The notes beneath the pieces were generated by a model. That model made no database searches. It was not told the origin of the DNA and was given only the letters and a program-made list of their open reading frames with translations. From the NCBI GenBank assembly GCA_018902385.1, contig JABSSW010000010.1:434001-498000 (forward strand): 64,000 nucleotides of DNA. Direction: 5' to 3'. The translations under genes were made by a program, and so were the position numbers. The first letter of the stretch is position 1. The number at the start of each line of letters is the position of its first letter. Of this stretch, positions 1 to 64,000 are shown piece by piece. The DNA is from Physcia stellaris (lineage: Eukaryota; Ascomycota; Lecanoromycetes; Caliciales; Physciaceae).

Positions 1-1350
1 AATACGATATTTATGAATTTCAATTCGATTTGTTTCGAGTTGAACGTTGATTTTATCGAATTTCAAAAAATGTTTTAAATTTTTCGTTTTTATGTATTTT
101 TCGCGATTGTTTCAGACACGAATGATATTGATGTTTTTATTTCTATTTTTTCGAAAAGATTTCAGAATTTTTCAGAGTCGTGCAAATTGTTCGAAAATCG
201 TTCTTTTTAATTTCGAAAAACTGAATATGTCAATTGACGTCAAAATCATGATGAAATTCGATTTTGTAAAATCGAGCACTGTTGTGATCATATAGATATC
301 GAGAAAACGTTCAAAATCATCGATTTTCTGATTAGAATCGAAAATATTCAGCTTTTTTATTTCGTTGAATCGTTGACGTTTTTTCAGACGAATTGAGAAA
401 ATCATGATGATAAAAAACAATAAATGATTGAATTGAAAAAAAAAAAAAAAGAAATTCGAAATATAAAAAATTTAAATAGTCGATTGAATGTAATGTCGTT
501 CGAAATGATAAAAAATTGAATATCATTGAAAATGAAATTTCTGATTAACTTTTTGATGTTTTTTTGTATGAATGTCATTTTTTCGAAATGACTTGATATG
601 TGTTTGATGATGTAATCGAGTCATTTCTGAAACAAAAAAACTTTGTCAATTAATAATGAAACGAATTTGAATCGACGTTCGAAAAAATTATTTTCGTGAC
701 ATCGATTATCGTTGAAATTCGTCTGTCAAAATATTCAATTGAATCGACAAACGAATTTATTATGTTTCGTTTTTTCGCATTCACAATCAATCTGTTACGT
801 TTTGTTGTTCTTTTTGAATGATCAAACGATACGAATTTATTATGCTTCTTTATCAGTTTTTGAATTTTGAAACAAAAAGTTTTGTTTATTTGAATGTTCG
901 CGTATCATAAACGAACATGAAAAAAATGACTTCGATATAATGTGAAATGCTATGCAATAATATGATATTATTACATAATTACACGAAAATATCGAAATAA
1001 AAAGCAAATACATGAGATTTGCAAAAACATATGTAGAAGATTTGATTTCTTGAATGCGTCAAGACGAATTTCGACTCTAACATTCGATGTGATAAAATAA
1101 CGATGTTAATTCGATGTTAAATCTGTCAGATGTTGAATTCGATGTACGCTCGTCACATGTTTGTTATCTAGTTAACTAGAAAGTTGTTATTAACTAGCTA
1201 ACTAAAAAATTGAGATGAAAAATGTTGATTTCATCAAGAATCAATTGAGATTGAATGAAACGAAACGTTCGAATTTTGCGATTTGAACGTAATTATGCGT
1301 ATATTCGAACGCAAAATCATCAACGTCTCGACGTACAAGCATGTTGTCAA
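1..1350. mobile_element. AT-rich, RIP-like mutated repeat relic (family not identified)
   Basis: This block has the same texture as the interiors of the two Copia elements further on: CC and GG are almost absent, TCGA, CGA and CA/TG steps are plentiful, and no long reading frame survives. Normal composition returns between about 1260 and 1370. No protein domain could be recognised on either strand, so the family is open. It is probably one end of an LTR element that continues beyond the left edge. It is heavily broken. Confidence 0.6.
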
Positions 1351-1986
1351 TGTGTTCCAAGCGATTCACAACAGAGGGATAATGCCAGATGGTGATGATG
1401 GCGGCCAAGGCTGTGATAGTTGGTAATCTCAACCCTATGTGAAGCGCTGTTGCAATTCGGAAGCATACCTTGTTCCTCGCCTTACTAATAGTATTTCAGA
1501 CTTGTGGTCTTCGATTATAGGGAGCACCTTTTGCAAGCAGCATTTATGGTTGCAAGTCGGGGTTACCTACATGTATGGAGGATCGAAGAAATACTTTGCA
1601 TTCTGAGAATCGCAGTTTTCAGCGCTTTGCTTATTAATTGTAATCCTAAGATAACCCTAATTTCCTTCGAGGGAGCTGCAAAAGGGATGAGTTATTCCGA
1701 GCCCAAAGGTAGCTTTCAGAACGACCCTCGACCCATCCTTTTTCGGATTTTCTGCAACTCTTCCTTTCTTTTTTCTTCATCTCCTTTTCGCCTTTCAATA
1801 TTGATCATGCTATCTTGCCGCTGAGCCCAGTAAAGACTAGAATCACACTTGAAGAGCTTTTGTGCACGACAAATAGTCACGAAATACATGTGCCACACGT
1901 ATCTTCTCTTGTTGACCTGACCTTTTCCACCTCATAGACCCCGTGAGCCGCCACTTCGCACGATCAGCGTTCATATAGCCAATATA
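1351..1986. other. Intergenic, no gene seen
   Basis: Ordinary base composition. The open frames are short and show no recognisable protein, splice pattern or repeat. Confidence 0.5.
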
Positions 1987-3941
1987 ATGAGCGAAGCTAC
2001 GAATAAATCTGCTATGGCGGCCAGGCAACGGTTTGAAGAGATCGAAGATGGCATAACGTCGACCGCGATCCTTCGTTATCGCTCGAGTCTCACATCACCC
2101 GCGACATCAATTGACGTACTCGAGGTGTCAGACGATAACGAGCCTCTTGTCCGATGGCATGAAGGACTCGATCATGAACAACTGCTAAAACATTTTCCAG
2201 AAGTATAGCTCTGACCTCTTCTCTTCATAGTCATGCCATCCTAATATCTATTACTTTCAGCAGGCTGGAAATGATACAAGACAGGAGACTGGCTCAACTC
2301 TATTAGTGCTGTGAGCTAAGAGAGTGGCGACAATGGAAATCTACCCTAACTCAAGTGGCTAGTTTTTTGAACGTCAAACAGACGACTGGTGGCAATCACG
2401 GTAATTAACGTACCTCTCTCGGTCACCTCGGCGTTAATTATATACAGTCGTGCTGGCTAGCCCACTGTCAATAGACTGGTTACGCAGGAGATTCGGAGTT
2501 TCCATGCTTTTCCTGGAATGCTTGATAGACATGTCGTGGGGCGCAAAACCTGGCTTCGCTTGTTATGATTGGCGTGATAGCAGTGGTCCTATTGTACAAA
2601 CTGGTCTGCAGAGATATGCAAGAGTGTGCTATCTTTCAAGCGCTCATCTTCTCTAGATGCGTTCTATCACGCCGCTAGCTGTAATAAGCACCGCGCATGT
2701 AACGTGTGGGTTTCCCACCGTAAATTGACCAACAGCACGACGTAAGTACCTAAGGACACACAATCAGCCTGATCAAAGCTTTGCTAAAATGATATGCTTC
2801 GCTAATACCCATCAGATACGTTCTATCGAACTGTCTACCCAAGGCAAAAGCTCGCATTCTTTCATGGGCTACTAGTGGTGATTTTCAACCTCTGTTTCGT
2901 CCGATCATGATAGATACAATTCTAGCAGATGCTGCTTCTGAATGTCTCAAGAAGGATATCCAAAGAGCGCGGGATACATTGCTGCGTTATGTGAGTAGTT
3001 TTTCCCTTGATATTCTTGGTTTCATACCAATATCATCATAGGAGCATCATGGAGCTTCACAGCTCCCATCAGAGACAATTCAGACTACTTTTCACGTCTT
3101 GCATCAGCTCAGCCAGACTTGGCACTTTGTGCTCGGGAACCTTGTAGACCACGAAGAAGCAATGGCGTTTGTGTTGACCATCCAAAGAGATCACGTTACC
3201 CACCAGTCAAATATTGGAGATATAATACACCCAAAACCCAACTACGAAGCGATGGAATATCTACAGTGCAGGAACCAGATCTGGAAAAGATGGGTAACTA
3301 GTTACGACACGAGAACGCAAATTCGGATCAATCTATATTTCAACCTAGCCAGCCAAGGCGACAACAAAATCAACATCGAGATCGCCAATACCTCCAAAAG
3401 AATAGCAGAAGCTACCCTGAGAGACAGCAGCTCAATGATAACCATAGCTACGATGACCATGATATTCTTACCAGGAACGCTTGTGTCCGTAGGTTAATCT
3501 CCTCTTGATTTATCATGTGTCCAGCTGAGAATGTGCTAGGCAATCTTTAGCATGGCTTTCTTCAATTACATAATAGATGCTTCTGGGACTGCTTCTGGGA
3601 TAATGAAGCTATCGGTGCAACCGGAAATTTGGTGGTATCCAGTTGTGACGGTCCCATTGACTCTGCTTGTTATCGTCATGTGGAGGCTATGGCAGCAGAG
3701 GCGAATGGCTCAGAAAGCTCATACCGAGTCCAGCGAAAGTGTTAGGTTGCTTAGCAGGAGAAGTCCCGCTGACCGCTTACGGAGTATATTTATGATGCAG
3801 GATGAAGACACTAGCTTGGAGACTCCAATGAGCAGCGGTGATCCTGCTTTACGACGGAGAAGAAACAACATTAGGAACCCGTTCGCCAAAAACGACAAGG
3901 CCATGACACCGGCCGACAGAGAAACAGAGATTGCTTCATGA
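1987..3941 (+). CDS. Fungal CorA-like membrane protein (5' half uncertain)
   Basis: The 3' half is well supported as three exons, 2816-2990, 3042-3488 and 3540-3941, joined in frame across two 51-nt introns. It contains the signature of the fungal CorA-like family: RDSSSM, then MTMIFLPGTLVS joined to AIFSMAFFNY (first membrane helix), then IWWYPVVTVPLTLLVIVMW (second helix), ending in a basic, serine-rich cytoplasmic tail of about 80 residues. The GMN motif of true Mg2+ channels is not present, as in many fungal members, so transport is not proven. Upstream, probable exons are 1987-2202, 2261-2310 and 2461 onward; the last matches the soluble domain (RRFGVSMLFLECLIDM). Between about 2581 and 2741 the plausible coding frame changes without an obvious intron. 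The gene may therefore be frameshifted or carry an unusual splice. The N-terminal start is a guess. Confidence 0.6.
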
Positions 3942-4914
3942 ATGAGGTCCGGTCCCCTTTCGGGAACTTATACCAGAACAAGAGCAATCCTAATCAACAC
4001 ACATACCCCTCAGCACCTGCCCTATCTCATGTTCCTCAGTCCTGCAGTAGTGATGGTGGATAGCTAGAGTTGCAGCATAGACTCTACATCTGGGACTCGA
4101 CTTCCTTATCTTAGAATTTCGATGCCAAAGTCCCAAAGACTGCATAAATAAGAACATCAATCGTATTGCGTAAAGCGATCCGTGTACGAAAGAAAAGCTG
4201 GCTACCAACCCAAAAATGGAATAGAAATCTACATGCGGGTTTAGGTGCTGGTACATGAATCGGCCTCTAGCTTCACTCGCTCTTGGGTGCTTTTCAGTCT
4301 CGGGTCATTGAAATCGGTATGTCGAGACTGCTTTTGAGGTGACTCTTGTTAGTTAGAGTAGCTGGTGTTGAGGGCTCGGAGAATAGGGGATCTGAGGAGG
4401 GAGGGAAGAGAGGATGACAATAGGAGAAAAAAGAAGATTGTGGGGAAGAGAAGGAGAAAGGGAAGGAAAAAGGGATTTATGGTTTCGATAGGGATTAGGG
4501 TTATGGTTTTAGGATGCTTTTGACAATATTGTTTGGTGCTTCTGCGGTTTGGTTGGGTGCGCTGTGATTGTTACTTCTCTGAAACATGGTAAACACTGAC
4601 TCTAGTCAATCCCGGTGGGGATACTCTTGATTGGCACCATTCTAATTTGAGACAGATAGGATGTGAAGGTAAGGGAAGGATAGCGTTGGATTGTGTCTTG
4701 TGCCTCCCTAGGACTTGATATCTAAGAATGGCTCTTAGGTTCGAGCAAGGACCAAGCTATCCTCTTCGCTGCCTGAATGCTATCTCCCTGCCAATATCAT
4801 TCGTCGTGTTTGTAGCAAGCTATTGTCTTGTCAGTCTCGAGCCACAACTTTTCTAAGCAGAGTCTGACTAACCATTGAGATCCACCAGCGCGATCACCCT
4901 CCTATGCATAGCTG
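3942..4914. other. Intergenic with a purine-rich tract
   Basis: No gene seen. From about 4371 to 4475 the plus strand is nearly all A and G, with runs of GGGA and GAGG. This may be a promoter-type purine tract or simple low-complexity sequence. Confidence 0.4.
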
Positions 4915-5331
4915 TCACGGATGCCTACGAACAATCACCTCATCAACGCAGGGCCTGGCTTCCAACATCCTCAAGATTGTGTGGAAATTCTGGTTATCAA
5001 CGGCTATGTCTCGATCGTTCGTTTCTGTCCCATTGTTCCACTTGACTAAAACGTAGTGCTCTCCCTCCGGTCCACCGAATATCTTCCTCATGTCCTTCAC
5101 AAAGTCGTCGAAATTCTCAAGAGCTGTGCAGATGACTACATTGGTTTTCTCGCTGCGGTTGATCATTTGGTTGTTGTCGACATAAAAGCCGATGTAGTAG
5201 ACCAGGACAGGAAATGTCGACTCTCTATAGTGGATGAGTCGCTGCTCTCGGTCAAAGGGGTTGGCCTCGTTGGTTTTTTTGACTAGCTCGGCCGCGAACG
5301 TGGTATGATAGTCTGCGCTAAGAGCCGCCAT
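4915..5331 (-). CDS. Small protein of an unnamed family, copy 1
   Basis: A 138-residue single-exon frame, starting at the ATG at 5331 (MAALSADYHTTF). An in-frame extension upstream is possible but is not shared by the paralogue. No known domain is recognised. It is clearly related to the minus-strand gene at 6199-6582. Both begin near a YHTT motif and share Y-x-x-x-TFP, then NVVICTALENF (copy 2: HVIVCTILENY), then a D-x-x-F-x-x-D-x-x-x-IF pattern and a final NFHTILRML (copy 2: NFIAVLRML). The pattern suggests a small alpha/beta fold. There is no signal peptide or membrane segment. The function is unknown. Confidence 0.6.
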   Translation of the reverse strand: MAALSADYHTTFAAELVKKTNEANPFDREQRLIHYRESTFPVLVYYIGFYVDNNQMINRSEKTNVVICTALENFDDFVKDMRKIFGGPEGEHYVLVKWNNGTETNDRDIAVDNQNFHTILRMLEARPCVDEVIVRRHP

Positions 5332-6198
5332 GGTGAGTTTGGCTATCAGGGAAATTTTCTTCGCGAGAGGATTGGTGAAGCAGGTTTGAGGAGAGGGGCG
5401 ACAGCTGAAATAATGGGAGGAATTGCCAAGTCTTTCGTTTGCTGAACTGCAGACCATTGCTACCACCCGTCATTCAGCTGGAAAGTACGTCCTGTCTCCC
5501 CGAGAAAGCTCCTGCAAACTCCCTATCTACTGCATTGTGGCTTGCAACAGAGAGTCTAGCAGGAGGTCGAGAAAATCTTTCCCTTTCCCATGAATCCGAA
5601 AGAGGGCAAGTAGCTGTTGGCGATCCATTCGGACCACATGACAGGTAGCCCACACCGCCGAGACAGCGGGAACTCGCATTTCCAGGTATGAGTATGAAGC
5701 AGACTGCTTGCTCGGTGTCAATGTGTCAAATGGCAGTTAGCAGCTAATTCCCTATTGATCGCTTGAGCAAAGCAACGATAAGCCTTGCAGGCTGCTGCAG
5801 GCGGCTTCGTGGAGCTGCATCTAACGAACTCAACGGGTGACTACCTCCCGGCAGAGACCGATGATGTGAAGGCACAGGGGTAGGTACTTTTCCGTAATGA
5901 ATCATGAATTTACGTTTGGAGTTGAGCTCTTTCGCTTGGTGTACTTCCTACTTCCCATTGTATCAAAGATGTATGCTTGGGCCCAATATTACCTCATACT
6001 CGTACGGCTAGCTTGAAAGTCTGCAGAAAAGTCTTGTCGACCAAAGAGAGCTTTCACCAAGCACAGGCTCGCCCTCGTAAAGATGAGACTCGAGATTGTC
6101 TGCTAATCACCGTTCATCCTTACTGCAAAGCCTTAACATTAATCCACAGACTACCTAGACGTCGAATTAGTGTCGGACCAGACTACCTAGAAGGGAGA
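5332..6198. other. Intergenic between the two paralogues
   Basis: No gene seen. The spacer of about 0.87 kb separates two same-strand related genes, as expected after tandem duplication. Confidence 0.4.
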
Positions 6199-6582
6199 TT
6201 ATGCTAACCCCAGCAACGCGCAAGTGAGTTCCAATCCAAGCTGCACAGGACAGGTTTGAAGCATTCTCAAGACCGCAATAAAATTATCCGCGTTCACGTT
6301 GATGACTATGAATTCAGCACCCAAGCCGCGGGCACAAAGACCAAATAAACGTTTTGGGAGTGCAAATATGCGCTCGAAGTCGTCAAGGAATTGACCATAG
6401 TTTTCCAAGATAGTACAAACTATAACATGGTCCTGCTGTAAGTATTTCGCTCGGATAGGAAAAGTTCGCTGGTTATAGCGGGCCAATGTTGCATCGATAG
6501 CACTCGAATCACTGGAGGTAACTGCTTCCATGAGACGGTCCAAGCACGCTCTGGCTGCGGTTGTGTGATACCGTGTCGACAT
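6199..6582 (-). CDS. Small protein of an unnamed family, copy 2
   Basis: A 127-residue single-exon frame starting MSTRYHTTAARACLDRLM. It aligns along its length with the gene at 4915-5331: YHTT near the N-terminus, YNQRTFPI against YRESTFPV, HVIVCTILENYGQFL against NVVICTALENFDDFV, and NADNFIAVLRMLQ against NQNFHTILRMLE. Copy 1 has an insert of about ten residues after the TFP motif, and the two differ in the segment before the last helix. It has no recognised domain, signal peptide or membrane segment. Same strand as copy 1 and 0.87 kb away, so a tandem duplication is the simplest explanation. Confidence 0.6.
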   Translation of the reverse strand: MSTRYHTTAARACLDRLMEAVTSSDSSAIDATLARYNQRTFPIRAKYLQQDHVIVCTILENYGQFLDDFERIFALPKRLFGLCARGLGAEFIVINVNADNFIAVLRMLQTCPVQLGLELTCALLGLA

Positions 6583-7434
6583 GGCTATTTTCGACCTGAA
6601 TCTGATGGAATGCTGACTTTAGTAGGGGCGGTAGCTGGTTCGTTAAAGGTGATGGAGTTGAGACTCTGGCACCGACAAGAACTGTGAAATTCCCTCCCCT
6701 CTTCCTATGAATAGGATAAGCTCACCGCTACTTGGAAACGTTTCTTCTTTAGTATCATCATGGAAACTAATGCGATGTTTGCAGCCTAAGGACTGCTAGA
6801 TGCGTCAAGAAGCCAAGGACGAACGGAAATACAATGCAGATGCCCGTTTGTGCCTCAAACGAAGATCGGCCCTGGGAATTTCCGAGCATCATATGGGATC
6901 CAACAAAACATAAGAGTTATACACCCACTCAATCCTTCCTGAAGATTGAGATCTGTAAGAAGAAGTCACCAAGTGCGGTATGGGGTAAGAACCGGACGCA
7001 GCTGATACAGATCACCCGTTCTTTATTGAGTGATGTTGCCTTTTGCGATAAAATGCCTTGTCCACTTGAGAAGGACTGCTGAGACCCGATGTTTGCTAGA
7101 CCCTGTCTACTTAGGCACTAGTTTTAGCATACGATGTTGTTTCTTCATCCTTGTCTCGGTGAAGGCAGGATAAAGCACAATTAGGCCGAAGGTCTCTGCT
7201 AGGTTGATCTTGCAATTCGTTTCGCCTGCGTAATGTAGTTTCAGATATTCTCGCAGAGTCCCCTGCTTGTGAATCGCTCATAACTTGACTAAAGTGTCAA
7301 TTGCGACTTCGGTTGACCCAGAACGATACAATGTGGACACGAAATGATAAAAATTATGCTATTCGAGGCGAGGAAGGTTATAAGATGAGGGACAGGTAAG
7401 CAGGGTGGAGTATCGAGAACGATTCGTCCTAGAT
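6583..7434. other. Intergenic, no gene seen
   Basis: The open frames are short and lack recognisable protein features. The right part would be the 3' flank of the secreted protein gene on the minus strand. Confidence 0.4.
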
Positions 7435-8153
7435 TCATGGTAATAAGCCCAGAATAATTATGGCACACGACCACCAGACCGTACTGATGGTAGCAGTCTC
7501 CTTGTGAGCCTTCCCCTGAAAAGGCTCGGATGTTACGTGAGCGATCGAACTTGTACTTGTGGATACGCCTACTCCCAGGCTCCCTCTTACTGCGGTTGTT
7601 CGGTTTGCTTCTGGTGTGCAGCTTGGCTCAATTTCAGTCACAGTCATCGTCGCTGGCCCTTGATATGTCTTATTTCGATTATCGTCGAAATAACCATCCG
7701 ATAGGGCAAAAGTATCTCCGCTTTCGCAACGTGATTGGTTGCCCCACCCACAATACCACTCGGATGATAATGGACAGCCGAGGACGTCGGCCCAGCCGTA
7801 AGGATGGTCATTTGGACCGGTGCAAATGCCAGTGCAGGAAGAGTGTTCGAAGGTAGGGTCAGTACATGACTATGATTCAAAGTTAGCCGGTCGATGGTCT
7901 CCACAAGGATAGATGAGCTTACTCCACGATGTAATCGATTGATGTTCGATCTGTAGCATAAGCCGTTAGAAAGGCAGATATCTTCTGGCGCGCAACAGTT
8001 GCTGTGCTCGGCATCTGGGTGGCATGGTGTGTCCCGGGCTTGAAGTATTGCATCAGGATAATAGCATTGACTAGCTGCAGAAGCAAAAGAGAGGCAGAGA
8101 CAGATCGAGAGAGCTACCTGCAAAAGGAACGACTGGTAGATTGCGGTTGGCAT
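7435..8153 (-). CDS. Secreted cysteine-rich fungal protein
   Basis: Two exons, 8153-7923 and 7869-7435, joined in frame across a 53-nt intron (GTAAGC..ATAG), give 221 residues. The N-terminus is a clear signal peptide (hydrophobic LLQVALSICLCLSFASAA). The mature part opens with QCYYPD, then DTPCHPDAEHSNCC, then CLSNGLCY. This is a recurrent pattern in ascomycete secreted or surface proteins. Directly after the intron comes SCTDPTFEHSSCTGICTG, the matching second half of the same family module, which supports the splice. Later there are further cysteines, possible N-glycosylation sites (NKT, NRT), a threonine/serine-rich stretch, and a hydrophobic C-terminus ending WWSCAIIILGLLP that could be a membrane or anchor signal. 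The function is unknown; a cell-surface or secreted role is inferred. Plus-strand frames here are shadows. Confidence 0.75.
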
Positions 8154-8670
8154 CTTCGATCTGGGTCTATTGGCATAAGAGAAAGACAGAGAGCAGATAT
8201 CTTGAAGACGTTCGGAGTGAAAGAGAGGAAAAGAGATGCATCGAAAAAGAAGCCCGAGTTCGAAGCCTTGAAATTGTTGGTGAAACGATCTTCAGTCACT
8301 CAGCCTCCACTAGTAAATGAAGCCCGCGGCGTTGCTCTCCTCGGCATGGTGGCGCCCGAAGGATTGCGTGATGACAAAAACAAAAAAGGGATGTTGAAGG
8401 CAGCAATGCTTGTGAGGTGCACCTAGTCGGACAACCAAGTATGTTTGTCTATCTCTACTACTCTACAGGATACGAGTATGCAGGACCCGAACAGCCGACG
8501 AGAAAAACAATGTTACTCTAGCTGATCGTGGACAAGCTTCGCAGATCTACGCGCTAAATAGATAGCGCGTCGAACGCGTCTGCGAAGCTACAGTATCCTT
8601 TCAGTATCCTTTCCGTGTCTCATGACAATGCAAAACGTTGCCTTCATCTATAGACTCGTAATAGCCCAAA
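8154..8670. other. Intergenic spacer upstream of F-box gene 1
   Basis: Shared 5' flank of the minus-strand secreted protein gene and the plus-strand F-box gene. It holds a nested hairpin at 8535-8589, listed separately. No further gene was seen. Confidence 0.5.
8535..8589. repeat. Nested inverted repeat (two-step hairpin)
   Basis: Outer arms of 11 bp (AGCTTCGCAGA at 8535-8545 and its perfect complement at 8579-8589) enclose inner arms of 8 bp (ACGCGCTA at 8549-8556 and its complement at 8563-8570), with a 6-nt loop. The structure ends 81 bp before the F-box start codon. It could form a cruciform, a 5'UTR hairpin or a dyad for a DNA-binding protein. A palindromic transposon footprint is another option. 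Confidence 0.6.
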
Positions 8671-10182
8671 ATGTTGCTGCCTACCGATATTCTTTACACA
8701 ATCTTCGCCGAGCTCTCGGAGCATCATCTTCCGAAGCCTGCTTTGAAATCAGCTCGGCTGGTCTGCAAAGCCTGGGCTCTGCAGGCCTCCCCATTTCTCT
8801 TCGACAATGTCTTCATCACGGCAAGACATGCGGACTTGCAAGTGGCTCAGTCACTCGCCTCAACCTTTGGACATTATGTCAAAACCTTGACTTATTCTTG
8901 GGAGCATTTTCGGCAGTGGAGCACCCCGAACGAGTATTTCGAACGAGTTGACGAAATGTGTTACGAGGAGCCTGTTCCCGCGTGTTTCGACGCGCACACA
9001 CGCCAGAGCTGGGACACCTATGACAGGCTTCGAAAGGAAAAGGAAGATATCGGCACCGAAGAACAGCAAATTCTTCATCTTGTCCGCGCTTTCAAGGATA
9101 TGCCTCGTATCACTCGAATCAAAGTCACATGCTCCTGGCGTCAGCGGGGCCAGTGTTGGTGTATGCAGGCACTGACGGACGCCAGGCAACGCGAGAAGAA
9201 CCCTTGGAAGCAGGAATGGCTTTGCCCTGACGACAATTGCACATTTTCGGCGTATCATCGTGGCAGATGCGTTACATCACATGCTCCATCCTCGTCCGAT
9301 CGCCGTCTTGAACAATGGAGAGTGCTCATGCATGCACTACAGAAGGCCGGCAAATCCGTGAAAGAAATTCTAATTGAAGATCCCGAGGAAGCCAAATCAG
9401 ATTTGCCAGCCGAGGTCTTCATTCCCTCTTTTGGCCTGACTCACATAATGAAGAACGTATTCTCCTCGTTGACAAAATTGCAATTGTCTCTGTCTCTAAC
9501 GAAGTTACCCCCAGATTTTGGCCATGCGGTGCCAGAAATCAAACTGAGGCAGGTCCTCAAGACTGCGATTAACCTCAGCTCTCTGCACATTAGTCTTCTC
9601 GACGAATCTTGGCGCGAGATAGAGGTTGAGTATGAGGAACCGCTTCTCACTATGTTTGTCGGGTGTTCCTTTCCAAAATTGAGATTTTTAAGTCTTGATG
9701 GATGTGGATCAACTGAGATTCAACTTCTGCAATTCCTAGAACATACCCCAGATCTCCACGAGCTGAGCTTGAGAAGATACGCATTGACTGATGGGTTCTG
9801 GAGACCGGTGGTTCAAGAACTTCGAGACAGTTCAAGAATCAAGACATTACACCTGAGCGAACTTCAAGGCGACATGGAGAATGGTGACCTGATAGGATTT
9901 GAGGATAGCTATTTTGAAGTAGAGGCTTATGGGATTGACCACGTCATCGAAGAATTCTTCTATCGGGAGAAGGGATCTCAGTTTACCACAGACGAGCTTG
10001 AGCTTATTTTAAAGGAGGGCGAGATGCGCTCACGATTTGAATTCCCAAGCGACGGATCAGAAGTGGAAGATTTATTAGAAGGGATGGGATCAGCATCGGA
10101 ATCGGAGCTCGAACTGTATGAAGATGAAGAGGTGATAGAACGGTATGAATATCCAGGTGATGATGAGTACTGGAGCGAGTAG
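8671..10182 (+). CDS. F-box protein 1 (503 aa)
   Basis: A single-exon gene of 503 residues. Residues about 1-45 form an F-box: LPTDILYTIFAEL, then SARLVCKAWALQASPFLFDNVFI. This is the Skp1-binding motif that links target proteins to an SCF ubiquitin ligase. The middle has scattered leucine-rich stretches (LRFLSLDGC, LHELSLRRY, IKTLHLSEL), like degenerate LRRs that could bind a substrate. A conserved motif GQCWC near residue 165 is shared with the second F-box gene. The C-terminal 50 residues are strongly acidic (ED, EE, YEDEE). It is about 35-40% identical by eye to the gene at 11028-12722 over most of its length, same strand, 0.85 kb away. The substrate is unknown. Confidence 0.8.
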   Translation: MLLPTDILYTIFAELSEHHLPKPALKSARLVCKAWALQASPFLFDNVFITARHADLQVAQSLASTFGHYVKTLTYSWEHFRQWSTPNEYFERVDEMCYEEPVPACFDAHTRQSWDTYDRLRKEKEDIGTEEQQILHLVRAFKDMPRITRIKVTCSWRQRGQCWCMQALTDARQREKNPWKQEWLCPDDNCTFSAYHRGRCVTSHAPSSSDRRLEQWRVLMHALQKAGKSVKEILIEDPEEAKSDLPAEVFIPSFGLTHIMKNVFSSLTKLQLSLSLTKLPPDFGHAVPEIKLRQVLKTAINLSSLHISLLDESWREIEVEYEEPLLTMFVGCSFPKLRFLSLDGCGSTEIQLLQFLEHTPDLHELSLRRYALTDGFWRPVVQELRDSSRIKTLHLSELQGDMENGDLIGFEDSYFEVEAYGIDHVIEEFFYREKGSQFTTDELELILKEGEMRSRFEFPSDGSEVEDLLEGMGSASESELELYEDEEVIERYEYPGDDEYWSE

Positions 10183-11027
10183 CCATGTCCATGCAGGTCA
10201 AAAACCAACTGGACTTTACTCGTGCAAAAAGACGGAGTGTTCAACTTTTCGTTGGCGCACCCCTGGCAATATGTATCGTGAAGGATGAAAGCTACCCAGA
10301 TGTTAGACTCAGCTGCGCTGAACCTTCGAACATGATGTTGAAAGGTTCCAGATTCTGTATTTAGCAAAGGTGCCTGGCGTCGGACAATGGAAGAAACCAT
10401 CACCCAGCTCTAGGATGTGTGACATTCGTGGCACAAACAACCTATCTACCCTGATCTTTCTGGTTGATACCAGACTTCAGAGCACAGAAATGCAACTTGG
10501 TAGACATGCGAATGTGTTTAGTTACCATAAGGGATGTTTCATCCATCAATCTTTGAACATTGTAGGCCACGCCCGGAGTGTGGTCCCTACCAGCGGTTAT
10601 CAGTGCGATGTCCGACTCCTGCAATGCGATAGAATGTTTTGAGCTGAGTCTTCGAAGATTAACGTAGAACGAGGCACGAAACTCTTCACTACCTTACTAC
10701 TATCGTCTACTAGAATGGGATAGAACAGAGAATAATTAGGACATGGGCAAAAAACAGACCGCATAATGCCAAGCCAGCAGGCGGATTCATAAACAAGCTC
10801 TGATTTAGCTCGTTTGTCAATTTCTTGGGATGACTTGGCAGTGGTCGGATATAAATTTAGTGCGACGCGGTTTAGAGTTGACTGTAAACACTCCGTACTC
10901 GCGTCGCAAAACGCATTCCTCCATCGTCACCCTTCGTCAGCACTTGAACCTCCGTGTCCACCGGTCTGTAACTGATGACCTGCGTTGAGAATACAGCTAA
11001 TCGCTATTTACTTAGAGATCCCTCAAG
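10183..11027. other. Intergenic between the F-box genes
   Basis: No gene seen. The last ~150 bp before 11028 is pyrimidine-rich (CCATCGTCACCCTTCG and similar), as is common in fungal promoters. Confidence 0.4.
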
Positions 11028-12722
11028 ATGTACCTGCCTCCAGAGATACTGAAGATGATATTCGCCGACCTTGAGAAGCGCGATTTGAAGGCATCTCGGC
11101 TTACATGCAAAACATGGAACACAGAGATTCCACCCTTGCTGTTCAACAGTGTCTTTATTACTGCTAGATATGCCGATCTGGAAGTGGCAGACTTGGTTGC
11201 CTCGACATATGGAGCATTTGTTGAGACAATGGTCTATTCAATTGAGTACTTCAATGAGGACGAAAGCTGGAACAAATATTTTGAGTCCGCGAGAGAGCAA
11301 ATTTATGCCGAAGAGGAATGTTTCTTGAAGATGGTCACGGACAATTCTCGTTATGACCCAGAACGCTGCCGTGACGACCATGCTTCATTCTGGAGGATTT
11401 ATGACAAGCTGGCAGAGGAGCAGGAAAACATCATGTCGGGAAGGAAAGTATATCAGCAGCTGATTCGTGCGTTCAAGTCTATGCCTCGTATCACAAAAGT
11501 GGTCCTTACCCATTCGTGGCGCAAGAGAGGACATTGTTGGTGTGAACAGGCAGCCATCGATGCGAAGCGAAGATCACACAAGCCGTTCGATGCAACTGAC
11601 GCCGACGTTGACTTCGACGAAGGATGCTGCATTTCCAGATACTACGTAGGCCGTGGGTGCATCCAATCCCTCCCAGGCTATCGATCCTCAACCCGCTCCG
11701 CCAGTTCGTGGAGAGATCTAGTTGAGGCCCTGAACAGCAGCGACAATGCCGTCCGCGAGATTACTTCAGATCTACCAACGAACGACGTCGAAACAAGATT
11801 ACCTGCGGAGATGTGGGATCCTATCTTTGAGCTAGACACCATCACGTCGAACACATTTTCGAGGCTTACCCTACTGCAAATAGCACTAGATCTGAACCAG
11901 GTCGAAGAGATGCACGATTGGCCCTGGGAGAGCCCGGAATTTACTCAAGTCCTGTCGTCTGCTTCTAACCTTACATGTCTTCACATTACACTCGCCTATC
12001 AACATTGGGCAAGGGCAACTCGCTGGGACGGTACAGATTTTGAAGCTTTGTTCGGCGAATGCTCTTTGCCTAATTTGAGAAGTTTGAGCCTGGACTTGTT
12101 TACTGCCGAGGAAGACGAGGTACTATCGTTCTTAAAGAAATCCCCGGAGCTTCAATGCCTGAGCTTCAAGCGATTCGGGCTGATGGAGGGATTCTGGGTA
12201 ACAATGATTCAAACCATCAGAGACTCAACCAGAGTTAAAGAACTTCACTTAGAGTTGGTTACTGGCAGCATGGTTGAGGATGAAGATACTCACAGCTATG
12301 ATTTCGATGTCCTTGAATTTGAGCTTGGACCCAAGTTACTAGAGATCTTCCACCGTGAAAAGGGCACTCCCTTCACGATGGAGGACTTCCGAAACATCGT
12401 GAATGATACCGAGAAAATTATGTACCCAGAATTCTTCATGTACCCAGAACTCTTTGCAGACAGTGATGGCGCTGATGATTATGAGTGCGATGAATCATGC
12501 GACTTCTATGACGAGGAGCCGACAGATGGCGATGATACCGAGGACGGAGAATCCAATTCCTGCCCATGTTGCCATGATCATCACACTCCTACTGAAACTA
12601 GAGACAGCGAGGACATTAGTAGTGATAGCCTTCCAGTATACGGAATTGACACCAAACAAGAATCAGATGTCAGCGATCCTCGGCCTAGTAATAGCAGCTG
12701 TCGTTCTAGCGAAGAAGCATAA
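11028..12722 (+). CDS. F-box protein 2 (564 aa), paralogue of F-box protein 1
   Basis: A single-exon gene of 564 residues starting MYLPPEILKMIFADLEK. The F-box is followed by SRLTCKTWNTEIPPLLFNSVFITARYADLEVA, read in two pieces, which parallels gene 1. Other shared blocks are the R-A-F-K-x-MPRIT motif, RKRGHCWCEQA, and FHREKGTPFTMEDF near the C-terminus. The leucine-rich middle is degenerate. The tail is much longer than in gene 1: highly acidic, with a cysteine/histidine cluster CPCCHDHH near residue 510, then a serine-rich end. The likely role is substrate recognition in an SCF ubiquitin ligase. The substrate and any metal binding by the Cys/His cluster are unknown. Confidence 0.8.
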   Translation: MYLPPEILKMIFADLEKRDLKASRLTCKTWNTEIPPLLFNSVFITARYADLEVADLVASTYGAFVETMVYSIEYFNEDESWNKYFESAREQIYAEEECFLKMVTDNSRYDPERCRDDHASFWRIYDKLAEEQENIMSGRKVYQQLIRAFKSMPRITKVVLTHSWRKRGHCWCEQAAIDAKRRSHKPFDATDADVDFDEGCCISRYYVGRGCIQSLPGYRSSTRSASSWRDLVEALNSSDNAVREITSDLPTNDVETRLPAEMWDPIFELDTITSNTFSRLTLLQIALDLNQVEEMHDWPWESPEFTQVLSSASNLTCLHITLAYQHWARATRWDGTDFEALFGECSLPNLRSLSLDLFTAEEDEVLSFLKKSPELQCLSFKRFGLMEGFWVTMIQTIRDSTRVKELHLELVTGSMVEDEDTHSYDFDVLEFELGPKLLEIFHREKGTPFTMEDFRNIVNDTEKIMYPEFFMYPELFADSDGADDYECDESCDFYDEEPTDGDDTEDGESNSCPCCHDHHTPTETRDSEDISSDSLPVYGIDTKQESDVSDPRPSNSSCRSSEEA

Positions 12723-13903
12723 TGCATTGACCAGACTTCCGGGACAATTTTTTTCGCCTTAAGCACCTGATCATGGCGATTTGTCTAATTAAGAATTTGT
12801 ATGATCAGAGGACGATTCTCAGGACTCGCCTCATAGACCCAGGACTCACTCTCTTCATGAAGAGCTTCACAAAAATTTTAGGTGCTTCAACAGGCTGTCC
12901 ATGCTGATTCCAAACCCGGAACCGAGTGATGCCATGGCCATTGTGCCCGGCCTCGTAACTACATCTCTAGAGAATTCAATCTAAGATGATGCCGACGAGT
13001 CGGAGATAGGAAAGAATCTGCCTCAAGACAATGGGCTATATTGTCGACTGATACTTGAGACACGGACAAACCCAACTTGAGTGGATCATGGACGCCATCG
13101 CGAGCAGCTAGCAGTGGCGCCAAAGATACTACTCGCAGCGGACCATGGACAGGATCGCCTTTCACTGATAATTTCAGACTAGCTCTTATATAGCCTAGGG
13201 GACAGCAAGTCGTATATCCGCCTTATGGCGGAGAACCATATCCAGCGTCAAGTGCTGCGACTGAGACAGTCCCAAAGGTCGACTCACCCAGCCCTGAATA
13301 CCACAATAGGGCATTTACTCGGGCTCCGCCATCACTGTCCCGCCAGTTGCAAGTTTTTCAGGAAAAGAAGAGACACCGCCAAGGAAAAGGAGAAACCTTA
13401 GCCAAGGCATTAATGATTTAGAGCCCGCCGATGATTCTATGCAAGGACCTGAGTATGACTCAGCATATGGATCGTGAGCGACTACTTAAAGAATGTCTGA
13501 AGACCCCGTAGGTTCTCCTGACACCGAAGCGCCCTGGCTTTTTTAAGATCGGAGAGGAAGCGCAGGCAACTAGTCCCCGTCCTGGGGCCTGAGAATCAAT
13601 CGGAAATCTACGTGTACCAGGCATGAGTTCATATGGGTTTCCCTCGGCTCCTGAACAATACATTCCAATGTTCGATTCCGGTCACAAGTCAACAGGGTGT
13701 GAGCAAATTAACCCTTAATTTTTGCTTGAACTACTAATACGCGTAACTCCTGCCAGCTTAGACGAAAGACTCGAAATATCTTAGATCTGATATCAATGAA
13801 ACATCTAGTCAAGGGTCCCACTAAGCCTTAGATAAATCAGCGATCAGCACATGCTTCCCCCTCTTCGCCTGTGCATGGAACTCCGAAATATGCCTTCAGT
13901 CAT
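12723..13903. other. Intergenic, no gene seen
   Basis: About 1.2 kb of ordinary composition between the 3' ends of F-box gene 2 and the minus-strand acetyltransferase. Only short frames without recognisable content. Confidence 0.4.
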
Positions 13904-14672
13904 TTAGGGAGTCTTGTGCTCAACATCTCTACGCATGAAGAACAAATGCGGTTCACGTCCGCCTGGGAATTTTTCTTTGAGCTCGAACTTCATCCGCTTG
14001 ACTACTTGAAAGCCATGTTTCTCATACACTGGTCTTCCACTGACAGTGGACTCGACAAAGATCTAGAGAGATATCAATCAGCAATAGTAAATCATGTGTC
14101 AGCCGAAGAGTGTACTTGACGAAAGTCCGTCTTGTCCGCAAAACCAAGTCCCCAATTCACCAGCATAGAGCCCGCACCACGTCCTTGCCATTTCGGATCA
14201 ACAGCAAGGATATCAAGCACTGTTTCTCCTGTCAGCCACACTACCTCATTCCTTCAACTTTAGAAACAAGAATTTACGTACCGAAAATCTTCCTCCCCAC
14301 CTCCCTCAACGCCTCGCTTCTTGAGCTATAGTACTGCGTCAACAGGTCTTTGACGTACGCTCTTTCCTCTTCATCCTCTCTCAGGCCTCCTTCATCTCCA
14401 ACATCCCCCACCTTAACTTCTTCGTGTAAAATCAGCCATTTCGCTACACCTACAATCTCTCCGCTCTCCTCGTCTACGGCTTTGATGAAGTAGGTATTCG
14501 GATCAGACTGCTGATCGCAGAGAAGTTTGGCGCCGTGAGTGTGTCCCGCGGGTGTATCATGTTTGGGAAAGAAGGCGTCGACGATGGGTTGGATGTGCTG
14601 GAACGTGTCGGAGATGATGTGGAAAACGCGGTCGAAATCGGCGGCCTGGCATGGAGCGACGGAGAACGGCAT
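13904..14672 (-). CDS. GNAT-family N-acetyltransferase
   Basis: Three exons, 14672-14282, 14228-14116 and 14062-13904, with two 53-nt introns that keep the frame, give 220 residues. The N-terminal half begins MPFSVAPCQAADFDRVF, typical of fungal GNAT proteins, and continues through SGEIVGVAKWLI (beta strand 4). The acetyl-CoA site follows in exon 2: VLDILAVDPKWQGRGAGSML, carrying the Q-x-x-G-x-G pyrophosphate-binding loop. Exon 3 supplies the last part, with YEKHGFQVV and a charged end. It is expected to move an acetyl group from acetyl-CoA to an amine, in the cytosol. The substrate cannot be told from sequence. The gene looks whole. Confidence 0.85.
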
Positions 14673-15481
14673 TGTAGCAAAATTTTCTAGCTCGGCGGGT
14701 GGGAGATTTTATTTTGGTCGCCGATAGTGAAGATCTGATTGGATGTGTGCTTATGATTTAGGATGGCTGGAGAGCAGTAAGCAAGACGTTCATTCAGTGT
14801 TTCTCTCGGTATCTCTATCCAATATCGTACATTGGGCCTACTTACATTAAACATACTTTTCCCGCTCGTCTTATTATCATGCCGCATTACGGCATGGATT
14901 GGTACGGCGAATGACGTCACTCATACTCTAGTAAATCCTTCAGGATCACCGACTAACGGATCTGCACTGTTGAGGAATGTAAAAAGGAGATATACGATAA
15001 AACCCATCTCCACTATGCTCATATCCTTAAGTTGTGTAACTCGACATCAATAATGAGCGGGGCGGGACATTACATGGGATCCTAGCGCACAGGTGCTGTG
15101 ATAAAGCAGGTAAATGGTCGGCATTACCAAAGTCCATGTTAAGATTATGAGAGGCCAATCTATCTATGGCGTTGAGTTCTTCGAAGTCTCCCGAGATACC
15201 CTGCATATTTTGCTCGACAGGTCCCACAGGTCGGCGTACATCCTAGTGTCCAAAAGTCGGTAATAAATCATGATGTCCATGTCGCCGCTCATGGTCAGTA
15301 TTACCCCCATAGTGTCTCTTGGTGCTCTTCCATCGGCTAAAGATGGTGCTTCTTGATTCGCTGGAATGCGAAGATCAGAGTATTGGCCTACCCCTAATTG
15401 CCAATCATTGACCTGTTCTCCAGCCACCTTGCGAAGGATACGACATGATTTCATCGAGCGTTTTGGATCGAACCACCGTAC
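14673..15481. other. Intergenic, with a minus-strand open frame of doubtful status
   Basis: A minus-strand frame at 15164-15454 lies just downstream of the next gene. It could be a decayed or spliced continuation of that gene, but it shows no known domain. Nothing else was seen. Confidence 0.35.
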
Positions 15482-16013
15482 TCAATTCTGTCTGGGGATC
15501 AGGTCGGCCTTCTGATGCAAACATGGAATGATGTTCCGGATGTGTCCGTAAAGCTGCTGAAGTTCGGTTTGCCCTCCATCACTTTCCCATATACCTATTT
15601 TAAGGTCAGTCTTGTCCTTTAAAGTATCTGATGGCTTGATCACAACAGAACCTTCGGCAGGATCCTGCGACAAAGCCGTCATGACCTCCATTATCACTCC
15701 TTCCGGCTCTTTCAGGAGCTTTTCTATCCCCTCACGAATATGTTCAAAATTGTTGAGCCTTGCGTCCACGGAGCCTTGACCATCGTCGAAGGCGCCGACG
15801 TGGGAAGCCCATACTCGGAGACGTCCTAGCTGTCCAATTCGAGCGTCAGTATTTTGCTCCACCAACAAATCAGACAATGGAATTTACCTCATCGCTCCAT
15901 TCAGCCGGAGAGACCTGCTTGCGGTATTCAAGTGGAGAGGCTTTCGCTGCTTCCACCATCTTTTTGAATGAGCGCAGGCAAGCCTTGATCAGATCCCGAA
16001 ATGGTGAGGTCAT
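15482..16013 (-). CDS. Short protein with AcuF/zinc-finger-type fungal N-terminal domain
   Basis: Two exons, 16013-15888 and 15829-15482, joined across a 58-nt intron, give 157 residues. Exon 1 reads MTSPFRDLIKACLRSFKKMV and ends SPAEWSDE. Exon 2 opens LGRLRVWASHVGAFDDG, then SVDARL, then HIREGIEKLLKEP, and later TELQQLYGHIRNIIPCL. This is the helical N-terminal domain found in many fungal proteins annotated as AcuF-like oxidoreductases or C2H2 zinc-finger proteins. Those are normally several hundred residues long, and the downstream zinc-finger part is absent here. The gene is therefore likely truncated, or the rest has decayed at 15164-15454. The molecular function of the domain is not established. 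Confidence 0.55.
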
Positions 16014-16977
16014 GCTTTGTGCTAGTGATACCTATAAGGTCTGTTGAAATTCGGCAGATACACGCTCTATGCGAGGTTCGATCGTGATCACAACCTCCTT
16101 GGTCGCTCGGAATGCCTGCCGAAAGAAAATAACAAATTGCTAAGGGAAAAGAGAGAGGCGATTTCCGTTCTTTAAGTAGTGAAAATCTCGGCGACCGTGC
16201 GCAGTAACTCTGAAACGTTGTGCATCGTCGATCCTGCAGTTTTATCACAAAAGATCCCCTGTGTACGGCATTTTGATTCATGCATCATAAAATCACCCTG
16301 GAGATACACAGCTTCGCCCCTCGTGTCTCAATGAATGCAACGGAAAGTCTGCTATCACCAATATCGTTTTATTGCCCTAATAGTGCTGCTTAGATGTGAT
16401 CGGTTCACCATGGCTGGGCAAAGATCCGAGTCACACCTAGAATGCATAGAGATTTCCACTTAAATAACTGACCAGACCCAAGATTCGAGTATGGTGCACA
16501 TGATATTCATCGCTAATTCTCAAACCAGGCTGAGCGCAGTCGAGAGGCCAAACAAACTACCATTTACACAGCTTGCGGACCGTGTTTGTGTTTACTTCAG
16601 CAATAAACAGGTACGAACGCCGACTGCTTTTGTACTAAAGAATGCTCTTCCTACGCAGCCCAACGAAAAGGTTTCCTAACATCGGATTATAATAAGATTA
16701 GAAGCGCAAGGCTACCTCAGAATTCTCGGCTAAGGCGAGGGAAACATAGCAGGAAGCAATGATTGAAAATGATCAGATTTCACAACTGTACAGCGTCGAT
16801 TACCGGAGAACGAATACTAACACTAGTACATTTCATGCTAATGTGCTACATTCACAGCCCAATTGCCCATCATCTTCTGGCTGAAACGACTTCTGCGAGA
16901 CAAGAGCTCTGTGGAGCTCGTGATGATTTCCTTCGTCAGTGGAGATCTGATGCTCCTATATGTGAATATAATGGAGG
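16014..16977. other. Intergenic, no gene seen
   Basis: Only short frames without recognisable protein features. Confidence 0.4.
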
Positions 16978-17436
16978 CTAGGAGGCCGTCTTTTTGACTT
17001 CCAACCAGTATTCACCAAAGGTCTTACCCACACAGAACCGAAAGAGGGGGTTGATATTTTGAGCAGTCACTGGATTTTCCACTTTTTCGTGTCGAGGATT
17101 TCGGCTCCAGGTATCGCGGATCCATAATCTCAATTCAAGCCCGATAGTAACGGTATCGAGCATCTTCCTCAAGTCGTCGATGAGCTTGCCCAGGGTCTCG
17201 TCAATGGCGACCATCACCTGCAAACTCATGTCCCCCAATCTGTCTGATTTGTATTTCACACCTATGGGAAGCGTCATTGCTACATAGTTCGGCTTATTGT
17301 GTAGGAAGTGGTATAGGGCTCGAGTTGAGTAATTCGAAGTGTCCATTGATGTCAAATGTTCCAGATTACTCTTATGGAGGGCTTCTTGACCCTTAAGGAG
17401 GGCATCCTGACTCTTACGGGGGTCGTGTTTAGGCAT
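16978..17436 (-). CDS. Small protein, probable distant third member of the unnamed family
   Basis: A 152-residue single-exon frame. The start may be 17436 or the internal MDTSNYSTRALYHFL, which lines up better with the relatives at 4915-5331 and 6199-6582. Shared layout: an aromatic/threonine start, then YVAMTLPIGVKY against STFPVLVYY, then LQVMVAIDETLGKLIDDLRK against NVVICTALENFDDFVKDMRK, and a basic/tryptophan-rich stretch followed by NINPLFRF against NFHTILRML. The resemblance is weak but runs in order. No domain, signal peptide or membrane helix was recognised. Function unknown. Confidence 0.5.
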   Translation of the reverse strand: MPKHDPRKSQDALLKGQEALHKSNLEHLTSMDTSNYSTRALYHFLHNKPNYVAMTLPIGVKYKSDRLGDMSLQVMVAIDETLGKLIDDLRKMLDTVTIGLELRLWIRDTWSRNPRHEKVENPVTAQNINPLFRFCVGKTFGEYWLEVKKTAS

Positions 17437-19039
17437 TGCCGGTATTCTTGAGCGTTAATGCTGATGATTATCTTCACAAAACACAGAAACAAGTGAGAGA
17501 GGATGTTGTTAAGAACGAGCAACAGAGATTGGCCTTTGATATGCTGAAACGATAAGGTGAGCAAACATGTCTTGTGGCAATTTATGATTGCCATAATAAC
17601 GACACGTAATGTCCAGCACATAAAGTAATCAGCATCTTGACATATCAGGGCTTTGTTGTTTGTTCAAAATTTTGGAAATGGTATGCTGTCTGTTTCACGT
17701 ATAATGAAAGCTCAAGTAAATCTACAAAGGTTGGAGCCCGGTCTTCTTACATGTAATACAGCAAACTGCAACCCCATCACCACTAGCTTTCTTCCTGTTC
17801 TTTATTTCCTTCTTTGACCATCTCTACTCCAGATCACTTTGCGCATTGGACAATTCCAGTACCGTAAAGCTGAGCTCTTCCCGCTCAAGCCTCTTTTATC
17901 TCCTTCTCATATTGGCAATAAATCCGTCACGACCTACGGCCAGACAAGTCTATACAAAGACTCTGATAGCTTCAGCAATGGATGCTATTTCCTAACTGGA
18001 ATAATTCGGACGAACACGCCTAAATATGGATAATACGAGCCTGAGAAGACATAAAGTAAGACATCGATGGATCTATCGGTTGTAATCTGGCCCTTTAACC
18101 TCTCATGAGCAACAAGGAGTCTAGTAAGCAAACCGGAATCATGCAAGGAAATTGAGCAAAAAATTTCGTGCTAGAGTTTCCTAGTGTCCCAAGCGGATGC
18201 ACTATCTTAAAATTCCCTTTCAGGGAGGCAGAGCTGAGTATAAAATACCTTCTTTATTTATTCCAAGTCAGACGGACACCTGCATATCCAACATCATGGG
18301 ATTCATTAACAATGCTAGTCATCAATAGCTAAGCGAATCTTAATTATTTTTTCTTTGAGAAGTTTCCAGACGTCAAAATTGTTGGACCGTAAATAAGAAC
18401 CTCATTCAAGCTCTTCAAATATTGCACATGAAACAGCTAGCAAAGTGGATTCTAATTGACCGACCTTGGGCACTTAGTCGTATAAATAGGATGTTCTCAA
18501 GGGCAATGAACAAGTTGTACACAACAGACAAAGCAAAGTTTTCACTTAACATATATGTCATCACTCAAATTATAATTCCATATTTGCGGTATCGATATTC
18601 ATTATGACGGATATGGCCCCTTCAACAAGCCGAGTGAAGAATTCTTGTGAGTCTTCCAGTGACAGCTCTGCCCTGACACGTTGTACCGACACATTGTTTA
18701 AACCGGTCTGAAGTAGGTAAAGAAGCTAGCCAGTGCACACTGTCCGTCTACTGTTTTACGGTGATGAGGGCCATGACAGGAAACGCAGTAGCAGACCTAG
18801 CCTACGCTGTCTCGTGATCACGCAAACGAGAAGCCTTCACAAGGACCAAGAAAATGAGCCATCGCGCTACGTCGTTCCATGTTTGCCCCTTCGTCGACGC
18901 TGTCTGTTTGTGCTATGACTGTATACATTTCCCTCATCAACTCTCTTTCCTCATGAATTATATACCTCGATCGACTCCGCGCTCTCCTCACTCTCCCCCA
19001 TAAACCAATCCCCCAAGACAACACCAATCCAACCACCAA
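17437..19039. other. Intergenic, no gene seen
   Basis: About 1.6 kb with AT-richer stretches near 18280-18600. No frame has recognisable protein features. The last 100 bp is pyrimidine-rich, as expected for the promoter of the following frame. Confidence 0.4.
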
Positions 19040-19465
19040 ATGGATCCTCCGCCCCAAGTCCCCAACCCACCCCCCAACGACGACCCCCAACCCCCGACCC
19101 CGACCCTAACGCTCCCAACCCACCTCCTAGGCCTCCCCTCCACTCTCCGCCCCCTCACCATCTCCCCAAACGAAGACCTCCCCGCCCTCCGTCACCACCT
19201 CCAAACCATATATAAACTACCCCAGCCGCCCACGTTTCAAATCTCTTGGGGCCAGCAGCAGGGGACCGAGAAGCGAGAAGTGCTGACGGGGGAGAATTGG
19301 GGGAGGGTTTTTGAGAGGTTGCGTATGGAGAGGAGAATGAGGATGGGGGTGGGTGGTGGGGTGGGGGTTTTGTTGGTTTGTCCTGGGGTAAGAAAGGGGG
19401 AGGGGGAGAGGGAGAGGGGGGATGAGGAGGGGGGTGGGAGTCTTGGGGGCTGGTTCTGTTTTTGA
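19040..19465 (+). CDS. Proline-rich hypothetical protein with PB1-like core
   Basis: A 141-residue frame beginning MDPPPQVPNPPPNDDPQPP. It has a proline-rich, unstructured start of about 30 residues. The middle reads RPLTISPNEDLPALRHHLQ, then TFQISWGQQ, then VLTGENWGRVFERLRM. The order strand, helix, I-x-W strand, L-x-x-E-N-W recalls a PB1/ubiquitin-like fold, but this is only an impression. The C-terminus is glycine/arginine/glutamate-rich and comes from a G-rich DNA tract, so the true end may differ. Base composition is much more GC-rich than its surroundings. It may be a real small gene or a chance frame in GC-rich sequence. Confidence 0.4.
   Translation: MDPPPQVPNPPPNDDPQPPTPTLTLPTHLLGLPSTLRPLTISPNEDLPALRHHLQTIYKLPQPPTFQISWGQQQGTEKREVLTGENWGRVFERLRMERRMRMGVGGGVGVLLVCPGVRKGEGERERGDEEGGGSLGGWFCF
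19340..19440 (+). repeat. G-rich low-complexity tract (G-quadruplex potential)
   Basis: The plus strand carries many runs of three to five G separated by one to four bases. Examples are GGGGGTGGGTGGTGGGG and, further on, GGGGGAGGGGGAGAGGG. It can form a G-quadruplex in DNA or in the transcript of the overlapping frame. Confidence 0.7.
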
Positions 19466-21332
19466 TAGCGGATTTTACGCACGTTCTTTTTGCGTGATGG
19501 ACTTTTTTCGATACCGACAGGGTAATTACGGAGGAAGAATGTCTGAGTCGTTGTCAATAGACACAGAAGAGGAAATGGGTCGGCTAGTGGATGAGAGAGT
19601 ATATACGTCGGAAGCATGCGCGGAGGTGGAATTTTCTTGGGAAATTGTTACTGCTCCTTTGGTTTTTCTCATGGAAGCAGAAGAATTCCGAGAAAAATTC
19701 CGAGAAAATGGTCATGTCCGAGGTTAAAGTGGTTGACAATGCGGTACACTATAGCATTGAGAAAGAAGACTTGAATCGAGCCACACATCTCGCTGAGTAG
19801 TGTTGGCTGATATACAATGAGTGTTTGAGGTACCCCGAGAGAAAATCTGCCAAAGTTTTAGAAGCAGATGTGTTTTGAACTCGGCGTTAAGGGACAGTGT
19901 CTTGAACACTCACGGAATACTTGCTGTTTGCCAGCACACCACTTTGAATTACTGGGAGAAAGAATAATGAAACTGTCATACTCTCTATCCTGCCTTGTAT
20001 GAACGTATTACATACCTAGTGTTGATTGGGTATGACGCACAACCGCTGACATGGCTCTGACAGGGTGAAGGAGTCTGTTTGCTCCAAAACCTTCGAATCA
20101 ACCGCAAGTACAAGACTCAGTCAAGAAGAAGATATGAACTGTCTCAGTCACAGCGATTATCCACTTAGATCTTCTTCCTCTCGTCAGATACTTACTCTCT
20201 CCAGACCAGCTATTCATCTACTGGAAAGACACCATGGAGGCTTTGCGGAGAGATCATCATGGCCTGCAATGCAATGCATGTCCTCGTCTCTTCAGCGAGA
20301 GTTTGTTGTCCGTTGTTTGGGGTGGTTCGACGCGGATCTGTGTCTACGCGTAATCGATACTACCTATCACTCTAGTCGAGCTTGATACATTCTGATATCG
20401 AATACTTCCAATTATCCAGCGATGGAATTGCCGTTTCAGCACTCGGCGGACTTTTCAAGTGTTCCTGTGATGGTGGCGATAGATGAGCACCTTAGCCAAC
20501 TCATGGTGATCTAGGCCAGATTATGCAGATACTTGATCCACTGAGCTTGAGTATAGTGTTGCGGAACACATTCGATCAATACAGTATAGAGAATCTAAAA
20601 AATGAAAGAATAAATCAATCACTTTTCATCTGCAGGAAGGAAACATGCTACACAATACTTGTAGTTTCCCAGGATTCGACCCGGTTGCCAGAGAAGAATC
20701 CTGAGCGCAAGAAGTATTATAGGGTAAGTCGAGTTTCACTACAGAAGAGGTTGTGGTTTTGTCAGCGCTGCGTTTGTCAAGTACCTTTCGAAACCCATTG
20801 ACAGACTCGGAACGTATACTATTAGTAGGCTTCTTCGTAGCTGTGTGAGCTTTTGGGTATCCTAAGGAGGAAAAGCAGCAGCGTACAACGACGGCGAACG
20901 GCTACATTCAGGGACGTTGAAAATTATGCTCAACATGGCAGCTAGAAGCTGAGTGAAGGACGTACGGCATATCATTGCGTCTCATACTGCGCTTGTGTTA
21001 GCCTTTTGTCATTCTCCTTACATATTTTGACTCTCCCACACTCTGTTGGGAATTAAGATCCTACAGACAATTGGATCCCAGAAGTCTACTAACACTGGTA
21101 TAAGTAAGTGCTGACGGAGCCTTTTTTCAATTGGACACGCAGGGGTAGACATAGTACATCAAAGTGACGAGCCAAAGTATGGAAAGGCCAATTCAGTAGG
21201 ATAGGCACAGCATACCATGAAGATGTGAGACATGTTCAAAAGACAACACGGAGCAACAAGCTCGAGATGCAGAGGATAGATGACGAGCTGATGACAGAAA
21301 GAGATACATCTATGGCTTACCATTCAAGAGCG
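19466..21332. other. Intergenic, no convincing gene
   Basis: Several short open frames occur (for example near 20065-20385) but none has recognisable domains, splice support or codon regularity. Confidence 0.4.
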
Positions 21333-21572
21333 TCACATTAGAAAACAATTAGTTGACGAAGTCCAGATCCACCCTTTGCGCCTTATTCTCTCTCCATATA
21401 TCTGCAATAGAACCACAATAGGGCATAACAGCGCCGAAATCCCAGCCGCTGCTCCAAACGAAACTGCCGCTCCCTTACATCTTTCTGTATCATCGTCGCC
21501 AGGGGCCTTTGCAAATTCCGCAGCGACAAATGTCAGTATATACCCACCGACAAGTGGTGCTTCATCGTCCAT
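21333..21572 (-). CDS. Small possible membrane protein fragment
   Basis: A 79-residue frame from the ATG at 21572 (MDDEAPLVGGYILTFVAAEF). It has one likely membrane helix (GAAAGISALLCPIVVLLQIYG) followed by a basic ERIRRKGW segment, which would sit on the cytosolic side. It could be the end of a larger lost membrane protein or a chance frame. No family was recognised. Confidence 0.22.
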   Translation of the reverse strand: MDDEAPLVGGYILTFVAAEFAKAPGDDDTERCKGAAVSFGAAAGISALLCPIVVLLQIYGERIRRKGWIWTSSTNCFLM

Positions 21573-21895
21573 CCTGTGCGCTACGAAAGAGGCGACACTA
21601 CTAGGAGTAAAGCACAGTCTTTTCGCGTGAATTAAAATGAGTAAAAGCCATCTCAAGGGAGGCCCCGAGTTTTACTGAGGTCCTGACCCACAATTATATT
21701 TTGTCCTCAATGTTGAGAGACTATTGAGGGTCGCCGCAATTATTTTTATCGAGCATTTTTCATCAATTCCGAATGGGACTTGGACGTTGCACGAGCTGAG
21801 ACTTCGCCTGTCGATCGAGACATCTAAGGCAGTGCTAACTGGGTAAGGATGTACGTTGTCCAGCCTCTCATCGCCTTGTACTCCGTAGATCGACT

Positions 21896-22129
21896 TGTTG
21901 GAGTGTGCAATATCCAGGGCCTTTCAGGGTCCTAGTCACGTGTTATTCAGAATCCAGATGATCAGACCATTCAGAATCCAACCACTTGATTCAAGATTCA
22001 ATCATCAATAACGCATATCGCATATATCGCATATGTCGCATGTATTAATACTCAATGTTTTCACGTAAATATTTGTTAATTAATTAATCAATTCAATGTT
22101 TGAATCGATGTGCTTTAATTTTTTTAACA
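21896..22129 (+). repeat. 5' LTR of Copia element 1
   Basis: 234 bp, starting TGTTGGAGTGTGCAAT and ending TAACA. The left half keeps normal composition (CCAGGGCC). The right half is AT-shifted. It is directly followed by ATTATGAACTCGA, which resembles the string after the 5' LTR of the second Copia element and is a probable primer binding site. Confidence 0.9.
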
Positions 22130-25100
22130 AATTATGAACTCGAATCGTGCTCTCGTTTTTAATAATTTGTAAATCACGATTTATTGAGTAAATCATCGAT
22201 TTTACACATATTGTTTCAATAAAATGCAATCGAAGAATTTCAACAACGCAATCACACAAATTCAACAACAAAACATTTTTTAATTTATTAATTCATTCAA
22301 AAATCTTTTTACAACATCATGAGAAAAGACTTTGCAATATACAAAATTACGAAATTGAAAAAAGTCGAAAATTTCATTTTGTGAGTCGAAAAGTTGAAAT
22401 TTTGTTTCATATTTTTTCAACTTTGATTTTACATTTTTGAAATAGAAAAAAAATCATTTTCATTTGTCAAATCAAATTTACGCAAAAAAAACGACATCGA
22501 ACGTGTTATGATCAAAATTGAACAAACTATTTACGATGCAAAATACAAACAATACAAAAAAAATCACAAAAAATGAATCATTGTTCACAACAAAATTTGT
22601 GCAACAATGCATATTTCGTTTGAACAAAAATTTCGCTCACACGTCAAAAACATGAAAAACGACACGAAAATTTTTTTGAAATTCAAAAATTTTTACGAAA
22701 CGATCGATTTGATCATTATCGATTTCGTTGTAAAGAAAATTTGCAACAAATCGTTTGTCGATTTCAAAAACGTTGACGATTGAACAAAACATTTGAAAAA
22801 ATAAAAAAATGAAATTAATGCGATCGACGAAATTTTTTTTGTTTGATTTATAAACAATTGTTTTCGTATGAATTTAATTAAAAATTTGAATTCGTACATG
22901 TTTCATTTTATTCACGAAATCAAATTACGTGAAACGATATTGATTATCGACGAAATGATCAAAACGTTGATCGATCAAAACAAACGAAATATTCACATAA
23001 AAGAAAATCGAAATTCAGTTCGAGCGATCAAAAACAATCGAAACAAATCAATCAAATTTTCGAAAAACGATGAAAATAAAAATAAAAATATAAACAAAAA
23101 AAATCGTGATATTGATTCATGCGAAATGTGTGAATTTTTTATTCATGACAAATCACATTGTTTTTATCATAACAAATTTCAACGCACTTTTGATTGAAAA
23201 TTTTACGAAATCAAAATGCATTTGATCGTGAATTGATCAAACAAAATCAATTTCGTATCAATCAACAAAATCGACAAAATCAAAAAAAATGATAAAATCA
23301 AACGAATCAAATTTGACGATTTTACAATTTCGATTTTCAAATCAGACTTTTCAATCGAAAATTCAATTTTTTTAAATTTCGAAAATAATACGTTTTCGAT
23401 TACATCATCTCGTCATTTCGCAATGAACAAAGTCAAACGTATTCGATTCAACAATTTCATTTTTCAAATCAATTGTGCAACACGCATTGCAAAATCAACA
23501 ATTTTATTCAAAAATTCGAATTTTTTTTTTGATAACGAGACGAACATTCATTTGTGTTACAACAAAAAATTGTTTCACGAATTGAAACTTTTCGCAACGA
23601 TCAAAATCGTTGAAGTTGTTGACAACGCATTGTTGACGATCAAAAAAATCGAATTCATTATATTTGAATTTAATATTGACGACAAACGAGTTTGCAACAT
23701 CATTATCGACGTTGAATACGTTTTTGATTTTGAATTCAATTTTATATCAATTGATACATTCGAGAAAAAGTCATGCGAAATCGTTGTCAAACAAAATCGT
23801 TTCAAAATCATTGACGAAAACGACGATAAGATTTTCATGATCGATACACGTCAAAAAGAAAAGAAAAATAACTCATATATTTTCGATATGTGAAAATTTG
23901 TCATTCGAACACGATTTGCGAAAACTTTTATTTTTTGAAGTCAATAACATCGTCGATTTGAACATTTCAATTTTCGCGATGTCAAAAAATTTACAACAAT
24001 GAATTTCATCGACGACTTCGAATGTTTCAAATTCGAAAAACTCGATTCACAGCACGATAAATGTGAATCATGCGTTATGAACAAAATGCATCGAACATCA
24101 AATCATACGACAATGAGAACAAATTCAACGAAACGTGCTACACGAAAGAGACAAAAATTTCATACGAATTTGATCGAAAAAAATCACATTGTTCGAATTT
24201 CTCGAGATAAACGTTACGCAATTGTATTCGTGAACGATTATATCGATTACATTTGATTGTATTTGATCAAAAACAAATTCGACTTCGTCATCGTTTTCAA
24301 AAACTTTATTCATATGATCAAAGTCAAGAAATTAACAATCGAATTCTTTCGAATGAACAACGTCAAAAAAAATATCAACAAAATCATCGAAACACTCATG
24401 ATCGAGCACGACATTCAATGAAAATTCATTGTTTCGAATAATTCACATCAAAATGAAATGTCAAAACGAACATTTTGTATTATTTTCAATAAAGTACGTT
24501 TCATGTTGTACGATTCGAAATTATTCAAAACGTTTTAAAAGAAGACAATTCATACGATTGTTTATTTAAAAAACATCAATTTTATTTTTTCGAGCAATAT
24601 GATATCGCATGAGATTTGAAATGATCGAAAATCGAATTTATTCAATTTACATTCGTTCGAAACGTTGTGCTTCGCGAAAGTGAAACATATCAAAAAATTT
24701 GACGAACAAAAAATCAAAAAATATTTTTTAAATTACGAAATTTCGAATCAATATCGTATATGAAAATTTATTAAAAATCAAATCATTAAAGCAATTCATG
24801 TGATGTTTGACGAATATATCAAATTCGAAATCGAAAAAAAATTGAAAATTACAGTATTTTTGATTTTCGTTTTTTGATTGATCAAACAAATCAAAATTTT
24901 TTAAATAATCAATGTACGATTGCAAATATTGCAAATTCGAACGATTTGAATTCGAATTTTGCAAAGTCAAATGTTGAAAAACATAATTTCGATAATTTCG
25001 ACGATCATCAAAATTCAATTGAATCAATTTCATCGATTGAATTAATTATACTCATCGAATCACAAAAATTTCGTAAATTCATTCGCATGCAAATTCAATT

Positions 25101-26883
25101 TGAGCGTAATTTCGTTCATCAACAAAATTTTGAAACAGAAATCATGATGATGAAAAAATTGTTGACTTCGAAACACATCGCGAAAATGTCAAAATTGCGA
25201 AACAAATCAAGCAATTCAAAATCATCGATTTGAAATATAAAATATCGCAAAATTGACAAAAAATTCAATTTCATTCGAATAAAAAACGATGAATTCAAAT
25301 TACGAAAAAGAAATTCGAACATCACAAACACAACGACATTTGAAAGTTGTTATTATCGTTTTCAAAAATCAACGTCATCAAAAATCGTTGAGTATTCTCA
25401 ATCAAACGTGATTTTAACGATGAAATCGTCAAATACAAAACTCGTTGAATGACGAAAAATTTTCTACAAATTGTTGAAAAAAATTACTTCGAAATTTACT
25501 TTGAAATCGTTAAATTAATGATTTGAAAATGTATATTTGCATTGATTACGAAAAACGATTAAAAAATGCATCACGTTGACGTCGTTATTGCGTTTTTTGA
25601 ATCAAATTTCAAAATGAAACAATGAATACAACAATCGTTTGATTTCGAAAAAAAAATCAAAATTCGTTTGTTCGTTGAAAAAAGCATTGTATGAATTAAA
25701 GCAATTTTTTCGCGAATGATATGATTGTTCGAAAAAATATTTCATTTCATTGAATTACATTTGTTTGTTTGTAAATAATTGCGTTTTCGTACATTTTATT
25801 GACATCATATTGTCAATTTACGTTGACGATTTTCTATTAATCAATCTCATTATCAATGACATCGATCAAATTAAAATCGATTTGAACAAACATTTTCGTA
25901 TCAAAAATCTCGATGAGATACATTTTTATTTTGAAATCAAAATCATCAAAAATCGCAAAAATCGAATCATGTGACTCACGCAAAAAACGTTTATCAAACA
26001 ATTTGTCAAAAATTATGATTTTGAAAGTTGCAAATCAACGTCAATTTCAATGAAATCGTATTCATTCAAGACGAATATTTATAACGATGAGATGTATCGA
26101 AACATCGAAAAACGAAAAACATTTTTTCGCAAAATTATTGAGTTTGATCAATGATTCACTTGAATAACTCGTTCAGATATCGTCGTCGCGATCAACAAAC
26201 TTTCGAAGTACGTTTGTAATTCAACATCAATTTATATGCATGTTGTCATGTATATCGTTCGATATTTATCGAACATTTCGAATTTGAATTTACGATTTGA
26301 ATCAAAAACGAATCACAACGAAAAATTGATGAATTATACAAATGCATCATATGCAAAATGCGAAAATATTTTTCGTTTTATTTTTGATTATGTATTTATG
26401 TTTTGAAATGATTTCGTGTCTCATTTTTTCAAACGACAAAATATCGTTGTCATTTCAACGATCGAAATCGAATATATTGATCAATGCAATGCGAACAAAA
26501 AAATTTATTTTTTGATCGTCGTATTCGATGCATTGAAATATTTCATCGAAAATTTCATCGATTTACGAGCAAACAATCAAGTCGTCATCGCATTGATTCA
26601 CAATTTCGTCAATCATCAAAAAATTAAACATATCGCAATCAAATATCACAAAATCAAAAAATTGATGATCGAAAAAGTCATTCAATTGATTTACATCAAT
26701 ATCAAAAACATGATGATCGACGATTTCATCAAATTTTTTACATTTGCATTATTTCGACGTTTTGTGAACATGTTTGAACTCGTTAACGAAAAAATTAATT
26801 GAATCAAAACGATTTCAAAACAATGATTTTATTAAATATTGTTGCGAATAAATGCTTGATGATTCTGTTTTATTGAATGAGAG

Positions 26884-27117
26884 TGTTGAAGTGTGCAATA
26901 TTCAAAATTTTTCAAAATTTTAATCACGTGTTATTCAAAATTCAAATGAACAAATCATTCAAAGTTCAATCATTTGATTCAGAATTCAATCATCAATAAC
27001 GCATATCGCATATATCGCATATGTCGCATGTATTAGTACTCAATGCTCCCACGTAGATATCTGTTAGTTAGTTAATCAATTCAATGCCTGGATCGGTGTG
27101 CTCTAGCTCTTCTAACA
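26884..27117 (+). repeat. 3' LTR of Copia element 1
   Basis: 234 bp, the direct repeat of 21896-22129. Here the left half is AT-shifted and the right half is normal, the mirror image of the 5' LTR. It is followed by the target duplication CGACT. Confidence 0.9.
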
Positions 27118-27623
27118 CGACTAGTTGCATTGAAGCAGCCTTACCAAAAACAGGGAGATGTATCCCACTGACGACTCCCAAATTCTTCAGACAGAAAATC
27201 ACCCAACGAATCAGCTGCAAATGATTGCTTACTCAAGATCTTTATAAGGCTGCAGGGCTCTTTGATTAGCGACCACTGAAACACAGCGACTGAAGGCAAC
27301 CATAAACGCCGGAGGGTTCGACCAATTGCTTTGAAAACCATATCATTGCAGGCGCAACACCCACACCCTGGGTCCAGCTAATCCTCTGTTACCGGAAAGC
27401 TGGAAGGCTCTAATTTCCTTGATGATTCCCAGCTGTATCATTGTTTGATTGCTAAAGAGTCTTTCTGCGGCTTAGTACGAAGGAGTTGAGAAGCTTGCAG
27501 TGGGGCTCTGTCTCTTGATGTGATTGGGGCTGGCTGCGATTGAGTACGACAGATCTTCAAGCTGATAAGCAGCGATTCGAGCGACGATCAAGAGGAAAAG
27601 ACTCGGTTGCTGTTTCCTACATA
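27118..27623. other. Intergenic, no gene seen
   Basis: Ordinary composition resumes exactly at the LTR end. No recognisable coding content. Confidence 0.4.
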
Positions 27624-28016
27624 CAGTAAACCCTCGTTACAGGAAGTCGGATTATAAGGAGTTTCGCTTTACAAGGAGTGCTAGACGTCGAAATCCTGAT
27701 TTTTTGGTGTAATCATCGGAGTTTCGGCCTACAGGGAGTACTCCGATAGATTTGACGAAACTCCTTATAATGCGACTAGGAAATCACCAAAATCCATCAA
27801 AATTGCTCGATTTTGGCGTGATTTTCAAGGTTTTGTTAGGGCTATGATAGGTTTTGTCAGGGTTCATTAAAGTTTTTAGGGTTATGCTAGGGTTATACTG
27901 TAAAATGTAGGGTTACAGCTTAACCCTGATTTTCGCGGACACGGCTTATAAGGAGTGTCGGGTTACAAGGAGTTCGAGGCTTCGGAATTTCGACTCCCTG
28001 TAACGAGGGTTTACTG
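27624..28016. mobile_element. MITE of Fot/pogo (Tc1-mariner) type
   Basis: A 393-bp element without coding capacity. Both ends carry the same terminal inverted repeat, CAGTAAACCCTCGTTACAGG followed by (A/G)AGTCG, about 26 bp with one mismatch. It is flanked by TA on each side (27622-27623 and 28017-28018), the target duplication of the Tc1-mariner superfamily. The TIR start CAGTAAACCCTCGTTA resembles that of fungal Fot1/pogo transposons. The interior has short repeats of TTATAAGGAGT and AGGGTTA. It is a non-autonomous element that would need a transposase from elsewhere. It looks structurally whole. Confidence 0.9.
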
Positions 28017-28302
28017 TAGTACTTACTCGGTGTTTTCGTCGAATTACGTCAGCCAAGCACCGCCACTGTGCACAGCCTCCTATGCAGCCTTACCAGATGC
28101 CTTGATCAGAGTCTACCTTACAGTCTTCTTTCCTTCGCTATTGTTCTTAACATTCCCATCAAACATCTCCTGTCGTGTTAATCTTTTGGTAATTGATTGC
28201 ATGCGTTGGTACCTTTCCGTTGATTTTGGGAGAAAGCATTGAAAAGCATGCCCGTCCTAGATCGCTGTGTGTTGCATGAACTGAGAGATTCCATGATCTG
28301 CC

Positions 28303-31300
28303 GCTAATAATTCTCAGATAGCCCCATCAAACAGTGGTGCATCGTCACGACGGCATGTTTCGCCACGGCAGCCTATTGACTGGAACAGAGCTCTACAGGA
28401 GGAGAAGATTGTATATGCCGATGATGAAAATCAATCAGATCTTCGAAGGTCGCACTCGCCCCAGCCACCAGTTGATTGGGAACAGGTGATCTTGGATGCA
28501 GACGCTCATGTTACCGCAATGGGTGAGTTGATGCTCTCAGACGCCAGCTGCAAGCGCAATTTGAAAGAAGCTGCAAACCACTATGGTCGAGCACACTTCT
28601 GCTCCATCATTCAACAGATCCTGCGAGCTGGTATCCAGAACTTTGAAGACAGTGCGCCACCCGAAGAATTAAAAGGCAATGCTGTTTATCAGTGTTTTCG
28701 TCTCAACAACGATGCTCTTAGTGAGTGGTTGTTCGCTAGACTGGGAAGTGCCCGTGATATCCCCAGGAGCAAGGGTGAGTGATACTTTCCTGACGTACTT
28801 AGCCGATGGCTGACCGAAACCAGCCTTACGGTATCGCAAGAAGAGCGATCGAATCATAGCAGAAGCCCTATTCAGGCAGATTTCCGAGATTCTTTCGGAT
28901 CATCTTAGTGCTGATGACCCTATGCGGCATATAGAGTCCATCTTAGAAACGTTAGATATTGATGGGGTCAATGAGGCCGTCTTCTATACCACATGGGATC
29001 CCAGACCATACGCTCATGAGATGGACGAGTCGCAAAGTCTAGGTCTATGATTACATTCACTGCTACAGTCGACTTGGCCTGGGCTACGAGTAGCAAGGAA
29101 TACTTGGAGAAATTCTGGCCAGAAACTGGGGTGAAAACACTAAAAGCCATCGAAAGAGTCATGAAATCTAACGGAAGAAACTTCGTTTTCCAAGATACCC
29201 GAGGGATCCACAAGGTAGTCTTATCCGGTGATGAAGCCTTGACAGAAGTACACGTCCGGGGATCCAAGTCCGAGATTGTACAAACGGCTCAACAACTGGC
29301 CTGGATGATGAGTGCTTTTCAGACTCAAAGAATTAATGATCAGCCTAGGAGAATCTACTCACAGTTCAGGATCAAGGATCTTGGCGACCACAAATTTATC
29401 CTGGAGCAATCGCCACTAAACGAGGCACCCGATAGCCTTGCCCCTTGTTGGCTGCCGATGTTGCACGGTAGCGTAATCGCACAGGGATTCCCGACCCCAC
29501 CGATCGGAATAGAGAAAGGAGCTGAGATGTCCCTAGCTGCAATCAAAATCCTAGCTGGTGTCGAGTACCCTGTCTACCTGGAAGGCGTCACTTTCCTGAG
29601 GGGGTGGTCAACTCTCTTATATCCAGTACGAGCCTCCAAGGACTTCAGCTTGGTTCAGTGGCATATGGTCGAATCCGACGAGCCAGACGACGAGCGCTTG
29701 AAACCTAATAAGCAGTCTGTAAATGTGTCTAACTGGAAGGACGTTGGGCTTGACTCCCTGCGAAGACTGAGATCCTTTGTCGGTTACTGCAGTAACGCGA
29801 ATATTCACGTGGGAACCGAGAGCTTCGATGTGCAGGTTCCAGAGGAGAAATCTGGTGCATCATCCGCCAAGAGTCGGTGGCTGTGGGGCAATAAGATAAC
29901 AATCAGTATAGCTTCCAGTGGTATCGGCGCCGCTGGCCCTGAAGTTGGCGGCGAAATGGGACTCCACAAGAAAGCTAGGGCTAGCATAACAGAGAGCACT
30001 GACCCCAGTAGGGTACTAGTCCGATCTGCAGACACTCCTGTTGTACTTTACGATGTTCCTGCTGGCACTGGATGGTTAGTGCCGGAGATCAACGCTGCCT
30101 TACACATTGCCCGGTCTTGGCTTCTGGAACGGGGAGACCTTGCTAAGGCGGAGAAAAGCCAGATACCGTTGCCACCAATTACAGAAGATGGAGGCCGAGC
30201 CGCTCAGCGGACGATCAGGAACAACAGAGGACACAGGTTAAAGTATGGTGACGAGGATCTGTCATGGAGTTTCTACGATACTGTGAACGACAGTGTAAGG
30301 CTACTTCGAGCCTGCAGAGAGACCCAAGTGCGCGAGGAATCATCTGAGTCGGGGCCTGGTTAGCTTCCTGGTTCCATTCGCCTAGGCTGTACGGATGGGA
30401 CATTGCTGATCTGGTAGAAGGAAGAGAAAGTACGCCAAGAAAAGAAGTGACGGTACGCAGAAACCCCAAAACTAAATGGCTCAGTGCTATAGCGAATCAT
30501 CCCGATATTTTGGTCCTCTTCTGCAATAACATCCAGGCTCCAATTCAGCCAGTGGATCCAGATACAATTTGCCGTAAATGGAACCCGATGCCGGGTGGCG
30601 AGAACTACCTCGTGGCTTCCGTGCGGTCTTTGAAGGCGTTAGCGAATTATTGCAACGGGTCTCGGAATCTACGAAAGCTAGCTGATGACTGTTATTGGAT
30701 CCAACCACTTGGGAGCAATCCATGGGGGCCTTGTGACTTCAGCTCCAAGCACGGATGTGATCGGATGCAGTAACTGGGAGACGGCGCCTCCAATCGCACA
30801 ATAAACGTTTGCGAAGATGGTGCTGTCGTCTTCGGAAAACTTGGCCCTCCAGCCACGAAATGTCGACGGCCCATATATCTCAATTCAAGAAAACGTGAAT
30901 CTATTCCTAGCAGCGTTCCAATGAAGAATAAAGGCAAAGCAACAGATGGCGAAAGTTTTCAAGTTGGCTCGGCTCGAGCCAAGACGGCCAAGAGAAAGTC
31001 ACAAAAAGCTAAAGAAGACGAGGATGAAAACTCCTCACAGGAAGAAGCGTCAAATAAATTCATACGTCCAAACACGAGCCGTACGAAAAAGTCTCAACAG
31101 CAGCGCAAAGATGCAGTCAGTGAGGACGAGGAAGATCTCTCATCACAAAACCCCTCCGATGCAGAGCAATTAGAAGAGAACTCCTCTGCTTCCAATACCG
31201 ATGAATCGGCAACTTCAGAAGCAGAGACGCTCGAGCAGGACGACTCCGATACAGAATCTACCACCGTGCGTACGGGACTGGAAGATGAACCATCTACTGC

Positions 31301-31556
31301 AGAACCCGACAACATGTCCAAAGAGAACAATCCGACAGAAGACAACCCAGCGGTGAGACGCCTTGTGGATGAAAAATTCCGTGAAGAAGAAGACGCACTC
31401 CTGAAAGCTATGGTCCATCTAGAAAGAAATGCGAAAGAGGGTTTACAGTTGTACCATGAGTACGCTGGTAAAGTAGAGCAGAAGCAGGCTGTCAAGGCTC
31501 TGTTCGATGAGATGGCGGGCGTTGTTGAGTCGACGAGGGAGAAATTTGATTCTTGA
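28303..31556 (+). pseudogene. Decayed member of a large fungal-only family (unnamed)
   Basis: The pieces follow one protein in order. The first is 28323-28776, containing PVDWEQVILDADAHV; its true start is not found. After an intron of about 50 nt (GTGAGT..CCAG) comes 28824-29049. The main block is 29047-30363: ITFTATVDLAWATS, EIVQTAQQLAWMMSAFQ, GFPTPPIG, RSFVGYCSNANIHVG and PVVLYDVPAGTGWLVPE, all hallmarks of a very common Pezizomycotina family often encoded near NLRs. The last block is 30430-31556: LYGWDIADLVEGRES, the IQPVDPDTICRKW block and an acidic, coiled-coil tail. Three lesions are visible in this host gene: a one-base frame change near 29020-29045, another frame change near 30345-30370, and a stop at 30771-30773 followed by open frame to 31556. 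Unusual introns could explain some of these. Function of the family is unknown. Confidence 0.65.
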
Positions 31557-32251
31557 TCAGCGATGTTTTCGAGAGGTCTTGCATGTGAAGTGAAATTTGG
31601 GATATTCATGAGGTGGAAATATATCTGTCATAACGATTTCCAGCGGATTTTCATGGCCTGGCACTAAGTGATGCTAATTGTTGAAGTTTAGCTCTGGGAG
31701 ATCTGTGGATGCCCGACTCGGGACGAAATTAGAAGGTTCGTTCCAAGGACTGTTTCCAGCGGATATCTCATGATCTAGCACCTAGTGATGCTAATTATTG
31801 AAGTTTAGCCCCGAGAGATCCGTGAACGCCGGACTGGGGACGGAACCAAAAATACTCCATATATGTTGATGCCGTCAGTTGTGGCATGAACAACACCTGC
31901 ACAGTCGTTCTTGACTGTCGACTCTAAAAGCAATATTCCGCCCCATTGTTCGTCTAGCTTTAATCATGAGTCGAAAAACCTTGGAAGGTCAGGGGAGAGA
32001 TGCATCAACGGAGACTCGAAATCCAGTCTCGTCGATGGCAACGACATATTCTTACCCTGAAATCATCGATGCTTTCGAATCATGAGCTTTGTCTTTTGGT
32101 ATCAATACATCAGGGCTACCAGTACGCGCACCCTCCATTCCGGTATGCGCATCCCCCCTGCCCTACCCCTACGGCTAAACCAACTTTTTTTGTAATCGTG
32201 GGTCAGGACCGCAACAAAACTCGGGGCCTCCTCCCTTTGATTTTGGTGCAG
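31557..32251. other. Intergenic with a tandem duplication
   Basis: No gene seen. It holds the 116-bp-period duplication at 31638-31850, listed separately. Confidence 0.5.
31638..31850 (+). repeat. Tandem duplication with 116-bp period
   Basis: Two copies, starting at 31638 and 31754, both open TTCCAGCGGAT. They share AGTGATGCTAATT, TTGAAGTTTAGC and GAGATC(T/C)GTG in the same order, with about 80-85% identity by eye over ~97 bp. They do not encode anything recognisable. It is an old local duplication. Confidence 0.75.
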
Positions 32252-32256
32252 TGCTG

Positions 32257-32520
32257 ACTCGAAACAACGGTAACATCCTACCCCCCAGGCTATACAGGCT
32301 CGAAACACCAGGCCGTTATATCGTAAGACTGGTGATTTCGTCAATAATAGATTACACCCGCAGATGCGATATATGCGATACGCATTACATGCGATGTATC
32401 AGACTGTTGTTGCATACGTTACAACAACAGATCAACGTGTATATATATCGCTTTTTGCAGATCAATAAATAAAATCTCAAGCAATGCAATTCAGTCATTC
32501 AGAATCATTTTTTACGAAGT
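32257..32520 (+). repeat. 5' LTR of Copia element 2
   Basis: 264 bp from ACTCGAAACAACGG to ACGAAGT. The ends are ACT..AGT rather than TG..CA if the TGCTG target duplication is placed correctly. The left part is normal in composition (CCCCCCAGGC); the right ~80 bp is AT-shifted. Followed by GATTATGAGTTCGAG, the probable primer binding site. Confidence 0.85.
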
Positions 32521-35500
32521 GATTATGAGTTCGAGTGATCGTTAATCTGAACTATATTTTTGATATACGTTATCTAATTTTTCAACACGTTATTGTTTCA
32601 AATATTCAAATCGTTACATTTTTTTTTATTTTCACAAAAGTTCAATTGAGATATTTCTCGAAATATCGATCAGCAAATTTCACTATTTTACGCAATGATC
32701 GCTGACGAAATGAAAAACGATAAATTCAAATTTTCTAAACTCGCAAAAGCTCAAAACTATAAAAAATGAAATAAAAACATGATTAACGCATTACAAATTG
32801 TTGATGTATGAAATTTTGTCATTGATATTAAGCGTGACTTTTTCAAGCGTGAAACATTTCTTATTTTCGAGCAACAAAAAAATCAGAATATCAAACAGAA
32901 CATTTATGACGAAAAATGTTTCAAAACACGTGAACGTATCGTGATCATGTGCACGTCGAACGTTCAAATCATGATCAATTTTGACGACGAATCGAAAAAA
33001 ATGTGAAATTTTCTGAAAATTCGATTCGAGTCAATTGATTGAATCAACAAGTGAGCGATCATGAATCGTTTCGAGAAATTTCATTATAACGAGATCAAAA
33101 ACATGATGATTTACAACGAAACGTTAACGAAATTCAAACAAAAAATCATCGATCTCAATATCAGCATGAAAAATGCATTTGTCATCAAAATTTTGAACAA
33201 ATTGTTTTTTGACTTTCACACGTTTTTCGCGATCAAAAACAATGAAACTCGCATCGATAAAAAATTCTCTGAATTCGAGAAATTGATGCAACATCTAGAA
33301 GAGAAAAAAAATCGATTGAAGCAAAAAAAAGTCATTGATATGACTCGAATCGATCAAAATTTTAACGACGAAAACGATAAAGACGATCGAGAAAATCGAA
33401 ATACTCGAGAAAATGATAATCGCGATCGTGAAAAAAATGATAAAAATGATTTTGAAAATTTCAGAAATGAAAATTGTATCAATTGCTACATCAATCACGA
33501 ACTGAATAACAACAAGAAACATTGTTTTCACGTCAACAAAAAGTGTCGCAATTGCAAAAAAATGAATCATATCGAGAAAAATTGTCGTCAGAAAAAAAAT
33601 GATCGATACGACAAATTCGAACAAAACATCGAGTCAAAAAATTCGAAAAATTCGAAATTCACTATTTTCGCAACGCATATCGATTTGATTAATTTCAATG
33701 CAATTGAATTGATCATTGATCGTTTGTTCGATTCGTCAACAAACATTTGAATTTTGAATTCAAATGTCATTCAACATTGCTCGAACAATAAAAATTTATT
33801 TAAAAATTTGAAATCAGCAAATGACGTTGCTCGTACAACAAATGATGAAATATTGAAAATAAAAATCATTGACAACGTGTCAATCGAATTGCTCAATGAA
33901 AAAATATTGATTTTGACGAATGTTCATTATTTATCGAAATTGATTTCGAATTTGATCAATACATCATGTTTGCATCATCGAAAATTCAGTTTTACATATT
34001 CGATTCAAAATTTTTGCAATATTTTCAATGAAAATCATTTTGTGATTCAAATCGATATAATCAACAATGTTTACATTTTTCGATCGATGATGCGAACAAA
34101 TGTTTTCATCGAGAAATTTTCAACATCAACGTCGATCGTTATGCAAAATATTTTCGTTTTCGTTAAATCAACGAACGATTTGCAAATTTGATATTATCGC
34201 TTTGTGCATTTTAAATATCAAAACGTTATCAAAAACGTCAACAAAATGAAAAACATGAACGAAATTCATGATTCGTTTTCAAATATGTTTTGTGAGTTTT
34301 GCATGAAAAAACGTCAACAAATTGAAATATTTAAAATATCACAAACAAAAACGAAAAGATTTCTGACGAAAATTCACGTCGATATTGATGAATCACTTTT
34401 TACAACGTGAAAAAATAACAAAATATTCGTTTTGATCAAATGCGACGACACAGAAATGTTGTTCATTTATTCATCGAAATTGAAATCACAAATATATTTT
34501 ATCGTGATTGAATTCAGAATTTGAATTGAATTTCAATCAAATAAAAAATTGAAAATTGTCAAATTTGAAAATGAATTTTTTATCAATGCGTTCAACAATT
34601 GATTCAAAAAAATTGACGTTCAATGAAAACAATTCGTTTCGAATACATTTCAACAAAATTCGAAAATCGAAAAAATCATGTATATCGTGATATTCGTTGT
34701 ACGTTCGATCATGAAGAACATGCGATTGTCGTTCGATCTATGAAATCTCATTGTTGAAAAAATGATTTATACGAAAAATAGAATTGTCATTTTCAATGAA
34801 AATGATGAAAATGCGATAACGTTTTACGAAGCAATTAACGAAATACGTTCAAACGTTTTTAATTTTCGAACATTGAGATGCAAAGTTTACACGCACGTCT
34901 CGAAAACAATTTTTCGTCACAAATTTGACGATCGTTTTTGAAAGAATATTCATGTGAGTTATGAAAATAACAATCAATGAAAAATATACAATTTTCGAAT
35001 TCGAAAAATTCATTTCACTAGAAACGTTCGATTCGACGAGAATTATTTCTATTACGAGAAAAATCATGCGTCGTTTGAATTTTTCGCGAAGACGAACGAC
35101 GAGTTCGAAATAATTGATTTTTGAATCAATGAAAACGACGACGAGTTGAATTCAAAATTTCATCGTCGTCGAGTTACGAATGAAATCAATGACGCAATTG
35201 ATTCAAAATTCGAAAAAAATGAAAATGAGAAATTTGCGAAAATTTTCGAGAATTCGCTGATTCAATCATACGTTGATTCAAATTTTTCGAATTTGAACGA
35301 TTCGATTTTTGATGCAAAATTTGAACGATTTCAAATTTTTTTTATTTCAAACAATTCGATTTCGAAAAATACGATGATTTTATCGAAACAAATAAAATCA
35401 TCGAGCGATTTTGTTTTTGACGATCAAACGTCACAATTTGAAAAATTTTGAAAAAACGAATTTTTTGCGAATTTTGCAAAATTTTCGATCACGATCATCA

Positions 35501-37512
35501 CTCGTCGAAAAAAAATTAAAAAATTTGTTTTTTCAATTGATCGCGAAACTCGCATTTTCAAAAATAAAATTTCTCGATTTGATTACAAAAAATTGCAAAT
35601 TTCACGTCAATTTCAATCAAAAAAACGTGCAAACGTGATCAACAATACGTACAATGCGAAACAAATTTCGAAATTTTATATTCACATGATGCGCGCTTTA
35701 CATGCACTCAACAATGATGAAAATTTCGATTTCGATCATATTTCGAAATCGTTAAATTATCGCGAAACTCGAAAATCATTTCATTGAAAAAAATAAAAAA
35801 CGATCATGAAAATTGAAATGATTTTACTCGTCGAAAACGAAATTTGAAAATTGATCAAACGCTCATTTGAACGTGTTGTTATTACAAAGCGTTGAGTGTT
35901 CAAATTGAAATATGATGTAAACGATTGTATTTTTCGTTACAAAACGCGTTGAATGATTTATGAATACAAACAAAAAAAAAACGTTGATTACAATTCTATT
36001 TGAATTGAAATTGTAAAATCGACATCATTCAGAATTTTATTCGCATTCGTTGCAAAACGACGTCTGCACGCAAAACAAATGAATATCGTGACGATTTTTT
36101 TGTACAATTTTCTGAACGAGAATGTGTACGTTACACAATTTGAGAAATTCGTTGAAAACTCAACACTCGTTTGTCATTTGATCAAAATTTTGTACGATTT
36201 GAAACAAACATTTCGCGTGTGATATGAAATTATAAATACGTTTTTGAAGAAACTCGATTTTGTAATTTTCGATGCGAATCATAGCGTTTTTATTTCAAAA
36301 AATGACAAAACGTATGTGATCGTGTACGTTGATGATTTATTGATCATTAGTGATTTCATGAAATTTATCGATTTCATGAAACAAAAACTCGATAAACGAT
36401 TTAAAATGATTGATTTGAATTTTGCGCAACATTATTTTGATATCGAAATCGTTCGAAACGACGATTCGATTTTGTTTCGTCAAATCATTTATCTTCGAAA
36501 AGTTCTGAAAAGATTTGACATGAATAAATGTAAAATCGTCGACTTTTCATGAATTCAAATTTTGCAAATGTAATGATGTTCGCAAAAAAAAATCAACAAA
36601 CGCATTTTAATATTTTGTATTGATACGATTCAACGATTGAATCGTTGTTGTATGCAACATCGATGATTCGATTTAATTTGAATTACGCATTCTCGATAAT
36701 CAATCGATATTGTTCGAATTTAAATTTCACACATGTTGCAATATTGTTGCGTATTTTTCGATACGTTCAAAATACATTGAATCATGACATTGAGTACGAA
36801 TTTGAGCAAAATTTTTTTCACGATTATTTTGATGCAAATTGAGTCAATTCAATTGACGATCGAAAATTTCATGAAAGTTTTATTTTTTTTTTTGCAAACG
36901 ATTTTGTATTGTGATATTTCAAACGTCAAAACACGATCGTTTTATCGAGTTGCGAATTCGAATATTATGCATTCGTTGAAGCGAACAAAAAGATCGTGTG
37001 ATTTCGTCAATTTTTTATGAAATTGAATTGCATGTCAAATTCGAAATCGAGTTTGATTTATGCAAACAATTAAAAAACAATTGCATTGTTCGAAAATTCT
37101 GAACATTATAAACGCACGAAGCATATTGTCAACAAATAACATTGAATTCGTCAAACAATCGAAAAGCAAACTATTCAAATGAAATACGTATCGATTGTTT
37201 TCATGATCGCAAATGATTTGACAAAATTTTTAAATTCGAATGTTTTTCAGATGTTTTGAAACTCATAAACATGATTTATTGATCGATTTATTTTGCAGAC
37301 ATTATCATTTTTTTGCTCGTTTACACGCAAAAAATAATTAATCATATTGAAAAATTGTTTGTGCATGAAAAAATGCGCATGAATCATCAACACACTCATT
37401 TGAAAAACAAAAATTAAAATTTGACTCGTGTTGATTAATCAGCAAAACTTGATATAATCGAAAATTGCATTTTTGATGATTAAATGTTTAAAAAGAGTAT
37501 GTTGAGTGAAAA

Positions 37513-37777
37513 ACTCGAAACAACGATAACATTTTATTTTTCAAATTATACAGACTCGAAACATCAAATCGTTATATCGTAAAATTGATGATTTCGTCAA
37601 TAATAAATTACATTCGCATATGCGATATATGCGATACGCATTACATGCGATGTATCAGACTGTTGTTGCATACGTTACAACAACAGATCAAACGTGTATA
37701 TATATCGTCTTCTGCAGATCAGTAGATAGAATCTCAAGCAATGCAATTCAGTCACCCAGAATCACTTCCTACGAAGT
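37513..37777 (+). repeat. 3' LTR of Copia element 2
   Basis: 265 bp, the direct repeat of 32257-32520. The left part is AT-shifted and the right part is normal, the mirror image of the 5' LTR. The core with CGCATATGCGATATATGCG and ACGTTACAACAACAG is nearly identical in both. Confidence 0.85.
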
Positions 37778-37782
37778 TGCTG

Positions 37783-38603
37783 ATCCACGATTACAAGGCG
37801 TTGAGATATTGGTGCGGCCTGCGACTCACGTTTGCCGCGTTTTTAGCGATACTTTCGAATTGCATAATGGCCTGCCTCGTATTCAACGAGCCATTCATTT
37901 CAATCAAACGTCTCGCCGCCATCGAGAGAACGTTCAATCGATATCGCAGTCATACCATGCTTCGAATTCTTGGGTTCTGGTCGATTTGACGTGAAGGTCA
38001 GATCCCATGCTGAAGACAGCCAGAAAGCAGATAAATTAGTATGAGATACGAGTGATAATCTTCTCGAATATTGAATATATTTACACTCAACCAGGACTCT
38101 ATCTCTGCATTTATCTCGAATAATAACATTAGTTACTGAAAGGATTGAGTATTTTCAATAAAATCTTCGTTTTGTATGCCGAAATCGAATTTTGACAGAA
38201 GATTGGGATCGAAGGCCCTCCCGGGGTTATTCCGAGGGGTGGGGGCGGTTCCGGGGGAGGCTTCCCGGGCCGTCCATTTATCAAGATGGGGGGTCTGTAT
38301 ACTGCTAGCCTTCAAACATGGGTACGTGTCTTATCAAATTGAAAATATTAATGGCCATGGGATGGGTGAATGGTTATATATTGCTCTGCAATGAACGCTG
38401 GTCCAATCATAAACAGATGATGAGCGGCAAGATTGTGCAAGAGAATGGCGTCCAAGGGTATTTATTGCTGCATACTAAGAATACTGCTACCGCCATGCAT
38501 CAATCTCATCCGCTTGAACCCCATCAAGAGACACGCTCATCGCCCTACACATTCAAGAACAGCCCCAAGTGTTCTCCCAACCAACCTCAGCACAGCGTGC
38601 TTC
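37783..38603. other. Intergenic, no gene seen
   Basis: Normal composition. Open frames are short and overlap the Vip1 gene on the other strand near the right end. Confidence 0.4.
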
Positions 38604-39694
38604 TCAAGACTTCTCACCCAGCGGCTGCACACCACTGCTCGCAGCAATATCCGCCGCAGGCCCCGTAGCCGACTTCTCGCCCGCAAGCCCGCTCTTCGAA
38701 CACCCACTACAAGCACACTTGCCCTCTCCACACGGACAAACGCCCGTATCACCTCCACAGCCACAAGTAGTCTTATCGCTGCCCTCAACGTGCTGCATCG
38801 TCTTCTCATTCTCCTCCTTACTGCCGTGCCCCTTCCCAGTCTTGAGATCCGCCAAGCGCCTAGCCTCGGCGTGGATGTCTCGCACCTGTTTATCGCTCTG
38901 AGTGTAGAACGACGCGAGCTTCTGCCCCGTCGGTGTTCCCATTGCCTTCTCGAAGTAACTCGTCATCCCCCTCCAACCCTGGCTTGCCTTCTCGGTGATG
39001 CCATAGTTGGCATCGAGCCCCTTGGCCTTGTCTGAAGCCTTGTACTTGCTATCAAAGGTGTTGAGGGCATTGGTGAAACGCGAAGAGACGCCGTGTTTGT
39101 TGTCGAGCGCGATGGCGCGCTGGATGGCGGTGTCCGAGAGGGTGTAGCCGTGCGCGAGGTACTCGGCTACGATGCGGGAGCGGGGCTTGTCTTCTTGGGA
39201 GATGTCGGAGGGGTCGTCGGATGAGGAGGCCACGGAGGCGGTGGAAGCGCCGAGGTCGGACAAAGTGGCGGCGCTGGAAACGGACACCTGGGAGGAGCCG
39301 AGTTGGGTGTTGTCGAGGAGGAGGGCGGTTTTGGCGGCACTGGAGAGGGTTAGCAACCTCGCTACTTTGTAGTATGCATGATTTAGGGATGGTGGGGAGA
39401 GCCTTCTTACGTTTCTTTCTCGAAGGTCACGGTTGCGCTCTGAGGGCTGTCTGCTGCGTCTGAGGCTGGCGTGACTGAGAGGGAGGTGATTTTTCCGCTG
39501 GGACATATTAGTGTGTTTCAAACAATCGCAGCGAGTTGAAGCTTACCAGAAGCTGAAGAAGTCTCTCACCTCCTTCTCGCTGGTGCCATGGTGGATGTTC
39601 TTGACCTGCAAACGGAAGTTAGCATATGTACCATTAGGCACAGGAGAAGCAGGCTCTGTTGGGTGTAACGCACATGAACTACGGTGGACGACAT
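38604..39694 (-). CDS. Vip1-type RRM protein with metallothionein-like C-terminal tail
   Basis: Four exons, 39694-39674, 39605-39547, 39497-39411 and 39339-38604, joined in frame, give 300 residues. The start MSSTVVH|VKNIHHGTSEKEVRDFF is an RRM; GKITSLSV and SATVTFE complete it at about residues 5-70. The long second part, QEDKPRSRIVAEYLAHGY, then GVSSRFTNALNTFDSKY and SYFEKAMGTPTGQKLASFY, matches the fungal homologues of fission yeast Vip1. An RNA-binding, cytosolic role is likely. Near residues 255-285 the tail carries TTCGCGGDTGVCPCGEG then KCACSGC: eight cysteines in C-x-C steps, as in copper metallothioneins. The gene looks whole. The plus-strand frame at 38433-39035 is a shadow. Confidence 0.88.
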
Positions 39695-41404
39695 GATTGG
39701 TTTGTTGATTCAATGCTCTTTGCAGTAGGTTTTTCTGATAGTATGAAATGCTCTGAAAAGAATAAAGTATGGATGTTTGTTTGTTAAAGAAGTCTTATGC
39801 AAGGGAGTGTCAGTGGCCGGGTCATGCATTTGGTGGGGTGAATCTGCGGCTCATTTTCAGGGTCCAGTCTACGTCATCACTGTGGCTGCAGAGGCGCAGT
39901 TTTGGTATGACACAACTTGAGCTAGGGAAAGGGCCAGGCTGGTCTTGATAGCTATATTTTCGCACGCCTGCTTGGATGGCGATGAAGCAAATGCGAGATA
40001 CGAGGAATTTCGCTATGTCGCATCTCTTACAGGAGATCGGTCTAGAGAACACTCAATGATGAAGAGGTTGTCCGGCCAATTCTACCGTTATGACTTCACA
40101 ATAGCTTCCCCAGTGTCTCCTCAGGGGGCAAAGCTGTATCGATTCCTCAATAAAGCAGGAACCATCTACTCATCAATCGCAGTGAAGATGGCGTTATAGC
40201 TCTTACATAGAGTGCGAGAACATGAACTATGTAGTCAGCCGCCTCATCGACGGTTGCTCCCTTGATAGCAGCACCCAGAACTGGATGTAATCCCTCACGC
40301 CAATACACCTTATGCAATGTAATGAAGGAAATTTTATGACTCCCTAGAGCTCATCGATCGTCAAGATATCCAGACATGAATGGGCATTGTACGCGATTCT
40401 CTCCTTGGAGCAAGTCAGACACTTGGTTTCGCGCTATTCATTTATTTTCAACCGGTTTTGGAAAAAAGTATTAATAGGTAAATCACTGTGTTGAGTTTCC
40501 CTGAGCGTAGCGGAAGTGATTATGCCCGTTCATAAGACACCTAATTCGACCTGGTGAGAGTCTGCCACCGCGGGCGCGCCAATTCCCTCGAGACCTTTCC
40601 GTATTCGATCTCCTGAGTGTTTCTAATATGATTTCCTGGGGCACCCGATGTTCTAGTGTAATTTGTCCCCAACAATAATGTATTGGCTCGACTTACATTT
40701 TCGAAGAATGGATCACAGCAATATCGATTCACGGAAAGCGTTCCAGGCCTAAACTTCAGAGGCATTTCGACGAACGCGTGATGGCACCGCTCTGATATAG
40801 TTCTCTGTGGCGAGGCTAGATACAAAAAGTAGGTACTCACTTTTCTACCGATTGTGGAGTGAGTATTAAGTGGCTTCCATGTTTCCGCGTGGCCGAGGAT
40901 CAATGGAAATCATATCATAATAGTCGCTCGGAGTAGATTTCTAAAAGAGTATACAACGCGCTTGCTGCTACTCGTGGGTTTTCAAAGAAGCCAAGATGTG
41001 CCGCATCGTTCACTCTCTTGAATACGAACGCTTCTTCAAATTCAAGCGGTCTGGGCCGAAATGATGTTCAGATCATTGAATGTCTGAGATTCTGAGATTT
41101 TCCGGTGTACATCTCTGTTCTGCGTCATGAACGCACAGGGGTCGCTAATACTGGATCTGGAGTCTGTTCGAAGTGTACCAGTCTACGAAGTATTTCGTTG
41201 CCTCAAGGGCGGGGGTCTGGTATATTCGGACAGAATGGTAAGGGAAGATTAAATGTCTGGAGAGATACGGTATGAATAACCAATGAAACTTGGAGCTGTA
41301 CTATTAGTTAGCTGACGTGGAAACGAGTGTTTTGGTTGTTCTGAGAACATGAGTTCATCTATAGTTATACTGGGAACAAAGAGCGCCGCGTCTTTTCACA
41401 CTCT
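39695..41404. other. Intergenic, no gene seen
   Basis: About 1.7 kb. It includes the upstream flank of the Vip1 gene and the downstream flank of the large minus-strand gene. Short open frames only. Confidence 0.4.
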
Positions 41405-44400
41405 CTATTGAGAATCGCCGGATTTCATCTTTCTCTCCAAGGCCTCGACATCCTTCTTGTCCGACTCCAGCTGGGAAGTGACGGCTGCCGCTGTAATTGG
41501 AACACACGTCAGCAACAGTCCCTAGTGAAATATGCTCTGGAGAGGTCACTTACTCAGGCCAACAGCTGTCACACTGGCCAATAGATCTGTAGTATTCGCC
41601 ACCAACATCGGGATAACAGCAACAGGATCTCCTTCCTCGACATTCTCGTGGCAGATACCTGCAACCATAGCAGCTATAGAACCCACGGTCTCGACGACAT
41701 TGGCTCCGAACTGTTCATCCGACTGTTTACTTACCCTTTTGTCCTTTGTCTTAAGCTGGTCGAGCATGTTTTGCTGTACTGTACCTTTGTCGACGGCTTC
41801 TTGCACAATCTTAATATCTTTCTGGCGATCCTCACTATCGCGCTTAACGATGACACCGTACTCGATGCTACACCCACAACCAACGGAGTCAATGAAGGAC
41901 GCAACACTATTCAGAGCATTACCGATCCTATCCAGGCGATGGTTGTCAGCGCCTCCGGACAATCGGCAGGCCAGCGCGACGCCGGATAAGATTATATTGA
42001 GCGCTCGTAATATTATCTGCGAGCTTATTAGCTAGAACACCAGGAAAAGAGTGCCAGTATTCAGAGCTTACATAGCCGGCTCCAGTACCACTATCGTCCA
42101 GGTAATCCTTGAATTCATCGGGATGCTTGCCATGAAAGGTAGCTAGAACTACGACTTGCCCCAGACGGCCCAGAAGCTGCAGGACGTCGAAGATGGCGGT
42201 GAATAGCTTGTCAGAGCCTCCGATTTTGGGTGCCCACCTTTTCGTCCATTGCCTTTGCTGTAGCTTGACCAGAACATTGTTGCCTTGATCGCCAAGGAAG
42301 CGTGGGCGACCAGGCGGCACATCCCACGGTGCGTTGTTCGCATTCCCCAATTCCGCAGCGTGAGCGATACACTCCCAGGTCACTATGACGGTATTGCACA
42401 CTCGACCGGCGAGAGATAGACCGACGTCGATCCTTTTCCATTGTTCAAGGGCTTGCTGAATAGCTATCAGTACGATACGGATATCTAGTACGGATATGAT
42501 TGAGAAGCAGAGAAGTGATATAGACGAGTCATGTATAACGTACCTCGCCCTCTGTACCTTTCAGAGCCTGTAAGACATCCTCATCAGTGACAGAACCATC
42601 CTCTGGTAGCGCGAAAGCCTTTGAGACTCTTTTAACCGATATAATTGTAGGCTGATGAGGTTGAGATTTTGCTGTCTTAGGTTGACCGTTGAGTTGTACC
42701 ATATGACGTTCTACCCCATTCTTGGCTTTCAGAGCTGACTTCGATGCTACAAAGCCGTTGGTAGTAACACCCTTAGCTCCTCGAGTGTCCGCGGCCTGGC
42801 TAGGCAACAGTGGCTGGCCGAATACTTTACCTAGATCCAGCTGAGCGTCCGTAGCTTTGAACAGAGCATTCGCATCAGTCTTTTCATCGAACGGCATCTC
42901 GCCATGGACGCTAAGGTAGTAAAGGTTCAGACCAGTTGCTATCACCATTGTTGCGAAATTGAGGAAGGAGAAGTCTTGATCCGTGAAGTCTGTCCACAGA
43001 TCTGTGATTAACGGTATTTTCCAAGTATCCGTCAATATATGAGCCCCAGCGGCCATGATATCAGCAAAAACATCAAAAACGGCCAAGGCAATTGGTTTGA
43101 TGGTGTCTATCAAGGTCCACAAGCTGTCTTCTAACATCCATGTCGCAGTGTCTGTAACTGATGCATTGCCTTGGAAGCAGGCTTGAATTTTGGCGCCGAT
43201 GTCGTTGAACAATCGAAGTATATTGTCCAGCTCTGCTTCCAAGAGGGTTCCGATGACTCTAGTGATGATATCCGTAAGAGCTGATATATCGGGTAATTTG
43301 ATGGAGTCTCCAATCCCGTCCCCAATGGTTTCGAGCACAATTGTGAGAGGATTGTATCGCTGGAAAAGGTGCATTATAGGATTGTTGAGTAGAAAGCCGA
43401 GGACGTCTTCGACTTTTGCATTCACGTTGTTATTGTATACTTCATCAATTGGCGGCCGATGGTCTGGAACAATCTCCTCCACCTTGGCTTTTGCTGCGTC
43501 GATCGTTTGGCTAAGCACGGGCCTGTTGACTCGGAAAAATTGCTGGCTTGTCGATATGACCGCATGCATTCCATCAATCAAGATCTTCAAGAATTAGCAA
43601 GCCCTGACTGTCTGGGGAATTCGGTCTACCTTCTGTGTCTGTTTTATTTTATCAAAGTCAAAAACAAAACCAAGCCAGTCCAGAAAGCCCGAGATATCTA
43701 TTCCAAGGACATCCTTGAGGAAAACCGCGAAGCTGAGCTACTGTAAGTGGGTCATTAAAACATGCATGACAGGTAGACATACCTTCGAACGAGGGGGCCG
43801 ATGTGGGTTACCACAAAGCGGATCACCGTACCTGCAATCTCGAACACAATGGTCAAGATTGGTCCGACAACCTTCAAAGCTATCTTCGTGACCGCTACTA
43901 AAGCGGATCGATAGGCTTCAAGCACGTCACCAAAGAAATGCTCTACAGCGTCGACTGCTTTTTCAATCCAGCTGTGATCGGTTGTTGTGACCTTTCCCTT
44001 GCTGTCTTTCTGCCATGCTACTGTCACATCGGCACTGTTTGGTCGGCTTCCAAGAATTGCATGAGCAGTGTCTGGTTCAATGGCAAGAGCCATGTCATTG
44101 AAGCTTCCTAGAGCAGCTGCGGCTAATTTGAAGTCTCCTTCATCGGCAGTATGACTTTTGAAGACAGAGACCCCTGCAGTGGATGTGGCATCTTGGATAT
44201 CGGGGCTCGTCTTGATGTTGCCAAGCCCACGTATTACACGCTGGGCTGGCTCTACGTGAATCAATACTGGGCTTTCTGTGGGTGTGTACTGAGTCAAGAC
44301 GATTTCATATTTTGAGCATGCAAGACTTTCATCGGTCCGTGCGACAATAGAGCACTTGCCGTAGATATCGGCTTCAATGGCAGTATTTGAGGCATCCAGG

Positions 44401-46234
44401 ATATGAGTGCGCTCATTCACGAGAACAGCTGCGAGCGAGGATCTCAGACACTGCCATCTTTAGTTGATTATACCTGAAAAGTGTTGGAGACATTTAAGCT
44501 ACTTACAAATTCATAGCCAGCGAGGCTATTTCCCAGATCATCTTTGAAGGTTATGATCGTATGATATGTCGCATAGCTAAATACAGAAAGATTAGTGACA
44601 ATATAGAGCAGTGATAGTCCCGTACCTTTCTATTTTACCACTAGACTTGACTGCAATGTTATCCTCGCGCCATTCATGTGTTACGGGGTCTTTCAATAGA
44701 TGCCAGATCTCGTCCTGACCGTTTCCGACATAGATCAACTCTGAGGCATTGACCTTTTTGTTATATTGTGGCGATATACGCTCTACTGCAGTCCTGATGG
44801 GGATGGCTGAGGCTTGGAAGTGAACGTCATTCGTATCGAATGGCCTAATACCTTGAACATAATACAGCTCATCATGCTTTGACAGGGCAAAAACTGTCAA
44901 TACAGTGTAAGTTGCTGAATCATCAGAAGGAACAGCTTCAGCCGATACAACTTGCTTGAAACCCAGGCCAGGTAAGAGCATCTGAGGAGGTTCATCAATA
45001 TGAGCATAGTTATAGAAGCCGATACCACTGTCTGATGCCACAAAAAGATCGGTGACTCTATAAAGCAGTTAAATAAAGTTCATACGGACCAAGGAAATTG
45101 GACGAACCCCCAAGGATTAGCGTTGGCAAAGACGTTTTGGACATGACCAAGGCTGTCGGTGTTGATGTTGTAGGAGATACCACTGAAAGCATCGAAAACG
45201 CACCCTCTGGCGCCATCAGCACGTGAAAAGCATGAAAAGACGCCAGGGCCATCAGCCTGCAAGTTGCCGGCTTTGATTTGTAGGACAGATTCTGCAGTTT
45301 GGGGTAAAGGCAGAACACTCCAAGGCTCGGTAGACGAAGATGTATCGAGAACATAGTGTGTCCCAGTCACGTGACCGGTGACATGGCTTCCAGCTACTAT
45401 GCGGAATGCTTTCTGGTCTTGATCGGATGGGCCAATCGAGAGGCTTGTGACTGCTTTACGGCCAAGATTATTGGCAACCAGAGTCCAATTGATTCCTTTA
45501 CATAACGGTGAGCATTAGTCAGATATAATTGATATTCTGTCAGACTTAGTACCTGCCACATCGAATCCCTGGATCCTGCCAAGATCATCGTCCCACTCTA
45601 GTTGTTGCAATTCGATGCTACAGAAGTAAACATCACAGAGCTGATCATTACCAAGCACGGTTGCAACGACATGAACTGTATTGGAGGCGTCCTGATACAC
45701 AGCGAAGGACTTGCAGTAACTTGAGATCCCTCCTGGTGATATGTCGAAAGGTTGAAAAGCGATCGGACCCCTTTCGACGTGAACAAGGGCAAGAAGTCTT
45801 TGCTGTGGCGAATCGCATAGTTAGCAAAGCCCCAATCGAGCGCCAAGGAAGCACAATAGAAGAAATAGCCAGGTTTCAAACGCATAAGGATAGAAAGTAG
45901 TTTGCAGTAACGAAGGATGAGGATGAGGCTCGAATAATTCGATGATAAGCACAGTCTCGAACAGAAAGCATTCACTTACCTGATCCCCACTCAAAGCAAT
46001 GACGACTGGTTGTCCCCCTTTGTCTTGAACCAACTCGATGTCGTCTTTACTGCTGATGACATTGACGGGAGTTGAGTACGTCATGAATTCAGAGCAAACA
46101 TCAACGGTGACTACGCGATCTTTGCTAGGCCGTGATTGTATAAAATTGTTTTTTCCATCGGGATTGGCTTTGAACTCGGCATCCGGAGCTGGTACGGCTG
46201 TCTGCTTTGACAAGATGGCTGTGAGGCCTGACAT
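41405..46234 (-). CDS. Large 1378-residue protein: propeller-like N-terminal part, helical C-terminal part; function unknown
   Basis: Eleven exons join in one frame: 46234-45980, 45799-45553, 45495-45108, 45057-44626, 44576-44507, 44450-43783, 43732-43630, 43584-42544, 42455-42072, 42016-41554, 41490-41405. The total is 4137 nt. There is no signal peptide. Residues about 1-440 hold repeated beta-rich blocks that look like propeller blades: HVVATVLGNDQLCDVYF, LFVASDSGIGFYNYAH, YTVLTVFALSKHDELYYV and SELIYVGNGQDEIWHL. About 440-560 is an Ig-like stretch (YHTIITFKDDLGNSLAGYE, HILDAS). From about 600 on it is mainly helical and amphipathic, with hydrophobic runs such as ALKVVGPILTIVFEIAGTVI. The last intron acceptor of exon 2 is AAG, so that boundary is less sure. 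I do not recognise a named family, though the blocks recall uncharacterised bacterial and fungal proteins. It lies head-to-head with the TULIP-like gene. Confidence 0.75.
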
Positions 46235-48452
46235 TGTATTGGAAGAAGTAAAGCCAATCTTCAAAACTTGGTGAATGTTGGTTTAGATGATCAGATATAA
46301 TCTTGTATTGAGACTACGGAGCAATTTATGAACAACGAAAACAGTGAAGATGGAAGATTATCATCTGATGTGCTGAACAGTGAGTCATCTGGGTATCCAG
46401 ATTTGTGGGAACTGATAGTCTTTATCTTGTCGAGATGGAACTTTTGGTGACTACATGAATGAAAGGGTAATTTGCTGCTCCCCCAATATCCCATGGTCTG
46501 GCATGACGCACGAAACAGGCTGGGTGCCAACCCTTGCAAACCATTGTTGATTGACCATGGCGTGACTTTGTATGACTGGCCAAGATCTCAGCTATCGACT
46601 GTCGGTACAGTCTCCTAAAAAAGTGAACACGAAGGGCTAGATCACGCCTTGAGCCGGTTGGTCGTATTTATCGATTTAGAACAGAAGACATCACGTTGAC
46701 CTGCAGCCAATTACTGTCTATCTCAGAGCCGAGACCTCCCCCAATTAAGTGAGACTAGAAAAGCTGACCGTGGGCAGCCTCATGTCCAGGCTGGGTCATG
46801 GATCAGCCACCATGCACCACGAAGCTGAAACCATTCTAGACTGCAGAATATCAGCTTAATGGGTGTAACGGTAAGATTTCAATTCGGATCCGCTGGTTAC
46901 TAGACAAGTTATTGAGAACTATAGCGCGGGAGCAACACGCGTGTAATCAAACTTTATACTCAACGTCATAGCTGGGAATGAGCAGCCCCGGAAAGACGAC
47001 AAGAGACTGGAACGGCCTAGAAGGCTAGATCTCTCTTCCAGGAACAGGCTCATGGACATTGACATGATTATTTTCGGTGGGCGGGGCGGTATATCAAGGC
47101 GACCAAGGGGTGTGGAGCCGATGAAGCTCTACGTATACATAACATGCACTTCCTGTTGACTCAACACAGCTACTAGTAAGGCCTCAAAGACCGGTAGGCG
47201 GGACTTAGTGATTATTTTGTCGCTCTCGCTTGTTGGGGTACTTTTTCCTATTCGAAGCTATAGTAAGCGGTGTCCTGAATAGATATCAGGAGACTTAGAG
47301 GACGCTTCCTAGGCGAGTATTTTGTGATCTGTCGATGACGTACGAGGCAGACTTCAAAGGCATTAAGTCTAGTCATGGCTGCATTAGATGACCTAGCTAT
47401 AAGATATTCAGACAGTCATTTTTTTCTGCGGCTGAAGAGTAAGGTACGGCCAGAGCTGACGAGGTTCTCGATTGGGAGAAATCGGATATTCTTGCCGGGG
47501 CGCCAAGAGCCGCAGAAGCGACTAGCCGCTTCGAGCCCTACCGGCTGTTGAGGTGTCACACGCAACGGGCTTTCCGTTTCCCTCCCGTTCAGCCGGATAA
47601 TCCACCTTAGTTCAGCCTACCTTTTCGTACAGTACGTAGTATCAAGCCAACTCAAATCCCCCCTGCAGACTTCTACGGACTGTTCTAGAAAGCACGCCAA
47701 GGCCCCCTAAGGTAGGCTTTCCACTGTGGCGCCTGCACGCGAATAGGAGGTTACCTGATCGGATGTCACCTGAGCCTTGGAGTCTAGACGGATTCATTAT
47801 GGCACAAGCCAAGTCCTTTTGATACCACCCGATTCGCTGTCTCCACGCCAGACGTATTTCTGCGAGCGACCTGCTCCTATCAAGCCGCCGTTCTCAATAT
47901 GTGCGTCAAAGTCGGTAATTTCCGGGGCAGTCAGCGACATGGGTCCGTCTTGACGGATCTACTGCCTTGGCGATGCTTCATGTTGACATCAATAATAAGA
48001 AATAAATCAATGACGAACTGCATGACCTCGTTCATGCGCTTCACAACAGCTGTCGCCAAGCAGTCAGCTGGGTTAGAAATGCTTCCAGATTTCCATCTCT
48101 GTTGGGCTAAGATGGCTTGCCTCGAACAGCTGAAGACATGGTCAATACGAACATCTTTGGCAGCTGAGCGATGACGAACGCTCATTCGCTTACATGTCGC
48201 CCATCATCAGCTCTCATCGATCAGATCTGGGTACAATAAGCGGAATTGGCTGTAGGATCATCTACGTTATTGGCGAACCGCTCCTCGAGGCTCGGTCAAT
48301 AGCGACCTCTGCGTGGACACATATATTGGTCGCCATCCTTCCACGAACGAAACTTGAAGATACCAACAATTTCCAACACAGCAAGCAGTTCAGCATCTAC
48401 ACTTTGCAAAACCATTCTTATTCCTCCAGTATCGATCAACAGTGCAGCAGCG
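46235..48452. promoter_or_regulatory. 2.2-kb shared upstream region of a divergent gene pair
   Basis: The region between the start codons of the 1378-aa gene (minus) and the TULIP-like gene (plus). No convincing gene inside; open frames are short or are 5' extensions of the plus-strand gene. Any common regulation of the pair would act from here, but no specific site was identified. Confidence 0.35.
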
Positions 48453-50683
48453 ATGGCTTCTCCAGGATACCTTTCACAGTTCAATATGGTGATTTCCATC
48501 TCCCAGGATGCAATGACCCGTCAGCTCAAGCACCTCTACGAAACCCAAGTTCCAGGTCAGCCTTTGGCGGCACCTCCGCCCCGGCCTCAGCCACCAAAGA
48601 AGTTCCTGATTGACCATACCCTCATCATGGCCCCTCCTAAATCGCTATCTAAGCTTGTAGCAAACATCGGCCCCCCGAAAGTGTCATGGGACAAACTGAG
48701 CCCTACCGCGAACCCTGGGCGGACCATCAAATTGACATTTCCCTTGATTGCTGGCAGCAAATTTATTAATTGGGTACAAAAATTGCCTACCGACAACGAA
48801 GATAATAGCGACGGTAGTGAAGAAGGGGCCGATCCTCCCCAGTTTACTCAGGTAGTAACTCCAGTCAGTGGCTATAGCATGTCCTTTGAGGCGTCTATCG
48901 GGAGAGCAGATATTCAAGACGTGGAAGAGCGTAAGGAAATTTCCGATTTGTGATTTTCCAACGAGCTAGCTAATCAATGTTGGTAGACCTCCTCCATCCT
49001 GATGTAAAGAACAGCCTGGAGAGATATGTAAGCTCACAGGATTATCTTGTATCTTCGCTTTTCTGCTTGTTCGAAAGCTATCAAATCGCCAATACCGTGA
49101 CCGTGCTCGATGCTGGTGGTAAGGAAGTTGGTCAAGATGGAGATATCGGCGCATGGACGCTTCTTATGACCAAGTATTTTGCATCGATGCGGGAGCCAGG
49201 AAAGCAAGGCAAAAACCCGTTTGTACTTGGCTACGGTGTTGTCCAAAACCCGGCGAGGACGGTCCCACCTCCAGAATTTGCTCCCAAGAGCTTCCAGCTC
49301 TCTACCACGTCAAAAGGTATCCCAACTCTCAACTTTCTACTTGTGACCGATGATCGCAAAATCAGTGTAGAAGATGACCCCAGCGCGGGCAGATTCCCCC
49401 AATCGTTCTTCACGACCATCAACTCAGCGACCCATGACGGAATCCTAGCAATCTGCGCGAAACAAATAGTCGAAGGTTTCATAGTCAAGACCATTGGCCC
49501 GGCATTCTGGTTTGGGACTCCGACAATCCAAAGCCATAACCTGAAAAACCAATCGAATAGCCTTGTCATCGGGTCGGAGAATTACACCCGTCATATTCAG
49601 TGGGGCTCGGACTGGAATGAGTGGCACGACACCATTTTAAACTATCGAGATTCATGGGATGGTAATTTGCCTTCCGCGAGTGGAATTCGATATTTCCAAG
49701 CCAGCTAACCAACATCTTAGGTGAAAGCATGCTTTCAATGGACTGGACCAGCGATAGCCAGATCAATCCTGCTCTCGTCGCTCCAGCGGATGCCACCCGA
49801 AAGATGTATGTCAATATCAGCGGCCAGCTCAAATTCAATTACCATAGAGAATCCGTGACAAAGGGCCTGGGTTCGTTGACTATCTGATCCTACCCACCGA
49901 GAATCGCCAATCTAACAAGCATTTACAGATAATTGGAGCGAGGCGTTCTCAGCAACAGTGACAGTGCCGTACCGCACAAGGCTCGATATAACCCCCGGTA
50001 AAAACGGCGCTTGGATCGTCGAAAGAAATAACAGCCTGACGTTTTTCCCCGAGCTGGACGCCAACCACAAGATGATTTTGAAGGAAGGGCGGAATTTCTG
50101 GCACGAAGCTCACGGCTTCTTCAAGCTTCTGGACTTCATCGAGTAAGATTCATACTTGTGGTGTCGATTACCAGGATACTAATCCCCGCACAGCTTAGTT
50201 GACGGCATCGTTCAAGACGTAGGCTCCCTGGTGCAAAACCTGAGCAGCGAAGCCTGGGGCGCCCTCAGCACGGAAATGAACAAGGATCTCCAAGGGCTAG
50301 CAACAAAGATCATCATGCCCGCCGGCGACGTCTTCATGTTCGACGGCCTGAACACCGACAGCGGCGGCAACGTGTACTCCAGCATCACTTATTCCACCAT
50401 CAGTGGCGGCTCCCAGATCAAGGCGAGCAAAGTCAAAGCGGTTGGCATCGCCAAGCTTGGGGCGCCATCTATGCTCTCGACAGTGAGGACCCGCTTGGAG
50501 CAAGCACGTGCCGACGTCTCCGCTGTGCAGGCTCTGATGAAGGCGAATCAGGAGAACATGAAGGCGACGATGCTGAATGGGTTTCCGAGCCCGACGCTTG
50601 TCAATACGCAGAAAGCGCTGGAGGCGGCGCTCAGAGCTGCGCAGAACGGCGTTGGCGCAGCTATGCTCACGACCGGCCATTAA
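48453..50683 (+). CDS. TULIP/P47-like protein, 668 aa (fold assignment tentative)
   Basis: Five exons, 48453-48930, 48987-49661, 49721-49870, 49929-50142 and 50194-50683, join in frame across short introns. There is no signal peptide or membrane helix. The start MASPGYLSQFNMVISISQDAM, followed by a QLKHL motif, is what P47/OrfX-type TULIP proteins show: a self-standing opening strand, then a 'not-x-QL' helix. Later blocks are beta-rich with long amphipathic strands: TIKLTFPLIAGSKFINWV, IPTLNFLLVTDDRKISVEDD, MYVNISGQLKFNYH and AFSATVTVPYRTRLDITP. These fit lipid-binding tubular barrels. The last exon is helical with an alanine-rich coiled coil (AQNGVGAAML). The family name is inference from pattern memory, not a search. 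It could also be an unrelated fungal-only family. The gene looks whole. Confidence 0.7.
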
Positions 50684-51859
50684 GTGGCCGACTTACCCGG
50701 AATCATGACCGGTTTGGCCGATGTGAGATTAGGTGCTTCGGACAAGTGCTTGCAGTGCTGGTCGGTGATTCCGTGTGAATGTAGCTACGTTGCTGTAGAT
50801 CAAATGTCTCGATTTCCTCTGGGTCCTGAGAGTCTAGTCTGCCTTATAGATAGATAGAAGCGGAATTCAAACTATCCCATGCTCTGGTGTGGTGTTAATT
50901 TTGCCTCTCATGCATACCACTGCTTCCATCCTCAGTGCGTACCCAACCTTGGCACAAAGTGATTGAATAGAGGATGAAGAAGACATCGTCTTCGGATTCC
51001 GTCCCAAGTCGGGTAATCGCAGGGGATACTGGAGTATCATAAGAGAGATGTGTCGCCAAGAATTAGCACCACTTAGTACCGGGGGCATGGGATATAAGCT
51101 AGTGATTCACCAAGTATGGATTCTTGAGCAGAAATAGCAAGTCCCTCAGCATCGATCAAATACTTCAACTTGATAAATGAAATATGGTGAGGTGCGTAAT
51201 GATTTCTCAGAGTGGCTGTATGTCTAAAGTCCTTGGAGCGAGCGATCACGAAGAAGGATCGAAGCGCGAAGGGAGGTTGCTAGCCGCAGTGTGGAAAATC
51301 AAGATGTAATTCAAAGTCTCATTCGTCAGATTGGCAGAACAACAAGATAATACGAGTGTGTGTGGGCGGTGGTCTGTTTCTAGCAAGCAGTAAGCTCACC
51401 AAACCCAGAAGACGCGTCGAATCGAGAAATCAAACTCCTCTTTGTCTACTCTGCCGAAGTGAAGTTGATACGCTTAGAAGAAAAGAATCATTGAGACATG
51501 AGCGAGTGAGTGAATGAGTGAGAAAAGAAGAGACGGAAAATTGCAAAAAGTTCAAAAGTTTCGAGAAGAAGGGTCGTCTATGTCCCAATGCACACTGATG
51601 GAGGGTGGCACTAGAAATTTGCCCCCTACAAGGTCGCCTTAGAAACTAGTGTCCGAGGGCCTACCAGCAGAAGTTTCCATGTGTATGGGGCCTGGAGTTT
51701 AGGGGCTCGAACCACCCGCACCGCCTAGCCGCGTCCATATGGCCGCCTAAAGCCTCTAGTGCCATATCGATGTATGGGATGGGCGCGTCAAGCCCCAGCC
51801 ACTGCAATTTCGTCTCATTGCTTCAGCAGCCAGCCGAGCATCATCGGCCTCACTCGTAT
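50684..51859. other. Intergenic, no gene seen
   Basis: Contains a short GAGT/GAAT-type microsatellite near 51498-51525 and nothing else recognisable. It is the 3' flank of both neighbouring genes. Confidence 0.4.
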
Positions 51860-54541
51860 CTAGGATATACGTTTCATTCCACGCATGTCACTCAGGCGCC
51901 TCGACGAAGACCATTCTCTAGTCAAATCAGCCACGATGCCCACCAACGAGTCTGACGTTCCCAATTTCGCCAAACCCTCCTTCTGACCACTTTTCTTCGC
52001 AACGTCCTTGTTCTTGCCACCCCTCGCTGTGTTTCGCTCATCGAGCAGGGCCAGAACCGGGTCGTGTCGCTCCGTCTCTAGTTGCGCCCCTGCTTTGAGG
52101 AGCATCTGGACGACATTCTGGTGCTTCTGTTGCGCTGCCAGGTACATGGGCGTCAGAGCATCGTTGCCTGCCGCTTCCAGATTGGCGCCAGCCTGGAGCA
52201 AGATTTCTACCATTTCATCGTGGCCTTGGTGTGCGGCAGCATGCAGGGCTGTTTTGCCCCAGGCGTTCATGATGGCGTGTTTCCCAGATAGCCCGGCGAC
52301 CAAGCCGTGAAAAATCTTTTCTCCAATACCCTTATAGGATTCCATAGTCGCATTATTCCTGATATTGGCATCAGCCTCGAAATCGAGTAGAAGATCCACT
52401 ACATCCAGATGATTATACCAGGCTGCCTTGTAGATTGTCGTTTCCCCGAATCTTCCACGTCCGACAGCAGGGTCTGCACCATATTCAAGTAGGAGCTCGA
52501 CGATATCCTCTCGACCCATCCCACCAGCCTTGTAAAGTGCACTGCGTCCCTCGGACGTAATTATGTCGGTTCGTGCCCCCTCTTCAAGGAGTAGTTGGAC
52601 GATGCTAGCAAAGCCACGCACACTCGCAAGGTAAAGCGGTGTCTGACGAGACCGGTCTTTTGCATTAATAAATGCGCCATAATCCAGCACAAGCCGGGCA
52701 AGTGCTCTCTTTGGTTGACTGCTCGCGACGTGTAGGGCGGTATGCGAACCGAATGTCTCCATCTTGGCTTCATACTCAAGCAATATTCTCGCGATCTTCT
52801 CGTTGCCGTTCCTAATCACACCAAAAAGGATTGGATCACCGAGTCTACCATCATAGCCGTCTCTTGTATTGACGTCAGCGCCTTCTTTGATGAGAAAAAG
52901 AACGATGTCAGACCAGCCAGCGTATGCGGCTCTATACAACGCTGTAGTCTCGGGGTAGGAGTGTCTCGTGGTGGTAGAGTTTTCGCCCGAGCCCTTTCTC
53001 TCGGTCCAGGATTCAGGACCCTTGGACTCGATCGGCTCCCCTGAATTTAGGAGCTTTCTTACACGTGCAAGGTCACCGATCGACGCGGCACTTGGAAGCA
53101 GATCCCTAAGTAAAAGCGACCTAGCGCAGTACGGCGCAACTCGAGGAAGTTTTGAGCCTTCTTGTCGAAAGAAATATCTTATTTTTGGTCGTGTCCGTTT
53201 TCCAACAAGTATTTCAGGGTGAGTGCGGCGAGGAATAATGACTGGTTCGCTCTCGGTGTCGTTGACTCTCGCTCCGTTTCTTGTGGACGCGGCGTTGTTG
53301 GGCAATTGCCCCTTATTCGGATTTCTTGTTATTTGCGATTTCTGCATACCGGTTTTTGAGGCGATCTCAGCGAACTCGAGGTCTTCTTTACTCAAGTTTG
53401 ACCGCGGTATGAGGACGTCTTGTTTATCTGCGTCGATGACGGTGATGAAAGAGCTCTTCTCCTCAAGCGATCCAGTGAACAAGACCCCTTTCAGGATAGG
53501 CTCTCCCTTTAAATTGCGCCATAAGCGTGGATTGTTTGAGGGCGATGTGGGCCCGGCTGGCGGCGAATCTACTTGTTTGGAGATCACGTCATGCGAAGGT
53601 AGGTTTTGAGAGATTGGACCGGAGCGTTGATGCCTTCTTGGCTCCGGTGTAGTTGGTTCAGATGTTCGTCTCCTGGTGGACCGCACAGACTCAGTAGATT
53701 TCGGTGATCGTAAAGATTTGATCGACCGTTTGGGTGTGATGGTCTTTTCGGATTCTGCATCGCTTTCCACATATGCCTGCGAGGGGTTCAAAGGGTACGG
53801 CAATTGATGTACAGGGGAAGTGATGGGTGAGATGTTGTCGTCTGTGCTCAAGGAGCTCGAGCCATCTGCGTCTAGCAAGCCGCATTCTGTGAGCTCTCTA
53901 ATTCTAAGAAATATGGAAGCCTCGTGTTCGCGCAGCACGTTACTGTTAAAGCCTGCGTTGTTTAGCTTGCTCCTGAAGGTCTTCCACACGAACTTTTCAT
54001 CATCGGTATGATCAGAGAGAAGCGACTCCTTGTCTCCCATGATGCGGAACTCGGCACACATTTGGTCTATCTTGTTCATCAGCTTCGGTAAGTGTCCCTT
54101 TATATCTTCGATTTTGTGCTCTATTCGTCCAAGTGAGCCCAAGCCGATCATCTGCAAGAACTCGGACAGCCTTGCGGTGTAGAATGCAAGATTCCCGCGG
54201 TATTCAAGATAGTCTTTTTTCGGGAACCGCATTCGATCAATGAGTCGGATGTCCGACGTCCCGAGTCTCTTATGCTTGGCGATGAGATCGGCGAGAGGTT
54301 TCATCGAAGTCTCGCAATTCTTGAAGTGGATGGCAAAGTCTGTTTGAGTCCTGTCGTCCTGATGAAGTAAGGAGTCCTGGTTTTGATACTCCGTTTTCAC
54401 TCCCTCGAGCATGAGATATAGACTTTGAGCGATTCTGGATGCCTCTGCAAATCCATTTGGAGCACATCGACAATCTTGTACCGTGTTCTTCGCCAATCGG
54501 AGGAGGAGGATGATGTCGCCGATACTGACGCCAAACGACAT
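51860..54541 (-). CDS. Helo-type N-terminal domain plus ankyrin-repeat protein, 893 aa
   Basis: A single-exon gene. The N-terminus MSFGVSIGDIILLLRLAKNT, followed by VQDCRCAPNGFAEASRI, is the helical domain common at the front of fungal NLR-like and signalling proteins. It continues as helices to about residue 220. A serine/proline-rich, probably disordered linker covers about 230-480. From about 490 to 830 there are some nine ankyrin repeats, for example TALYRAAYAGWSDIVLFLI, GADVNTRD, TPLYLASVRGFASIVQLLL, TALHAAAHQGHDEMVEILL and TPMYLAAQQKHQNVVQMLL. The end is basic (KNKDVAKK). Such proteins are thought to act in self/non-self recognition or regulated cell death. Here there is no nucleotide-binding domain, so it is a scaffold- or effector-like form. 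The gene looks whole. Confidence 0.85.
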   Translation of the reverse strand: MSFGVSIGDIILLLRLAKNTVQDCRCAPNGFAEASRIAQSLYLMLEGVKTEYQNQDSLLHQDDRTQTDFAIHFKNCETSMKPLADLIAKHKRLGTSDIRLIDRMRFPKKDYLEYRGNLAFYTARLSEFLQMIGLGSLGRIEHKIEDIKGHLPKLMNKIDQMCAEFRIMGDKESLLSDHTDDEKFVWKTFRSKLNNAGFNSNVLREHEASIFLRIRELTECGLLDADGSSSLSTDDNISPITSPVHQLPYPLNPSQAYVESDAESEKTITPKRSIKSLRSPKSTESVRSTRRRTSEPTTPEPRRHQRSGPISQNLPSHDVISKQVDSPPAGPTSPSNNPRLWRNLKGEPILKGVLFTGSLEEKSSFITVIDADKQDVLIPRSNLSKEDLEFAEIASKTGMQKSQITRNPNKGQLPNNAASTRNGARVNDTESEPVIIPRRTHPEILVGKRTRPKIRYFFRQEGSKLPRVAPYCARSLLLRDLLPSAASIGDLARVRKLLNSGEPIESKGPESWTERKGSGENSTTTRHSYPETTALYRAAYAGWSDIVLFLIKEGADVNTRDGYDGRLGDPILFGVIRNGNEKIARILLEYEAKMETFGSHTALHVASSQPKRALARLVLDYGAFINAKDRSRQTPLYLASVRGFASIVQLLLEEGARTDIITSEGRSALYKAGGMGREDIVELLLEYGADPAVGRGRFGETTIYKAAWYNHLDVVDLLLDFEADANIRNNATMESYKGIGEKIFHGLVAGLSGKHAIMNAWGKTALHAAAHQGHDEMVEILLQAGANLEAAGNDALTPMYLAAQQKHQNVVQMLLKAGAQLETERHDPVLALLDERNTARGGKNKDVAKKSGQKEGLAKLGTSDSLVGIVADLTREWSSSRRLSDMRGMKRIS

Positions 54542-55526
54542 GACGGCTTAGTCGGCTATAGTGGGAGAAGAAAAGGTGATAATCTCTGCTATTCAAACCG
54601 CTCGAACTGGGCAGCAGGATTGTTGTAGGGTAAGTGCTAATGCAGATAATGTATACGTTGAAGGGCAAGTGGTCGAAACAGGTTTTAGATCCCACCAATC
54701 GTCGCTGACAATGGTTTCGAAGGTCTTACAGATCTCACCTAGACATGGACGTATCACAGAAAGAGGTTCACGCATTAAGAGAAAGATGAGATGAGAGAAA
54801 GGAGAGTGTAAGAAAGAAACTACTTTGACAACTTTTGCTCGCTTTACCTTTTCACTAAGGTACTTATTGACAAGGACGGAAATGAAGAAAAGTTGAGGAA
54901 GCACTGACATAGTGTGTTCGAACGCCGCCGCCAAGCACAAAAATGTGCCTTATAGGAATGGAGTGAGGCGGAAGATGTTAATCACGCAAGATGGGTGACT
55001 GTTTACGGCTCATAGTTTCAGGCAACAACACTTGCCCCACCTTAGAGCAGCGCTAATATCTCACCTCAGGCTCACAGCAGCTCTTGGCTGACCGACCCTC
55101 CAACGCTGTGTGAGTGGATAGATGTACCATCGGCTGCGCACTTGAGTGAAATTCCGGCGTGAGGAAATGTAAAGGAAAGAAGACGAAGTCGTGAACGGGA
55201 ACCCGGAATTCGATAAGGCTGCATTGCCAAGGAAGACTTGGCAATATCTCTCGTCACGTGTGCCGCGGCTGTGAGTTCACAAGTAAAAAGAGTGGACGAA
55301 TAGAAGCACGGAGAAAATCTCAATACATACGATCAATGTAATCAATTACCAGCATGCAAGCCTCCCTTGTAGTAGGGGATATTATACAAAACCTCAAGTC
55401 AAACCGCCACCATAAGAACCTACCATGCAGACGCCTATTCCCCAATGTTCATACTCCGAGACCGCATAACAAATGCCATGTCTTCTCTTCATCCAACTCA
55501 ATCTCTTTTCAAAATTCCTAGTGCTT
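54542..55526. other. Intergenic, no gene seen
   Basis: 5' flank of the ankyrin gene and 3' flank of the cysteine-rich gene. Open frames show no recognisable protein. Confidence 0.4.
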
Positions 55527-56055
55527 CTACGCGCCAGCAGCCTTGGTCGTGAAGTCGATCTCATTAGGCAGAAGACCGCCATCGGGAGCTTTCTCGCAAC
55601 TGCACGCATCTAGGAAAATGAACAGTCAGCATATTGACACCAAGACCATCCAACCGCGAGCCCTCAAGCGGCCAAAGGGGAAATATTCGGGGAGGAAGAA
55701 AGAGATGGGGACAATCCACCTTTAGCACGCAACCCACAACCACATGTCTCGCCAGTCACTTTGGCATTCTCGGTAGCAGCACGGTCGCAGGTACAGCCGC
55801 CTGCTGGACGAGCGCCTAATCTCCGTGGTAGCAATTAGCTCTTCGTTCTTGACAGCGGGTGTGGGTTCTCAAGGATGAGGAAAGGCGTTACTCACGACAG
55901 CTACAGCGGGCTCCTGCAACCTCATTCTCAGTAGACGCCTTCTCGCAATTGCAGTTCAGAGCGCTCTGTCTCCCACAGGAGCAGGTTGCTTTGGCAGCAC
56001 AGACGCAAGCTTCGCCAGAGCGGCCGCAGCAGCTTGATGGGAGTGTAGGTGCCAT
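55527..56055 (-). CDS. Cysteine-rich Crd2-like (metallothionein-like) protein
   Basis: Three exons, 56055-55896, 55815-55720 and 55609-55527, join in frame to 112 residues. The protein has about 20 cysteines in C-x-C and C-C steps: SSCCGRSGEACVCAAKATCSC, read in overlapping pieces, then LNCNCEK, ARCSCR, GGCTCDRAATENAKV, TCGCGL and ACSCEK. The alternation of Cys clusters with TENxxV segments is the mark of the fungal Crd2-like copper-resistance family, which is thought to bind copper in the cytosol. The end NEIDFTTKAAGA is also typical. No signal peptide. Metal binding is inferred from the family and the motif. Promoter metal sites were not found by eye. The gene looks whole. Confidence 0.85.
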
Positions 56056-56512
56056 CAGTAAAGATCTTTGGGGTTATTGGAGTGTTATTGGGGAAGCCGG
56101 AGCGCGGTTTTTTTAATGGTAAAAAGTGCACTCGTGTCAAAAGAGAGCGTCTCGGGGTTGTAGATCAGATTGGACTCCAAAGAGCCTCAAAGGTGGACGA
56201 GAATGGAATTTATAGCTACTTAGAAGAACCTTATCGATAAGGTTGATGTGAAATAGGCCAGCTCTGATTGGCTCGGCTATGACGACGAAATCTGGGTTGA
56301 ATGCAAGAGCTGTACCTTGGCAGGGTCCACGGAAGGGTTCCGTTAAAATCCCAATGAAAGGATGAAAATGAAGGTTGCTAAAGTCTCATTCTGGACGGTC
56401 TAATCACCTTATCGTTGGACATTATTGAGGTTTCGTGCAAGAACTTTGTGGACAACATGCTCGCAACAGTCGGCATATCACGCTTGAAATAGCCTTGTTG
56501 ACCTGGCTAAAC
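56056..56512. other. Intergenic between divergent genes
   Basis: About 0.46 kb shared upstream region of the Crd2-like gene (minus) and the NLR (plus). No site recognised. Confidence 0.4.
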
Positions 56513-59500
56513 ATGAGTGGAGCTGAAGCCATTCTTGTACTCGGTCTTCTGGCAAGTATAGCTGGTATTGCAGACTCCACCAGCAAGGCACTTCGACGGG
56601 CTAAGGATACGACAGGCAACGCCTATAATTTGCCGGAAACATTCGTGAGGCGGAAATTACACTTCCAATAATACAACATGCCATCGAAAGGATTGAAATA
56701 CGAATTAAGGCTGGCAATTTGGAGGAAAGCATCTACAAGAACATCAAACCTATCCTGAAAGACTGCTATAACAAAATTCAGGAGCTCAACAGTATCTTAA
56801 ACGATTGCATACCGAAAGATGGCGCATGGTGGCCGGTGCGGCAATGGAAGAGCATATCTAGCGTCAGACTGGACAAGAAAGTTAGGGAGACAATTAAGCT
56901 GATCATGCGATACACAGCACTGCTGAAGGATGCTTTGCCTGACCTAGACGCTGTTGAGGCTCAAGTAGCTGAGAAGCGGTCCACAAGGTATTACATGGTA
57001 CCAGTTCAGTGGTAAGCAATCCCTGTTCATGAACGGACTTTGCATCGTCACAATGGTCATTACTTCGGAGATCATCTGAAGTCGCCAAACTTCTATGTCT
57101 ATTCTTGTACTGAAGTCGAGCGTATTAAAACGCATGTTGAACTCGCAGTGCAATTCCACTTGAACTCATGTTTAAATCCTGATGCTGATCAGTCTCTGCT
57201 TTTTATATTTATCCCTGACACTCTGAGCTGATTACTGGCGCACTCGCGAGTGGTTGTTCTGTAACATGATGGAACACTCTTTGCGCGGGTTTTACTTTTC
57301 AGTTTCATACGAGATCGGAAGGGATTTAATGTCGTGATTTGGGGATCGAAGTTTCCACTCATATTGCTGTTTCGCCACCTTCTAATTTCATTCAACACAG
57401 GAGTTCCGCGTGCGGAGACTCATTGCTCCTTGATACTAAAGGCTACATTTTAGAAAGCTCCTGACAATAGGTATCAGTCTTTAGCGTGGGATATGTCTCC
57501 GAGTGAAAGATGTTATGCTGACCCAGTATGTACTGAAACAGGGCCGATCAATTCACGGGGAGAGAAGCTGAGCTTCAATGCCTGGATTCCAAGCTTCGTC
57601 GAAACGACAAGCATGCGCGAGTAGCTATAGCCGGATTAGGCGGGCTGGGGTAAGTACGTCGCTTTAAGTTTCTAAATATTCCTCCTTACCGTGCATTAGG
57701 AAAACTCGCCTTGCCTCTCAATACGTTCGGAGCATCAAAAGCACTGACACATCTGTGTTCTGGGTGTATGCGGGCAACGCCGAGCGCATGAGATCGGGGA
57801 GCCGTGACATTGCAAAGTCAGTAGGTATCACAGGCTGGGACCACCTAAATGTTGATATTTTAAAGATGGTACAAGAGTGGTTCGAGAGCGAGGCATCTGG
57901 GAGATGGCTGCTTGTCAACGATAACGTCGACGATGGTGATCTCATGTACATTGATCCACGAGACCGCCTCTCGGATTACTTTCCTCGATCTGACCGTGGC
58001 TCCATACTGATGACCACCAGAAACCGGCAGCTTGGGATAAAATTCGCGGAGGCAACAAATACCATCACACTTGCCGCTCTAAACCCTGCTGAGTCCGTGG
58101 CCTTGATGGCCGCTAAGCTTGGAAGCGACGAGATAGAAAACCGTGACCAATGGATGAGGCTTGCTGAGAAGCTTGAAGGAATCCCTCTCGCACTAGTTCA
58201 AGCAGTCTCATTTATGCAAGAACACGAAGCCCTCACTCTTGACCGATACCTTGAGCTATACGAAGCCAGTGATTCTCGAAAATTGCAGCTCCTGAGCGAG
58301 AACTTTGAAGATACGACAAGAGACTCTGACTCCAAGAATGCTATCGCCACCACGTGGGTTGTGACTTTCGAGTACATGAAGGAACATCAGCCTTTGGCTG
58401 CGAATCTGTTGTGTTTGATGAGCATGTTTGACACACAGGCTATTCCAGAGGTTCTGGTACTGAAGCTCACAAGGGAGGAATCTGATCCAACGCTTTCGCT
58501 CGAACGAGCCCTAGGAGTTCTCCTAGCATACTCACTGATAAGAAGCGCTAGCCCCAGGCAGCTTAGGCTTTCAGAACGAAGTTTCGATCTCCATCGCTTG
58601 GTACGACTGTCAACACGAAATTGGCTAATGATGCGTTCAGAGTTGGATCTATGGGTTGCCGAAGCCGTAGACGTGTCGTCTCTCATGTACGACGAACTTA
58701 AGGAAACAGATTATGCAACTAAGTCGAAGACGAAGTCAATTTTGTTGAGCCATACTTTGGCCGTATTATCAGCGCCTGTGCTACTTCTCGACGATGACAA
58801 TGTGGTTATACCCGCCGTTTTCGATGGCCAAGTAGTTGACGGGGATCACGCTCAGAAGGGCCATATCTGCCCATTCTGCACCGCGAACATTTTGGCCGAG
58901 ATGTTTGACCCTGACAGAGACTTGACGCGGTCATTGTGCATGGTGAGCAAAGCCGTCGCGAGCTCAATTCACATATTCGGTCAAACCCATCCTGCAACAT
59001 TGCAGCACCGCTCCACCCAAGCAGAGATATTATGGCATCTGGAAAGACCTGTAGAAGCTGAAATTATTTTCGTGGAGATCCTCGCCAACTACAGAACAAT
59101 GTATGGCCCAGCGCACTCGAAGACGACGCGGACCCAAAGATGCCTTGCGGAGACGCTCAATGATCAGGCCCGGTATGATGAGGCGGAGCTTCTTCTGGTA
59201 CCATTGATTGAAACATGCAAACAAGAGCACAGACCAAACCATCTCTCCACACTGGAAGCAATGCAAAGCCTCGCAAACAGTCTGACTCTTCAAGGCCGTG
59301 GTTCAGAGGCGATGGATATCAATGCGACTATCACTAAACTCGCGCCAAATGTTAATTGCAGGTATAATATCCTTTCCCGGCACCTGCAACCCGTATTTGA
59401 TCACGGATCGATATTTCGTGTCTAAGGAGCACATTTCAATCGGTTTCCCTTCGCATTTGCCCTCGTGTGGCACGCTTGAGGGCGCCAATTTTTGTCTCAT

Positions 59501-59771
59501 CTCATAGCTCCAACTAAATAGGTCCCCCAATTCTTTCTGCTGACTCTCGAATGAGTTAGGTTCAAATTAGCAAAGAACTACGTCAATCTGGCTCACTATG
59601 CCGAAGCAGAAAGTCTCTGCAAACAGATCCTGGAAGACAGAGACGCGTCGCTCAAGATCCGTTCGTCAGCATCGATAAGGTGTGGCAGCTTCTGGGCAAG
59701 ATATATCGCAAGCAACAGAGGTACGAGGAGGCGGAATATATCCTCCTCCAAGCCCTGTCCTATCGCCAATC
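56513..59771 (+). pseudogene. SesA-NB-ARC-TPR NLR, frameshifted and 3'-truncated by an LTR element
   Basis: The start MSGAEAILVLGLLASIAGIA is a SesA-type N-terminal domain. It continues EAEITLPIIQHAIERIEIRI after a one-base frame change near 56643. The exon ends at 57011 and a long intron leads to 57542 (QFTGREAELQCLDSKL). A further intron (57650-57701) lies inside the P-loop, giving AGLGG|LGKT. Then come WLLVNDNVDDG (Walker B), GSILMTTRN and EGIPLALVQA of the NB-ARC ATPase at about 57.7-58.7 kb. TPR-like repeats follow (TQAEILWHLERPVEAEIIF, RCLAETLNDQARYDEAELLL), and after an intron YRKQQRYEEAEYILLQAL, with a second frame change near 59659. The frame stops being TPR at 59771, where an LTR begins. 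A host defence or incompatibility receptor, now decayed. Confidence 0.75.
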
Positions 59772-62700
59772 TGTTAGAATTGGTATGCCCAGGGCCTTGG
59801 CAACACGTGACTAGGGCAATAGGCCAAATAAGTCACGGTCGCATGTAACTAGAACCTACACACTTACATCAATGAAATAATACGATTCAGACTTCAACAA
59901 ATTATGATGTTCGCGCACGCAAAAATTGCACATTAATCAGTCTTATTACATCATTATATTGTGTTCGTGATAATCACGTCAACGCTGTACACGTCGTCGT
60001 CGTCGTCGCAATGACAAAAATCAAAACGATGAAAATAAATGATCACAAAATTCGTTTATTCATCGAAAACAATTACAATAACTGATTGATAAATATACGA
60101 ATCATATTACGTTCACGAAAATTCTGAAAATACGTCATCGAACTTTACGTATTTATTTTCAATTCAGCAAACTTCAAAAAATTTATCGAACTGAAAATAG
60201 TCAACGTCAAAATCGAAAATACTGAATGAAAAAACAAAATCGAAAAAACGATCGATTACATGACGTTTACAATAAACATCAAAATGAAAAACAAATTCAA
60301 AAACGAACATTTCAACAATAATTACAAAATGTTATTGAAAATAAAAAAAAAAGCTAAAATTCATCAACGATGCACAATTTATGAAATTCACGAAAAAATA
60401 CTATTCGTTGAATATCAAAAATTTCAAAAATATGTCAAAATTTCTAAACAAAATCAAGAAATTGAAAAAACAAATCGATATTACGAAAATGAAATTCATT
60501 GACGATAAACGCACGATTATTTGTTTCATGATAACATTGACACATGACAAAAATTATCGTTCGTTGATATAAATTTGAACTGTTATATCGAATTTGACGA
60601 ACGAAAAAACGAAAATCATATTTATGAAAAAATATCGTCAACAAAAACACGTGAAAAAAAGCATCGATGCGATTAAAACAACGAAATCGAACAAAAAAAA
60701 AAAATTCGAAATCACTTTGTAAAAATTGCGACAAATCATATTCAAATTTATGTTGAAATATTTATTCAAAATCGATTTTCGAATGATTCAAAAAAAAAAA
60801 AAAAAAACGCAACGAAATAAAATCAACACATTGAATGACAAAATTAAAAAGTCAAATTTCACACATTGATTTACACATTCGAATTCGACATTTATACAAA
60901 TTTCGAATCAAATGAAAATACAAATTGTCGATTTCGTTAATCAAAACATCAACGTACAACGAAAAATCTTCAAATTTAAAAAGAATCTGATTGTTTCGAA
61001 ACATTGATTTCATTTCACATGTATCGAAAATCAAAAATTTCATCAAATGAAACAACAAAAAATCGAAATCAAAATTTCGTACAACGAAACAAGAAATCGA
61101 AATCAAAATTTCGTACGAATAATACAACAAAAAAAATTCAAAACTTCAACGAAATTGATACGATTTGAAATGTGATAAAGTTTTGCATTGAAAGCATGTA
61201 AAATGCGCACACTAAATACTAAATGTCAAGAATTTATCGACGCTAGTCGCTAGTCGATCTGATTTCTCAACATCATGCATTCATAACATTTGTCATCAAC
61301 AAGAAGAAAAGCAATGTTCTCGCTGCGTTTTGTCTGAAAAACTTTTTCAATCTTTTTTAACTTTTCGTGATTTATTTCGAGAGCGATCTCTATCACGTTC
61401 ATCGCGTTCTTCGCGTTCTTTTTTAGTCGATTGCTCAACTAGCTTCGTGCTCGATGAAGTTTTCAGTAATAACTGTCCGATGAGTTGAGTAGCTGTTGTA
61501 AATTGAGTAGCTGTGATAAATTGAGTAACTGTAATAAGTTGAATAGCTGTAGCATCGATAACTCTAGTCGACGATATGACGACGATCACATCAATTTTGT
61601 TTGTGAGCTGTGATCGACGTCGCGTTCTTTGAGCGAGATTTGATCGACGTGCTACGTTCTTTTCGTAATCGTCGATGAGATTTTGAACGTTCGTCAAATC
61701 GTCGATGTTGTATCAAACATTGTCAACTGATTCATAGTCTCGTCATTTGACAAAGTATTGAATTTTTTTTCTGAAAATACGTTTGTTCAATAAACGCTCT
61801 ATCTCGTAATGAGATGTCGAGTCATCGTCGTGCTTCATTGTGACTGATGACGAGTGTTTTTGATTTGATCGAAATTTGTGATATGAATCATCGTCAATAA
61901 ATATTGACTCGAACATAGCGATTGAAACGATTGAATGTATAATCATAATTGACGACAACTCAAATCGATACGCAAATGAATTCATCTTTTGTAAAATTTT
62001 GAAAAAATCGATTCGTTGCTGCGACAACTTCTTGCTCTTGATGTCAAATATGATGTATTCGTGATGCAGTCGCAAATAAACAAAAAAATTCTTTTTCAAA
62101 TTCAGTGACGTGTGACGACGATCGTAACTGAATTTGACGATCATGTTTGTTCAAACAATGATTTTTTCGACGTTTTTTCGATACTGTAAACGAAACGCGC
62201 TTCAGTTTTCAGTCGACATGTCAAACAACAAATTCAAATTATTTTGTAGACGAAATTCGTAGCATAATTCGTTGAAAGTGTAATCGATTTCGGCGACGAC
62301 GATATTATTGATGTCGATTTGAATGTAAAATGTGCTCTTCGTAAAATCAACGTTCGAGTTGTTGACAATTCAATAACGTAAAACAATTTCGATCGTTTGA
62401 TTGATACGTTTTGATTGCTCGTCAATTTGCGAATGATAAACGATAAATATCAACAAATCGATGTCTAAACGCTTGAAAACATCAGTTCAAAATGCTGACA
62501 TGAACTTTTTGTTTCTGTCTGAAATAATAGCGCGCGAAACGTCTCAATCATGACTTAATACAGCGAATAAAAAGGCGTTGATTCATTGTTTCGCAATTCA
62601 AATGCTTTTGTCGAACATCAGAAATACTCGTTTGATGAATTTGCAAATGACTGTAAGCATAACGTCGTATTCGTCAACAATCGTCACGAGCAACGCTAAA

Positions 62701-64000
62701 ATGAAATTCATTGTCATCGTGTGAAAAGATATTGAAAATGACTGAATGAGACGAAGTGAGTCGTACGAAAAATATTTGACAATTCGATGTAATTGATATT
62801 GCGAACAATGTGCGACGTATGTTTGAAATTTTCGAATAAATTTTTTGATGAAAAATGAAATCACTATTCGATCATATGTTTTGTGAAAATCAGCATGTTC
62901 TAATCGATCATACGCAAATGCAAAAATTTCGTCGACAAACTGCTTGAATATGCAAAGTCTTTCTCGATCGTCATCAAATTCGTCGACGTAATAGATAAGT
63001 TCGTCTCGATAACGAAAACGAAAATCTTCAAAACTGAAAAAAAATTTCTCAATCGATTTTTCAATAAACGACTTTGCGACAGCGAATGAGAGTATCGCTT
63101 TGATGTTTGAATCGATAATGTCGATTTTGACGACGACAATGTCTTTTGATTTGATAAATTTTAATATTTTGACTCAACGTTTGTTTTTTAAATATGTTTT
63201 CTTTAGTCGAATTTTGAAATCATCTGACATTTTCATCAAGATGACGTGATAAGTCATGTCGAAAATGCTTTTCGATTGATTTGAATCGAGCGCTCTTTTG
63301 ACGATGTCAACATTGAAAAACAATCTGAAAAGAACGTCAGACACGATATGTTGCTTTTCGGATTTGTGTTGAACATCTAGTCGAAATTGCGATAAATATG
63401 TCGAGACTCGCATCAAACGTAAATTCAACTTGTCGATGTTATTCGAAAATAGTTTGATTTGCTTGACAATGTTTGTGATGATCGAATGATCAATGTAAAT
63501 GATAATTTGCGAAATTGCGACGACGACTTCGATCATATGACGAGTTCGCTTGACAAATCAAATCAAATCGACTGTCTCAAACTCGATGAATCAATATCTG
63601 ATTTCAGTCGACGTCAAAATCTTACTGAGAAATGATATTGATTGTATATTTTTTTTTGTGAAAATCTTTTTATCGTTTTTGACGTGATAAACAGTTGTTT
63701 CGAAATCACGTTCGTGTGACGCGTCAACGTCGACGTAAAACTGACGCGTTTTGTCATGATGTACTAAAAATGTGAACTTGAAAAAAACTTTTTGAATGAT
63801 CTCGTAAAACTTCATTTCTGAATCGATAAATATGTTCAATCGATTGTCACTATTAAATCGCTTGCGAACGTTGTTTTTCATCGACGAGTTTTTCAACATC
63901 AAAATTTTGCGAATTTGCAACGAATTGAATAATTGAACGTAATATGACACGTAATCGCGCATTCATTCGATGAAATTCAGATACGTTTTCAATTGTTTCA
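59772..64000 (-). mobile_element. Ty3/Gypsy (chromovirus-type) LTR retrotransposon, mutated fossil, cut by the window edge
   Basis: The left end is an LTR-type terminus TGTTAGAATTGG at 59772, sitting inside the NLR gene. About 100 bp keeps normal composition (CCCAGGGCCTTGG), then RIP-like AT-rich sequence begins. On the minus strand, in 5'-3' order from the right: end of reverse transcriptase with RNase H start near 63.96-63.6 kb (HHDKTRQFYVDVDASHER), RNase H near 63.5-63.2 kb, integrase zinc-binding region near 62.86-62.6 kb, chromodomain-side region near 62.14-61.74 kb (YEIERLLNKR), and a charged tail at 61.7-61.25 kb. It is broken many times. The stretch 59.9-61.2 kb is not assigned and could include the 3' LTR or a second nested element. 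The 5' half lies outside the window. Confidence 0.8.
59992..60008 (+). repeat. (CGT)n microsatellite
   Basis: Five to six CGT/GTC units inside the mutated element. CpG is kept here although the neighbourhood is AT-rich, in line with the CpG-sparing mutation pattern. Confidence 0.7.

Follow-up and report, generated by a model that had tools for sequence, protein, structure and literature searches.

Duplicated DNA in the genome of Physcia stellaris carries C-to-T changes whose sequence context makes it probable that a RIP-like, repeat-directed mutator acts or acted there, with the order of preference CpC > CpT >> CpA > CpG. The context rule holds on both strands and in Copia, RVT_1 and DDE_1 elements as well as in an rDNA relic, the borders of the mutated DNA lie inside the element, and the load of changes is far above background. 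Judged from sequence, the process appears to work like RIP with its target rule almost inverted.

The window, by which we mean the whole 64-kb stretch of DNA analysed, is C10:434001-498000 of a genome of 43.97 Mb in 147 contigs. Its features, in window positions, are the following:

1..1356, no strand: CC/GG-free tract at the left edge of the window, assigned to the same mutation rule by composition
21896..27117, plus strand: Copia element 1, with LTRs at 21896-22129 and 26884-27117
21983..27047, no strand: CC/GG-free mutated tract of element 1, both ends inside the LTRs
32257..37777, plus strand: Copia element 2, with LTRs at 32257-32520 and 37513-37777
32359..37754, no strand: CC/GG-free mutated tract of element 2, from the CC/GG scan
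59856..64000, no strand: third mutated tract, continuing beyond the window end, with 4 CC/GG in total and CpT depleted in part

Element 1 has CGACT on both sides (21891-21895 and 27118-27122), and domain matching placed RVT_2 pieces in it at C10:459365-460052. Element 2 has an RVT_2 domain at 35836-36540 of the window, with 5 in-frame TGA codons. A tRNA scan of the 64-kb window, run with the bacterial code, found none.

The paired LTRs give the most direct record of the mutations. We aligned the LTRs of each element and scored every C/T or G/A difference by the base that follows the C on its 3′ side, taken from whichever copy retained that C; those of element 2 were compared as two ungapped pieces on either side of a 1-base indel. 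The pair of element 1 has 42 such differences (17 CpC, 25 CpT) and 1 transversion, that of element 2 has 22 + 11 (18 CpC, 15 CpT), also with 1 transversion. A sequence-only reading of this DNA had claimed that C became T solely before C or T, and had proposed this count by 3′ neighbour as its check; in line with it, 75/75 differences fell at CpY (CpC 35, CpT 40) and 0 at either CpA or CpG. Cytosines that neither copy had lost, and whose 3′ neighbour also matched, were followed by A in 77 cases, by G in 44, by T in 15 and by C in 0, so that across the two pairs CpY was changed at 75 sites and kept at 15, against 0 changed and 121 kept for CpA and CpG together (Fisher test, p = 1.9e-42). The presence of just 2 transversions across the two pairs indicates that the elements are young and that their differences are nearly all of one kind. 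Which copy is mutated alternates along the length of the LTR, the pattern that would result if an element escaped at its outer ends only. Six further elements were excised, and their LTR pairs are noisier than those of elements 1 and 2. Counted by 3′ base, the differences were C 15, T 16, A 5 and G 1 in L040; C 3, T 14, A 2 and G 2 in L036; T 7, A 3 and G 2 in L039; and T 5, A 5 and G 1 in L035. The best pair of L038, only 73% identical, gave G 14, A 11 and T 9, and no clean LTR pair was obtained from L037. Self-matches in these old or diverged elements (L035-L040; 57-67% identity, A/G contexts) were taken as unrelated AT-rich alignments and left out of the counts.

The interiors of the two elements had been described as nearly lacking CC/GG, scarce in CT/AG and rich in CA/TG and CG, and this description is borne out. 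CC + GG is 0 in 22130-26883 and 0 in 32521-37512, CT and AG have observed/expected ratios of 0.18-0.30, CpG is not reduced, and CA + TG amounts to 252-290 per 2 kb in bins with mutated DNA, like the 257-310 of gene bins. In the region 59900-64000 CC/GG is nearly gone (CC 1, GG 3), and CpT is less depleted than in the element interiors (CT 0.61, AG 0.36). The mutated tracts begin and end inside elements 1 and 2, and the flanks of element 1 retain 90-100 CC + GG per kb. A genome search with the left flank found pieces of 35-53 bases but no second copy; with the right flank, the one longer repeated part was a 397-base stretch at 27622-28018. The inverted ends of this stretch are nearly identical, its relatives share 70-90% identity with it, and it is unmutated, with 45 CC + GG; an unmutated repeat of 397 bases fits, without proving, a length threshold. 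Long near-identical copies escape too. Over the tracts within elements, the flanks of element 1 and the rDNA relic examined, mutation is confined to repeated DNA.

For the genome as a whole, we drew on loci matching transposon domains, on relatives of these loci and on a single rDNA relic. Among the 30 RVT_2 loci read, out of 137 matches, 25, including element 2 of the window, have a CC observed/expected ratio of at most 0.50, and five (L005, L006, L008, L009 and L020) have ratios of 0.79-0.97. The 4 DDE_1 loci examined are likewise of two kinds, CC being depleted in L050 and L051 (0.02 and 0.00) and not in L049 and L052 (0.95 and 0.89). Four little-mutated copies served as references for mutated relatives; for the L006 and L005 sets, 25 and 26 loci were offered, and a copy was counted if its alignment reached at least 1400 columns and 70% identity. 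Against L006, 12 copies were changed at CpC 2471/2551 (96.9%), CpT 3029/3647 (83.1%), CpA 336/4638 (7.2%) and CpG 91/3618 (2.5%). Against L005, 3 copies, element 2 among them, gave CpC 1306/1364 (95.7%), CpT 1021/1228 (83.1%), CpA 95/1411 (6.7%) and CpG 58/1259 (4.6%). The 3 copies compared with L008 gave CpC 826/881 (93.8%), CpT 744/1038 (71.7%), CpA 111/1155 (9.6%) and CpG 58/946 (6.1%), and the 3 compared with the RVT_1 reference L047 gave CpC 1243/1458 (85.3%), CpT 710/1266 (56.1%), CpA 63/1326 (4.8%) and CpG 34/1370 (2.5%). The order CpC > CpT >> CpA > CpG is therefore common to four element families. The L006 reference is itself lightly mutated, its domain containing 4 TGA. In the L005 and L008 sets, ordinary divergence accounts for some of the change at CpA and CpG, since pairs there carry 35-54 transversions each and the reverse CpG count is similar (19/424 against 23/422 in the element 2 comparison).

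The loss of CpT and CpA rises with the overall mutation load. The young copy L012, with 1 transversion in 3.1 kb, is changed at CpC 226/241, CpT 214/356, CpA 6/448 and CpG 0/344. The most heavily mutated copy, L034, is changed at CpA 77/379 against CpG 13/300, which makes CpA a real but weak third target, and mutated copies within the element 1 family show CpA differences at 2-12% of sites (for example 68/572 against L042). The claim that C before A or G is spared holds in the two LTR pairs, with the correction that CpA is weakly hit in heavily mutated copies; CpC and CpT, named together as targets, are both hit, with the further correction that CpC is clearly preferred. Repeating the comparison on other repeats found the CpY rule in four element families and the rDNA relic, and neither CpA or CpG changes as common as those at CpY nor a classical bias elsewhere, both of which we looked for, turned up in the copies read. 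Some repeats have escaped: L008, L009 and L020 (95-97% identical) and L046 and L047 (95%) differ from one another without clear context bias. Each of these families has at least 39 further matches among the best 40 candidates, pieces counted, at 69-79% or 69-81% identity, and the 3 further matches read per family were all (6/6) mutated by the CpC > CpT >> CpA > CpG rule. Such untouched multi-copy elements point to a process that is incomplete, episodic or no longer acting.

The sole 5.8S match found belongs to a mutated, displaced rDNA copy (L044), not to a transposon. We compared it with the strongly conserved positions of the Rfam consensus over ten blocks of alignment, which fixes the direction of change independently. 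It is changed at CpC 26/28, CpT 16/32, CpA 0/24 and CpG 0/34, and at 3/214 conserved A/T positions. That an rDNA relic is affected speaks against any mechanism that depends on the cDNA of retrotransposons.

Under a CpY rule nearly all new stops should arise from TGG codons turning into TGA, and a TGA-rich spectrum is expected in transposon domains. Among the matches listed for three domain families, in-frame stops numbered 694 TGA, 137 TAA and 6 TAG: 401, 101 and 3 in 137 RVT_2 matches; 249, 33 and 3 in 149 RVT_1 matches from the best 150 of 527 candidates, the one left out of the tally containing one TGA; and 44, 3 and 0 in 10 DDE_1 matches. Between element 2 and its relative, TGG became TGA in 11/13 cases and TAA in 2/13, CAA was kept in 11/11, and CAG became a stop in 1/11. 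These tallies, drawn from across the genome, lend further support to a CpY rule, as had been proposed, unlike the CpA rule of Neurospora, and TGA-rich stops in transposon domains offer a simple diagnostic for it.

C:G to T:A transitions dominate on both strands in the LTR pairs and family comparisons, other changes being rare; in five copy pairs the two strands are mutated at similar rates and the base 5′ of the C has little effect. In 13 pairs, CCC followed by a purine was changed in 307/389 cases, against 2242/2372 for CC followed by a purine. A model that reads each C with its current 3′ base predicts 316/389 for the former, near the observed 307; for CCT it predicts 1168 where 1248/1333 were observed, so its fit is incomplete. 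It seems to matter whether the neighbouring C has already become T, a sign that conversion proceeds stepwise or in repeated rounds.

A PF00145 profile search of the genome returned three genes, one DIM-2-like and two RID-like. The first, L002, scores 608.6 bits against the DNA (cytosine-5)-methyltransferase of PDB chain 9bap_A and is presumably DIM-2; for the BAH domain, its match falls short of the Pfam threshold. The other two, L001 and L003, are diverged genes (39.7% identical over 267 residues by BLAST), and both carry the motifs SPPCQ and QIGNAVPP, which presumably place them in the RID class. The RID-class methyltransferase that goes with RIP is accordingly represented by two genes, the label being motif-based. 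Known deaminases (AID/APOBEC) read the 5′ base, and a rule that depends on the 3′ base and hardly on the 5′ base fits a RID-like enzyme better than such 5′-reading deaminases. The "deaminase or methylase" with a different neighbour preference that the sequence-only reading had suggested can in this way be narrowed, by inference, to an enzyme of the C5-methyltransferase type, RID-like.

A reading that we hold somewhat more likely than not is RIP with its base recognition turned over, in which an enzyme of the RID class, perhaps from an old pair of paralogues, would recognise a pyrimidine on the 3′ side of the C, with CpC as the best target, and not adenine. A RID-class C5-DNA methyltransferase would recognise cytosine with a 3′ pyrimidine in duplicated DNA, and the targeted C would be converted to T, directly or via 5mC. 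The acting enzyme would most likely be one or other of the RID-like paralogues, whose genes lie on contigs C5 and C6. Each C seems to be judged by the 3′ base that it has at that moment, and stepwise or repeated conversion would then leave CCC partly protected.

Slow decay of 5-methylcytosine, in which DIM-2-type methylation of repeats at CpY is followed by spontaneous or mitotic deamination, strikes us as an unlikely source of the pattern. The DIM-2-like gene, the increase of CpT and CpA loss with total load and the Dim2-dependent mutation of repeats reported in the available text on Zymoseptoria (PMC8016269) would suit it, but changes at 440/597 CpY sites alongside 1 transversion in 3.1 kb and CpG 0/344 in L012 are too fast for decay, and the 75 CpY changes against 2 transversions in the LTR pairs tell the same way. 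Decay of CpG methylation was ruled out by the CpG counts of L012 (0/344) and the pooled L006 set (91/3618). We hold it less probable still that a mutator other than RID, for example a cytosine deaminase reading the 3′ base, is aimed at repeats. AID/APOBEC enzymes read the 5′ base, which here has little effect; the rDNA relic speaks against editing of retrotransposon cDNA, and RID-like genes with SPPCQ and QIGNAVPP exist. APOBEC-type editing as such was ruled out, the 5′ base context it requires not being seen. In favour of a mutator of this kind are a role for RID that we only infer and a base specificity unlike the orders given for N. crassa and T. reesei (PMC5496416). Damage to dipyrimidines, by UV or otherwise, in chromatin that is poorly repaired is highly improbable and was ruled out: CC and CT are dipyrimidines, but so is TC before A or G, which is almost unchanged (L012 TCA 2/182, TCG 0/124), the needed excess of TCA/TCG changes is absent in the copies examined, and DNA beside the tracts is spared.

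RIP with a turned-over base recognition can be set against the systems known from other fungi. According to the portions available of the sources cited here, the RIP order is CpA>CpT>CpG>CpC in N. crassa and CpA~CpG, then CpT, then CpC in T. reesei (PMC5496416). P. stellaris resembles both in that its repeats carry C:G to T:A changes on either strand, and in its RID and DIM-2 type genes, whereas CpC, last in their orders, comes first here and CpA third. CpT-biased RIP is described in Botrytis, Sclerotinia, Magnaporthe and Anisogramma, with one or two copies of RID/Masc1 genes (PMC4352252), and CpT also features as a major signal in alignments of N. crassa Tad1 (PMC2621366) and in control fungi (PMC7882544). 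It is a major target here as well, but there it goes with CpA, whereas in P. stellaris CpA is nearly spared and CpC leads. Changes at CpC occur in Monilinia too, where CpC to TpT double mutations are mentioned and classical CpA to TpA is expected as the main pattern (PMC8959702). Basidiomycete repeats share a repeat-linked C-to-T bias with a context rule, but its target there is CpG or TpCpG (PMC4352252, PMC4014442), and CpG is the context most spared here. In a Rhizoctonia SNP table CpC changes are densest, but these are heterozygous SNPs and not repeat targeting (PMC4014442). A 2025 survey of 1,239 species, as far as its accessible text goes, gives RIP-like defences a CpA preference in common (PMC12543289), to which the P. 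stellaris genome is a clear exception.

Neither CpA preference nor raised TpA/ApT, typical of RIP though not in all reports, was found here. Of the two usual RIP indices, the first is 0.35 in element 1 and 0.70 in the genes at 2001-21000, the second 1.55 and 1.27, and the composite index is -1.2 in both element interiors, against -0.6 in genes. The usual indices are built to register a gain of TpA and a loss of CpA and here move oppositely, so an index scan would score the tracts as unmutated. Our literature search, within the portions of the sources available, found no CpC-first or CpY-only RIP described; Clutterbuck 2011, reportedly the main older survey, lay outside its scope, and priority is uncertain. 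The data are consistent with a variant of RIP that has a different target base and that, as far as this literature shows, has not been described previously.

A natural case that puts CpC first and leaves CpA in third place, in a genome carrying two RID-like genes, makes it possible to ask by gene swap how RIP chooses its target base and whether RID sets the choice. If a RID enzyme does read a 3′ pyrimidine here, the CpA rule proposed for the whole kingdom would no longer hold; index-based surveys would miss RIP of the CpY kind, and species scored as RIP-free may use it.

Further features of the window are as follows; DNA bearing the RIP-like C-to-T change is here called mutated.

8671-12722 (+): two adjacent F-box-like genes, 503 and 564 amino acids
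21655-21696: repeated piece of 42 bases, with about 18 near matches (88-95%) genome-wide
27622-28018: MITE-like stretch of 397 bases with near-identical inverted ends
57755-59425: protein with NB-ARC and TPR matches

The MITE-like stretch, which has several relatives elsewhere in the genome at 70-90% identity, is unmutated, despite lying 500 bases from the mutated Copia element 1. The NB-ARC/TPR protein stops about 430 bases short of the third mutated tract (59856-64000). In the 42-base piece, a tRNA scan with the bacterial code found no tRNA.

Outside the window, one rDNA relic is mutated.

G000:C41:44438-47552: lone mutated rDNA copy (L044)

No 5.8S free of mutation was found in the assembly. 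In this relic, the spacing from the SSU 3′ end to the 5.8S is unusually long, at about 650 bases, and possibly reflects an intron close to the SSU end.

The two RID-like methyltransferase genes, L001 and L003, are old paralogues within one genome, and both are interrupted by an intron at the same place, just behind the ...IAS motif.
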